32,023 bases of DNA from the IMG/VR virus record IMGVR_UViG_3300022074_000211, positions 1-32,023 of that record. One strand, written 5' to 3'. The translations under genes and the position numbers were made by a program. Positions 1 to 32,023 of this stretch are shown here, one piece after another (positions within the stretch are counted from its first letter, which is position 1; every line of letters starts with the position of its first letter). The stretch is from a virus. The notes under the pieces are model-generated. The model did not search any database. It had not been told where the DNA came from and saw only the letters and a program-made list of their open reading frames with translations.

Positions 1-1
1 T

Positions 2-181
2 CTTAAAGGTGATATGGATTACTATTATGATTCAGACCCTATTATACAAAAAGCAAAAGCAGCTATAGATTATACTGAAGAGATATGTAGTGTTCTTAAA
101 GAGATATTAGAGAACGTTAAGTGGAGACATCAGAATATTAAGAATATGATAGAGTGGAGAAAGTTTACTAGCGGAATCTAA
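2..181 (+). CDS. uvsY: UvsY recombination mediator, C-terminal part (5' truncated by window edge)
   Basis: An open frame runs from the window edge to a TAA at 179-181 and encodes about 59 residues. The C-terminus, with the pattern W-R-H-x-N-I-K-N-M-I-E-W-R, resembles the end of T4 UvsY (I-K-H-I-Q-D-M-R-A-F). UvsY loads the UvsX recombinase onto gp32-coated single-stranded DNA. The stop codon overlaps the uvsW start by one base (TAATG), and uvsW-uvsY adjacency is conserved in T4-like phages. The call rests mainly on context plus this short match, since the N-terminal part lies outside the window. Confidence 0.7.
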   Translation, partial: LKGDMDYYYDSDPIIQKAKAAIDYTEEICSVLKEILENVKWRHQNIKNMIEWRKFTSGI

Positions 182-1677
182 TGGACACATTAGTCATTAA
201 AAAGCTCAATGAGGCTTTCATGCATATTGAATGCGAGCCTAGTGTCGAGCGAGAATTATCAGAACACTTTTGTTTCTTTGTACCTGGATATAAGTTTATG
301 CCAGCATATCGTAATAGAATGTGGGATGGTAAAATACGATTATTCGATCAAAGAAAGAAAACACTATATACAGGTTTATTTAAATATCTAAAAGAATTTT
401 GTGAGATAAGAGATTATAATGTAGAGACTGATGGTCTTATAGATGAAATATTAGATCACGATATAGATACATTTTTAGAAGATGTTGATTTAACAGCAGG
501 TGGTAGTAAGATCATACCTAGAGATTATCAGATTAATGCATTAAAGAAAGCCCTTACAGAAACTAAATCGTTATTACTATCACCGACAGCATCTGGTAAA
601 AGTTTAATTATATATCTTGCAATAAGATATTACCTAGAATTTTATAATAAAAGAATATTAATTATTGTACCTACGACATCTCTTGTCGAACAAATGTATT
701 CAGACTTTGCAGACTATTCTAGTACAGATGGCTGGAATGTAGAAGATCATTGCCATAAAATATACTCAGGTCGCGAAAAGTTTGATATAAACCAAAGGGT
801 AATAATCAGTACATGGCAATCAGTTTATAAATTACCTCAACAATGGTTTCAAGAATTTGGTATGGTGATAGGAGACGAAGCACATAATTTTAAAGCAAAA
901 TCTCTTACGACTCTCATGGAAAAATGTACACAAGCTCAATATAGAATTGGAACAACTGGTACATTAGATGGTACTCAAACTCATCAGTTAGTATTAGAAG
1001 GTTTATTCGGTCCAGTATTTAAAGTCACAACCACAAAAGCTTTGATGGATAGTAATGATCTATCACAATTAAAAATAAAAATATGTCTACTTAAATATAA
1101 TGATGAAATATGTAAGATGATGAGTGGACAAAAGTATCAAGATGAATTGGATTTTATAGTTAAATATCCAGATAGAAATAACTTTATATCACAATTAACT
1201 TTAGAAACATGCAGAGAAGGTAATACATTAATCTTATTTCAGTACGTTGAGAAGCACGGTAAGCCCCTGTATGCCCTTCTTGATGAAAAGATGAGTATAA
1301 CTAAGGGTAAAAGGAAGTTATTTTACGTTTCCGGCGAGACGGATGTCGATACTAGAGAACAAATAAGAGCTATTACAGAGAAAGAAGATGATGCTATAAT
1401 CGTTGCATCTATTGGTACTTTTAGCACTGGTATTAATATAAAAAGATTACATAATATAGTATTTGCATCACCATCTAAAAGCCAGATTCGTGTACTACAA
1501 AGTATAGGCCGAGGATTAAGAAAATCAAATGATGGCTTAAATACAAATGTATATGATATTGCAGATGATCTACATTGGAAGGCCAAAAAAAATTACACAC
1601 TACAACACGCAGCTGAAAGAATTAAAATATACAGTAAAGAAAAGTTTAATTACAAGTTGTTTGATTATAAGTTATAA
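181..1677 (+). CDS. uvsW: UvsW RNA-DNA / DNA-DNA helicase
   Basis: At 498 residues this is close to the 503 of T4 UvsW and looks homologous along its length. It is a superfamily 2 helicase that unwinds R-loops and branched DNA, drives branch migration, and helps switch T4 from origin- to recombination-dependent replication. Visible motifs are an N-terminal UvsW-type domain (pattern W-D-G-x-I-R-L-F near 48-55), Walker A S-P-T-A-S-G-K-S near 134-141, a D-E-A-H box near 232-235, and motif VI Q-S-I-G-R-G-L-R-K near the C-terminus. It starts on the A of the uvsY stop codon, so translation is probably coupled. Confidence 0.96.
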   Translation: MDTLVIKKLNEAFMHIECEPSVERELSEHFCFFVPGYKFMPAYRNRMWDGKIRLFDQRKKTLYTGLFKYLKEFCEIRDYNVETDGLIDEILDHDIDTFLEDVDLTAGGSKIIPRDYQINALKKALTETKSLLLSPTASGKSLIIYLAIRYYLEFYNKRILIIVPTTSLVEQMYSDFADYSSTDGWNVEDHCHKIYSGREKFDINQRVIISTWQSVYKLPQQWFQEFGMVIGDEAHNFKAKSLTTLMEKCTQAQYRIGTTGTLDGTQTHQLVLEGLFGPVFKVTTTKALMDSNDLSQLKIKICLLKYNDEICKMMSGQKYQDELDFIVKYPDRNNFISQLTLETCREGNTLILFQYVEKHGKPLYALLDEKMSITKGKRKLFYVSGETDVDTREQIRAITEKEDDAIIVASIGTFSTGINIKRLHNIVFASPSKSQIRVLQSIGRGLRKSNDGLNTNVYDIADDLHWKAKKNYTLQHAAERIKIYSKEKFNYKLFDYKL

Positions 1678-1680
1678 ATA
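1673..1680 (+). promoter_or_regulatory. Possible T4-type late promoter (TATAAATA)
   Basis: An exact TATAAATA match to the T4 gp55-dependent late promoter overlaps the uvsW stop codon. It lies just upstream of the 1686 gene. A start about 6-7 bases downstream would give an almost leaderless message if translation begins at 1686, or a short leader if it begins at the in-frame ATG at 1701. In such AT-rich DNA the octamer also occurs by chance, so this is tentative. Confidence 0.35.
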
Positions 1681-1685
1681 GATAT

Positions 1686-2081
1686 ATGGATAATGATAAA
1701 ATGAATATAAGACATTTCAAACTAACTAATGGTGAAGAAATTATTGCTTTAGTACAGGTTAAACATGATAAGAGTTGGATATTAGAAAGACCTGTAAGTA
1801 TTCAGAATACTGTCCTTGGTGGATATTCTTTCGCACCATGGTTTCCATTCTCAAATGCGAAGACATTTAAAATATTAAAAGATCACATTTTGCAACACGT
1901 TCCAATTGCTGAAAAGGTAAAAGATACTTATGTTAAGTATGTATTAAATGGACCTGAACCGGCAGTACCGCATAATAGAAGCGACGAGGAAATACTTGCT
2001 GAATATGAACAGCGATTAACTGAGAAGTATGCTGAAGAAGGTGTACCTCTTGATGATGATACTAAAAAGACTATACATTAA
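1686..2081 (+). CDS. Sm-like small phage protein, paralogue of the 17071 gene
   Basis: A 131-residue protein with no certain function. It has the pattern F-K-L-T-N-G-E-E-I-I-A near the N-terminus, then a P-W-F-P-F-S-N-A-K segment and a short I-L-x-x-H motif. The same order of motifs appears in the 97-residue protein at 17071 (L-V-S-G-E-E-I-L-A, then F-M-P-Y-T-K-A-K), so the two are probably paralogues. The layout suggests a small Sm/SH3-like beta-barrel, a type common in T4-like marine phages. The acidic C-terminal tail of about 40 residues is absent from the paralogue. An in-frame ATG at 1701 is an alternative start; neither has a clear Shine-Dalgarno sequence. Confidence 0.75.
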   Translation: MDNDKMNIRHFKLTNGEEIIALVQVKHDKSWILERPVSIQNTVLGGYSFAPWFPFSNAKTFKILKDHILQHVPIAEKVKDTYVKYVLNGPEPAVPHNRSDEEILAEYEQRLTEKYAEEGVPLDDDTKKTIH

Positions 2082-2123
2082 TTATATTCTCTCACCCCAG
2101 GTGACTTTATTATTATATCACAT

Positions 2124-2135
2124 AAATCGCGATTT
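2124..2135. repeat. 12-bp perfect palindrome upstream of gene 55
   Basis: AAATCGCGATTT is a perfect 12-base inverted repeat about 30 bases upstream of the gene 55 -35 element. It has GC at its centre within AT-rich intergenic DNA. It could be an operator, but no second copy was noticed in the window. Confidence 0.3.
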
Positions 2136-2163
2136 GTAAACAGTTTTTTTTAAAAAGTTTTTA

Positions 2164-2192
2164 TTTACATTTACTAAAAACTGTGTTATAAT
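2164..2192 (+). promoter_or_regulatory. Family A sigma70-type promoter for gene 55
   Basis: TTTACA at 2164-2169 is followed by a 17-base spacer and TATAAT at 2187-2192, preceded by TGT (extended -10). The wider TGTGTTATAATATA string recurs upstream of several other genes in this window. The predicted leader ends in TTATTATGGAGA, which supplies the ribosome binding site. The layout suggests recognition by host sigma70 holoenzyme in early or middle infection. Confidence 0.8.
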
Positions 2193-2219
2193 ATAGACTT
2201 ATTATGGAGAAAAAAGGTT

Positions 2220-2789
2220 ATGGCTAAACTAAAACCAAAAGAAAAACCTCATTACGTTAATAATAGACAATTTTCTGAAGCCGTCATGGATTACGCAATC
2301 TCATGTCGTGAAGCAAAAGAAAAAGATACAACTGTACCAAAAGTCACAGATTATATAGCAAGATGCTTTATCAAAATAGCCGAAGGCTTATCTCACAGAC
2401 CAAACTTTGTTCGATATACTTATAGAGAAGAAATGGTTATGGATGCTGTAGAGAATTGCTTAAGAGCTATAGGTAATTATAATATAGAAACTGCTACACG
2501 TACAGGAAAACCAAATGCATTCTCTTATTTCACTCAGATTTGTTATTTTGCTTTTATTAGAAGAATTACAAAAGAGAAAAGACAACAAGACATTAAATTT
2601 AAATTCATTGAGAAAATGGGTATTGATGATTTTGTTGCTATGGGTATGGACGAATCAGGTGCTGAAGAAACGGCAGCTTATGTTGATACACTGAGACAAA
2701 GAATTAGTCAGGTCCGTCAAAAAGATACGGCTATTAAAAAGTTTGCTAAAGAAGCAAAGAAAAAAGAAAAGCTAGAGTTATTCATGTAA
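2220..2789 (+). CDS. 55: gp55 late-transcription sigma factor
   Basis: A 189-residue protein closely matching T4 gp55 (185 residues) over most of its length. Visible matches are Y-V-N-N at the N-terminus, A-E-G-L-S-x-R-x-N-F in the middle, and a following sigma-region-2-like helix set (pattern N-A-x-S-Y-F-T-Q-x-C-x-x-A-F-x-R-R-I). gp55 directs RNA polymerase to TATAAATA late promoters and contacts the gp45 clamp through its C-terminus. Here the C-terminus is K-L-E-L-F-M, a plausible clamp-binding tail that differs from the T4 one. A GGAGA ribosome site in the family A leader supports the start. Confidence 0.93.
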   Translation: MAKLKPKEKPHYVNNRQFSEAVMDYAISCREAKEKDTTVPKVTDYIARCFIKIAEGLSHRPNFVRYTYREEMVMDAVENCLRAIGNYNIETATRTGKPNAFSYFTQICYFAFIRRITKEKRQQDIKFKFIEKMGIDDFVAMGMDESGAEETAAYVDTLRQRISQVRQKDTAIKKFAKEAKKKEKLELFM

Positions 2790-2992
2790 TGAAAAAATTA
2801 AGTAGTAAACAAAGAGAATATCAGATCAGACGAAACAAAAAAAGGTTTCCAAAAGAACTGAAAAGAAAAGCGAAAAGATTAGCAGTTAAAAGAGCTTATC
2901 GTTTACAAGAAATAAAACTAAGAAGAAAGTGGAGAAGAATTATGGCTGAACAAAGATTTCAACCACAACCACGTGAGGGTAATATATTATGA
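2789..2992 (+). CDS. Small, highly basic hypothetical protein
   Basis: A 67-residue protein very rich in Lys and Arg, probably mostly helical, with no recognised family. Its start overlaps the gp55 stop by one base (TAATG) and its stop overlaps the gp47 start (ATGA), so it sits in a coupled 55-x-47-46 operon. The charge suggests nucleic acid or ribosome binding, which is inference from composition only. It has no cysteines and no membrane segment. Confidence 0.75.
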   Translation: MKKLSSKQREYQIRRNKKRFPKELKRKAKRLAVKRAYRLQEIKLRRKWRRIMAEQRFQPQPREGNIL

Positions 2993-4050
2993 AGATAGCA
3001 ATATTAAATGATACTCATTGTGGTGTTCGTAATTCTTCGGACATCTTTTTAGACTACCAAGATAGATTTTATACGGAGATATTCTTTCCTTATTGTAAAG
3101 AACACGATATAAAACAAATCTTACATCTTGGCGATTATTATGAACATCGTAAATTTGTAAACTTTAAAGCTCTTAACTCTAATAGAAAACATTTTCTTGA
3201 ACCGTTAAGAGAAAATGGTATGTCCATGGATATTATTCCAGGTAATCACGATGTCTATTATAAGAATACCAATGAGCTATGTTCATTAAAAGAACTACTT
3301 GGTTATTTTACTAATAATGTAAATATAATTATGAAGCCCACTGTATTAGATTATGATGGATGTAAAATTGCAGTATTACCCTGGATTAATAAATCTAATT
3401 ATGAAGAATATACTAAATGGGCAATGACATGTAATGCATCTATTCTTGGTGCTCATCTTGAATTAAAAGGCTTTGATATGATGCCAGGGATGCCTAATCC
3501 ACATGGTATGAATGCTGATATATTCTCAAGGTTTGAGTCTGTATTAAGTGGTCACTTTCATACAAAATCAAGTAGAGACAATGTTGACTATCTTGGTGCT
3601 CAGTTTGAAATGACCTGGGCTGATGTTGATGATCCAAAATACTTTCATATATTAGATACAGAGACAAGAGAAATAGAAGCAATACGAAATCCGATAACAA
3701 TATTTAAAAAGGTTGTTTATGATGATTCAAAGACAGACTATGATAAAGTTGATGTCTCACAATTTGAAAAACAGTTTATTAAATTGATTGTTATAAATAA
3801 AAATGACTTATATATGTTTGATAAGTTTATTGATAGACTACAAAGTATTGATACTTATGAACTTAAGATAGCTGAAAGCTTCGACGAGTATTTGGGAGAA
3901 AGCGTAAATGACGAGAAAATATCCCTAGAAGATACAACAGAACTTTTAGATTCTTATGTGGAAGCTGTCGATACAGACTTAGATAAAGAACACATTAAAG
4001 TCGAATTGAGAAAACTATATACTGAAGCACAAAATCTGGAAGTTGTATGA
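2989..4050 (+). CDS. 47: gp47 recombination endonuclease subunit (Mre11/SbcD-like)
   Basis: A 353-residue calcineurin-like phosphoesterase (T4 gp47 is 339). The metal-binding motifs appear in order: N-D-T-H near 7-10, L-G-D-Y near 47-50, P-G-N-H-D, and S-G-H-F-H. With gp46 it forms the phage Mre11-Rad50 complex, which resects double-strand ends for UvsX-dependent recombination and helps degrade host DNA. It overlaps the small basic gene upstream by four bases (ATGA) and gene 46 downstream by four bases, so the two subunits are probably made in balanced amounts. Confidence 0.96.
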   Translation: MKIAILNDTHCGVRNSSDIFLDYQDRFYTEIFFPYCKEHDIKQILHLGDYYEHRKFVNFKALNSNRKHFLEPLRENGMSMDIIPGNHDVYYKNTNELCSLKELLGYFTNNVNIIMKPTVLDYDGCKIAVLPWINKSNYEEYTKWAMTCNASILGAHLELKGFDMMPGMPNPHGMNADIFSRFESVLSGHFHTKSSRDNVDYLGAQFEMTWADVDDPKYFHILDTETREIEAIRNPITIFKKVVYDDSKTDYDKVDVSQFEKQFIKLIVINKNDLYMFDKFIDRLQSIDTYELKIAESFDEYLGESVNDEKISLEDTTELLDSYVEAVDTDLDKEHIKVELRKLYTEAQNLEVV

Positions 4051-5762
4051 TACATTTTAAATCATGTGAGTGGAAGAATTTTCTTTCCACCGGAAATGAT
4101 CCTATACAAATTCAATTAGATAGAACACCAACCACTTTGATTATTGGTCAAAATGGTGCTGGTAAATCTACTCTACTTGATGCGCTATCTTTTGGTTTAT
4201 TTGGTAAACCTCATAGAGATATTAATAAGGGTCAGTTAATAAATTCGATCAATGGCAAAGGTTCATTGGTGACAATTGAGTTCGATATTGGAGGTTCATC
4301 TTTCAAGATCGTTCGTGGTATTAAACCAAATAAATTTGAAATATGGCAAAATGGTAATCTAATTAATCAGGCGTCAAACGTTAGAGATTATCAAAAGTTC
4401 TTAGAACAGAATATTCTAAAATTAAATCACAAATCTTTTCATCAAGTTGTGGTTCTTGGATCCAGTTCTTTTGTACCTTTTATGCAATTACCGGCTTGGT
4501 CAAGACGCCAGGTCATTGAGGACCTTTTAGATATTAATATATTTTCTAAAATGAATATGTTATTAAAAGAAAGAAATGCAAAGATACGAGAAGAGTTAAC
4601 TGATATAAACCATCAAATAGATATTGCTAAAACAAAGATAGATGGTCAAAGCAAATATATAAAGAACCTTCAAGAACTAAACGAAGATCAAATTGAAAAG
4701 AAACACGAAAGTATAAATACTCACAAAGAAGAAATTAAAAACCTATTTGATGAAAGTAAAATTCTAAGTAAAGACTTAGTGAGTATGTTATCAGTAGAAG
4801 AAAAGAAAAATAAAAATCTATTGAAACAAAATTCACAATTAGAATCTTATGCATTAAACTTTAAATCCAAGATGGTTGATCTTGTAAAAGAAAGTAAGTT
4901 CTACGAAGAACATGATCAGTGTCCAACGTGTGACCAAGAAATCAGTGAAGAAAAAAAGACAGAGAAGATCACAGCTGTTAAATCAAAAGCAAAAGAATTA
5001 CAAACTGCCGAACAAGATTTAAATAAACAAATATCTAGTCTTAAAAGAGAAACAACAAATGTGACAAATCACATTAACGAATTAAGACAAAGACAAACCA
5101 AGATTAATTCTAATAATGATTCTATAAGTTTATTACAGAAAGAGATAGATAAAGTTCAAGCCGAGATTACAAAACTATCTGGTCAAACAGGTGATATATC
5201 AAAAGCTAAAAGAGATTTATCTTCCATGAGAAAAGGTAAAGATAAAGCGACTGAAAAGAAACTTGAGTATGTAGAAGAACGCACATACAATGAAGTCATT
5301 GGAGAGATGCTGAAAGATACTGGTATCAAAACTAAAGTAATTAAACAATACCTTCCAGTTATGAATAGATTAATTAATCAATATCTGCAAGTATTAGACT
5401 TCTTTGTCTCTTTCCATTTAGACGAAAACTTTGACGAAACAATTAGATCAAGGCACAGAGATAGTTTTAATTATGCATCGTTCAGTGAAGGTGAGAAACA
5501 AAGAATTGATTTATCATTGCTATTTACTTGGAGACAAATAGCGAAGATGAAAAACTCAGCTTCTAGCAATCTATTAGTACTTGATGAAACTTTTGATTCA
5601 AGTTTAGATCACGATGGTATCGACAATCTAATGAAAATACTAAATACACTAGATGATAATAGTAATACATTTATTATCTCACACAAAGGAGATGTGCTAC
5701 AGGACAAGTTTCGCTCAAAAATTGAGTTCTTTAAGCACAAAAACTTCTCTCGTATTAGATAA
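4047..5762 (+). CDS. 46: gp46 recombination endonuclease subunit (Rad50/SbcC-like ATPase)
   Basis: A 571-residue SMC/Rad50-type ATPase (T4 gp46 is about 560). Walker A G-Q-N-G-A-G-K-S is near the N-terminus. A long charged coiled coil is interrupted by a zinc hook C-P-T-C near residues 292-295. The ABC signature F-S-E-G-E-K-Q-R and Walker B L-L-V-L-D-E-T-F-D are near the C-terminus. It partners gp47 in end resection. The start overlaps gp47 by ATGA. The following 5' region of the next gene carries the first of three repeated operator-promoter modules. Confidence 0.96.
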   Translation: MIHFKSCEWKNFLSTGNDPIQIQLDRTPTTLIIGQNGAGKSTLLDALSFGLFGKPHRDINKGQLINSINGKGSLVTIEFDIGGSSFKIVRGIKPNKFEIWQNGNLINQASNVRDYQKFLEQNILKLNHKSFHQVVVLGSSSFVPFMQLPAWSRRQVIEDLLDINIFSKMNMLLKERNAKIREELTDINHQIDIAKTKIDGQSKYIKNLQELNEDQIEKKHESINTHKEEIKNLFDESKILSKDLVSMLSVEEKKNKNLLKQNSQLESYALNFKSKMVDLVKESKFYEEHDQCPTCDQEISEEKKTEKITAVKSKAKELQTAEQDLNKQISSLKRETTNVTNHINELRQRQTKINSNNDSISLLQKEIDKVQAEITKLSGQTGDISKAKRDLSSMRKGKDKATEKKLEYVEERTYNEVIGEMLKDTGIKTKVIKQYLPVMNRLINQYLQVLDFFVSFHLDENFDETIRSRHRDSFNYASFSEGEKQRIDLSLLFTWRQIAKMKNSASSNLLVLDETFDSSLDHDGIDNLMKILNTLDDNSNTFIISHKGDVLQDKFRSKIEFFKHKNFSRIR

Positions 5763-5763
5763 A

Positions 5764-5806
5764 TGACCAGCCGGTCACAGATTTGTGTGACAATTGTGTG
5801 ACAATT
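5764..5806 (+). promoter_or_regulatory. Operator cluster, module 1 (palindrome plus tandem TGTGACAATT)
   Basis: This region holds an inverted repeat, TGACC-agcc-GGTCA at 5764-5777. Two direct repeats TGTGACAATT follow at 5786 and 5797, with an 11-bp period. The repeats are the reverse complement of the AATTGTCACA units found in modules 2 and 3. An 11-bp spaced direct repeat with a TGTCA core resembles a PhoB box. The cluster ends 12 bases before a -35 element. Confidence 0.6.
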
Positions 5807-5818
5807 GCATAAAAACAG

Positions 5819-5847
5819 TTGACATTTACGCCAAGACCTGATACTAT
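5819..5847 (+). promoter_or_regulatory. Family B promoter, module 1 (VWA gene)
   Basis: TTGACA at 5819-5824, a 17-base spacer and TACTAT at 5842-5847 with an upstream TGA (extended -10). The string TGATACTATATAC is shared with module 2 and, nearly, module 3. It follows the operator cluster at 5764-5806 and drives the 5855 leader ORF and the 5930 gene. Confidence 0.75.
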
Positions 5848-5854
5848 ATACATA

Positions 5855-5926
5855 ATGATAGGAGATTTAATAATATTAATTTTACAGGTACTTATAGTAT
5901 TTGAATTAATAAAAGACTGGATATAA
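5855..5926 (+). CDS. Possible 23-residue hydrophobic leader peptide
   Basis: A short ORF encodes a hydrophobic peptide rich in Ile and Leu, ending K-D-W-I. It begins where the family B promoter transcript is expected to start and stops three bases before the ATG at 5930. That ATG lacks a good Shine-Dalgarno sequence, so translation of this ORF could deliver ribosomes to it. An equivalent ATGATA(A)GGAG string occurs in module 2 but there serves as a ribosome binding site. The evidence is positional only. Confidence 0.3.
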   Translation: MIGDLIILILQVLIVFELIKDWI

Positions 5927-5929
5927 AAT

Positions 5930-8101
5930 ATGAAAGGAATATTACCAAAATTATTAGCCAAAGAAAACATTACCATTCAGCATGGTAATTATTCTACTGC
6001 TTGGTTCGATATAAAAAATAGAGTTTTAGGATTACCTATGTGGAAAGATATGGGTAAAGATGTTTATGATCTATTAATAGGTCATGAGGTTGGTCATGCA
6101 TTGGAAACACCATACGAAGGTTGGCATGATAATCCAGAAACTTTAGAAGGTTGTCCACGTACTTATATTAATGTTATTGAAGATGCTAGAATAGAAAGAA
6201 AAGTTAAAGCAAAATATCCTGGTCTAAGAAGGTCCTTTGCAAAAGGTTATACTAAATTATTTAAAGAAGATTTTTTTGGTTCACCAGAAGAATTACCATC
6301 ATGGGATAAAATCAAACTCATAGACAAAATTAATCTTGAAGCAAAAGTTGGTGCTCATCTTGATGTACCATTTACTGCAGAAGAACAAGTTTATATGGAT
6401 AGAGCTATGACCACTGATACATTTGCTGATGTTGTAGAATTAGTAAAAGATGTATTAGCTTATAGCCAAAAGAATGAGCCAGAGTTAATTGAACCGCCTA
6501 TGCCTGAAAACGATCAAGCAGAAGATGTTCCAACAGAAGATAATGAAGAGCAAGACCCTACATCACAAGGTCATGATGACTTCATGCCAGAAGATCAAGA
6601 ACAGAAAGAAGAAGAAGTAGAAAAGAATGCTCCTCAAACAGATGGTGATGTCGAAGATACTACTGAACAAAAAACTAATTCAGAACCTTTTGCCAGCAAT
6701 GGTGGTGATGAGTCTATTACAGATAAAATTTTTAGATCAAAAGAAGAAAATTTAATTGAAGAAGATTCGCTTAAAGGTAATACAAGAGTCGGTAATCCAA
6801 TGTCTAAAGAGGTACTTAACAAAGTGTTTATACCTTATGCTAAAGTTGCAAAAGGAAGAAAGCCAGTATCGTATATGTCAGACGATGATTTTTATGGTGT
6901 ACCATTTGTAGAAAGTAATTATGTTGATTATATCAAAGATGTTAAAAGAAGTGTTAACTATGCTGTCAAAGAATTTGAGCAAAGAAAAGCTGCTTACAGA
7001 TATACTAGATCACAAACTGCTAAAACAGGTTCTTTAGACATAAACAAACTATGGGCTTATAAAACTAATGACGATATCTTTAATAGAGTCACAAGATTAG
7101 CAGATGCTAAAAATCATGGAATGTTTATGTTAATAGACTTTTCAGGTTCTATGTCAGGTGTTATGCACAGAGTACTAGATCAATTAATTCATTTAGTTGT
7201 TTTTTGTAAAACAGTAAATATACCATTTGATGTTTATGGATTTACTACATGTAATCCAGACTTAATTGGTCAAAGGGACCTTGCGTTAACAGATAGTGAA
7301 ATATACCACGAATGTTTAGCTTTACCACAACAAATTTCTAGTGATCTTAATAAGTCAGATTACACATCAGCTTTACAATGGCTGTACTGGAGAATGCTTA
7401 ACGAAGAAAACTATGCTGGTCATTCTGTTAGTATTATTGGTTCTGAATATGAAGATTGGGGTTCAACACCTTTAAACACATCTCTTATAGCTATTAATGA
7501 CAAATTAACTAGAATGATTAAAAGTAAAGGTATAGACAACATGAATTTAGTTGTACTCACTGATGGTGATACTAATAGAACTGATATTGTTAATAACATA
7601 CCAGCTGGTTTCGAGTCAGCTAAAATAAAAGACGATCATTCTTATTGGGCAGATACATGGAAAATAAAAATGCCAGGTAAAACAATTGCATCTACTAATG
7701 GTGGTAAAGATATGACTAAGTCTTTATTAAATTATTATAGGAAAAAAGGTATCACTACTTTAGGATTCTTCTTAGCATTAGATAGGTACCAATATAATAG
7801 TAAACTTTGGAGTGTACAAGATGAAATTGAACCAAACGAGTCACAAGAAGATTTTAGAAGAGCCATGCAAAAACAAATTACTAAAAAGAAGTGTCTTACA
7901 TTTGATGGCGCTTTAGGTTATGATAATTTCTATGTAGTCCAAGCGTTTAATAAATCAACATTCAATACTGATGCAGATGAGTTTGAAGTGCAAGAGGATG
8001 CGACAAAAGGTCAAATAACTCAAGCGTTTAAAAAGTATTCTAAGTCTAAGAAATTGAATAAAACTTTATTAACAAACTTTGGAAAGGCGGTAGCAGTTTG
8101 A
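5930..8101 (+). CDS. Large zincin + VWA-domain protein (CobT-like partner of the MoxR/CobS ATPase)
   Basis: A 723-residue protein. The N-terminus has a zinc-metalloprotease-like H-E-V-G-H at about 52-56, followed by N-V-I-E-D-A-R-I-E, which could supply a third ligand as in gluzincins. A long acidic Glu/Asp/Gln linker covers about 180-280. The C-terminal von Willebrand A domain starts with a MIDAS D-F-S-G-S-M-S near 403-409, with a later L-T-D-G-D. It lies directly upstream of a MoxR-family AAA+ gene and shares that gene's operator-promoter module. MoxR-VWA pairs usually act as metal-insertion or protein-remodelling machines. CobT resemblance is limited to the VWA domain and acidic linker; the substrate is unknown. 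Confidence 0.85.
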   Translation: MKGILPKLLAKENITIQHGNYSTAWFDIKNRVLGLPMWKDMGKDVYDLLIGHEVGHALETPYEGWHDNPETLEGCPRTYINVIEDARIERKVKAKYPGLRRSFAKGYTKLFKEDFFGSPEELPSWDKIKLIDKINLEAKVGAHLDVPFTAEEQVYMDRAMTTDTFADVVELVKDVLAYSQKNEPELIEPPMPENDQAEDVPTEDNEEQDPTSQGHDDFMPEDQEQKEEEVEKNAPQTDGDVEDTTEQKTNSEPFASNGGDESITDKIFRSKEENLIEEDSLKGNTRVGNPMSKEVLNKVFIPYAKVAKGRKPVSYMSDDDFYGVPFVESNYVDYIKDVKRSVNYAVKEFEQRKAAYRYTRSQTAKTGSLDINKLWAYKTNDDIFNRVTRLADAKNHGMFMLIDFSGSMSGVMHRVLDQLIHLVVFCKTVNIPFDVYGFTTCNPDLIGQRDLALTDSEIYHECLALPQQISSDLNKSDYTSALQWLYWRMLNEENYAGHSVSIIGSEYEDWGSTPLNTSLIAINDKLTRMIKSKGIDNMNLVVLTDGDTNRTDIVNNIPAGFESAKIKDDHSYWADTWKIKMPGKTIASTNGGKDMTKSLLNYYRKKGITTLGFFLALDRYQYNSKLWSVQDEIEPNESQEDFRRAMQKQITKKKCLTFDGALGYDNFYVVQAFNKSTFNTDADEFEVQEDATKGQITQAFKKYSKSKKLNKTLLTNFGKAVAV

Positions 8102-8138
8102 TGACCAACTGGTCACAAATTGTCACACAATTGTCACA
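8102..8138 (+). promoter_or_regulatory. Operator cluster, module 2 (palindrome plus tandem TTGTCACA)
   Basis: TGACCA-ac-TGGTCA at 8102-8115 is a perfect 6-bp inverted repeat. Its right arm continues into three tandem T(T/G)GTCACA units at 8110, 8120 and 8131 (10- and 11-bp spacing). This matches the architecture of PhoB boxes, which are 11-bp direct repeats with a TGTCA core. It begins right after the stop codon of the 5930 gene. The last repeat starts 16 bases before the -35, the same distance as in module 3. Confidence 0.65.
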
Positions 8139-8146
8139 TAAAACCG

Positions 8147-8175
8147 TTGACATTTGGCCAAATACGTGATACTAT
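8147..8175 (+). promoter_or_regulatory. Family B promoter, module 2 (cobS)
   Basis: TTGACA at 8147-8152, a 17-base spacer, then TACTAT at 8170-8175 with TGA before it. The sequence from the repeats through the -35 (ACATAAAACCGTTGACATTT) is identical in module 3. Confidence 0.75.
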
Positions 8176-8209
8176 ATACAAATAAATAATGATAAGGAGT
8201 GAATATATT

Positions 8210-9376
8210 ATGAAATTTAGTGAATTAAAAATATCAACACAGAGAATAGTGAGTGAACTGGCGAAGAGATTTCCAGATCAAACACAATTCCGTAAGTCGT
8301 CTATTGTAGACATAGGTAAGGAATTCGGTTATACCGGAAAAGACTTTTATTGTCTTATGACGCCTGAAAACAGAGTCAAGATTGGTACATACGATCTTAG
8401 TTCTGCTATTGTAGATGTACCTCAAAAGGTAATATCTAATGAAATGCCACAAACAGCAATGGCTATGCAATCTATTACAAATGATGAAAAGACATATGCA
8501 TCGGTAGATGAAACATTTGTACCATGGGGTTCATACTCAGATATCGTAAAAATTATTAAGTCTGGCATGTTTTATCCAACATACATATCTGGTTTATCAG
8601 GTAATGGTAAAACATTTATGGTCGAGCAAGCATGTGCTAAACTCAAAAAAGAGTTTATTAGAGTACAAATAAATCCAGAAACTGATGAAGATGATTTAAT
8701 CGGTGGATTCAGATTAATTAATGGTGAGACAGTTTTTGCCAAAGGTCCAGTTCTCAAAGCTATGGAGAATGGAGCAATCTTATTACTTGACGAAATCGAT
8801 AGAGCTACTAATAAGATTATGTGTTTACAGGGTATCTTAGAAGGTAAGCCAGTTCTAGTGAAAAAGACTGGTGAAGTTGTTGAACCATCACCTGGTTTTA
8901 ATGTTATTGCTACGGCCAATACACTAGGTAAAGGTTCCGAAGATGGTAGATTTACAGCAGCTTCTATTATTGATGATGCTTTCTTAGAAAGATTTACAGT
9001 CACAGTTGCTCAAAAGTTTCCAAGTCTATCAATAGAAAAGAAAATTGTTCAAAGACACATGAACAAATATGATGCAAACGATGAAGATTTTGCTGATAAA
9101 TTAGTCCAATGGTCAGATGTTATTAGAAAAACTTTCTATGACGATGGCGTAGATGAGTTAGTTTCCACAAGAAGGCTTTGCCATATTGTACAGACTTTCT
9201 CTATCTTTAACAATAGAATGAAAGCAATTGACATGTGTATCTCAAGGTTTGACGAAGATACAAAAGATGCTTTCCTTGATCTATATACAAAAGTAGATGA
9301 AGGTGTACTTGATGAGTTTGACAATCTTGAAGTCGACAAAGAAGCACAGGAGAACTACAATGCTAATGAAAATTAG
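8210..9376 (+). CDS. cobS: CobS-like MoxR-family AAA+ ATPase
   Basis: A 388-residue AAA+ ATPase. Walker A is S-G-N-G-K-T near residue 130, Walker B L-L-L-D-E-I-D near 190, and sensor-1 I-A-T-A-N-T follows; the MoxR/CobS pattern D-E-D-D-L-I-G-G-F is clear. CobS is the ATPase of the aerobic cobaltochelatase (CobNST), and phage homologues are widespread in marine T4-like phages. Its neighbour here is a zincin-VWA protein and no other cobalamin gene is visible, so a role in cobalt insertion is not assured. The start at 8210 is preferred because AAGGAG lies ten bases upstream; an in-frame ATG at 8189 precedes that ribosome site. Confidence 0.88.
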   Translation: MKFSELKISTQRIVSELAKRFPDQTQFRKSSIVDIGKEFGYTGKDFYCLMTPENRVKIGTYDLSSAIVDVPQKVISNEMPQTAMAMQSITNDEKTYASVDETFVPWGSYSDIVKIIKSGMFYPTYISGLSGNGKTFMVEQACAKLKKEFIRVQINPETDEDDLIGGFRLINGETVFAKGPVLKAMENGAILLLDEIDRATNKIMCLQGILEGKPVLVKKTGEVVEPSPGFNVIATANTLGKGSEDGRFTAASIIDDAFLERFTVTVAQKFPSLSIEKKIVQRHMNKYDANDEDFADKLVQWSDVIRKTFYDDGVDELVSTRRLCHIVQTFSIFNNRMKAIDMCISRFDEDTKDAFLDLYTKVDEGVLDEFDNLEVDKEAQENYNANEN

Positions 9377-9683
9377 AAACAACTCTAACAAAACAGATTA
9401 TAAGTTTAATGAAGGAGCTCTTATAGAAGAGCTTCAAGCTTATATTGATAAAACTTACGAGGGTCATTATTCAAAAAATAATTTTCAATCAACTGAATTT
9501 ATTATTGATTGTGACCATGGTATGGGGTTTGCTTTAGGAAATGTTTTAAAGTATACTCAAAGGTATGGTAAGAAAGATGGGTATAACAGAAAAGACTTAC
9601 TCAAAATTCTACACTATACTTTAATTGCTCTGTATGTACATGATGAAAAAAACTCTTTACAAACAGACGAAAATGTGTTATAA
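9360..9683 (+). CDS. DUF3310-like protein
   Basis: A 107-residue protein with the pattern G-F-A-L-G-N-V-L-K-Y-T-Q-R-Y-G-K-K then K-D-L-L-K-I-L-H-Y. This is typical of DUF3310 proteins (sometimes annotated as phage nucleotide-kinase-like), whose function is not established. Translation most likely begins at 9360, six bases after AGGAGA, and overlaps the end of cobS by 17 bases. A longer in-frame reading from 9297 lies wholly inside cobS. Its 3' end carries the gene 45 promoter. Confidence 0.8.
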   Translation: MLMKIRNNSNKTDYKFNEGALIEELQAYIDKTYEGHYSKNNFQSTEFIIDCDHGMGFALGNVLKYTQRYGKKDGYNRKDLLKILHYTLIALYVHDEKNSLQTDENVL

Positions 9684-9684
9684 T
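9656..9684 (+). promoter_or_regulatory. Family A promoter for gene 45
   Basis: TTTACA at 9656-9661, a 17-base spacer, then TATAAT at 9679-9684 inside the TGTGTTATAATATA string. The -10 overlaps the stop codon of the DUF3310-like gene. The leader then reads TATTATGGAGA, giving the gene 45 ribosome site. Confidence 0.8.
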
Positions 9685-9707
9685 ATAGTATATTATGGAG
9701 AAAAACT

Positions 9708-10388
9708 ATGTCTAATGTTTTAAGTGAAGATACAATTAATGTATTGAAAAACTTTGCTACTATTAATCCTAATTTGGTATTCACACCAGGGCAAAAGGTT
9801 AAAACAATATCAGAGTCTAAAACTATTTTAGCTCAAGCAGATATTGTAGAAGATATGCCAAAAGAATTTGGAGTCTATGACTTAAACGAATTCTTATCAG
9901 TGTATAATCTTGTAGAACAACCAACCCTTGAATTTGAGGACAAATCAGTTTTAATCAATGGCGCAAACAATCAGGTTGTAAGATATTTCTTTTCTGAAAT
10001 TGAAATACTTACTACACCTCAAAAAGATATACAGATGCCAGATGCTGAACTAGGATTCACACTTACTGACGAGATTTTAAATCAAATCAGAAAAGCTGCT
10101 GCAGTTCTAGGTCATACAGAATTATCATTGAAAGGTGATAATGGTGTAATCACTGCTTCTGTAGTGGATACTAAGGATAATACAAGCAACTCTTTTAGTT
10201 ATGAACTAGATAGAGATAATGCTTGTGTAGAAAGTTTTAACTTTATCGTTAGTATACCAAATTTAAAATTATTACCAGGCGATTACTTTGTGAGCATATC
10301 ATCAAAGTTAATTTCTAATTGGACTAATAACAATTATCCAATAGAATATTTTATCGCTTTGGAAAAAAACTCAAGCTTTGGTGTATAA
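9708..10388 (+). CDS. 45: gp45 sliding clamp
   Basis: A 226-residue protein matching T4 gp45 (228). The shared elements are L-K-N-F-A-T-I-N-x at the N-terminus, Y-D-L-N-x-F-L, and F-N-F-I-V-S-I-P-N-L-K near the C-terminal third. gp45 forms a trimeric ring that tethers gp43 to DNA, and it activates late transcription by contacting gp55 and gp33. It has its own family A promoter and a GGAGA ribosome site seven bases before the ATG. In most relatives 45 is followed by 44; here two small genes and structured intergenic DNA separate them. Confidence 0.95.
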   Translation: MSNVLSEDTINVLKNFATINPNLVFTPGQKVKTISESKTILAQADIVEDMPKEFGVYDLNEFLSVYNLVEQPTLEFEDKSVLINGANNQVVRYFFSEIEILTTPQKDIQMPDAELGFTLTDEILNQIRKAAAVLGHTELSLKGDNGVITASVVDTKDNTSNSFSYELDRDNACVESFNFIVSIPNLKLLPGDYFVSISSKLISNWTNNNYPIEYFIALEKNSSFGV

Positions 10389-10391
10389 ATA
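10384..10391 (+). promoter_or_regulatory. Probable late promoter (TATAAATA) for the 10490 gene
   Basis: An exact TATAAATA overlaps the gene 45 stop codon. Downstream lie a roughly 90-base leader with a hairpin and the 10490 gene. Placement in a gene gap makes it more credible than the scattered intragenic matches. Confidence 0.55.
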
Positions 10392-10430
10392 TACTAGAGC
10401 AAAATCTTCATTTTATTATGGAGATAGAGA

Positions 10431-10456
10431 GATTAACGCCGATGGTCGGGTTAATC
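10431..10456 (+). terminator. Strong hairpin in the leader of the 10490 gene
   Basis: GATTAAC (10431-10437) pairs with GTTAATC (10450-10456), and inside it CCGA pairs with TCGG around a TGG loop with one bulged G. It is followed by ATTTTA, so it could end the gene 45 transcript or stabilise the late message. It also lies within a 16-codon ORF that begins at the ATG of a TTATTATGGAGA motif (10418). Confidence 0.45.
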
Positions 10457-10489
10457 ATTTTAGTCTAATACTTTGCAAAGGAGAAAAAA

Positions 10490-10756
10490 ATGGCTGACGA
10501 AAATATAAACGTTGAAGAGCAACAAGCTCCACAACTTGGTCTTAGAGACATCGCAACAATGGTAAATCTAATTGATTTAGTTTCCAGACGTGGTGGCTTC
10601 GAAGGACCAGAGCTAGAAACAGTCGGTGGTTTAAGAACTAGAGTCGTAGAATTCTTAAACGCTGCACAAGAAGCTCAGGGTCAAGAAGGCGTTGAAGGCG
10701 ATCTTAACCCAGTGGAAGATGTTGAAGAAGTCGAAGCTGAAGGCTCGGCTGACTAA
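10490..10756 (+). CDS. Small acidic conserved-type hypothetical protein
   Basis: An 88-residue acidic protein. The central region, with the pattern L-G-L-R-D-I-A-T-M-V-N-L-I-D-L-V and then G-G-F-E-G-P-E-L, looks like a folded helical core. The N-terminus and the Glu-rich C-terminal third look disordered. I recall similar small proteins near gene 45 in marine T4-like phages but not a function for them. A strong AAGGAG lies seven bases before the start. The upstream TATAAATA suggests late expression, which would fit a virion or assembly role; that is inference. Confidence 0.8.
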   Translation: MADENINVEEQQAPQLGLRDIATMVNLIDLVSRRGGFEGPELETVGGLRTRVVEFLNAAQEAQGQEGVEGDLNPVEDVEEVEAEGSAD

Positions 10757-10765
10757 TTACAATAG

Positions 10766-10779
10766 GGGTCGCAAGACTC
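10766..10779 (+). repeat. Small GNRA-loop hairpin
   Basis: GGGTC, a GCAA tetraloop and GACTC form a five-pair stem with one G-U pair. It lies ten bases after the stop of the 10490 gene. Its GGGTC arm could alternatively pair with GACCC at 10846-10850, the partner used by the larger hairpin downstream. Confidence 0.4.
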
Positions 10780-10780
10780 G

Positions 10781-10858
10781 GGCAGGGGCAGGGTCCCACC
10801 AATTCAAAAAAGAACATTTTATTTAAGCTTTAAATTGAATAAAGTGACCCACCCCGCC
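10781..10858 (+). terminator. Long nested GC-rich hairpin between the 10490 and 10880 genes
   Basis: Nested pairings can be read: GGC with GCC, GGGG (10785-10788) with CCCC (10852-10855), GGGTC (10791-10795) with GACCC (10846-10850), ATTCAA with TTGAAT, and AAAG with CTTT, with small bulges. TTTTATT follows from 10861. It is much more GC-rich than its surroundings. It may terminate the late transcript of the 10490 gene or act as an attenuator for the clamp-loader operon. Confidence 0.5.
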
Positions 10859-10879
10859 AGTTTTATTATAGGATATATT

Positions 10880-11152
10880 ATGAAAACCAGTGAAAGATCA
10901 AAGCTACTTGAAGCCTTGAATAAAGGTATCGTTCAAGTATCATTCAAAAAAGTAGATACAGGCGAACTAAGAGTTATGCCATGTACTCTAAATGAAACAA
11001 TATTAAGTGCACATAGCGTTGCAATAAAAATTAATATGGCTCATGAATCAGACCACTTTTGTGTATGGTCACTAGATAAAAATGCGTTTCGTAGTTTTAG
11101 AATATCTACTGTGACAGAATGGAAATCACTTGCACATTGGGAGGCAGCATGA
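10880..11152 (+). CDS. SH3 beta-barrel fold protein (DUF2693/WYL_2-like)
   Basis: A 90-residue protein with the pattern I-V-Q-V-S-F-K-K-V-D-T-G, then R-V-M-P-C-T-L-N, and W-S-L-D-K-N-A-F-R-S-F-R at the end. This is the arrangement of small SH3-barrel proteins common in marine T4-like phages. Its molecular role is not known. The ATG at 10880 is chosen because AGGA lies six bases upstream; the frame also extends to a TTG at 10835, but that lies inside the structured intergenic element. Its stop overlaps the gene 44 start (ATGA). Confidence 0.82.
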   Translation: MKTSERSKLLEALNKGIVQVSFKKVDTGELRVMPCTLNETILSAHSVAIKINMAHESDHFCVWSLDKNAFRSFRISTVTEWKSLAHWEAA

Positions 11153-12087
11153 AACAAGAATTTTTATGGGTTGAAAAGTACAGACCACAAAAGATAGATG
11201 ATGTTGTACTACCCGCAAATCTCTATAAAACATTTACTGAAATGTTGGATAATGGAGAGATACAAAATATGCTATTCACCGGTACAGCTGGTGTTGGCAA
11301 AACTACTGTTGCAAAAGCAATAGCAAAAAATTTAAATTTAGATTATATTATAATCAATGGATCCGAAGAAGGCAACATTGACACACTTAGAAATAAGATT
11401 AAACAATTCGCGTCAACTGTTTCTTTATCGGGTGGACACAAGCTGGTCATTTTAGATGAGGCTGATTATCTGAATCCGCAGTCCACCCAACCTGCACTAC
11501 GTGGGTTTATGGAAGAATTCAGTGAGAATTGCAGATTCATATTTACATGTAATTTCAAAAATAGAATTATTGAACCCTTACATAGTAGATGTTCTGTTAT
11601 AGACTTTACAATACCAAAAGGTGATAAACAAAGATTGGCTTCAGTCTTTATGGCCAGATGTATGTTAATACTTGATGATGAAGGTATTAAATATGATACA
11701 AAAGTATTATCAGAGTTTATAATTAAATACTTTCCAGACTATCGTAGAATACTAAATGAGCTTCAAAGATATGCTCAAGGTGGTGAAATAGATAGTGGAA
11801 TATTAGTTAATGTTTCTGATGTTTCAATTAACTCATTGGTTAATTATCTAAAAATAAAAGATTTTAAGAACATGAGAAAATGGGTTGTTGAGAATATCGA
11901 TATTGAACCAACAGCAATATTTAGAAAACTATATGATTCAATGAATGAATACGTAGACCCACAATCAATACCTCAGTTGGTTTTAATATTAGCTGATTAT
12001 CAATATAAAGACAGTTTTGTTGCTGATCATGAACTCAATATGGTAGCATGTTTAACTGAAGTAATGGCAGGTGTCAAATGGAAATAA
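11149..12087 (+). CDS. 44: gp44 clamp loader large subunit
   Basis: A 312-residue AAA+ ATPase (T4 gp44 is 319). The N-terminal E-K-Y-R-P, Walker A G-T-A-G-V-G-K-T, Walker B V-I-L-D-E-A-D, the S-R-C (SRC) motif, and a C-terminal V-K-W-K ending like T4 M-Q-W-K are all visible. Four gp44 and one gp62 load the gp45 ring at primer ends. The start at 11149 overlaps the previous stop by ATGA and has GGGAGG eight bases upstream; the frame upstream of it is inside the SH3 gene. Confidence 0.95.
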   Translation: MKQEFLWVEKYRPQKIDDVVLPANLYKTFTEMLDNGEIQNMLFTGTAGVGKTTVAKAIAKNLNLDYIIINGSEEGNIDTLRNKIKQFASTVSLSGGHKLVILDEADYLNPQSTQPALRGFMEEFSENCRFIFTCNFKNRIIEPLHSRCSVIDFTIPKGDKQRLASVFMARCMLILDDEGIKYDTKVLSEFIIKYFPDYRRILNELQRYAQGGEIDSGILVNVSDVSINSLVNYLKIKDFKNMRKWVVENIDIEPTAIFRKLYDSMNEYVDPQSIPQLVLILADYQYKDSFVADHELNMVACLTEVMAGVKWK

Positions 12088-12212
12088 TTAATCATATCAT
12101 AGGACTTATATTTACAGGATTTATGGGATGGTTTTGTTATATGTGCTATCATGTAAATCAAGAACAAAAAGAAGGCAAATATATTCCTTTACCATGGGAG
12201 AAAAAAAGATGA
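12078..12212 (+). CDS. Small membrane protein between genes 44 and 62
   Basis: A 44-residue ORF, overlapping the end of gene 44 by 10 bases and the start of gene 62 by four (ATGA). The N-terminal half, with the pattern I-I-N-H-I-I-G-L-I-F-T-G-F-M-G-W-F-C-Y, is one likely membrane segment. The C-terminal half is charged and ends E-K-K-R. Tight overlaps at both ends strongly suggest it is translated. No family is recognised. It could tether something near the clamp loader to the membrane, but nothing shows this. Confidence 0.65.
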   Translation: MEIINHIIGLIFTGFMGWFCYMCYHVNQEQKEGKYIPLPWEKKR

Positions 12213-12595
12213 ATCCATTTGATTATGTAAATGCTATTAATAAAACTAAAAAGAATATTATGGTTGATGATCTTGCTGAGAAAGAATATAATCCATTTAT
12301 TATAAATCGTGCATTATCTTTCTTTAGCGATACAATTCTCTATGCAAACGAAATGAATAAGTATCATCACCTAGATCACCGCCTTCAATTCGATTTTTTT
12401 ATAAATATAATTAGAAGTAAAAATAGATTCTCAAAGTGGTTTAAACCAACAGAAGTAGAGAATCTTGAACTCATCAAACAATATTACGGTTATAGTAATG
12501 AAAAAGCTAAAGCTGTTTTATCTTTATTTGGTAATGAAGAAATTGACGAGTTAAAACAAAGGATGTATAAAGGTGGAAGAACAAAGTCAAATTAA
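12209..12595 (+). CDS. 62: gp62 clamp loader small subunit
   Basis: A 128-residue protein in the exact gp62 position between 44 and regA. It is shorter than T4 gp62 (187) but shares a pattern near the N-terminus (A-I-N-x-T-K-x-x-I and the D-Y or E-Y-x-x-F-x-x-N-R-A-L-S-F-F block). A downstream K-W-F-K resembles T4 K-W-A-K. The shorter length is normal for marine relatives. The start at 12209 overlaps the small membrane gene by ATGA and has GGGAG upstream; a longer reading from 12128 would overrun that gene. Confidence 0.85.
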   Translation: MNPFDYVNAINKTKKNIMVDDLAEKEYNPFIINRALSFFSDTILYANEMNKYHHLDHRLQFDFFINIIRSKNRFSKWFKPTEVENLELIKQYYGYSNEKAKAVLSLFGNEEIDELKQRMYKGGRTKSN

Positions 12596-12611
12596 TTGGT
12601 CTACTAATGAT

Positions 12612-12995
12612 ATGCTAGAAGTATCATTAAACGAACCAGACGATTTTTTAAAGATAAGAGAAACACTAACTAGAATAGGTGTTGCTTCGCGTAAAGATCA
12701 AAAGTTATATCAGTCTTGTCATATATTACACAAACAAGGCAGATATTTTATAGTTCATTTTAAAGAACTTTTTTTATTAGACGGTAAACCAAGTAATCTA
12801 ATAGAAAACGATATACACCGTAGGAATACAATTGCTACGTTGTTAGCTGATTGGGGTTTAGTAAGTTTAATAAATCCAAGTCAAGCTCAGGACTGTGCAC
12901 CATTGAGACAGATAAAGGTTATACCTTTTAAAGAAAAAACTCAATGGGAACTATGTCCAAAATATAATATAGGAAACACTCAAACTAAAGAGTAA
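12612..12995 (+). CDS. regA: RegA translational repressor
   Basis: A 127-residue protein matching T4 RegA (122). Conserved blocks are D-F-L-K-I-R-E-T-L-T-R-I-G-V-A, then L-Y-Q-S-C-H-I-L, Y-F-I-V-H-F-K-E-L, and at the end W-E-L-C-P-K-Y-N-I-G-N. RegA binds AU-rich start regions of early phage mRNAs and blocks initiation. The ATG at 12612 lines up with the T4 N-terminus and is chosen for that reason, though no Shine-Dalgarno sequence precedes it. A GTG at 12573, overlapping gene 62 and behind a weak AAGGA, would add 13 residues and remains possible. Confidence 0.92.
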   Translation: MLEVSLNEPDDFLKIRETLTRIGVASRKDQKLYQSCHILHKQGRYFIVHFKELFLLDGKPSNLIENDIHRRNTIATLLADWGLVSLINPSQAQDCAPLRQIKVIPFKEKTQWELCPKYNIGNTQTKE

Positions 12996-13000
12996 ACCTA

Positions 13001-13008
13001 TATAAATA
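13001..13008 (+). promoter_or_regulatory. Probable late promoter (TATAAATA) for hsp20
   Basis: An exact TATAAATA lies in the gap after regA, 61 bases before the Hsp20 start. The leader contains a palindromic TCGGG-T-CCCGA (13028-13038) and ends in a strong AGGAGG. Late expression of a chaperone would fit head and tail assembly. Confidence 0.6.
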
Positions 13009-13069
13009 ATTAGGGATGCCGAATAGGTCGGGTCCCGATAAACCTTGCTATTAATAGGAGGAAATTAAG

Positions 13070-13525
13070 ATGGTAAGAAATACTTTGAACGTACCACGTT
13101 CGTTATTCGTAGGCTTTGATTCAATATTTGAGGATTTAGAAAGAATCCACTCAAGTGCTAGAAACGGAGCTAATAATTATCCACCCCACAATATAGTCAA
13201 GATAGACGAGGAAAAATTCCTAATCGAACTTGCAGTGGCTGGATTTAGTGAAGATGATTTTGAGATAGAATTGAAAGATGGTATCTTAAAAATTAGAGCA
13301 GAAAAAGCAGAAGATGATCGTGAATATGCTTTTAAAGGTATCTCGTCCCGCAAGTTTGAGAAGAGCTTCCGCCTCTCGGAGTATTGCGTAATTGACGGTG
13401 CTGATTATCAGGATGGTATACTAGTAGTTTATGCTAGAGTAGAAATTCCTGAAGAACAGCGTCCTAGGAAGATTCAAATAGGGTCTGCTGGGGCATCAAC
13501 GAGAAAACAGTTCCTTAAAGGGTAA
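13070..13525 (+). CDS. hsp20: Small heat shock protein (Hsp20/alpha-crystallin, IbpA-like)
   Basis: A 151-residue Hsp20. The alpha-crystallin domain covers about residues 40-135, with Y-P-P-H-N-I-V-K, then L-A-V-A-G-F-S-E-D-D-F-E-I-E, G-I-L-K-I-R-A-E-K, and the G-I-S-S-R-K-F-E-K-S-F-R-L block typical of IbpA. Hsp20 proteins hold unfolding proteins in an ATP-independent way and recur in marine T4-like phages. It is a single-gene unit behind a TATAAATA element with a strong AGGAGG site. The end of the gene is somewhat GC-richer than its neighbours. Confidence 0.95.
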   Translation: MVRNTLNVPRSLFVGFDSIFEDLERIHSSARNGANNYPPHNIVKIDEEKFLIELAVAGFSEDDFEIELKDGILKIRAEKAEDDREYAFKGISSRKFEKSFRLSEYCVIDGADYQDGILVVYARVEIPEEQRPRKIQIGSAGASTRKQFLKG

Positions 13526-13578
13526 TTGATAATATTAGAGAAAACTCAGTAGATTTAATAATTTACTGGAGAAATGAA

Positions 13579-13707
13579 ATGAAACTTTTAATGACCATTG
13601 CGTCAGAAAGTACTGTGAGGGCTCTATTGGAATCGGTTGAATTATTAATGATTGGATTGATATGTTTAGGCACAGCACCAATGTTAATATGGTTATCTAC
13701 AATCTGA
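13579..13707 (+). CDS. Small membrane protein downstream of hsp20
   Basis: A 42-residue ORF with GGAG eight bases upstream of its ATG. The second half, around M-I-G-L-I-C-L-G-T-A-P-M-L-I-W-L, is a likely membrane segment. A perfect hairpin terminator follows 15 bases after its stop, which supports it as the last gene of the hsp20 transcript. No family is recognised. Confidence 0.5.
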   Translation: MKLLMTIASESTVRALLESVELLMIGLICLGTAPMLIWLSTI

Positions 13708-13722
13708 GCAAACACAAAACAC

Positions 13723-13740
13723 GGGGTGGGCAACCACCCC
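13723..13740 (+). terminator. Hairpin terminator
   Basis: GGGGTGG, a GCAA tetraloop and CCACCCC form a perfect seven-pair GC-rich stem. It is followed by AACCTTATTT, a weak U-run. It closes the hsp20 unit before the gene 43 promoter. Confidence 0.75.
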
Positions 13741-13758
13741 AACCTTATTTAAAAAAAT

Positions 13759-13842
13759 ATGAAATATGTACTAACAGTATCGCTAGTTTTATTGCCTTGG
13801 GAGATAGGTATTATTGTGCTGCTAGGTTATATTTTTAGTTAA
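13759..13842 (+). CDS. Possible 27-residue hydrophobic peptide
   Basis: A short ORF between the terminator and the gene 43 promoter encodes an almost entirely hydrophobic peptide (L-V-L-L-P-W-E-I-G-I-I-V-L-L-G-Y), enough for one membrane span. It has no clear ribosome binding site and follows a terminator, so expression is uncertain. The rest of the 13526-13886 gap holds only the 13579 ORF, the terminator and the promoter. Confidence 0.3.
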   Translation: MKYVLTVSLVLLPWEIGIIVLLGYIFS

Positions 13843-13850
13843 AAAAACAG

Positions 13851-13879
13851 TTTACTTTTACAACAAATTGTGTTATAAT
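13851..13879 (+). promoter_or_regulatory. Family A promoter for gene 43, with almost no leader
   Basis: TTTACT at 13851-13856 (one base from TTTACA), a 17-base spacer, then TATAAT at 13874-13879 within TGTGTTATAATATA. It is preceded by AAAAACAG, as in several other copies. The gene 43 ATG follows the -10 by only seven bases, so the transcript should start at or next to the start codon. Confidence 0.75.
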
Positions 13880-13886
13880 ATATATT

Positions 13887-16406
13887 ATGTCTAAGTTTTA
13901 TACTAATGTGTCGCGTTATGGAAATATGATTCTACTACGCGGATATGACCACAACAAAAGAATCACAGAAAAAATTAAATACGAACCAAAGCTGTATGTC
14001 AGTACAAACAGACCTACAAATTGGAAAGCTTTGGATGGTACACCTGTGGCTGAAATACCATTTGACTCTATGAGATCAGCAAACGAATGGTATCAGAAAA
14101 ACAAACAAACCGCCGGACTCCATATCTTTGGAAATACCAGGTATATCTCAACCTTTATTAATGACTACTTTCCAGGTCAGATAGAATTCGATAGGAACAA
14201 AGTAAATGTGACTACTATCGACATCGAGGTTGCGTCCGATGATGGCTTTCCCGAGCCCGATAAAGCAGAGAATCCTGTAATATCAATAACAACTAAAAAT
14301 AATATTGATAACACATATCATGTGTGGGGTCTTGGCGACTATGATGTAGACAAATCTCTAATGAAAACTCACAGAGTTGTCTATCACAGATATCACACAG
14401 AAGCTGATCTATTAATTAATTACATTACATTTATATCTCAACCATCCATGACACCAGATGTTATTACTGGTTGGAATACTAGATTTTTTGATATACCATA
14501 TCTTGTCAATAGAGTACATAAACTTCTAGGCGAATCTTATGTAAAAAGAATGAGCCCTTGGGGTATGATCGATAGACAAGATGTGACAAAGATGGGAAGA
14601 ACACAAACCGCTTACGAGCTCAAAGGAATAGCTCAACTTGATTACTTAGACTTATTTCAAAAGTTTGGCTATTCCTACGGGCCACAAGAATCTTATAAAC
14701 TAGATCATATTGCTCATGTTGTACTTGGTGAGAAGAAACTAAGCTATGAGGAATATGGTTCATTACATACTTTATATAAACATAACTTCCAAAAGTTTAT
14801 TGATTATAATATCAAAGATGTTGAGTTGGTTGATCGCATAGAAGATAAGATGGGGTTAATTACTCTTTGTATGACCATGGCTTATAAAGGTGGTGTTAAC
14901 TATAATGACACCTTTGGTACAACAGCTATATGGGACACAATCATTTATCGTAAACTAAACGAAAACAAAATCGTTGTACCATTCATAGAAGATAAAGTTA
15001 AAACATTTTATCCAGGTGGTTTTGTTAAAGACCCACATGTTGGAATACATGAGAACCTGGTTAGCTTTGACTTAAACTCTCTATACCCATCAATAATTAT
15101 GCAATATAATATGTCACCTGAAACAATTGCCGAAGGTGAAGTATCTAAGGTTGACATAGAAGCAGTACTAACTAAATCTCAAAGACCAGACAATCATGGT
15201 AAAGCTTTGGCTGCTAATGGTCAGATATTCAATACCGATAAGGTTGGAATCATTCCTTTAATTATTGACGAGATGTATCAAGAACGTGTTGGCATAAAAG
15301 ACAACATGATTAAAGCACAAAAAGAATTACAAAAGGTGGATAAAAATGACAAACAAGAATTATACAGAATTGAGAAAGAAATCAGTATTGCAGAGAATAG
15401 ACAGATGTCTATCAAGATACTCCTTAATTCCCTTTACGGTGCTCTTGGTAATAAGTATTTTAGGTTTTTTGATCAGCGGGTGGCAGAGGCCATTACCCTC
15501 ACCGGACAACTTACAATACGATGGGCCGAATATGCACTTAATACCTACCTCAATAGAGCTATGCGAACAGAGACATGGAAAGACTTTGTCGTTGCAATCG
15601 ACACCGATTCGTTGTATGTATGCCTAGATGATTTAGTTCAAGCAATCAATCCAAAAAATCCAATAGACTTTTTAGATAAAGTTTCAGCTGAAAAGCTTGA
15701 AGCGGTTCTAGCACAATCTTATGATGAACTTTATAATATGTTTGGTGGTGTATCAAATCGTATGGTTATGAAAAGAGAAGTGATTGCTGATCGTGGCATA
15801 TGGACAGCTAAGAAAAGATATATTTTAAATGTATTAGATAACGAAGGTGTTAGATATGCTAAACCTAAACTGAAAGTTATGGGTATCGAAGCCATTAAGA
15901 GTTCTACACCAGAACCATGTCGTGAAGGTCTTAAAGAATTATTTAAAGTTATCATGTCTAAAGATGAAACAGAAGTACAGAAAGCTATCGAACAATTTAA
16001 AAATTATTTTAAAACACTAGGTCCAGATGCTATAGCATTTCCAAGAGGTGCATCAAAAGTAAAAGAATATCGTGACTCAACAAACATCTATAAGAAAGGT
16101 ACACCGATGCATATTCGAGCAGCTCTGCTTTATAACAGAATGATACAAGATTTATCACTGACCAAAAAATATACACAAATTAAAAATGGCGATAAGATAA
16201 AGTTTATTTACCTTAGAAAAGCAAATCCAATAAAAGAAAATATTATTGGCTTTGTTGACTTCTTACCAGAAGAATTTAACTTACATAAATACATAGACTA
16301 CGAACTACAATTTCAGAAAACATTTCTGGATCCAATAGAACCGATACTCGATGCTGTTGGTTGGAATTCGGAAGAAACAAATTCATTGGAGGATTTCTTT
16401 GCATGA
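13887..16406 (+). CDS. 43: gp43 DNA polymerase (family B)
   Basis: An 839-residue replicative polymerase (T4 gp43 is 898). Exonuclease motifs are D-I-E at 112-114, N-T-R-F-F-D near 200, and Y-N-I-K-D near 310. Polymerase motif A is D-L-N-S-L-Y-P-S-I-I, motif B K-I-L-L-N-S-L-Y-G, and motif C I-D-T-D-S. The C-terminus is S-L-E-D-F-F-A, matching the position of the T4 clamp-binding tail. No ribosome site precedes the ATG, which lies seven bases after the -10, so initiation is probably leaderless. Its 3' end carries the GGAGG used by the next gene, overlapping by ATGA. Confidence 0.97.
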   Translation: MSKFYTNVSRYGNMILLRGYDHNKRITEKIKYEPKLYVSTNRPTNWKALDGTPVAEIPFDSMRSANEWYQKNKQTAGLHIFGNTRYISTFINDYFPGQIEFDRNKVNVTTIDIEVASDDGFPEPDKAENPVISITTKNNIDNTYHVWGLGDYDVDKSLMKTHRVVYHRYHTEADLLINYITFISQPSMTPDVITGWNTRFFDIPYLVNRVHKLLGESYVKRMSPWGMIDRQDVTKMGRTQTAYELKGIAQLDYLDLFQKFGYSYGPQESYKLDHIAHVVLGEKKLSYEEYGSLHTLYKHNFQKFIDYNIKDVELVDRIEDKMGLITLCMTMAYKGGVNYNDTFGTTAIWDTIIYRKLNENKIVVPFIEDKVKTFYPGGFVKDPHVGIHENLVSFDLNSLYPSIIMQYNMSPETIAEGEVSKVDIEAVLTKSQRPDNHGKALAANGQIFNTDKVGIIPLIIDEMYQERVGIKDNMIKAQKELQKVDKNDKQELYRIEKEISIAENRQMSIKILLNSLYGALGNKYFRFFDQRVAEAITLTGQLTIRWAEYALNTYLNRAMRTETWKDFVVAIDTDSLYVCLDDLVQAINPKNPIDFLDKVSAEKLEAVLAQSYDELYNMFGGVSNRMVMKREVIADRGIWTAKKRYILNVLDNEGVRYAKPKLKVMGIEAIKSSTPEPCREGLKELFKVIMSKDETEVQKAIEQFKNYFKTLGPDAIAFPRGASKVKEYRDSTNIYKKGTPMHIRAALLYNRMIQDLSLTKKYTQIKNGDKIKFIYLRKANPIKENIIGFVDFLPEEFNLHKYIDYELQFQKTFLDPIEPILDAVGWNSEETNSLEDFFA

Positions 16407-17005
16407 TTAAAAAGAAAAGTACAATAATATGGAACTCATATTACACACCTGAACAATGTAAACAAATAGAAAAAATATGTTTAACCTTTCCAGAAAAAGA
16501 AGGTGTAGTACAAAACGTTAATACAGGTAAAATTAAAGATGAACAATCTAGTAATATTCGTAGATCAAAAGTTAGGTTTGTAAAAATAGATGGTAGTCAA
16601 GGTGACTTCTTAGGCTCAAACGAATTATACCAAGAGTTATATAAACTAATTGATAAGATTAATACTGAATATTTTAAGTTCGATATTACAGGTATTGATA
16701 GTATACAATACACAGAATATGATGGTGAATACGAAGGTCATTATGATTGGCATACAGATTGGAATTGGACTAATCCAATGAACCCACCTAGAAAATTAAG
16801 TATGACTATACAATTATCTGGTGGTGATGAATACGAAGGTGGTGATTTTGAAATAGCTCATGACTTAGAAAGAGGTGATCTAAATACAAAAACACTAGGA
16901 ACAGTAATTTGTTTCCCATCGTTTATGCCGCACAAAGTGCACCCAGTGATGCAAGGCTTGCGCAAATCATTGGTTGTATGGTTTACTGGTCCACGTATAA
17001 AATGA
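16403..17005 (+). CDS. 2-oxoglutarate/Fe(II)-dependent oxygenase (prolyl-hydroxylase-like)
   Basis: A 200-residue oxygenase of the P4H/PKHD type. The iron facial triad is likely H117-x-D119 (in H-Y-D-W-H-T-D) and H177 (in P-H-K-V-H-P-V), and the 2-oxoglutarate-binding Arg is R187 (Q-G-L-R-K-S). Such enzymes hydroxylate proteins, nucleic acids or small molecules; the substrate is unknown, and similar genes are frequent in marine myoviruses. The start at 16403 overlaps the gene 43 stop by ATGA, with GGAGG upstream inside gene 43. Direct coupling to the polymerase gene hints at a DNA-metabolism role, which is inference. Confidence 0.88.
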   Translation: MIKKKSTIIWNSYYTPEQCKQIEKICLTFPEKEGVVQNVNTGKIKDEQSSNIRRSKVRFVKIDGSQGDFLGSNELYQELYKLIDKINTEYFKFDITGIDSIQYTEYDGEYEGHYDWHTDWNWTNPMNPPRKLSMTIQLSGGDEYEGGDFEIAHDLERGDLNTKTLGTVICFPSFMPHKVHPVMQGLRKSLVVWFTGPRIK

Positions 17006-17021
17006 TAAATGAAAAAAAGAG

Positions 17022-17050
17022 TTTACAAATACAAAAAACTATGTTATAAT
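17022..17050 (+). promoter_or_regulatory. Family A promoter for the 17071 gene
   Basis: TTTACA at 17022-17027, a 17-base spacer, then TATAAT at 17045-17050 in ATGTTATAATATA. The leader reads TTATTATGGAGA, as at genes 55 and 45. It drives the 17071-18790 run. Confidence 0.8.
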
Positions 17051-17070
17051 ATAGTTATTATGGAGAAAAT

Positions 17071-17364
17071 ATGAAAAATGTACAATTGTTAAGGTTAGTA
17101 TCTGGTGAAGAAATATTAGCCGACGTTGATCTCAATGGTATTGATACAGATACAGTTATTCTAAAAGATGCGCTATGTCTTATACCAGCAGGAGAAGGTA
17201 AGATTGGATTTATGCCATTCATGCCATATACAAAAGCCAAAGAAGGCTTAGAATTAAATATGAAACATATTATGTTTATGGTTGAACCAAATGATATGTT
17301 ATTAGAAAACCACAGAAATGCTACAAGTGAGTTAGCAGTACCAAGTAAGAAGATAGTGACATGA
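17071..17364 (+). CDS. Sm-like small phage protein, paralogue of the 1686 gene
   Basis: A 97-residue protein with L-R-L-V-S-G-E-E-I-L-A at the N-terminus, then M-P-F-M-P-Y-T-K-A-K and a short M-K-H-I motif. The order and spacing of these match the 131-residue protein at 1686. A small beta-barrel fold is likely; the function is unknown. It has its own family A promoter and GGAGA site, and its stop overlaps the next start (ATGA). Confidence 0.78.
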   Translation: MKNVQLLRLVSGEEILADVDLNGIDTDTVILKDALCLIPAGEGKIGFMPFMPYTKAKEGLELNMKHIMFMVEPNDMLLENHRNATSELAVPSKKIVT

Positions 17365-17762
17365 GTAAGAATTGGGTAAAAGACATACATAGTATGCAAA
17401 AGAAATACGAAACACATAAATGGGTTAAAATAAATCCTGAAAAATTAAGAGACTTTTTAAAGTTTAGAATTAATTTTTTACAAGAAGAATTAGACGAAAC
17501 TAGAAAAGCATACATGATGAAAGATAACGAAGAAATCGTTGATGGTCTAATTGACCTATGTGTCGTTGCAATAGGAACACTAGATGCATTTGATATTGAT
17601 GCTAATAAAGCATGGGATGCAGTATTAAAAGCTAATATGAATAAAGAAGTAGGTAGAAAAGAAACAAGACCTAATCCACTAGGTCTGCCTGATCTTGTAA
17701 AACCAGAAGGGTGGGAGGCTCCAAGTCACGAAAACAATCATGGTAAGCTTAACGATATTTGA
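17361..17762 (+). CDS. MazG-like nucleotide pyrophosphohydrolase
   Basis: A 133-residue all-alpha NTP-pyrophosphohydrolase-like protein. The metal-binding pattern L-Q-E-E-L-D-E-T is followed by V-D-G-L-I-D-L-C and a helix with A-W-D-A-V-L-K-A-N-M-N-K, as in MazG-family proteins. These hydrolyse (d)NTPs to monophosphates; the substrate here is not shown. It is the first of three MazG-fold-like proteins in the window (others at 19946 and 21099). It overlaps the previous gene by four bases and the next by 23. Confidence 0.82.
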   Translation: MSKNWVKDIHSMQKKYETHKWVKINPEKLRDFLKFRINFLQEELDETRKAYMMKDNEEIVDGLIDLCVVAIGTLDAFDIDANKAWDAVLKANMNKEVGRKETRPNPLGLPDLVKPEGWEAPSHENNHGKLNDI

Positions 17763-18657
17763 TTCGATATACGATAATAAAACAAATAAAAGAATGGACT
17801 ATAACTCATTTGATGAGTTTGAACAAGTCTTATATAAATTATCCGAATCAACAAAGTATCCAACTAAGAAAGATGCACCACTTATAAGTCCAGCAACTTA
17901 TATTCCAGACACAACTCGTGGTAATGATAATGTGACAGGTTGGGGTATGTGGTGTGCTCTTGATATTGATGACTTTGAAGGTGATATAGAACAGATTAAA
18001 AAAGCTTATGGTGAATATAGATTTGTTTGTTATTCAACAGCATCTTCTACTAAAGAACAACCAAAGTTTAGATTAGTCTTTCCACTAAATAAAGAAGTAC
18101 ATAAAGAAGATATTAAACATTTTTGGTTTGCTTTAAATAAAGAGATTGGTGATGTCGCCGATGCTCAAACAAAAGATTTATCAAGAATGTATTATGTACC
18201 TGCAAAATATAAAGATGCATTTAACTTTATCTTTTCACAAGATGGTAAAGTCATGGATCCAGATTATCTCATGGACAAACACCCTTATGTAGTACCAAAC
18301 GAAAACTTCTTCGATAGATTACCAGAAGCAATTAAGAAAGGTTTAATAGAACATCGTAAAGGTAAACTTAATAATACAAATATTACTTGGACTAATTATC
18401 ACGATTGTCCTTTTGTAAATCAAAAACAAATAGATGAATATAAAACAATCAATGGTACAGGTTGGTATGCAAAGATGTATCAAATTATGTGTACCATTGC
18501 AGGCAATGCAATGAATCGTGGTTATCCTATCACAGCAAAAGAAGTTGAATATCTTTGTCGTGAATTAGATGGTGATACAGGTAATTGGTATCTCAAACGA
18601 GATATGTATAAAGAAGCTGAAAGAGCCATAGAATTTATCTTTAGAAATAACTTATGA
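17740..18657 (+). CDS. Archaeo-eukaryotic-primase-like (AEP) protein
   Basis: A 305-residue protein resembling the primase halves of phage and plasmid replication proteins. The acidic motif is C-A-L-D-I-D-D at about 73-79, then Y-S-T-A-S-S-T-x-E-Q-P-K-F-R-L-V-F-P-L at about 98-116, and L-S-R-M-Y-Y-V-P-A near 148-156. The C-terminal third (G-T-G-W-Y through the end) could be a PriCT-like helical domain. Many relatives have S-x-H in the second motif; here it reads S-T-A-S-S, so activity may be altered. No helicase domain is present. T4-like phages normally use gp61 primase, so a second primase-like protein is notable. The call rests on motif pattern only. Confidence 0.6.
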   Translation: MVSLTIFDSIYDNKTNKRMDYNSFDEFEQVLYKLSESTKYPTKKDAPLISPATYIPDTTRGNDNVTGWGMWCALDIDDFEGDIEQIKKAYGEYRFVCYSTASSTKEQPKFRLVFPLNKEVHKEDIKHFWFALNKEIGDVADAQTKDLSRMYYVPAKYKDAFNFIFSQDGKVMDPDYLMDKHPYVVPNENFFDRLPEAIKKGLIEHRKGKLNNTNITWTNYHDCPFVNQKQIDEYKTINGTGWYAKMYQIMCTIAGNAMNRGYPITAKEVEYLCRELDGDTGNWYLKRDMYKEAERAIEFIFRNNL

Positions 18658-18818
18658 TTTTTTATACAGAAGCTCAATTAAATGAAGCTTATGAAAACTA
18701 TAAAAAAACATTACCACAAGCCACTAAGCTTTTAGACATAGAAAGCTTTAGAAGAATAATTTATGAACCACTTATAAACGAAATATATAATGACGACGAG
18801 AGCAATAATATTAGGTAA
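18654..18818 (+). CDS. Small hypothetical protein overlapping two genes
   Basis: A 54-residue, mostly helical and acidic protein. It begins on the stop codon of the 17740 gene (ATGA) and runs 29 bases into the 18790 gene in another frame. Without it there would be a 132-base gap in an otherwise continuous operon. No family is recognised. Confidence 0.6.
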   Translation: MIFYTEAQLNEAYENYKKTLPQATKLLDIESFRRIIYEPLINEIYNDDESNNIR

Positions 18819-19380
18819 TGGTGAATCACGAGAAGGATTTGATTACAGATCAAATTATTCAGATGCATTTGTCATAGGATGTAATGGTGCTTATAAAGAA
18901 TCAATAGATGCATTAGTATGTACCGATGCTTATATGCAACATCTGATTTATGAAACAGGATATTGTAAAGATCATTTATGCTTCTTTAGTGAATGGAATC
19001 CAATACCAGATTATGCAGTTGAAACAATAGCAGCTTCTTTCAATAAACCAATTATACAAAATGAAAAAATTTATAGTACCAGTGCTCAGGTAGCAGGAAG
19101 TGATGATTATGTATATGTCACATGGGTACAAAAAGAAGATATGGTTCGTTCTATCAAAGAAAAGATAATGTCATCTGGTTCAAGAGCATTAGAATTAGCA
19201 TGTAAGATGGACTTTGATGAAATTCTATTATTAGGATTTGATGGAATGGGAGCACAAAATATTTACCAAAAAGATAAAGGGTATGAAAGATCAACACCTA
19301 GAGAAGAATGGGTGGAAGAACGTAGATTAATTATAGAGCAATATTCTCATATAAATATAATAGATTTACAAACTGGTTAA
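18790..19380 (+). CDS. GT42 / DUF115-like protein (possible glycosyltransferase)
   Basis: A 196-residue protein. The N-terminus R-A-I-I-L-G-N-G-E-S-R-E-G-F-D-Y, then V-I-G-C-N-G-A-Y, and later S-G-S-R-A-L-E-L-A and E-I-L-L-L-G-F-D-G-M, follow the layout of GT42 sialyltransferases and DUF115 proteins (G-N-G-P-S-L ... C-N ... S-G ... G-x-D). The identification is by pattern and tentative. If it is a transferase it could belong to the DNA-modification block further down. The tRNA-Ala gene begins two bases after its stop codon. Confidence 0.5.
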   Translation: MTTRAIILGNGESREGFDYRSNYSDAFVIGCNGAYKESIDALVCTDAYMQHLIYETGYCKDHLCFFSEWNPIPDYAVETIAASFNKPIIQNEKIYSTSAQVAGSDDYVYVTWVQKEDMVRSIKEKIMSSGSRALELACKMDFDEILLLGFDGMGAQNIYQKDKGYERSTPREEWVEERRLIIEQYSHINIIDLQTG

Positions 19381-19381
19381 T

Positions 19382-19457
19382 GGGGCTGTAGCTCAGTTGG
19401 GAGAGCATCTGCTTTGCACGCAGGAGGTCGGAGGTTCGACCCCTCTCAGCTCCACCA
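19382..19457 (+). tRNA. tRNA-Ala (anticodon TGC)
   Basis: A 76-base tRNA. The acceptor GGGGCTG pairs with CAGCTCC (one G-U). The D stem is GCTC/GAGC, the anticodon stem TCTGC/GCAGG with loop TTTGCAC (anticodon TGC at 19415-19417), the T arm contains GGTTCGACCC, the discriminator is A, and CCA is encoded. It reads GCA and other GCN Ala codons. It sits inside an operon with no promoter of its own, so it must be cut from the mRNA by processing enzymes. It resembles bacterial tRNA-Ala closely, consistent with acquisition from a host. Confidence 0.95.
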
Positions 19458-19469
19458 AATGGAGAAAAA

Positions 19470-19886
19470 ATGTATAGATATAAAGTAGTAGTCACTAGAA
19501 TCGTAGATGGAGATACAGTAGATGTTGACATCGATCTAGGTTTCGGTATGACTTATAAAAAGCAAAGAGTTAGAATGATGGGTATAGATACTCCTGAATC
19601 TAGGACTCGTGATTTAGAAGAAAAGTTTTATGGTAAAGCAAGTAAAGCTAATTTAGTTAGAATATTAGATGGTAAAGATATAGAATTAGTATCACATGAT
19701 AAAGGTAAGTTCGGAAGAATACTCGGTGAGTTATTTATTGGGTCATCTAAGTTTAGTGTTAACCAACAACAAATAGACGAGAATCATGCGGTACCATATT
19801 TTGGACAATCTAAAGACGACACAGAACAAGGTCATCTTTGGAATAGAGCAGCACTAAATGAAAAAGGTATTATTTACGAAGGCTAA
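19470..19886 (+). CDS. Staphylococcal-nuclease-like (SNase/TNase) endonuclease
   Basis: A 138-residue SNase-fold protein. Visible features are V-D-G-D-T at about 12-16, R35, G-I-D-T-P-E at 38-43 (E43) and G-K-F-G-R at 79-83 (R83), matching the catalytic Arg, Asp/Thr, Glu and Arg set of the family. The C-terminal L-W-N-R-A-A-L-N is a plausible end of the fold. No signal peptide is evident, so it probably acts in the cytoplasm, perhaps on host DNA or RNA. It has a GGAGAAAAA site right after the tRNA. Confidence 0.88.
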   Translation: MYRYKVVVTRIVDGDTVDVDIDLGFGMTYKKQRVRMMGIDTPESRTRDLEEKFYGKASKANLVRILDGKDIELVSHDKGKFGRILGELFIGSSKFSVNQQQIDENHAVPYFGQSKDDTEQGHLWNRAALNEKGIIYEG

Positions 19887-19894
19887 AAAAACAG

Positions 19895-19923
19895 TTTACA
19901 TTTACTTAAAAATGTGTTATAAT
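19895..19923 (+). promoter_or_regulatory. Family A promoter for the 19946-gp42 operon
   Basis: TTTACA at 19895-19900 preceded by AAAAACAG, a 17-base spacer, then TATAAT at 19918-19923 in TGTGTTATAATATA. The leader reads TTATTATGGAGAG. Confidence 0.8.
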
Positions 19924-19945
19924 ATAAACTTATTATGGAGAGATT

Positions 19946-20278
19946 ATGAAAGAATCATTGAGAGTACTACAAGAATGCGCAGAGCTTCAAGCTAAAAAAT
20001 CACAAGATTATCAAAGTGACGAATCTACTGTCACTCAAGCTATGCACTATCGTAGAGGTGTAGATACAATACACGATATTATTTTAGGCAAAGTTGTTCG
20101 TGCAACTTCTTTACTAGAATCTGGCAATGAACCTAACTTTGAATCACTAGAAGATACTTACAAAGATTTAATTAATTATTCGTCTTTTGCTGTATCTTAT
20201 ATTCGTGGTAAGATGGAAGGTCAAGACCCTAACAGAAATATGTTCAACAAAAAGGTAAAGAATGTATCAAGTGAATAA
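19946..20278 (+). CDS. DUF1599 / nucleotide-modification-associated (Nmad1-like) protein
   Basis: A 110-residue helical protein. The pattern K-K-S-Q-D-Y near the N-terminus, I-I-L-G-K-V-V-R-A, and L-E-D-T-Y-K-D-L-I-N-Y-S near the C-terminus fits DUF1599, a MazG-related fold that has been linked to phage base modification. Its direct coupling to the dCMP hydroxymethylase gene (17-base overlap) fits a role in the nucleotide supply for modified DNA. Its biochemical activity is not established. Confidence 0.75.
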   Translation: MKESLRVLQECAELQAKKSQDYQSDESTVTQAMHYRRGVDTIHDIILGKVVRATSLLESGNEPNFESLEDTYKDLINYSSFAVSYIRGKMEGQDPNRNMFNKKVKNVSSE

Positions 20279-20939
20279 TACTGCAGATATTGCAGAAGTA
20301 TTTAAAAAACACCTAGCAGCAGAAAACTTTGTCACAGATAAAACAGGTCAAAAGACTATAGAAATAATCGGTGCATCTTTTGTTGCTGATCAGCCAGCAA
20401 TATTTGGTGAACCAAATGAAAGATATATTGAACATGAATTAATGTGGTATGATAGAAAGTCAACTAATGTTTATGATATATACGGTCATGAACAAGCACC
20501 AAAAGCTTGGTTATATTCTGCAAATAAACACGGTGAAATCAATTCTAATTATGGCCATCTAATTTATTCTGGTAAATACTTTAGACAATACGATAAAGTA
20601 TTAAAAGAATTACTTACAAATCCAGACTCAAGACGTGGCTCTATGATCTATCAAAGACCAAGTATTTGGAAAGAATACAAAGAGAATGGCAAGAATGATT
20701 TTATTTGTACCAATGCTGTGACATATTATATTCGTGATAATATGCTTCATGCTACAGTTCAAATGCGAAGTAATGATGTAGTCTTTGGTTATAAGAATGA
20801 TTATGCTTGGCAAAAAGTTGTTCAAGAAAGATTATTAGAAGATTTATATTATAATGGTACACACATCGAATTAGGCCACATTTATTGGCAAGTTCAAAAC
20901 TTACATGTATATGAGAGGCATTTTGATTTAGTAATATGA
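20262..20939 (+). CDS. 42: gp42 deoxycytidylate 5-hydroxymethylase
   Basis: A 225-residue thymidylate-synthase-fold enzyme very close to T4 gp42 (246). Matches include K-T-I-E-I-I-G-A-S-F-V-A-D, G-E-I-N-S-N-Y-G, N-P-D-S-R-R-G, the nucleophile C149 in D-F-I-C-T-N, and M-R-S-N-D-V-V-F-G-Y-K-N-D-Y-A-W. D180 stands where thymidylate synthases have Asn, the change that selects dCMP over dUMP in T4. The enzyme makes hydroxymethyl-dCMP from dCMP and methylene-THF. It stops about 24 residues before the T4 C-terminus. It overlaps the genes on both sides. Confidence 0.93.
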   Translation: MYQVNNTADIAEVFKKHLAAENFVTDKTGQKTIEIIGASFVADQPAIFGEPNERYIEHELMWYDRKSTNVYDIYGHEQAPKAWLYSANKHGEINSNYGHLIYSGKYFRQYDKVLKELLTNPDSRRGSMIYQRPSIWKEYKENGKNDFICTNAVTYYIRDNMLHATVQMRSNDVVFGYKNDYAWQKVVQERLLEDLYYNGTHIELGHIYWQVQNLHVYERHFDLVI

Positions 20940-21097
20940 AGAAGATATGGACAACTTGGAAATACGCAGTAGGTAGTTTTTCAGATGAACAAACAGAAGA
21001 GTACGACAATATAGTTGCGATAGTGAGAACTTTCATTGTTGGAATTAATATTATATGTGCATTCTTTATTATGGCAAATATAGTACACAATTGGTAA
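20936..21097 (+). CDS. Small membrane protein next to gp42
   Basis: A 53-residue ORF starting on the gp42 stop codon (ATGA). It has a basic, Trp-containing N-terminus, then F-S-D-E-Q-T-E-E-Y-D, then one hydrophobic span (I-V-G-I-N-I-I-C-A-F-F-I-M-A), ending H-N-W. I recall similar short proteins in marine T4-like phages, without known function. The MazG-like gene follows one base after its stop. Confidence 0.7.
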   Translation: MKKIWTTWKYAVGSFSDEQTEEYDNIVAIVRTFIVGINIICAFFIMANIVHNW

Positions 21098-21098
21098 T

Positions 21099-21350
21099 AT
21101 GAAAAAAAGAGAAGAGGCTTTAGTAATTACCATGGAAGAATGTGGTGAATTAATACAAGCTTGTAGTAAAGTAATCAGAACAAAAGAAGATACAAAATAT
21201 GTAAGAAATCTGCAAGATGAAATTGGAGATGTGTTAACTATGATAGAGATATTAAAGATGAGTGGTTTTGTCACAGATAAACAAATAGAAGATCGTATGA
21301 AACATAAAAAAGAAAAGTTAATGAAATGGAGTTTATTGTTTAATGGATAA
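21099..21350 (+). CDS. MazG-like pyrophosphohydrolase (candidate dCTPase)
   Basis: An 83-residue single-domain MazG-like protein. The pattern E-E-C-G-E-L-I-Q-A-C-S-K is followed by D-E-I-G-D-V-L-T-M-I-E, the E-E-x-x-E ... E-x-x-D metal-binding arrangement. In T4 the dCTPase gp56 removes dCTP so that only hydroxymethyl-dCTP is used. gp56 belongs to this fold class and is not seen here. Position between gp42 and dCMP deaminase makes this a candidate substitute, but substrate specificity is inference. Confidence 0.8.
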   Translation: MKKREEALVITMEECGELIQACSKVIRTKEDTKYVRNLQDEIGDVLTMIEILKMSGFVTDKQIEDRMKHKKEKLMKWSLLFNG

Positions 21351-21777
21351 ATGGGATAAAAGATGGTTAGATATTGCAGGGCTAGTAAGTTCTTGGTCTA
21401 AAGACCCAAGTACTAAAATTGCTGCTATAGCTGTAAAAGATAAAAGATTAGTTGCCACAGGGTATAATGGTTTTCCACGAGATATTGAAGATACAGACGA
21501 AAGATGGAATAACCGTGAAGAAAAGTATAAGTATGTAGTACATGCAGAAATGAATTGTATCTATAATGCGAATTATCATAACCAATCACTGAAAGGTGCG
21601 ACAATGTATATTGTTGGTTTACCGGTTTGCCATGAATGTGCAAAGGGTATTATTCAGGCAGGAGTTTCAAGAGTAGTTGCAACATTTGATGGTGTTCCAA
21701 TGAAATGGTCAAAAAGTAATGAGATAACAGAAAAAATGTTTAAGGAAGCAGGAGTGACATATGACAAAGTTCGATAA
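21343..21777 (+). CDS. cd: dCMP deaminase
   Basis: A 144-residue zinc deaminase. Zinc ligands and the catalytic Glu are H67-A-E69 and P-V-C96-H-E-C99; S-K-D-P-S-T-K-I and G-Y-N-G-F-P-R are typical of deoxycytidylate deaminases. It converts dCMP to dUMP for dTTP synthesis and competes with gp42 for dCMP. It is shorter than T4 Cd (193) and lacks its insert. It overlaps the MazG-like gene by eight bases and the next gene by 17. Confidence 0.92.
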   Translation: MDKWDKRWLDIAGLVSSWSKDPSTKIAAIAVKDKRLVATGYNGFPRDIEDTDERWNNREEKYKYVVHAEMNCIYNANYHNQSLKGATMYIVGLPVCHECAKGIIQAGVSRVVATFDGVPMKWSKSNEITEKMFKEAGVTYDKVR

Positions 21778-22054
21778 AAAAGAATTAGAAAATAGTAAAA
21801 GAATATTTAAATCAGCTACACCTAAATACGATGTTAGCTGGTATATAAAATGGGTTGCATCATGCTTTGTATTAGCAGCTATGTCAATGAGAGGAATAGA
21901 AGGCTTCCAAATTTATGATTTGATTTTATCTTTATGTGGTATTGCTGGTTGGCTAATCGTATCAGTATTGTGGAGAGATAGAGCACTTATTGTGTTGAAT
22001 GGAGTAGGCTTAATATTTTTATTAAGAAATTTATTTGTATACTTGACAACATAG
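21761..22054 (+). CDS. Three-span membrane protein
   Basis: A 97-residue protein with a charged first 25 residues and then about three hydrophobic segments (W-Y-I-K-W-V-A-S-C-F-V-L-A-A, L-I-L-S-L-C-G-I-A-G-W-L-I-V and I-V-L-N-G-V-G-L-I-F-L-L). The layout resembles small inner-membrane proteins of marine T4-like phages with no known role. It begins within the end of the deaminase gene. Its 3' end carries the -35 region of the glycosyltransferase promoter. Confidence 0.75.
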   Translation: MTKFDKKELENSKRIFKSATPKYDVSWYIKWVASCFVLAAMSMRGIEGFQIYDLILSLCGIAGWLIVSVLWRDRALIVLNGVGLIFLLRNLFVYLTT

Positions 22055-22071
22055 ATTTAATGTGTTATAAT
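22043..22071 (+). promoter_or_regulatory. Family A promoter for the glycosyltransferase, with almost no leader
   Basis: TTGACA at 22043-22048, a 17-base spacer, then TATAAT at 22066-22071 in TGTGTTATAATATA. The ATG at 22079 follows the -10 by seven bases, so the message probably has no 5' leader, as at gene 43. Confidence 0.75.
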
Positions 22072-22078
22072 ATACGTT

Positions 22079-23449
22079 ATGATTGGTAAAAAAATTGCAA
22101 TAGTTTTTGGCAAGGGTCTAGACGGCTGTGGTGTCGAAAAGTTTGGTTATGAATGGCAAAGATATGATCCAGAAAATATCGATGTCTTTGCATTAAAAGA
22201 AAGAGCCTTCAATCGTGGAGGTACTCACATATCTAATTATGTAGAATTCAAACCAGACGAGATGTCTACAATCGCAGAAAGATTAAACAATGATTATGAT
22301 ATTGTTATAATCAATTCATATCCGAGTCCGATGCACAATCAAAAAACCGTCACAAGTTTTTATCGTGATCTAATATTAAAAATAGAAAAACCAATTCTAG
22401 TAAGTATGATGCATGAGATTATACAATCTAACTATGATCGTATTCCATTACAAGTTGCGATCTCAAATGCAGCAGATGTAGTATTTAATTTTTCTACACA
22501 TACAAATTATGCAAAAGACATGGCAAGAATTCTTACTAATAAAAAATTAGGTGAGAGAATTGCTAGAATGAAATTACCATTGACACTAGATGATTTTCAG
22601 AAGTGGAGAATTACACACGATCAAAAGAAAAGAAGATGTATCTATGCAGGCCGTTGGTCATCTATGAAACAACCTAATGTGATAATAGAACTATGGGAAA
22701 GAGATAAAGACTTTCACTATGCATTACATGGTATAGAAAAATCTATTGGTGCTAAGTTTGATGTTATTGACCCTTGTGATTATTTTAGAAAGTATACAGG
22801 TACATATAACTATGAATCAGAAAGATGCGAATGCTTTGGAGAGTTTGATTATAACCAAGGTATGACATTAATATCAGAATCTATGTTTGGTTATAGTGGA
22901 TTTCATTTACCAAAGATGCCACATAATTATGGCGATAGATTTGAATATGCACAGATGGAAATAATTGCATGTGGTACAGTTCCGATATTTGATAAACATT
23001 ATAGTGAACATAACAAAGCAATTGATGGTAGTTTATTTGCAGAACACGATATTGCAATATGGAATGACCGCAATAATTTAGACAAAACAATAGAAAAGAT
23101 ACATGAGGTTGCAGACGACCATACAACATACTATCAATATAACGAAGATGGTTTAGAATTTTTACACCAAGAAGCTGAATCAAGTGTGGTTATACCTAAC
23201 ATGATAAGACATATCTGTATTATGGGTAAACAAGAAGATAAGTGGAATACACAGGACTTATTGAGAGAAGTTTATAAGACTGAAGAAGTATATGACGAGT
23301 TTGATTATTTACTAGATAATAAGATCACAGCTCTCGGTGTAAAAGAAATTGATAATGGTGATCTAAGTTATTTTGAAAAGAAGGCAAGATTAATACATAA
23401 GAACGTGAGTGAATTAAATACGCAATCATTGGAGGATTTTTTTGGATAG
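22079..23449 (+). CDS. DNA glycosyltransferase, T4 alpha-glucosyltransferase-like
   Basis: A 456-residue GT-B-type protein matching T4 AGT (400) at several points: G-K-G-L-D-G-C-G-V-E-K-F (T4 A-R-G-L-E-G-C-G-V-T-K-F), N-D-Y-D-I-V-I-I-N-S, Y-A-Q-M-E-I-I-A-C-G-T-V-P-I-F near 292-306, and a late E-F-L-x-Q-E-A-E-S-S block. AGT transfers glucose from UDP-glucose to hydroxymethylcytosine in DNA. The sugar used here is not shown and may differ. About 70 extra C-terminal residues end in S-L-E-D-F-F-G, the same tail as gp43. It lies downstream of gp42. It lacks a Shine-Dalgarno sequence and starts seven bases after a -10. Confidence 0.85.
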   Translation: MIGKKIAIVFGKGLDGCGVEKFGYEWQRYDPENIDVFALKERAFNRGGTHISNYVEFKPDEMSTIAERLNNDYDIVIINSYPSPMHNQKTVTSFYRDLILKIEKPILVSMMHEIIQSNYDRIPLQVAISNAADVVFNFSTHTNYAKDMARILTNKKLGERIARMKLPLTLDDFQKWRITHDQKKRRCIYAGRWSSMKQPNVIIELWERDKDFHYALHGIEKSIGAKFDVIDPCDYFRKYTGTYNYESERCECFGEFDYNQGMTLISESMFGYSGFHLPKMPHNYGDRFEYAQMEIIACGTVPIFDKHYSEHNKAIDGSLFAEHDIAIWNDRNNLDKTIEKIHEVADDHTTYYQYNEDGLEFLHQEAESSVVIPNMIRHICIMGKQEDKWNTQDLLREVYKTEEVYDEFDYLLDNKITALGVKEIDNGDLSYFEKKARLIHKNVSELNTQSLEDFFG

Positions 23450-23798
23450 TATAGTAATCGATATAGACGATACAATCTTATTTACAAATCATCAATACAA
23501 AGATGCTAAACGTAAATATGGTGAAGCAAAACCAAATGATATAGTAATCAAAGGTATAAGAAAGCTTCATGCAAAAGGTTATAAGATTATATTACATACA
23601 GCCAGACGAATGTTAACCTTTGATGGTGATATTGAAAAGATTATAGCTGATGTCGGAGACATAACTACATCATGGTTAGAAAGACATGAGGTGCCCTACG
23701 ATGAACTCGTTTGGGGTAAACCATATAGTTCAACCTATTATGTCGACGATAAAGCAATGAATTTACAAGAGTTTAAAGAATGGACAAATTCAATTTAA
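23442..23798 (+). CDS. HAD-superfamily phosphatase-like protein
   Basis: A 118-residue HAD protein. Motif I is D-I-D-D-T near 7-11, motif II L-H-T-A-R, and the C-terminal motifs are W-G-K-P with Y-Y-V-D-D-K-A. It is short and cap-less, like the small phosphatases of sugar and capsule loci. The start is TTG, six bases after GGAGGA; the overlap with the glycosyltransferase end is eight bases. Position between a glycosyltransferase and a nucleotidyltransferase-kinase suggests it acts on a phosphorylated sugar intermediate, but this is inference. Confidence 0.82.
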   Translation: MDSIVIDIDDTILFTNHQYKDAKRKYGEAKPNDIVIKGIRKLHAKGYKIILHTARRMLTFDGDIEKIIADVGDITTSWLERHEVPYDELVWGKPYSSTYYVDDKAMNLQEFKEWTNSI

Positions 23799-25267
23799 TA
23801 ATACCAGCTGCAGGAGCAGCCACGAGACTAAGACCTCTATCCTCGAGCACGTCGAAGGTAATGGTACGTGTGAATGGTAAACCTTGCCTTGACTATATCA
23901 TAGAGGCAGTCAATGGATCCGTTGACGAAGTAGTTGTTGTGGATGGCCAATTCACTGATATTCGCGAATATTGTAAAGTGAAACATCCGAAGGTAAGGTT
24001 CGCCAACCAGCCATCATTAGATGGTCCAAGAGATGCAATTAAGATTGGAATGGAAGCTTTAGAAGATAGTGGAAAGCCAGTTGTTGTATGGCTTGGTGAT
24101 GCAATTATCTTAGAAAAAGGTATGCCATTAGGTCATGACTTTTTATTAACTAAAAGAGTTGAAGATCAATCAGCATGGTGTATGTGGGATGGTCGAAATT
24201 ATTATAATAAACCAAAACAACCAGTAGAAAATTCTAATGCTCTAGTTGGTTTATATTCTTTTAGTGATGGTGTTGCAGCTTTAAATGCTTTTAGTAATAC
24301 AGATGGTTATGATATATCAGATGCTCTTATTGAATATGTTATAGATAAAGATACAACGTTTGCAGAATATATCACAGAAAAATGGTACGATATTGGTGAC
24401 CTTCCAACATATTATAAAACATGTGCAGCATTATTAAACACAAAAGCTCGTGCATTTAATAATTTAAATTTTGATTCTGATTTAGGTACAATCAGAAAAT
24501 TACCAGACTATCATGACAAACATTCATTAACAACATTAAGAGAAGAAAAAGAATGGTATGAACATCTTACTCCAGAGCAATCTATGTTTACACCTAGAAT
24601 ATTACCACATCCTGTTGATTTAATTATGTCATACGAAAGTGGCACTTTACTTAGTGATCTTATGTTATACGACAATATACCTAATAGTCATTGGGATTAT
24701 ATTATGGATAGAATCTTTAATATTAAATTAAAATATTTTAACAATAGAGTAGAAGATAAAGACATTATAGACAGTTTTGATGAATTATCTAAAAAGATGT
24801 GGTGTGATAAAACAGAAGAAAGAGTATGTAATGAAATGTATGATAGCCATGTCGGTGCTAATCTAATAAAAAGAGCTGAATGGATTTATAAAAGAACATC
24901 GCCCATATCTGGAATGCATGGTGATTTACATTTTGCAAATATATTATATAATCAACAAACAGATCAATTTAAATTTTTAGACCCACGTGGTAATTATGGT
25001 GGTTGCATTGGAACAATAGGCGACGATATTTATGACTGGGCCAAATTAGCACACGATTGTTATTGGGGTTATAACTCAATTGTTGCTGATGTACCACAAA
25101 ACGAATATGTTAAAGATTTATTTACACGTAAACTAGATGAATATAATTTAGATAAAGATTTAATATTGTATGGTGGATTAGTATTATTAGGTACTTGTAT
25201 ACCATTGCATTATGAAGATGCAGATAGACAAAAAAGAATGATGGAGATTATTAGAAATGAAATATAG
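23780..25267 (+). CDS. Sugar-phosphate nucleotidyltransferase - small-molecule kinase fusion
   Basis: A 495-residue two-domain protein. The N-terminal 210 residues are a nucleotidyltransferase (A-A-G-A-A-T-R-L-R-P-L ... K-V-M-V-R-V-N-G-K-P, later W-L-G-D-A). The C-terminal part is an aminoglycoside/choline-kinase-like domain with H-G-D-L-H-F-A-N-I-L near 380-389 and L-D-P-R-G-N. Paired enzymes of these kinds act in sequence, as AmgK-MurU do on MurNAc or LicA-LicC on choline. A kinase plus nucleotidyltransferase would convert a free sugar or alcohol into an NDP-activated donor. It overlaps the HAD gene by 19 bases. The substrate is unknown. Confidence 0.82.
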   Translation: MDKFNLIIPAAGAATRLRPLSSSTSKVMVRVNGKPCLDYIIEAVNGSVDEVVVVDGQFTDIREYCKVKHPKVRFANQPSLDGPRDAIKIGMEALEDSGKPVVVWLGDAIILEKGMPLGHDFLLTKRVEDQSAWCMWDGRNYYNKPKQPVENSNALVGLYSFSDGVAALNAFSNTDGYDISDALIEYVIDKDTTFAEYITEKWYDIGDLPTYYKTCAALLNTKARAFNNLNFDSDLGTIRKLPDYHDKHSLTTLREEKEWYEHLTPEQSMFTPRILPHPVDLIMSYESGTLLSDLMLYDNIPNSHWDYIMDRIFNIKLKYFNNRVEDKDIIDSFDELSKKMWCDKTEERVCNEMYDSHVGANLIKRAEWIYKRTSPISGMHGDLHFANILYNQQTDQFKFLDPRGNYGGCIGTIGDDIYDWAKLAHDCYWGYNSIVADVPQNEYVKDLFTRKLDEYNLDKDLILYGGLVLLGTCIPLHYEDADRQKRMMEIIRNEI

Positions 25268-26507
25268 TTCAATTATACCACTGATCGGTGGAGAGAGTAT
25301 AGCGGTAATGAATAAGTTAAATGGACAAATGCCAGAGGAAGTTTTATCTTACACTGGCTTTGTAGATAACGATAGTCATTACATTAATTATTTAAGAGAT
25401 AAAGGGTGGGAAGGTAAATACACTTTATTAGATGAAAAGTCAAACCATAAACCAAAGAAAGTAGATATCGTAAATACAGTTTGTCCTTGTGCAGGTCTAT
25501 CATCACTATCACAACATACAGTTCGTAATGAAGGCCACAATGACTGGATGTTTGAATCAGCACATTATGTTTTAGGTAAGATACAACCAAGAGTGTTTTG
25601 GGGTGAGAACGCACCAAGACTAGCAATGGAACCCGGTAAAGAGGTTGTAGCTAAATTAAGAGATATTGGTAAAGAGTATGGATATACGTTTAGCATCTAT
25701 AAAACTAAATCTTTAGTACAAGGATATAGCCAAATTAGAGATAGAACATTTTACTTCTTTTGGAAAGGAGATCAAACACCTTTACTAGATTATATACACA
25801 GACCACATGAACTAATTGAAGATACTATTTCAAATGTTGTAAACAAAAAAGACGACCCTATGAGCGTTGTTCCTAATCAGAAAAAACCATCAGACGATCC
25901 AGTTTACAAATATTTTTTAAATAAAACTGGTATGACTCATGCTGAGTTTGTTGCAGCATTACCTGGACCTAATATGAATTTATTTGATTATATGGATTAT
26001 ATTGGAGGAGAGACTAAATGTGTCGGACCAAATACAGGTAAAACATATGCTGGTTGGCTAGAGGTATTAGAACATTTAAAAGGTAATGATGATGAACATT
26101 CTGCTAGATGGGCAAAGAGTATAGAAAGAATGGTTGCTAAACAAAAAGCTGGTGGTAGCGTTATGAGAAAGAGTACCACATTTCCAAAGGGACATATCGG
26201 AGCATTTGTTGGCCACTATCCATCTATGTTAACACATCCAGTAGAAGATAGATATTTAACTTATAGAGAAATGTTATCTATAATGTATCTGCCAGAAGAT
26301 TTTGAATTATTACATCCAAAGAAATTTCAAAATCATATATGCCAAAATGTACCAGTCAAAACTGCTGAAGATATGATGGAACAAGTTATAAAGTTCTGTA
26401 ATAATAGATTAGATTTAATTGATACTGATTATATTTTACAAGATAATAAAAGAAAGTGCCATGAATATGCAGAAAACAGTTTACAATTGGACCAGTTTAT
26501 GGTATAA
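25257..26507 (+). CDS. Cytosine-C5 DNA methyltransferase-like protein
   Basis: A 416-residue protein with C5-methyltransferase motifs in order: a diverged motif I (I-G-G-E-S-I-A-V near 10-17), motif IV with P77-C78 (C-P-C-A-G-L-S), motif VI E-N-A near 117-119, motif VIII Q-I-R-D-R at 159-163, and motifs IX-X near the end ([14 protein letters not shown]). The catalytic Cys is present. In a phage whose cytosine is already C5-hydroxymethylated, ordinary 5mC synthesis on its own DNA would be blocked, so its role is puzzling. The stop codon lies within the -10 of the rpsU promoter. The start overlaps the previous gene by 11 bases. Confidence 0.83.
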
Positions 26508-26508
26508 T
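26480..26508 (+). promoter_or_regulatory. Family A promoter for rpsU
   Basis: TTTACA at 26480-26485 preceded by AAAACAG, a 17-base spacer, then TATAAT at 26503-26508. It lacks the TGTGT extension of the other copies. It is embedded in the last codons of the methyltransferase gene. Confidence 0.7.
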
Positions 26509-26519
26509 AGTAGACATAA

Positions 26520-26527
26520 TATAAATA
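26520..26527 (+). promoter_or_regulatory. Possible late promoter (TATAAATA) for rpsU
   Basis: An exact TATAAATA lies 12 bases after the sigma70-type -10 and 14 bases before the rpsU ATG. Two promoters of different class would allow expression throughout infection. Confidence 0.45.
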
Positions 26528-26541
26528 TAATAGGAGTGATT

Positions 26542-26802
26542 ATGCCAAGTGTTGATTTAAGACCAAGAAAAAGACATCCAAAAGATAAACGTCCAGCAAG
26601 ACCAATGCCTTTTGATGTCGGATTAAGAAAATTTAGAAAATCCTGTGAGAAAGCAGGTATTGTTCAAGAGGTACGTAAAAGAGAATTTTACGAGAAGCCT
26701 ACAGCAAAAAGAAAACGAAAAAAAGCCGAAGCAAGAGCTAGACATCTTAAAGCTTTAAGAATGGAACAAGCTTCAGGTTTTGCAATGAGGAGAAGTAGAT
26801 AA
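26542..26802 (+). CDS. rpsU: Phage-encoded ribosomal protein bS21
   Basis: An 86-residue bS21 homologue. The core [18 protein letters not shown] is followed by R-K-R-E-F-Y-E-K-P and a basic Lys/Arg-rich C-terminus ending M-R-R-S-R. bS21 sits near the anti-Shine-Dalgarno end of 16S rRNA in the small subunit. Phage copies have been reported in several marine phages and are thought to swap into host ribosomes. AGGAG lies seven bases before the ATG; the frame further upstream lies inside the methyltransferase gene. It is coupled to uvsX by TAATG. Confidence 0.93.
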
Positions 26803-27854
26803 TGTCAATAATGGATAAATTGAAAAAGAATAGTAAAGTAAAAAGTACTGATATATTATCAGAATCTATATTATTCGGAGAGAAGGATATGATTCCTACA
26901 GATGTGCCTATGGTAAACGTTGCTTTATCAGGAGATATGGACGGAGGCTTGTCATCAGGTCTTACAGTATTGGCAGGGCCGTCTAAACATTTTAAGACAA
27001 GTTTTGCTTTACTTATGGGTTCAGCCTATATGAAGAAATATCCAGAAGCTGTTATGCTTTTCTATGATTCAGAATTTGGTTCTCCACAGAACTATTTTGA
27101 ATCTTTTGGTATTGATACAGATAGGGTATTACATACACCGATTCAAAACGTTGAGGAATTAAAATTTGACTTAGTTAGCCAATTAGAAAATATTGAAAGG
27201 GACGATAAAGTAATTATTGTAATCGATTCAATTGGTAACTTAGCATCTAAAAAAGAATTAGAAGATGCACTGAATGAAAAATCAGTTGCTGATATGACAA
27301 GAGCTAAAGCATTGAAGGGATTGTTCCGTATGGTCACTCCTTATCTCACTATGAGGAACGTCCCTTTACTTGCTGTCAACCACACCTATCAAGAAATAGG
27401 ATTATTTCCTAAAGCAATTGTATCAGGTGGTACAGGTATTTATTACTCAGCTGATAATATTTGGATTATTGGTAGGCGTCAACAGAAAAAAGGTACTGAT
27501 GTCACAGGATATCACTTTATAGTTAATGTAGAGAAATCAAGGTTTGTAAAAGAGAAATCTAAAATACCAGTTGAAGTCACTTGGGAAGGCGGTATCGCAT
27601 CCTATGGTGGAATACTAGATGTAGCTTTAGCCGGCGGCTATGTGACCAAACCAAATGTTGGTTGGTACGCAAGAGTTAACAAAGATACAGGTGAAATTGA
27701 AGATGGTAAAGTACGAGAAAAAGATACTAAGACTAAAGAGTTTTGGGATCCAATCTTTGAAGAAACTGACTTTAAAGAATTTGTAAAATCTTATTATTCT
27801 ATTGGTCATAAACCATTACTTGACATTGACTTAGACATAGTAATGGAGGAATAA
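26802..27854 (+). CDS. uvsX: UvsX recombinase (RecA-like)
   Basis: A 350-residue RecA/UvsX protein (T4 UvsX is 391). Strong matches are M-V-N-V-A-L-S-G, the Walker A region A-G-P-S-K-H-F-K-T-S near 58-67, F-Y-D-S-E-F-G, Walker B V-I-D-S-I-G-N-L-A-S-K-K, D-M-T-R-A-K-A, and N-V-E-K-S-R-F-V-K-E-K-S-K. It forms filaments on ssDNA and carries out strand exchange with UvsY and gp32. The acidic C-terminal tail of T4 UvsX is mostly absent. It is coupled by single-base overlaps to the genes on both sides. Confidence 0.96.
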   Translation: MSIMDKLKKNSKVKSTDILSESILFGEKDMIPTDVPMVNVALSGDMDGGLSSGLTVLAGPSKHFKTSFALLMGSAYMKKYPEAVMLFYDSEFGSPQNYFESFGIDTDRVLHTPIQNVEELKFDLVSQLENIERDDKVIIVIDSIGNLASKKELEDALNEKSVADMTRAKALKGLFRMVTPYLTMRNVPLLAVNHTYQEIGLFPKAIVSGGTGIYYSADNIWIIGRRQQKKGTDVTGYHFIVNVEKSRFVKEKSKIPVEVTWEGGIASYGGILDVALAGGYVTKPNVGWYARVNKDTGEIEDGKVREKDTKTKEFWDPIFEETDFKEFVKSYYSIGHKPLLDIDLDIVMEE

Positions 27855-27934
27855 TGTTTAAAACAATTTATAAAGCCTTTCACAAATTTATGAAATCTGG
27901 AAGGATAAATAAAATTATTAAGATGATAACATGA
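27854..27934 (+). CDS. Very small basic peptide between uvsX and the 27931 gene
   Basis: A 26-residue ORF rich in Lys and Ile with a helical look (F-K-T-I-Y-K-A-F-H-K-F-M-K). It has GGAGG seven bases before its ATG, a TAATG junction with uvsX and an ATGA junction with the next gene. These junctions are hard to explain unless the ORF is translated. At the least it would carry ribosomes from uvsX to the 27931 gene. Confidence 0.6.
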   Translation: MFKTIYKAFHKFMKSGRINKIIKMIT

Positions 27935-28251
27935 TAACAGAATCTGATTATAAATTTGTAGAAAACCCATCACACCCACTTCATGGAGTGAGGTATACAC
28001 AGGGTGCATATAAAGACGTGACTGTTATATATGGAACAGTGAAAATTAAAGAAAGTCCTGAGCTCGATATGGCGAGCTTAGGATTTACCTTTCAAATAAT
28101 AGACCCTGCAGATTATACTGTAGACGAACTCCAAGAAAGTGAAGATTTTAAAAATTATATGGGTGCAGTATTACAACATATAATTGAAAATAATTTAGAG
28201 GATATGAAAATTGGAACAACTCCAGACACACATACTGAGCCATCTTCTTAA
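27931..28251 (+). CDS. Conserved-type hypothetical protein upstream of gene 41
   Basis: A 106-residue acidic protein. The beta-rich N-terminal part (H-P-L-H-G-V-R-Y-T-Q-G-A-Y-K-D-V-T-V-I-Y-G) and helical C-terminal part (D-F-K-N-Y-M-G-A-V-L-Q-H-I-I-E-N-N) suggest a folded domain. No function is known to me. Its last 41 bases overlap the start of gene 41 in another frame, which ties it to the helicase in expression. Confidence 0.8.
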   Translation: MITESDYKFVENPSHPLHGVRYTQGAYKDVTVIYGTVKIKESPELDMASLGFTFQIIDPADYTVDELQESEDFKNYMGAVLQHIIENNLEDMKIGTTPDTHTEPSS

Positions 28252-29593
28252 TAACGAAGAGTATTGCAGAAGAGTAATACCTTATATTAAGAACGAATAT
28301 TTTGAAGGCTCACACAAAACAGTTTTTGATCTAATCGTTTCTTTTGTTAGTAAGCATAATAAATTACCAACAGGAAAAGTATTAGAATTAGAACTCAGAA
28401 AAATCAATGCACACGAAGATGTATTAAATCAAGCCTCAGTATTAATTGGTGAGCTTAAAAATAAATCAGACGTAGACACAGAATATCTAATACAAGAATC
28501 AGAAAAGTGGTGTAAAGAAAGAGCAGTCTATAATGCTATCATGGAATCTATACAGATTATTGATGGTAAAGATACAAAGAGAAGTGAAGGTGTTATACCT
28601 GAAATACTATCTGATGCTTTAGGCACATCTTTTGACCAAGAAATAGGTCATGATTACGTTGATAACTCGGAAGATAGATTTGATTTTTATAACACAAAAG
28701 AAGATCGTATACCATTTGATTTAGATTACTTTAATAAAATTACAAAAGGTGGATTACCAAACAAGACTTTAAATATTGCTCTTGCCGGGACTGGCGTAGG
28801 TAAATCTTTGTTTATGTGTCATTGTGCTGCTTCAGTCCTGGAACAAGGCAAGAACGTATTATATATTACAATGGAAATGGCCGAAGAAAGAATCGCAGAA
28901 AGAATAGATGCGAACCTTATGAATCTTCCAATAGAAAGATTAGGGTCATTACCTAAAAATGTATTTAACGAAAAGATACAAAAGATTGCAAAAGCATCTA
29001 TTGGTAAACTTATTATTAAAGAATACCCAACAGGTGCAGCTCACACAGGACATTTTAGAGCCTTATTAAACGAACTTAAATTAAAAAAGAATTTTAAACC
29101 AGACATTATATATGTTGATTATTTGAATATTTGTTCTTCCAGCCGTATGCGCGGGTTAGGTGGAAGTATAAATAGTTATTCGTATATCAAAGCAATCGCT
29201 GAAGAACTCAGAGGATTAGCTGTGGAATTCAATGTTCCGATAGTGTCGGCAACACAGACGACGAGGTCTGGGTATAGTAATACTGACGTTGGCCTAGAAG
29301 ATACATCTGAATCATTTGGTTTACCAGCAACTGCCGACTTGATGTTTGCTATTATTAGCACAGAAGAGTTAGAAGAATTAGGACAGTTATTAGTAAAACA
29401 ATTGAAAAACCGATATAACGATCCTACGAAATATCGCAGATTTGTGGTAGGAGTAGATCGGTCTCGTATGAAACTTTATGATGTTGAGGAGTCTGCACAA
29501 TCAGATATTATGTCAGATATGGTGCCAGACAAGCCAATAAATAAGTTTGGTGAAAGAGAACAACCGGATTCTTTCACTGACTTTAAAGTATAA
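28211..29593 (+). CDS. 41: gp41 replicative DNA helicase
   Basis: A 460-residue DnaB-like hexameric helicase (T4 gp41 is 475). Matches include I-L-S-H-L-L near the start, K-I-T-K-G-G, Walker A G-T-G-V-G-K-S near 193-199, Y-I-T-M-E-M-A-E-E-R, L-L-N-E-L-K-L-K-K-N-F, V-D-Y-L-N-I-C and A-I-A-E-E-L-R-G-L-A. It unwinds the lagging-strand template and recruits primase. The start is TTG at 28211, nine bases after GAGG; the N-terminus then lines up with T4 gp41, and no ATG exists in frame nearby. Confidence 0.95.
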   Translation: MEQLQTHILSHLLNNEEYCRRVIPYIKNEYFEGSHKTVFDLIVSFVSKHNKLPTGKVLELELRKINAHEDVLNQASVLIGELKNKSDVDTEYLIQESEKWCKERAVYNAIMESIQIIDGKDTKRSEGVIPEILSDALGTSFDQEIGHDYVDNSEDRFDFYNTKEDRIPFDLDYFNKITKGGLPNKTLNIALAGTGVGKSLFMCHCAASVLEQGKNVLYITMEMAEERIAERIDANLMNLPIERLGSLPKNVFNEKIQKIAKASIGKLIIKEYPTGAAHTGHFRALLNELKLKKNFKPDIIYVDYLNICSSSRMRGLGGSINSYSYIKAIAEELRGLAVEFNVPIVSATQTTRSGYSNTDVGLEDTSESFGLPATADLMFAIISTEELEELGQLLVKQLKNRYNDPTKYRRFVVGVDRSRMKLYDVEESAQSDIMSDMVPDKPINKFGEREQPDSFTDFKV

Positions 29594-29608
29594 AAAGGGA
29601 GAAAACTT

Positions 29609-29791
29609 ATGGATATGATGAACGTAGTAAAAAACTGGGTACTCGCAAGATGGGCCGAAAGGACAACTTGGGATGGCGGTGTAATCATCGCGGTTAGTTT
29701 GTCTTACTTACTCTTCGGAGGTTTAGTAGATGCACTAGCATGGATAGCCTTAGCTTATGGTGTATACACACTAGTTAAAGCAGAACTATAA
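29609..29791 (+). CDS. Small membrane protein downstream of gene 41
   Basis: A 60-residue protein with GGGAG upstream. It has an amphipathic start (V-K-N-W-V-L-A-R-W-A-E-R-T-T-W-D-G-G) and then two hydrophobic stretches separated by a short turn (V-S-L-S-Y-L-L-F-G-G-L-V and A-W-I-A-L-A-Y-G-V-Y). I recall similar proteins in T4-like marine phages without a function. A strong terminator follows directly. Confidence 0.8.
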   Translation: MDMMNVVKNWVLARWAERTTWDGGVIIAVSLSYLLFGGLVDALAWIALAYGVYTLVKAEL

Positions 29792-29798
29792 CATATCG

Positions 29799-29817
29799 GG
29801 GGAGCGTTCAGCTCCCC
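29799..29817 (+). terminator. Rho-independent terminator after the gene 41 operon
   Basis: GGGGAGC, a GTTCA loop and GCTCCCC form a perfect seven-pair stem, followed by ACTTTAATT. It separates the replication operon from the next operator-promoter module. Confidence 0.82.
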
Positions 29818-29822
29818 ACTTT

Positions 29823-29843
29823 AATTGTCACACAATTGTCACA
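29823..29843 (+). promoter_or_regulatory. Operator cluster, module 3 (tandem AATTGTCACA)
   Basis: Two direct repeats AATTGTCACA at 29823 and 29834, with an 11-bp period, lie in the same orientation and at the same distance from the -35 as in module 2. The TGACC palindrome of modules 1 and 2 is missing; the terminator occupies that place. The form is Pho-box-like. Confidence 0.62.
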
Positions 29844-29851
29844 TAAAACCG

Positions 29852-29880
29852 TTGACATTTTCCTTAAAACATGATACTAT
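29852..29880 (+). promoter_or_regulatory. Family B promoter, module 3 (29910 operon)
   Basis: TTGACA at 29852-29857, a 17-base spacer, then TACTAT at 29875-29880 with TGA before it. AAGGAG downstream gives the ribosome site of the 29910 gene. Confidence 0.75.
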
Positions 29881-29909
29881 AGACATATAAGATTAAATAA
29901 GGAGTAAAA

Positions 29910-30122
29910 ATGTCAAATATAATAAACGATCAAATCCTCGAGCAGATAGCTGAAGAGGTCGCTGAAATGTCAGGAATGGCAGTAGTGAACGAAGTAATGG
30001 ATAGACCAGAAGGTGCGCCTTCACCGGCATCCGATTCATGGGACGAGTTTTTCGCATTCGCAGATATGGATAAACTAAGAAATGACTTAGTTATGAAAAG
30101 ATTTGAGGAGATGTCAAGATGA
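29910..30122 (+). CDS. Small acidic hypothetical protein
   Basis: A 70-residue, strongly acidic, mainly helical protein with a Pro/Ser linker in the middle (P-E-G-A-P-S-P-A-S-D-S). No family is recognised. It is the first gene of a four-gene cluster behind the third operator-promoter module, has AAGGAG eight bases upstream, and overlaps the next gene by ATGA. Its size, charge and regulation would fit an early host-interaction protein, but nothing proves that. Confidence 0.72.
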   Translation: MSNIINDQILEQIAEEVAEMSGMAVVNEVMDRPEGAPSPASDSWDEFFAFADMDKLRNDLVMKRFEEMSR

Positions 30123-30316
30123 GTTGGAAGATATTAGCAGAACAATCTATTGTCGACGGTAAGCAAAAGTTTACCGAAGATGATATTCGAAGCATGGTCG
30201 GTGCGCCAAGCTTAGCAGAAGAAAAGGCAGATCAAGAAAGAGCTGCCAGAAACGAATGTGTATGTGGTACTATTGATTGTAAGACCGAATACTCATGTAT
30301 AACCTCGGGGTGGTAA
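30119..30316 (+). CDS. Small hypothetical protein with C-terminal cysteines
   Basis: A 65-residue protein. The N-terminal half is ordinary and ends in an acidic helix. The C-terminal 20 residues hold four cysteines (C-V-C-G-T-I-D-C then Y-S-C), a possible small metal-binding site. It overlaps the 29910 gene by four bases (ATGA), and the next ATG follows one base after its stop. No family is recognised. Confidence 0.7.
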   Translation: MSWKILAEQSIVDGKQKFTEDDIRSMVGAPSLAEEKADQERAARNECVCGTIDCKTEYSCITSGW

Positions 30317-30317
30317 T

Positions 30318-30488
30318 ATGAAAGCAACGTTAAGTAAAGACGATTATAGAGAATTCAACGAAAGAGTTGGTAATCTATCAGATAAAGGTGTGGAAGTACC
30401 ACACTTAGTCACTAAAATTAGTGATGACAAATTTGAAATTGAACTACTTGGCTCGCCTGATTTAGATGAACTAGATAGGCTTTCCTAG
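30318..30488 (+). CDS. Small hypothetical protein
   Basis: A 56-residue acidic protein. The pattern L-S-K-D-D-Y-R-E-F-N-E-R then V-T-K-I-S-D-D-K-F-E-I-E-L-L-G-S suggests a helix followed by a beta hairpin. A GGGG-containing ribosome site lies upstream. Its TAG stop shares a base with the GTG start of the next gene. No family is recognised. Confidence 0.65.
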   Translation: MKATLSKDDYREFNERVGNLSDKGVEVPHLVTKISDDKFEIELLGSPDLDELDRLS

Positions 30489-30664
30489 TGGAAATTATAA
30501 TTTATATCATAGTAATTATAGGGTGTGGCTATACATCCTATAATCTAGGTATTAAAAAAGGTATTCGTCAAGGAGCAGAGAATGCAATTGATGTTTTACA
30601 CGAACGAAAAATCATTCGATACGATCACAAAGGCGATATTCAGCCTTATAATAATTTAAAATAA
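30488..30664 (+). CDS. Small single-span membrane protein (GTG start)
   Basis: A 58-residue ORF starting with GTG on the last base of the previous stop (TAGTG). The N-terminus is one hydrophobic span (I-I-I-Y-I-I-V-I-I-G-C-G-Y), followed by a basic helix and a polar tail. Its position closes the gap between the 30318 gene and the next promoter, which supports it. No family is recognised. Confidence 0.6.
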   Translation: MEIIIYIIVIIGCGYTSYNLGIKKGIRQGAENAIDVLHERKIIRYDHKGDIQPYNNLK

Positions 30665-30667
30665 ATA

Positions 30668-30696
30668 TTGACAAAATCTAAAGTCTCTGTTATTAT
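30668..30696 (+). promoter_or_regulatory. Sigma70-type promoter upstream of the 30729 gene
   Basis: TTGACA at 30668-30673, a 17-base spacer, then TATTAT at 30691-30696 preceded by TGT. It overlaps a late-type TATAAATA, so the two start sites would be a few bases apart. Confidence 0.5.
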
Positions 30697-30701
30697 AAAT
30701 A
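30694..30701 (+). promoter_or_regulatory. Probable late promoter (TATAAATA) for the 30729 gene
   Basis: An exact TATAAATA lies 27 bases before the ATG, followed by a GGAGA ribosome site. It fits the proposal that the 30729 and 31817 products are virion proteins. Confidence 0.6.
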
Positions 30702-30728
30702 GAAATAGTAATATTAAATGGAGATACA

Positions 30729-31820
30729 ATGAAAAGGTTTAAATCTTTTATTTACGAAGCCAGCCTATCTGGCAAAACAACTAAATACAAAGATAACACG
30801 GGTGCGTGGTATCAGTATGTCGAGTTGAATCCAGAATTAAAAACATTAAAGCTAGAAAATGATTCATTTTTATTTGAATTAGATGGAACACCAACAAAAA
30901 CCGTATTAAAGAAAGGTACTGAATTAGAAATTGTTGGAAGAGAAGTGAAAACACTGCTAGATTCATCAAGATCAAAATTAGCACATATGAAATATAAAGG
31001 TAAAGACTATAGAGTACCTACTAGCAAATTACTTAAACCTTCAGGTAAAGAGGTTGCACCAATTGAAGCAGACCTAACACAAAAAGAGAATCCAGGTGTA
31101 TTTACAAACTTCAAGGCAGGGCATGGTCATGAAGGTCAATTCATTCAAAGATGGATTAATAGTTCTGGTACCCTTTGGGAATTTGAATATAAAGGTAAAG
31201 AATATCGTATAACAAATCTAAGTGCACCTACTACAAAAACCGTTGGTAATCCAAAGACAGATGTAGTAGTTGAATTAGATAAAAAAATACCGGGCCTAGG
31301 TAATAAACTTTATTATAGTTTGAAAGATGCTAATGCAACATACTTTGAAAACTGGATATTACCAAAAAGATTCTTTCAAATATTTGGTAGCTCATCTAAA
31401 AAGATTATAGAAAATGCTTATGAACAATTGAATAAGAATAACAAGATAGGAAGGTCAGGTTATAAATCAGTATCAATTTGCCCTTTTGTTAAGAGTAAAC
31501 CATATAACCATACTAAACTATCTAAGAGTCAAAACATAGAAGTATTATCCGGCGCAAATAAGTTTGGTAAAACTGATGCAACTGCAAATTGCTTTTTTGC
31601 TGGTACAGTACCAGAAACTATTGCAGAGATTATTGATGGTACTATATCAGTAAAAGATATGGCTGGAAAGATTAATGTCGGTTTAGATTTTAGAGGCTCA
31701 AACGATATTAAGAACTCATCAGTCTTTATTAAGAATGACGAAGGTGGCTGGGATATAAGAGAAAACTGGATTGGAAGAGGTGAACTAAAACTAGATAAAA
31801 GCATGGGACAAAGTAAGTGA
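30729..31820 (+). CDS. Putative capsid-targeted internal protein, possible PD-(D/E)XK nuclease
   Basis: A 363-residue protein of unknown family. The N-terminus M-K-R-F-K-S-F-I-Y-E-A resembles T4 capsid-targeting sequences (M-K-T-Y-Q-E-F-I-A-E-A). The I-x-E of the gp21 protease cleavage consensus falls at residues 8-10 in both, so cleavage after E10 is predicted. Two SH3-like segments contain Y-K-G-K-(D/E)-Y-R. In the middle, E135 in H-E-G-Q-F-I-Q-R-W, then N-P-K-T-D-V-V-V near 174-181 and Y-Y-S-L-K near 195-199 could form a diverged PD-(D/E)XK site. Late-type promoter context agrees with a packaged protein. The nuclease reading is weak. Confidence 0.6.
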   Translation: MKRFKSFIYEASLSGKTTKYKDNTGAWYQYVELNPELKTLKLENDSFLFELDGTPTKTVLKKGTELEIVGREVKTLLDSSRSKLAHMKYKGKDYRVPTSKLLKPSGKEVAPIEADLTQKENPGVFTNFKAGHGHEGQFIQRWINSSGTLWEFEYKGKEYRITNLSAPTTKTVGNPKTDVVVELDKKIPGLGNKLYYSLKDANATYFENWILPKRFFQIFGSSSKKIIENAYEQLNKNNKIGRSGYKSVSICPFVKSKPYNHTKLSKSQNIEVLSGANKFGKTDATANCFFAGTVPETIAEIIDGTISVKDMAGKINVGLDFRGSNDIKNSSVFIKNDEGGWDIRENWIGRGELKLDKSMGQSK

Positions 31821-32023
31821 TAAGATTTTCAAACTATATATCCGAAGATGCGCATGAACTAATTTTCACGCCACAAGATGATCTGAAAGAACCAGATTAT
31901 GATGATATAGAAATATTTAAAGATAATTGGGTTAAAATAAAATTACCAACACCACCACGAGAAGATCGTGAAATAGATGCTGTGATTGATGCAGCCAATA
32001 CAGCCACAGATGAACAAAAAGCT
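31817..32023 (+). CDS. Putative capsid-targeted protein, 5' part (cut by window edge)
   Basis: A GTG-started frame overlaps the previous stop (GTGA) and stays open for 69 codons to the window end. Its N-terminus, M-I-R-F-S-N-Y-I-S-E-D, places I-x-E at residues 8-10, the same position as in the 30729 protein and in T4 capsid-targeting peptides. The rest seen is acidic and proline-containing. The frame continues past the window. Confidence 0.65.
   Translation, partial: MIRFSNYISEDAHELIFTPQDDLKEPDYDDIEIFKDNWVKIKLPTPPREDREIDAVIDAANTATDEQKA

Follow-up and report, generated by a model that had tools for sequence, protein, structure and literature searches.

A putative cytosine-hypermodification cassette with an AGT-family glycosyltransferase and predicted sugar-activation genes beside gp42 in an uncultured T4-like phage

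The window, i.e., the whole stretch of 32,023 nucleotides that was analyzed (IMG/VR record IMGVR_UViG_3300022074_000211), comes from the genome of a marine-type T4-like phage as a fragment of 32 kb, and its DNA polymerase was closest to those of Kyanoviridae and Pelagibacter phages. The polymerase gene gp43 (13887..16406; PHROG, 1012 bits), the product of which ends in NSLEDFFA, lies on the + strand, as do the genes for the gp45 sliding clamp (9708..10388; PHROG E=7e-68), a presumed tether partner, for UvsX (26802..27854; PHROG E=3e-90), and for the pathway enzymes described below. The initial annotation had reported CobS-like, Hsp20, and bS21 genes in the window, together with gp42, MazG, dCMP deaminase, DUF1599, and a homologue of T4 α-glucosyltransferase (AGT) at 19946–23449; all of these genes were found again. 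Moreover, the feature runs past position 23449 into genes for a HAD phosphatase, a nucleotidyltransferase/kinase (NTPkin), and a C5-cytosine-methyltransferase-like (C5-MTase-like) protein, which follow the AGT gene in a chain of overlapping ends. The PADLOC matches were all of the methyltransferase kind. Phage C48C1, which has the nearest polymerase, carries neither a thymidylate synthase (TS) homologue nor an AGT.

The gp42 homologue (20262..20939) had T4 dCMP hydroxymethylase as its best solved structure (1b49, E=2e-69), compared with 6e-10 for the best thymidylate synthase. The nucleophile C149 and the dCMP-selecting D180, both pointed out initially, were aligned to T4 C148 and D179 and were invariant in 86/86 related loci. 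The residues W82, S94, D145, D171, and Y218, which differ in the RB69-type enzyme, had T4-type equivalents in the window gp42 and in 85–86 of the 86 loci. Practically every locus has a gp42 of the T4 type across the positions tested, rather than a 5-hydroxy-dCMP synthase of the RB69 type (55% vs 28% identity). Judged from these residues, there is little doubt that the phage would make hydroxymethylcytosine (hmC).

Several nucleotide-pool genes accompany gp42. The DUF1599 gene (nucleotide modification associated domain 1; 19946..20278; Pfam PF07659, 30 bits with a cut-off of 25) keeps its position beside gp42 in the relatives, and genes for a small MazG-type NTP pyrophosphatase (21099..21350; Pfam, 23.8 bits vs a cut-off of 22) and dCMP deaminase (21343..21777; Pfam E=6e-18, which passes the cut-off; PHROG E=1e-44) lie on its other side. 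A PRA-PH/MazG-type NTP pyrophosphatase (17361..17762; Pfam PRA-PH, 36 bits; PHROG pyrophosphohydrolase), the gene for which was found in 50 related loci, is a candidate dCTP-removing enzyme. The PRA-PH Pfam also accompanies TS homologues in cytosine-modified MetaGPA contigs (PMC8670742). In the case of the remaining T4 functions, gp56 dCTPase, denA, denB, and alc had no match in the relatives G001 (100 kb searched) and G010 (152 kb), and the MazG, PRA-PH, and DUF1599 proteins may serve as stand-ins for gp56. Similarly, neither the T4 gp1 hm-dCMP kinase (PF21448) nor, by family search, homologues of TMP kinase and CMP kinase were found in 10 long, possibly incomplete contigs of up to 152 kb. 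The sole kinase-like lead after these searches was a DUF3310 protein (9297–9683), which we take to resemble T7 gp1.7.

The AGT-family DNA glycosyltransferase (22079..23449) matched Pfam AGT (PF11440) with 57.5 bits against a curated cut-off of 25, the PHROG α-glucosyltransferase with E=1e-72, and, among solved structures, T4 AGT with E=8e-25. The homology to T4 AGT had been proposed initially, with a structural alignment as the check, and the comparison bore it out. For the AlphaFold model (pLDDT 91.6), Foldseek returned T4 AGT with E=1.7e-25 and TM scores of 0.72/0.82 (next family, E=2e-10), the top nine PDB matches were all T4 AGT, and the fold was the AGT variant of GT-B. In T4 AGT, G15, R204, and E311 are reported to bind the phosphate and ribose of UDP (PMC6024577); these residues and T4 E306 and K209 are all kept in the window as G18, R192, E294, E289, and K197, respectively. 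As for the glucose-contacting histidines H114, H116, and H140, by which a glucose-specific AGT is recognized, the first is kept as H112, while the positions of H116 and H140 are taken by I114 and F138. Both losses run throughout one clade, termed class II, which is represented in the window by H112-E113-I114 and F138. The family matches and the fold strongly suggest that this enzyme glycosylates DNA.

The next two genes point to sugar activation. The HAD phosphatase, of the EcbF/BcbF kind (23442..23798; NCBIfam E=3e-24, below the cut-off), is 30% identical to RB69 ORF051c (E=4e-10), and the following gene (23780..25267; Pfam NTP_transferase, 58.6 bits) encodes a sugar-1-phosphate nucleotidyltransferase of the RmlA/GalU fold fused to an APH/choline-kinase-like kinase. 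The fusion protein aligned with RB69 ORF053c and ORF052c in hhalign (95% and 92%), and its AF2 model (pLDDT 90.5) matched RmlA/UDP-Glc pyrophosphorylase in Foldseek (E~1e-12). The activated compound might instead be a CDP-alcohol, e.g., CDP-choline or CDP-glycerol, in a LicCA-like manner, because the best PDB sequence match of the nucleotidyltransferase was a CTP:phosphocholine cytidylyltransferase (E=8e-8), the kinase domain weakly matched choline kinase, and a CTP_transf_like protein replaces the nucleotidyltransferase in related cassettes. However, RmlA/GalU sugar nucleotidyltransferases ranked first by fold search and its partner, AGT, is of the GT-B kind, and a CDP-alcohol was considered very unlikely.

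With AGTs dereplicated at 90%, HAD and nucleotidyltransferase genes were located near 9 of the 15 without H140 and 0 of the 28 with H140. Two more of the 15 belong to Bacillus phage G, in which both genes are annotated beside the AGTs. The p-value of 9e-6 for this association overstates independence, because class II is a single clade and ancestry confounds the comparison. Four dereplicated AGTs with F140 (L134, L142, L147, and L161) lacked the triad of kinase, HAD, and nucleotidyltransferase. The triad is kept while its fusions and nucleotidyltransferase family vary, and it accompanies AGT or the unrelated glycosyltransferase c43 interchangeably. HAD–NTPkin loci without gp42 nearby numbered approximately 11, and gp42 was absent from 7/8 such contigs.

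These genes could also be accommodated by plain T4 chemistry, in which UDP-glucose is the donor for hmC glucosylation by AGT and the HAD and nucleotidyltransferase do no more than raise the UDP-glucose supply. The homology and fold of AGT, the retained H112, and the fold of the nucleotidyltransferase domain, shared with RmlA and UDP-glucose pyrophosphorylases, agree with such a role; UDP- or dTDP-glucose is a frequent product of enzymes with the RmlA/GalU fold, which counts against a non-glucose sugar. However, H116 and H140 are lost throughout class II, AGTs that keep H140, such as that of S-TIM61, occur without the pair, UDP-glucose needs neither kinase nor phosphatase, and the same pair serves the unrelated c43. 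Plain T4 chemistry was thus regarded as rather unlikely, and a sugar other than glucose on hmC appears probable.

The AGT ends in SLEDFFG (codons at 23426..23446, +), which is close to the SLEDFFA end of the window's own gp43 and resembles the gp45 sliding-clamp motif (cf. gp43 SLDFLFG). Under a motif definition made after the motif was first noticed, clamp-like tails were counted in 7/7 gp43, 5/8 AGT, and 6/6 C5-MTase-like proteins after dereplication, against a background of 3/227. No such tail was present in the gp42, deaminase, HAD, NTPkin, epimerase, and UDP-Glc dehydrogenase families, and the tail appears essentially confined to enzymes expected to act on DNA. In a pull-down, T4 AGT binds gp45, whereas T4 BGT does not (PMC13216743). 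If correct, the tail would be a sequence rule separating DNA-modifying from sugar- or nucleotide-modifying enzymes, and it would also cover families without a Pfam match (c24 and c15).

The tail also bears on the target of the cassette. The phosphatase subfamily of the HAD is associated with capsules and capsule operons have similar sugar genes, so the target could be a surface polysaccharide or protein, with the proximity of gp42 being coincidental. Against this stand the restriction of the AGT family and its fold to DNA glycosyltransferases, the polymerase-like tail, and the position of the cassette, always between gp42 and uvsX among replication genes; a surface target was considered highly improbable.

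The last gene of the cassette encodes the C5-MTase-like protein (25257..26507; Pfam DNA_methylase, 51.9 bits), which has the clamp-like tail LQLDQFMV. The invariant motifs PC, EN, and QxRxR rule out that it is a dead relic, and gp42 lay upstream in 39/39 loci.

The gp42–uvsX interval was found to be a slot, into which close relatives swap AGT, another glycosyltransferase, TAGT, or HMUDK/INO1 cassettes; T4 has the order gp42-bgt-segA-uvsX at the same place. In uncultured T4-like contigs, at least six alternative decoration cassettes occupy this one site. The initial annotation took the CobS-like, Hsp20, and bS21 genes to suggest the marine T4-like group, in which the pathway is not known to be standard. 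This holds for cultured ones, in which it is uncommon (the nearest isolate gp42 is from a Klebsiella phage, 54.6%), but not for uncultured T4-like contigs, in which it is common (566 gp42 relatives in one scan), and the S-TIM cyanophages carry a "DNA alpha-GT". A total lack of AGT in cultured marine phages is ruled out by S-TIM5/61. A direct description of hmC in marine T4-like phages was not found in the literature searched.

Taken together, hmC and DNA glycosylation are very likely in this phage. The initial proposal of glycosylated hmC DNA is well supported by the type of gp42, the fold of AGT, the operon, the conserved linkage, and the tail, while glucosyl-hmC, with which the pathway ends in T4, is in doubt because the clade has lost H116 and H140 and has its own sugar-activation genes. 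In the proposed mechanism, gp42 would produce 5-hydroxymethyl-dCMP, the pyrophosphatases and dCMP deaminase would hold free dCTP low and supply dCMP/dUMP, and gp43 would incorporate the hydroxymethylated nucleotide. AGT, tethered to the gp45 clamp via its polymerase-like peptide, would then glycosylate hmC in new DNA. A nucleotide-sugar produced through the neighboring genes, rather than UDP-glucose from the host, is the probable donor: the kinase domain would phosphorylate a sugar phosphate at C1, HAD would strip the phosphate already present, and activation of the sugar-1-phosphate would fall to the RmlA-like domain. This logic is that of bacterial heptose activation. The modification presumably protects against host nucleases, and relatives would refill the slot with other decorating enzymes. 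The sequences, families, predicted fold, lost residues, linkage, and tail motif are shown directly, and the activities, the binding to the clamp, and the nature of the sugar are inferred from them. We assign this whole explanation, i.e., hmC, a clamp-tethered AGT, a cassette-made sugar donor, and a refillable slot, a probability of roughly 0.63. Weighing against it are the T4 genes missing from the contigs searched (gp1, gp56, denA, denB, and alc), the F140 AGTs without the triad, the HAD–NTPkin loci without gp42, the confounding by ancestry, and the after-the-fact definition of the clamp motif.

Most of what is known of cytosine hypermodification comes from enteric T4-like phages, and the present analysis indicates that in uncultured T4-like contigs the trait is both widespread and modular. 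The AGT clamp-like tail, the gp42–uvsX swap slot, and the C5-MTase-like/gp42 linkage are new here. We give even odds to the wider proposition that uncultured marine-related T4-like phages carry interchangeable cytosine-hypermodification cassettes in a single slot beside gp42, with DNA-acting enzymes sharing a polymerase-like clamp-binding tail, and that the window version yields an hmC glycoside with a phage-made sugar new to DNA. If so, many undescribed DNA bases are predicted, and phage resistance to host nucleases and possibly a sequencing bias against such phages may be accounted for. Moreover, the phage route to pentose or other sugar donors for DNA becomes testable with two to three small genes.

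Compared with T4 gp42/AGT/BGT, the window shares a T4-type dCMP hydroxymethylase, an AGT-fold enzyme, dCMP deaminase, a modification gene between gp42 and uvsX (BGT in T4), and the AGT–gp45 association, suggested by motif here and by pull-down in T4 (PMC13216743). It differs in the two lost histidines, its sugar-activation pair, the C5-MTase-like partner, and the single overlapping operon, and gp1, gp56, denA, denB, and alc were not found in the relatives searched. The arabinosylation cluster of RB69 (Mosigvirus) likewise has a HAD and an RmlA/APH fusion, between gp43 and gp42/uvsX. Its TS homologue produces 5-hydroxy-dCMP (PMC13390438), unlike the T4-type gp42 of the window, its candidate transferase, ORF003c, shows no relationship with the window AGT (hhalign probability 0.6%), and its arabinose-5-phosphate isomerase had no match among the related loci searched.

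Isolates hold more distant parallels. The gp306/gp313 region of Bacillus phage G has two class II AGTs (31% identical), a HAD, a sugar nucleotidyltransferase, a C5-MTase-like protein (gp301), and a TS homologue whose residue at T4 position 179 is Asp; unlike the window, this phage is a jumbo phage, not T4-like, and lacks the clamp-like tail. Its DNA chemistry was not found in the literature searched. Along with an AGT (annotated as DNA alpha-GT), the cultured marine cyanophages S-TIM5 and S-TIM61 have a C5-MTase-like protein and a "ThyA" in which the dCMP-type Asp is present, but their AGT keeps the T4 histidines, the genes are dispersed, and no HAD/nucleotidyltransferase adjoins. The seawater isolate Pseudoalteromonas phage vB_Psh_XG4, the record of which is unannotated, carries gp42-HAD-NTPkin-GT-GT-C5MT-like-gp56 within 7.5 kb, with c43 in place of AGT. 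Finally, MetaGPA found a TS homologue with Asp177, PRA-PH, and dCMP deaminase on cytosine-modified coastal and sewage contigs; the decorating enzyme characterized was an hmC carbamoyltransferase, unlike the window AGT, and contigs with the window's Pfam set were cytosine-modified (PMC8670742).

The window is a 32 kb IMG/VR virus fragment with a GC content of 33% and carries a T4-like replication block (gp55-gp47-gp46-gp45-gp44-gp62-regA-gp43-primase-uvsX-gp41). The nearest polymerase to that of the window was found in the Kyanoviridae phage C48C1 (51.6%), followed by those of Synechococcus and Pelagibacter phages. Based on these affinities and on the presence of Hsp20, CobS-like, and bS21 genes, the phage can reasonably be placed among the marine-type T4-like phages. 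A 2OG-Fe(II) oxygenase (16361-17005) is encoded 3' of the polymerase gene, and an MptE-like/PHROG 30607 protein (18790-19380) is absent from most relatives. The genes from DUF1599 through the C5-MTase-like gene lie on a single strand, most of them with overlaps of 4-19 bases. The initial annotation proposed glycosylated hydroxymethylcytosine DNA for this phage; its gene set, gp42 residues, and glucosyltransferase homology hold, while the chemistry stands only in part, as glucose is doubtful and the T4 economy appears incomplete.

For the dCMP hydroxymethylase homologue gp42 (20262-20939, + strand), the top solved structure was T4 dCMP hydroxymethylase (E=2e-69), with the top thymidylate synthase at 6e-10. 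The nucleophile C149 and the dCMP-selecting D180 noted earlier were aligned to T4 C148/D179, the roles of which are established (PMC6400193), and together with E60, Y96, R123, and H216 they were invariant among the 86 related loci listed. The RB69 homologue produces 5-hydroxy-dCMP (PMC13390438). The window gp42 is 55% identical to the T4 enzyme and 28% to that of RB69, and is T4-type at the five positions separating the two. Given these residues and this identity, hydroxymethylcytosine would be the base to expect. The window also shares its domain set (D177-type thymidylate synthase homologue, PRA-PH, and dCMP deaminase) with contigs found to contain modified cytosine in the MetaGPA experiment (PMC8670742).

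The product of 22079-23449 (+ strand) exceeded the cut-off of the alpha-glucosyltransferase (AGT) family and matched the T4 AGT structure (E=8e-25). Structural comparison bore out the homology: with the AlphaFold model (pLDDT 91.6, pTM 0.90) as query, the top nine matches were all T4 AGT, and ordinary GT-B enzymes were weaker by more than 10 orders of magnitude. The functional residues of T4 AGT (PMC6024577) were mapped by sequence alignment of about 95 homologues (MAFFT). The nucleotide-binding G15, R204, and E311, plus E306 and K209, are retained. Of the glucose-contacting histidines, H114 is kept (H112), while H116 and H140 are replaced by I114 and F138. phmmer and a later MAFFT run agreed on H114 as the kept residue, and an earlier MAFFT run placed it at H116; thus, that one of these two and H140 are lost is firmer than the identity of the one that persists. 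Asp-His and H140 are retained in class I (T4, S-TIM61, and most contigs) and are missing from class II, comprising the window clade, a 40%-identical set, and Bacillus phage G.

In contigs with sufficiently long flanks, class II AGTs are always adjoined by an HAD phosphatase and a nucleotidyltransferase. After dereplication at 90% identity, the two genes were near 9/15 AGTs without H140 vs 0/28 with it (Fisher p=9e-6, a value that ignores kinship, class II being one clade). Both phage G copies were scored negative, yet genes annotated as HAD and sugar nucleotidyltransferase lie alongside them. In the window, the HAD gene (23442-23798) is followed by a nucleotidyltransferase fused to an APH/choline-kinase-like domain (NTPkin, 23780-25267; both + strand), the model of which (pLDDT 90.5) resembles RmlA and UDP-glucose pyrophosphorylases. 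The architecture is shared with the arabinosylation cluster of RB69, which adjoins gp43: ORF051c is an HAD like that of the window (30%, E=4e-10), and ORF053c/052c each match one half of the fusion (hhalign, 95% and 92%). At other loci, it is the HAD that is fused to the kinase, and an unrelated CTP_transf_like protein serves as the nucleotidyltransferase. The survival of the triad through reshuffled fusions and nucleotidyltransferase replacement suggests a pathway to an NDP-sugar, in which kinase, phosphatase, and nucleotidyltransferase would convert a sugar-phosphate through a sugar bisphosphate and a sugar-1-phosphate. In over 30 loci, the HAD-NTPkin pair also occurs with c43, a transferase unrelated to AGT. 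A sugar other than glucose is probable, and by analogy with RB69 a pentose is the best lead. The pair was also observed between the polymerase and uvsX without gp42 (L231, L238-L240, L245, L250-L252, and L268), in some cases with a TAGT-like gene, where some other base is possibly glycosylated.

The gp43-uvsX region is known to be plastic in enteric T4-likes (PMC6024577, PMC8056088), and the T4 order is gp42-bgt-segA-uvsX. Among contigs with gp42 relatives, at least about 80 carried alternative cassettes in the gp42-uvsX interval; as the scans used short peptide patterns and covered at most 80 loci, counts are lower bounds biased to close relatives. The cassettes were AGT-HAD-NTPkin, c43-HAD/kinase-CTP transferase, AGT-epimerase-UDP-Glc dehydrogenase, c53-epimerase (c53 being another glycosyltransferase), TAGT alone, and two further types. 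INO1-HAD-HMUDK-c15 (L024, L029-L031, L049, L050, and L054) combines an INO1-like protein and HMUDK_hel (5-hmdU-DNA-kinase-like) beside a dCMP-type gp42, which suggests phosphorylated or inositol-linked hydroxymethylcytosine. c15-PALP-c24 (L041, L059, L064, L066-L068, L075, L078, and L093), with a PALP-like PLP enzyme and a clamp-like tail on c24, which lacks a Pfam match, suggests a pathway for amino-group hypermodification of hydroxymethylcytosine. Different cassettes occur in phages L220 and L025, whose replication proteins are 77-91% identical to those of the window.

T4 gp43, gp55, and gp33 carry SLDFLFG, SLDFLY, and NTLDFLL at or close to their C-termini, and the window gp43 and AGT end in NSLEDFFA and QSLEDFFG. 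By a rule formulated after the pattern had been seen, a motif of this type was found at the C-terminus of 43/43 gp43, 27/31 AGT, 31/33 C5-MTase-like, 9/9 HMUDK-like, 12/16 c24, 12/23 c15, and 7/15 TAGT proteins in the related loci listed, with 5/866 among other proteins. After dereplication, the counts were 7/7, 5/8, 6/6, 1/1, 4/5, 4/7, and 2/2, with 3/227 among others; the AGTs without it were those of phage G and Geobacillus phage GR1. In the listed loci, it was never found in gp42, deaminase, DUF1599, HAD, NTPkin, epimerase, UDP-Glc dehydrogenase, INO1, or PALP proteins, and it was absent from the glycosyltransferases c43 and c53. The motif separates enzymes with DNA as their expected substrate from those presumed to use free nucleotides or sugars. 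The clamp gp45 binds T4 AGT but not BGT (PMC13216743), which fits a predicted clamp-binding tail on the window AGT; no earlier report of such a tail was found in the literature searched. More distant AGT homologues (L169, L172, and L142) end in QLNLF or QLLLF, similar to the beta-clamp motif of bacteria, which suggests that the tail may match whichever clamp is in use.

The C5-MTase-like protein (25257-26507, + strand) follows most cassettes, and gp42 was present in 39/39 of the listed loci with 6.5 kb upstream. A C5 methyltransferase role would be puzzling if cytosine is hydroxymethylated. Isolate records with the protein number only 8 and fall into three kinds (S-TIM cyanophages, phage G, and XG4); in a representative from each kind, the synthase homologue carries the dCMP-type Asp. 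In cyanophage S-TIM61, a 'ThyA'-annotated protein (L101:20616-21452) carries this Asp at T4 position 179 and is probably a cytosine-specific enzyme. The unannotated record of the seawater isolate Pseudoalteromonas phage vB_Psh_XG4 holds a gp42-HAD-NTPkin-GT-GT-C5MT-like-gp56 cassette (L099:100-7552).

No gp1, TMP kinase, or CMP kinase family was found in ten long contigs, and no gp56, denA, denB, or alc in two relatives; as these contigs are possibly incomplete, such negatives are weak. The sole candidate for the absent hm-dCMP kinase is a DUF3310 protein (9297-9683), whose family is annotated as nucleotide kinase in phages. Judged by gene content, the T4 economy as a whole is not reproduced in the window group. 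T4-type cytosine glycosylation is rarely shown by isolates of this group, and the predicted system of the window is a variant of it, with a probable non-glucose sugar and a clamp-like tail.

Follow-up and report, generated by a model that had tools for sequence, protein, structure and literature searches.

Polymerase-like C-terminal tails on a glycosyltransferase and other DNA-modification enzymes of T4-like phages: a proposed motif for tethering to the gp45 clamp

The window, meaning the whole stretch of 32,023 nucleotides analysed here, is part of a T4-like phage; homologues of gp43, gp45, gp44, gp62, gp46, gp47, UvsX, UvsW, gp41, gp55 and RegA are encoded in it. The genes for the DNA polymerase gp43 (13887–16406), the sliding clamp gp45 (9708–10388), the late sigma factor gp55 (2220–2789; PHROG 234, E=1.2e-52) and a gp42-like dCMP hydroxymethylase (20262–20939; 56% identity to T4 gp42) all lie on the plus strand. 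The nearest relative of the polymerase is that of phage C48C1 (51.6% identity), followed by those of cyanophages; its identity to T4 gp43 is 32%. The clamp was recognised by a phmmer match to RB69 gp45 (1b77/1b8h, E=1e-18) and has 27% identity to T4 gp45. A 363-residue protein encoded at 30729–31820 has no PHROG match.

The gene at 22079–23449 (plus strand) encodes a glycosyltransferase (GT) of 456 residues which belongs to the T4 alpha-glucosyltransferase (AGT) family by profile, PHROG and fold. It matches PF11440 at E=1.6e-15 (57.5 bits, against a curated cut-off of 25) and PHROG 2888 (alpha-glucosyltransferase) at E=1.3e-72. Its AF2 model (mean pLDDT 89.5) has a GT-B fold like that of T4 AGT, whose structure, 1xv5, was the best Foldseek match (E=3.6e-23; TM 0.80 by target length). 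T4 and Klebsiella AGT terminate near GT residue 384 in the alignment, while the window GT continues for about 70 residues more and then ends in the tail described below. The model is confident up to about residue 440; pLDDT then drops to 76, and then to 49 across the last 16 residues. Residues 451–456 have a mean pLDDT of 49 and include a short helix (451–454), and a low-confidence end with a short helix is what would be expected of a docking peptide.

As the phage encodes a gp42-like hydroxymethylase which would provide it, 5-hydroxymethylcytosine is a likely substrate of the GT. Downstream, again on the plus strand, follow in order a HAD-type phosphatase (23442–23798), a nucleotidyltransferase with a further C-terminal domain, probably for sugar-nucleotide synthesis (23780–25267; PHROG 24015, with a PF00483 match spanning residues 7–110 of 495), and a C5-cytosine DNA methyltransferase (25257–26507; PF00145). 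This cassette may produce a special sugar nucleotide. A gp42-like hydroxymethylase and a C5-methyltransferase beside the GT co-occur in nearly all searched GT contigs of this group.

The polymerase and the GT end in almost the same peptide. As originally predicted, gp43 ends ...NSLEDFFA (tail SLEDFFA, 16383–16403, plus strand) and the GT ends ...QSLEDFFG (tail SLEDFFG, 23426–23446, plus strand). The DNA common to both, TCATTGGAGGATTT(C/T)TTTG, at 16383–16401 and 23426–23444, consists, again as predicted, of 14 identical bases, one change and four further identical bases. The 18-mer TCATTGGAGGATTTNTTT has two sites only in the whole record, one in each tail. It had also been pointed out that this DNA holds a ribosome site for the next gene, and both tails do contain a GGAGG upstream of an overlapping start: that at 16388–16392 (plus strand) probably serves an ATG-started 2OG-oxygenase gene (16403), and that at 23431–23435 (plus strand) the TTG-started HAD gene (23442). 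For a motif defined post hoc, the probability that any of the 44 other window genes matches the gp43-style C-terminal motif is about 0.004.

Two other window proteins had been suggested to carry weaker variants of this tail. Their endings were read correctly (SLQLDQFMV in the methyltransferase; KLELFM, within ...EKLELFM, in gp55), but neither passes even a loose form of the motif. The methyltransferase ending is nevertheless conserved in relatives, as LQL(D/T)(Q/D)FM or LTLDKFM, and LQLDQFMV may therefore be retained as a candidate weak tail variant. In G015, G016 and G017, three other genomes or contigs, gp55 ends SDLSAFFEE, SDLSNFFEE or SDLSSFLEG, with the expected clamp epitope lying near, and not at, the very end.

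A lack of the tail from every related GT had been named beforehand as a refutation of the idea, and the comparison shows the opposite. All close GT relatives end in SLEDFFG despite silent changes, and GTs at 56–61% identity, from T4-like contigs, end in SLEDFFG/A/T or SLEEFFG after a linker which differs. The GAG codon is retained across all tailed GTs compared. Pairwise among the GTs, the tail codons show 138 synonymous and 20 nonsynonymous differences, while the 12-codon linker preceding the tail shows the reverse (64 synonymous vs 465 nonsynonymous); the GT tail is thus under selection at the protein level. The low pLDDT at the GT end and the divergence of the linker among relatives together describe a flexible tether. 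The tails of gp43 are also conserved: every IMG/VR relative read as far as its C-terminus keeps [STN]LE[DS]FF, and the next position is G, A or the stop.

A strict motif, C-terminal [STDN]L[DESG]x[FL]F(x), was formulated after the first tails had been seen and was scanned against 1610 ORFs from ten non-redundant genomes or contigs, some of these contigs having been chosen for tailed enzymes. It was found at 18 C-termini. Internal positions predict 0.15 such matches and tail composition 0.11, and both nulls reject a chance origin. The 18 proteins are eight gp43 and ten modification enzymes, and nothing else. The window GT passes the strict form, as does gp43 in a scan of T4, where gp33, annotated as a connector to gp45, passes the loose form. 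Among the matches listed from a scan of IMG/VR, 115 of 119 proteins ending in SL(E/D)DFFG are gp43; the remaining four are one GT family member, one gp43-adjacent SinI-like nuclease and two cut fragments.

Similar tails are present on several other modification enzymes of T4-like phages. In phage C48C1, gp43 ends TLEDFFG, the Dam methyltransferase adjacent to it TLDAFFG and a TET/JBP protein SLEEFFV, with no further strict match among its 191 ORFs. The TET/JBP relatives found in IMG/VR are tailed in 15 of 15 cases (SLEDFFA, SLEEFFV, SLEAFFA, SLEDFF, TLDEFFG, SLDDFF), as are all 13 TET-associated glycosyltransferase (TAGT) relatives there, with the forms SLEDFFS, SLEEFFS, DLSDFF, SLEDFF, SLDDFFG and TLDEFFG. 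One Dam group and one C5-methyltransferase group in T4-like phages also bear gp43-like tails. In DLP6, gp43 ends TLDSFFA, TET TLGDFFV and TAGT DLSSFFN; this genome is GC-rich, and its gp43 was taken from a homology match and its TAGT from the record annotation, as a simple choice of ORFs left both out. In Cr30, gp43 (DLSSLFD) and a TAGT-like protein (DLSKLF) have a common variant form, and TET has only ...GATLF at its end. An amino acid:DNA transferase (PF18724; L164:7021-8250) adjoins the TAGT-like gene of Cr30 and is without a clamp tail. A GNAT-like protein of about 215 residues near TET (L219:11410-12057, with equivalents in G016 and G017) ends HFSL(E/D)AFL, a loose match. In a C48C1-like contig, a homologue of the SinI restriction endonuclease directly follows gp43 (L393:899-1345) and ends QASLDDFFG, where gp43 ends QASLEDFFG; the codons of the two tails differ, so that recent copying from the gp43 end is unsupported, and the nuclease is possibly clamp-tethered.

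The tail is associated with T4-type replication genes. By clade, it is found in 16 of 23 clades with these genes and in 0 of 17 where no T4-type polymerase or clamp was detected (P=3.9e-6), in a table assembled by hand where the absence of gp43 or gp45 was in several cases judged on fragments. Distant GTs (39–41%) have tails only in two contigs with a gp45 homologue, where the GT ends PDLSTFF and the neighbouring C5-methyltransferase MSLESFF; in sister contigs where gp45 was not found, neither enzyme has the tail. Most tailed TAGT and TET genes have T4-type genes adjacent to them or on the same contig, although none were found on the fragments L148–L152, L160 and L440. Phages without a detected T4-type polymerase encode TET (PF12851) and TAGT (PF20691) hypermodification enzymes of the same families as the tailed ones, and these have no such tail. 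The TAGTs of LuckyBarnes (second copy) and ctUhy936 end ...QWKKAF(K/N)xxLL, at about the point where others add the tail.

Among the modification enzymes of T4-like phages the tail is, from the sequences compared, common and not universal. Universality is ruled out by the AGT, BGT and Dam of T-even phages (T4 among them), Klebsiella AGT and cyanophage Dams, which are tailless though their phages are T4-like, and by some C5-methyltransferases; the XG4 C5-methyltransferase and the S-TIM5 methyltransferase also lack it. Some GTs of large phages (L132–L134, L185, L186) end NSTKLF, NATKLF or NVTKLF, and on the same contigs a piece of polymerase ends RTQLF; these endings are possibly another clamp motif. 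The TAGT of Nonlabens phage P12024L (L167:3619-4377) has the ending NQLEIF, similar to the beta-clamp motif of bacteria.

We propose, with considerable confidence, that the GT tail is a gp45-binding motif of a kind which tethers post-replicative modification enzymes to the clamp. The GT and gp45 are encoded by one phage, and the tail would dock in the peptide-binding pocket of that phage's own gp45, as the polymerase tail does. Through its flexible, fast-evolving linker, the catalytic GT-B domain could then ride clamps behind the fork and glycosylate the hydroxymethylated bases of new DNA. A similar motif would have been gained several times in T4-like phages: by AGT-type GTs, TAGT, TET/JBP and some DNA methyltransferases. 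The sequences themselves establish that the tail is present, conserved and selected at the protein level, and that it goes with T4-type replication genes; from this we infer that it binds gp45, recruits the enzymes and couples them to replication.

Since each tail of the window overlaps the start of the next gene and uses the uncommon codons TTG and GAG, it could be argued that a TTGGAGG ribosome site fixes Leu-Glu in both and that the remainder is chance. This is very hard to credit, as the peptide is kept where there is no GGAGG: TET ends are encoded by CTTGATGAATTTTTTGGA, gp43 ends with CTCGAGG or TTAGAGG, and the methyltransferase end of G008 by CTTGAGAGTTTCTTT. Synonymous change in the tail also far exceeds nonsynonymous change. 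The ribosome site is thus rejected as the sole cause, and looks like an added second use of the same DNA. A different partner, such as the clamp loader or RNA polymerase, or a role as a stability signal, is improbable but less so; the case for gp45 is built from sequence form and distribution, which leaves room for such a reading. Against it, gp43 and gp33, both established gp45 ligands, bear the same form, and no tails occur where T4-type gp43 or gp45 was not found.

A further alternative concerns the origin of the tail and not its function. The original prediction held that it may have been copied from gene 43; such copying would be by recombination, and over SLEDFF the two tails of the window share 17 of 18 bases. 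This identity has a probability of 0.09 given the codon usage of the phage, and of 0.19 when a ribosome site is required in both tails, while the 60 bases upstream match at 18 positions only. Among the nearest relatives, ACCCTGGAG... encodes the gp43 tail and TCATTGGAG... the GT tail, and tail forms differ by family (SLEDFF, DLSTFF, TLDEFFG), which favours repeated origin of a short motif. Copying is therefore possible but not needed, and we regard it as unlikely.

The proposed tethering has partial precedents in T4. The C-terminal motifs of T4 gp43, gp55 and gp33 are interchangeable in clamp-dependent activation (PMC2988020), so that another protein may need no more than a polymerase-type end. 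In pull-downs, gp45 is recovered with T4 AGT and not with BGT (PMC13216743); the AGT–gp45 interaction was described by Sommer 2004, as cited in PMC13216743. The ratio of alpha to beta glucosylation in T4 in vivo is set mostly by expression and is unexplained by the AGT–gp45 interaction (PMC13216743). The original prediction had coupled glycosylation to the moving replisome, with the gp45 interaction of T4 AGT among its grounds. Clamp coupling is strongly supported by the present comparison; T4 AGT, although it co-purifies with gp45, ends in ...FDIITK, so that it is a functional precedent whose contact with gp45 must differ. Our reading is that clamp coupling has been useful repeatedly in T4-like phages, the tail being one route to it.

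Polymerase-like tails on enzymes which decorate copied DNA suggest that, in T4-like phages, modification takes place on DNA emerging from the replication fork. More broadly, we somewhat favour the view that these phages have repeatedly made their clamp a platform for hypermodification: a polymerase-style tail would have been gained separately by TET dioxygenases, by methyltransferases and by GTs of two unrelated families, and base modification would be the work of a replication-coupled assembly. Phages with other clamps may have done likewise via other motifs, such as TKLF/RTQLF or the QLEIF of the P12024L TAGT. If this is true, a simple sequence test on T4-like genomes would indicate which unknown proteins act on new DNA, and the disputed role of the AGT–gp45 interaction becomes testable in phages where the contact consists of a short tail, a few residues long, that can be removed. 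In the open-access literature, to which the search was confined, we found no description of these tails.

The closest known counterparts are T4 gp43 (SLDFLFG), gp33 (NTLDFLL) and gp55 (SLDFLYE), all of which, like the GT, carry a short acidic-hydrophobic stretch close to the C-terminus or at it, after a divergent linker. These are the polymerase and transcription factors, whereas the tail bearers described here are DNA-modification enzymes. T4 AGT shares with the GT the PF11440 family, the fold and the proposed clamp coupling, but is without the extension of about 70 residues and the tail. In eukaryotes, DNMT1 is brought to PCNA by an N-terminal PIP-box. Both DNMT1 and the GT are DNA-modifying enzymes with a short clamp motif, although that of DNMT1 is of another form and the likeness is one of analogy only. 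If the tethering proposed here is true, phages would protect their new DNA by recruiting the modifying enzymes to gp45, in much the way that DNMT1 is recruited to PCNA.

Follow-up and report, generated by a model that had tools for sequence, protein, structure and literature searches.

Two consecutive genes at the end of a 32,023-base marine virus record (IMGVR_UViG_3300022074_000211; the whole of this stretch is referred to here as the window) quite probably encode internal proteins packaged in the phage head, belonging to an operon of enzymes that carry a capsid-targeting sequence (CTS), are cleaved by gp21 and are delivered to the next host. Packaging by means of a T4-type tag is well supported by comparative evidence, and we infer packaging and cleavage in this particular phage, together with injection. 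In the proposed mechanism, a late promoter would drive the operon, whose products would bear an N-terminal capsid-targeting sequence of 10 to 12 residues; the tag would bind the scaffolding core during head assembly, the prohead protease gp21 would cut it off after Glu, and the enzymes, freed of the tag, would be kept alongside the DNA inside the head and pass together with it into the next host. Among the cargo would be a restriction-endonuclease-fold protein, a soluble PAP2 phosphatase, a ligase-like DUF6267 nucleotidyltransferase and an NMNAT-like cytidylyltransferase, with the nuclease acting at the outset of infection, most likely on host or competing DNA. A first-pass annotation of the window, made from the letters alone, had read both proteins as head-packaged and injected and the first as a possible nuclease; this reading is supported and extended here, and the parts of it that were open to testing came out in its favor.

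Locus and operon

The window holds the T4-type genes UvsW, gp46/47, gp45, gp44, gp43, UvsX and gp41 (named by reading of the open reading frames [ORFs]), and the phage is a marine T4-like phage, a relative of T4. A second record, IMGVR_UViG_3300017739_000004 (G1), overlaps the window from position 18834 onward; the 13,190 overlapping bases contain 16 mismatches (99.9% identical), and G1 was therefore taken to represent the same phage population. It extends the tagged locus past the window end. Neither contig covers the phage's own gp21 and gp23: judged by the gene order of the related contig G4, G1 stops shortly before gp20, and the window begins just past gp23.

Features of the tagged locus (window coordinates)
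Feature	Position	Strand	Remarks
TATAAATA, T4-type late promoter element	30694..30701	+	35 nt before ATG of first tagged gene
Ribosome-binding site GGAG, first tagged gene	30720..30723	+	Read directly
Tagged 363-aa protein, ATG start, predicted SH3b-like and restriction-endonuclease-like	30729..31820	+	
Capsid-targeting sequence MKRFKSFIYE, residues 1-10, predicted cut E10/A11	30729..30758	+	
SH3b-like domain, approximately residues 31-106	30819..31046	+	Best Z 7.7, 2.5 Å over 61 residues
Restriction-endonuclease-like domain, approximately residues 107-332	31047..31724	+	MspI and HinP1I structure matches
E135, invariant Glu on helix preceding nuclease sheet	31131..31133	+	Invariant in alignments of relatives
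D178, invariant Asp of P-K-T/N-D	31260..31262	+	Alignments of relatives
S197-L198-K199	31317..31325	+	D178 to K199 is 21 residues, as HinP1I D62 to K83
Tagged PAP2-superfamily phosphatase, N-terminal 69 aa, GTG start	31817..32023	+	212 aa on G1; window end cuts ORF
Capsid-targeting sequence MIRFSNYISE, residues 1-10, predicted cut E10/D11	31817..31846	+	Resembles capsid-protein sites of relatives

The T4-type late promoter element TATAAATA does lie ahead of the first gene, as seen in the first-pass annotation, and is strand biased, occurring 10 times on the plus strand of the window and never on the minus strand (approximately four per strand expected). In relatives it precedes late genes, such as those for the portal, tail sheath and tail tube, and in G1, G2 and G4 it lies 30 to 35 nt ahead of the orthologous tagged gene. 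The GTG start of the second ORF overlaps the stop codon of the first. The full-length second protein on G1 matches PF01569 (PAP2; E = 2.4e-10) and contains the RP, PSGH and RxxxGxHxxxD motifs, and is by these sequence features a PAP2-superfamily phosphatase.

Downstream on G1 are a 119-aa protein starting MRSFRKFWLEA, a tagged DUF6267 protein whose profile match starts at residue 12, right behind the tag, and an NMNAT-like/cytidylyltransferase-like protein starting MSIKSFSDYVVES, with further tagged proteins past the latter. KWDG is invariant in the DUF6267 protein, and RNA and DNA ligases recur at low Z among the best matches to its weak structural model (pLDDT 66). Thus, of the earlier description of two consecutive tagged proteins, the tagging of both stood, but the series does not end with them and goes on beyond the window. 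Since the same tag is present on these further enzymes, a whole set of enzymes is probably packed into the heads of this phage family and probably also carried into the host cell.

The tag, its protease and the capsid-protein site

The two products start MKRFKSFIYEA and MIRFSNYISED and match the T4 CTS at all four key residues (aromatic residues at positions 4 and 7, I8 and E10). In T4, residues 4 and 7 target the protein and residues 8 and 10 govern cleavage by gp21, and the N-terminal ten residues of IPIII are enough for packaging (PMC9026906). Positions 4 (F/L), 7 (F/Y), 8 (I), 10 (E) and 11 (A) of the first protein are fixed or conservatively replaced in its 16 distinct relatives, and positions 2, 3 and 6 vary. 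Residues 1 to 9 of the first protein were modeled at pLDDT <50, and the tag is common to otherwise unrelated proteins. To quantify its occurrence, the motif [FY]xx[FYW][ILV]xE was scanned within the first 16 residues of each protein, with the expectation taken from the interiors of the same proteins. The motif was found at the start of 8 of 118 genes on G1 (0.52 expected; P = 7e-8), 4 of 59 on G4 (P = 8e-6) and 5 of 76 on G5 (P = 1e-5), counts that use mechanical ORF calls and come from related, non-independent genomes. As a positive control, a similar scan recovered IPII and IPIII of T4; the motif is degenerate, and chance matches occur even in T4, where three further matches were noise. Key-residue matches, enrichment at gene starts and conservation together confirm the earlier proposal that both N-termini are of the T4 capsid-targeting type.

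A search for a gp21 homologue, suggested as a check on that proposal, identified Peptidase_S77 proteins in three relatives (G2, G3 and G4), and in G2 and G4 the gene adjoins gp20, gp22 and gp23. At the presumed T4 cleavage region, gp23 of G2 and G4 reads QGNYISE/AA and QGNFISE/AA (slash, presumed cut), which we take to be the counterpart of FGSFLTE/A in T4 gp23. These capsid-protein sites, NYISE/A and NFISE/A, have the same pattern as the tag, and the second window tag itself reads NYISE. Both gp21 and matching gp23 sites, as expected for a T4-type CTS, are thus present in G2 and G4.

The nuclease-like first protein

An AlphaFold2 model of the first protein with 30 relatives reached a pLDDT of 87.7. 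Its nuclease-like domain matched the structures of MspI (1sa3; Z 6.7, 4.9 Å, 165 aligned residues) and HinP1I (1ynm; Z 6.3, 3.9 Å, 149 aligned residues), scores in a range (Z <8) where, as the tool warns, a match can reflect a common arrangement; HinP1I 2fkc was also matched at E = 5.8e-3. Across the 30 relatives, G131, H132, E135, P175, K176 and D178 are invariant and S197-L-K199 nearly so, giving a conserved pattern of E135 and D178-X18-S-L-K199. The T-D-V-V-V and S-L-K strings from which a PD-(D/E)XK nuclease had been suspected are present at residues 177 to 181 and 197 to 199, and the predicted fold, put forward then as a check, is similar to that of restriction endonucleases, the D...SxK spacing being the one seen in HinP1I. 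The PD-(D/E)XK motif is found in relaxed form only, with Ser where canonical members have D or E; among Type II enzymes the motif is highly variable (PMC4081073). With moderate fold scores (Z 6 to 7) and an agreeing D178-K199 spacing, a nuclease fold is likely and nuclease activity plausible.

Neither of the two window sequences had a significant match in Pfam or PHROGs; a tblastn search with the first protein found nothing among phage isolates, and a search of genome contigs returned no relative. A single-sequence match to a capsid protein (PDB 7u94, E = 1.5e-4) was absent with the family profile and was dropped. When profiles were compared, the gene at the equivalent position in Melnitz/HTVC008M showed a single local match of 32 columns (P = 5e-4, probability 31%), and comparison with the cyanophage gene in the same position gave no match worth naming; homology to these positional counterparts is not claimed, as it would rest mainly on position and P-x-D...SLK. 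Neither GCGC nor CCGG is avoided in the window, G1 or G2, and there is therefore no hint of HinP1I or MspI specificity. Elsewhere, CCGG is strongly avoided in S-PM2 (0 sites), and GATC, CGCG and CCGG are strongly avoided in Melnitz.

In divergent relatives (L020-L024, L076, L082, L086, L087, L089, L090 and L093), an N-terminus of approximately 45 residues with KGYPD replaces the short tag. Most of them keep an E-A or similar junction, perhaps because it is cut there or because the structure requires it. KGYPDMNN is also present in a protein of a Flavobacterium phage (L097, 8001-9062), which carries a D...ExK pattern.

Tagged enzymes in virions and across relatives

Virion proteomes of two cyanophages bear on whether tagged enzymes stay in the head. 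In S-CREM2, the SAM hydrolase gp6, Cas9 (gp12), gp13, the kinase gp14 and the cytidylyltransferase gp154 were detected in virions (Table 3 of PMC10665884). As read from OR473000, gp6, gp13, gp14 and gp154 start MKDFDSFLEE, MKDLHSFLTEQ, VKRFDAFLTEE and MKNFSSFLTEA, respectively; Cas9 (L151, OR473000, 7704-10313) has the tag pattern RFASFMAEA approximately 20 residues in, and the neighboring genes encode a kinase and a small protein, both tagged. By our own ORF calls, 7 of 13 tagged S-CREM2 proteins were detected by mass spectrometry, against 43 of 183 untagged ones (one-sided P = 0.023), and many virion-detected cyanophage proteins have no tag. The NMNAT of S-SCSM1, likewise detected in virions (PMC9602691), starts MKSFLQFLKEA and is encoded within a series of genes for virion proteins, in the position that corresponds to the window operon. 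Carry-over in the CsCl-purified virions was left open by the authors of both studies (PMC10665884, PMC9602691). The phrase "capsid targeting" was absent from both papers in a full-text search of an incomplete collection, in which the T4 review was the sole hit, and earlier notice elsewhere is possible.

The tag might alternatively serve only for association with the core or scaffold during assembly, the proteins then being degraded or leaving the head, with no delivery to the host. Most T4 core proteins are indeed removed following gp21 processing (PMC9026906), but here folded catalytic domains stand behind the tags and tagged homologues were detected in purified, mature S-CREM2 and S-SCSM1 virions, which makes such a loss improbable. 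We give a similarly small chance to convergence, whereby the motif would be an amphipathic helix for some other interaction, with a membrane or a replication/repair complex. The motif is short, the tagged gene follows the replication genes UvsX and gp41, and the enzymes look nucleic-acid-metabolic; against this, the identity falls at the T4 targeting and cleavage residues, the same pattern recurs in the capsid-protein cleavage region of relatives, the promoter is a late one and tagged relatives were detected in virions.

A possibility of more weight, which we nonetheless consider rather unlikely, is that the first protein is packaged yet inactive as a nuclease, its fold being kept for DNA binding or for inhibition of host restriction, like IPI to IPIII of T4. 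The Ser that stands where an acidic residue is usual would fit this, and Ip1 to Ip3 all block Type IV restriction enzymes (PMC12373910); on the other hand, E135, D178, S197 and K199 show little or no variation among 30 relatives, and HinP1I, an active enzyme, has Gln at the Ser position.

Head-packaged enzymes with a cleaved tag would resemble several known systems in part. The window proteins share with T4 IPI, IPII and IPIII the N-terminal tag with its aromatic residues 4 and 7, I8 and E10 and the presence of gp21 (here in relatives), but the T4 proteins are small Type IV restriction inhibitors, whereas the cargo here would be nuclease-like, PAP2 phosphatase, ligase-like and NMNAT-like proteins of one operon. 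T4 Alt, an ADP-ribosyltransferase, is likewise a head-packaged and gp21-processed enzyme, as the window proteins would be, but is unrelated to them and has a 7-residue propeptide. Virion proteins of S-CREM2 and S-SCSM1 (NMNAT, Cas9, SAM hydrolase and APH-like kinase) share the tagged N-termini, the tagged S-CREM2 genes encoding mostly other enzymes than the window operon. HinP1I and MspI resemble the predicted fold at moderate scores and share the conserved E and D, and HinP1I also the D-X18-(Q/S)-X-K spacing; the window protein differs in having Ser at the Gln position and an extra SH3b-like domain, and no companion methylase was identified nearby.

The known CTS of T4 is read here as a general cargo tag for enzymes. 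On balance we favor the view that in marine T4-like phages an interchangeable tag, which some lineages carry on orthologous enzymes and others lack, loads the head with a set of nucleic-acid and NAD enzymes, nucleases among them and, in the case of S-CREM2, a Cas9, for delivery ahead of all phage gene expression. This would allow one to tell by a sequence rule which proteins are brought into the cell by T4-like phages, and it points to a naturally packaged protein that is predicted to be nuclease-like. T4 heads are already in use as protein carriers through the CTS tag, and a natural enzyme cargo is therefore of practical interest. The tag also offers an explanation for enzymes listed in cyanophage virions on whose presence the authors remained uncertain (PMC10665884, PMC9602691).

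In Syn1, S-PM2 and P-HM2, the cyanophages looked at first, the orthologues of these enzymes begin directly with the domain (e.g., MSKNTHLEHLED and MKKVYVTFGR) or are fused, whereas Melnitz, C48C1 and DLP6 have tags on some of them, and the tag thus appears to be an appendage that comes and goes. Most of the cytidylyltransferase matches listed start near residue 18. In the more distant G3, six consecutive ORFs (61961-64979; L047) start MDNFDLKKYLAEGRL or nearly so and then diverge, such that near-identical MDNFDLKKYLAEG tags head six successive ORFs of otherwise different sequence. Starts similar to these G3 tags (MENFDLKKFLVEN) were seen in Flavobacterium phage immuto. The annotated start of the phage C48C1 cytidylyltransferase (L053, 13685-15028) seems too internal, and an upstream in-frame start gives the tag MIKNFSQYLLEE.
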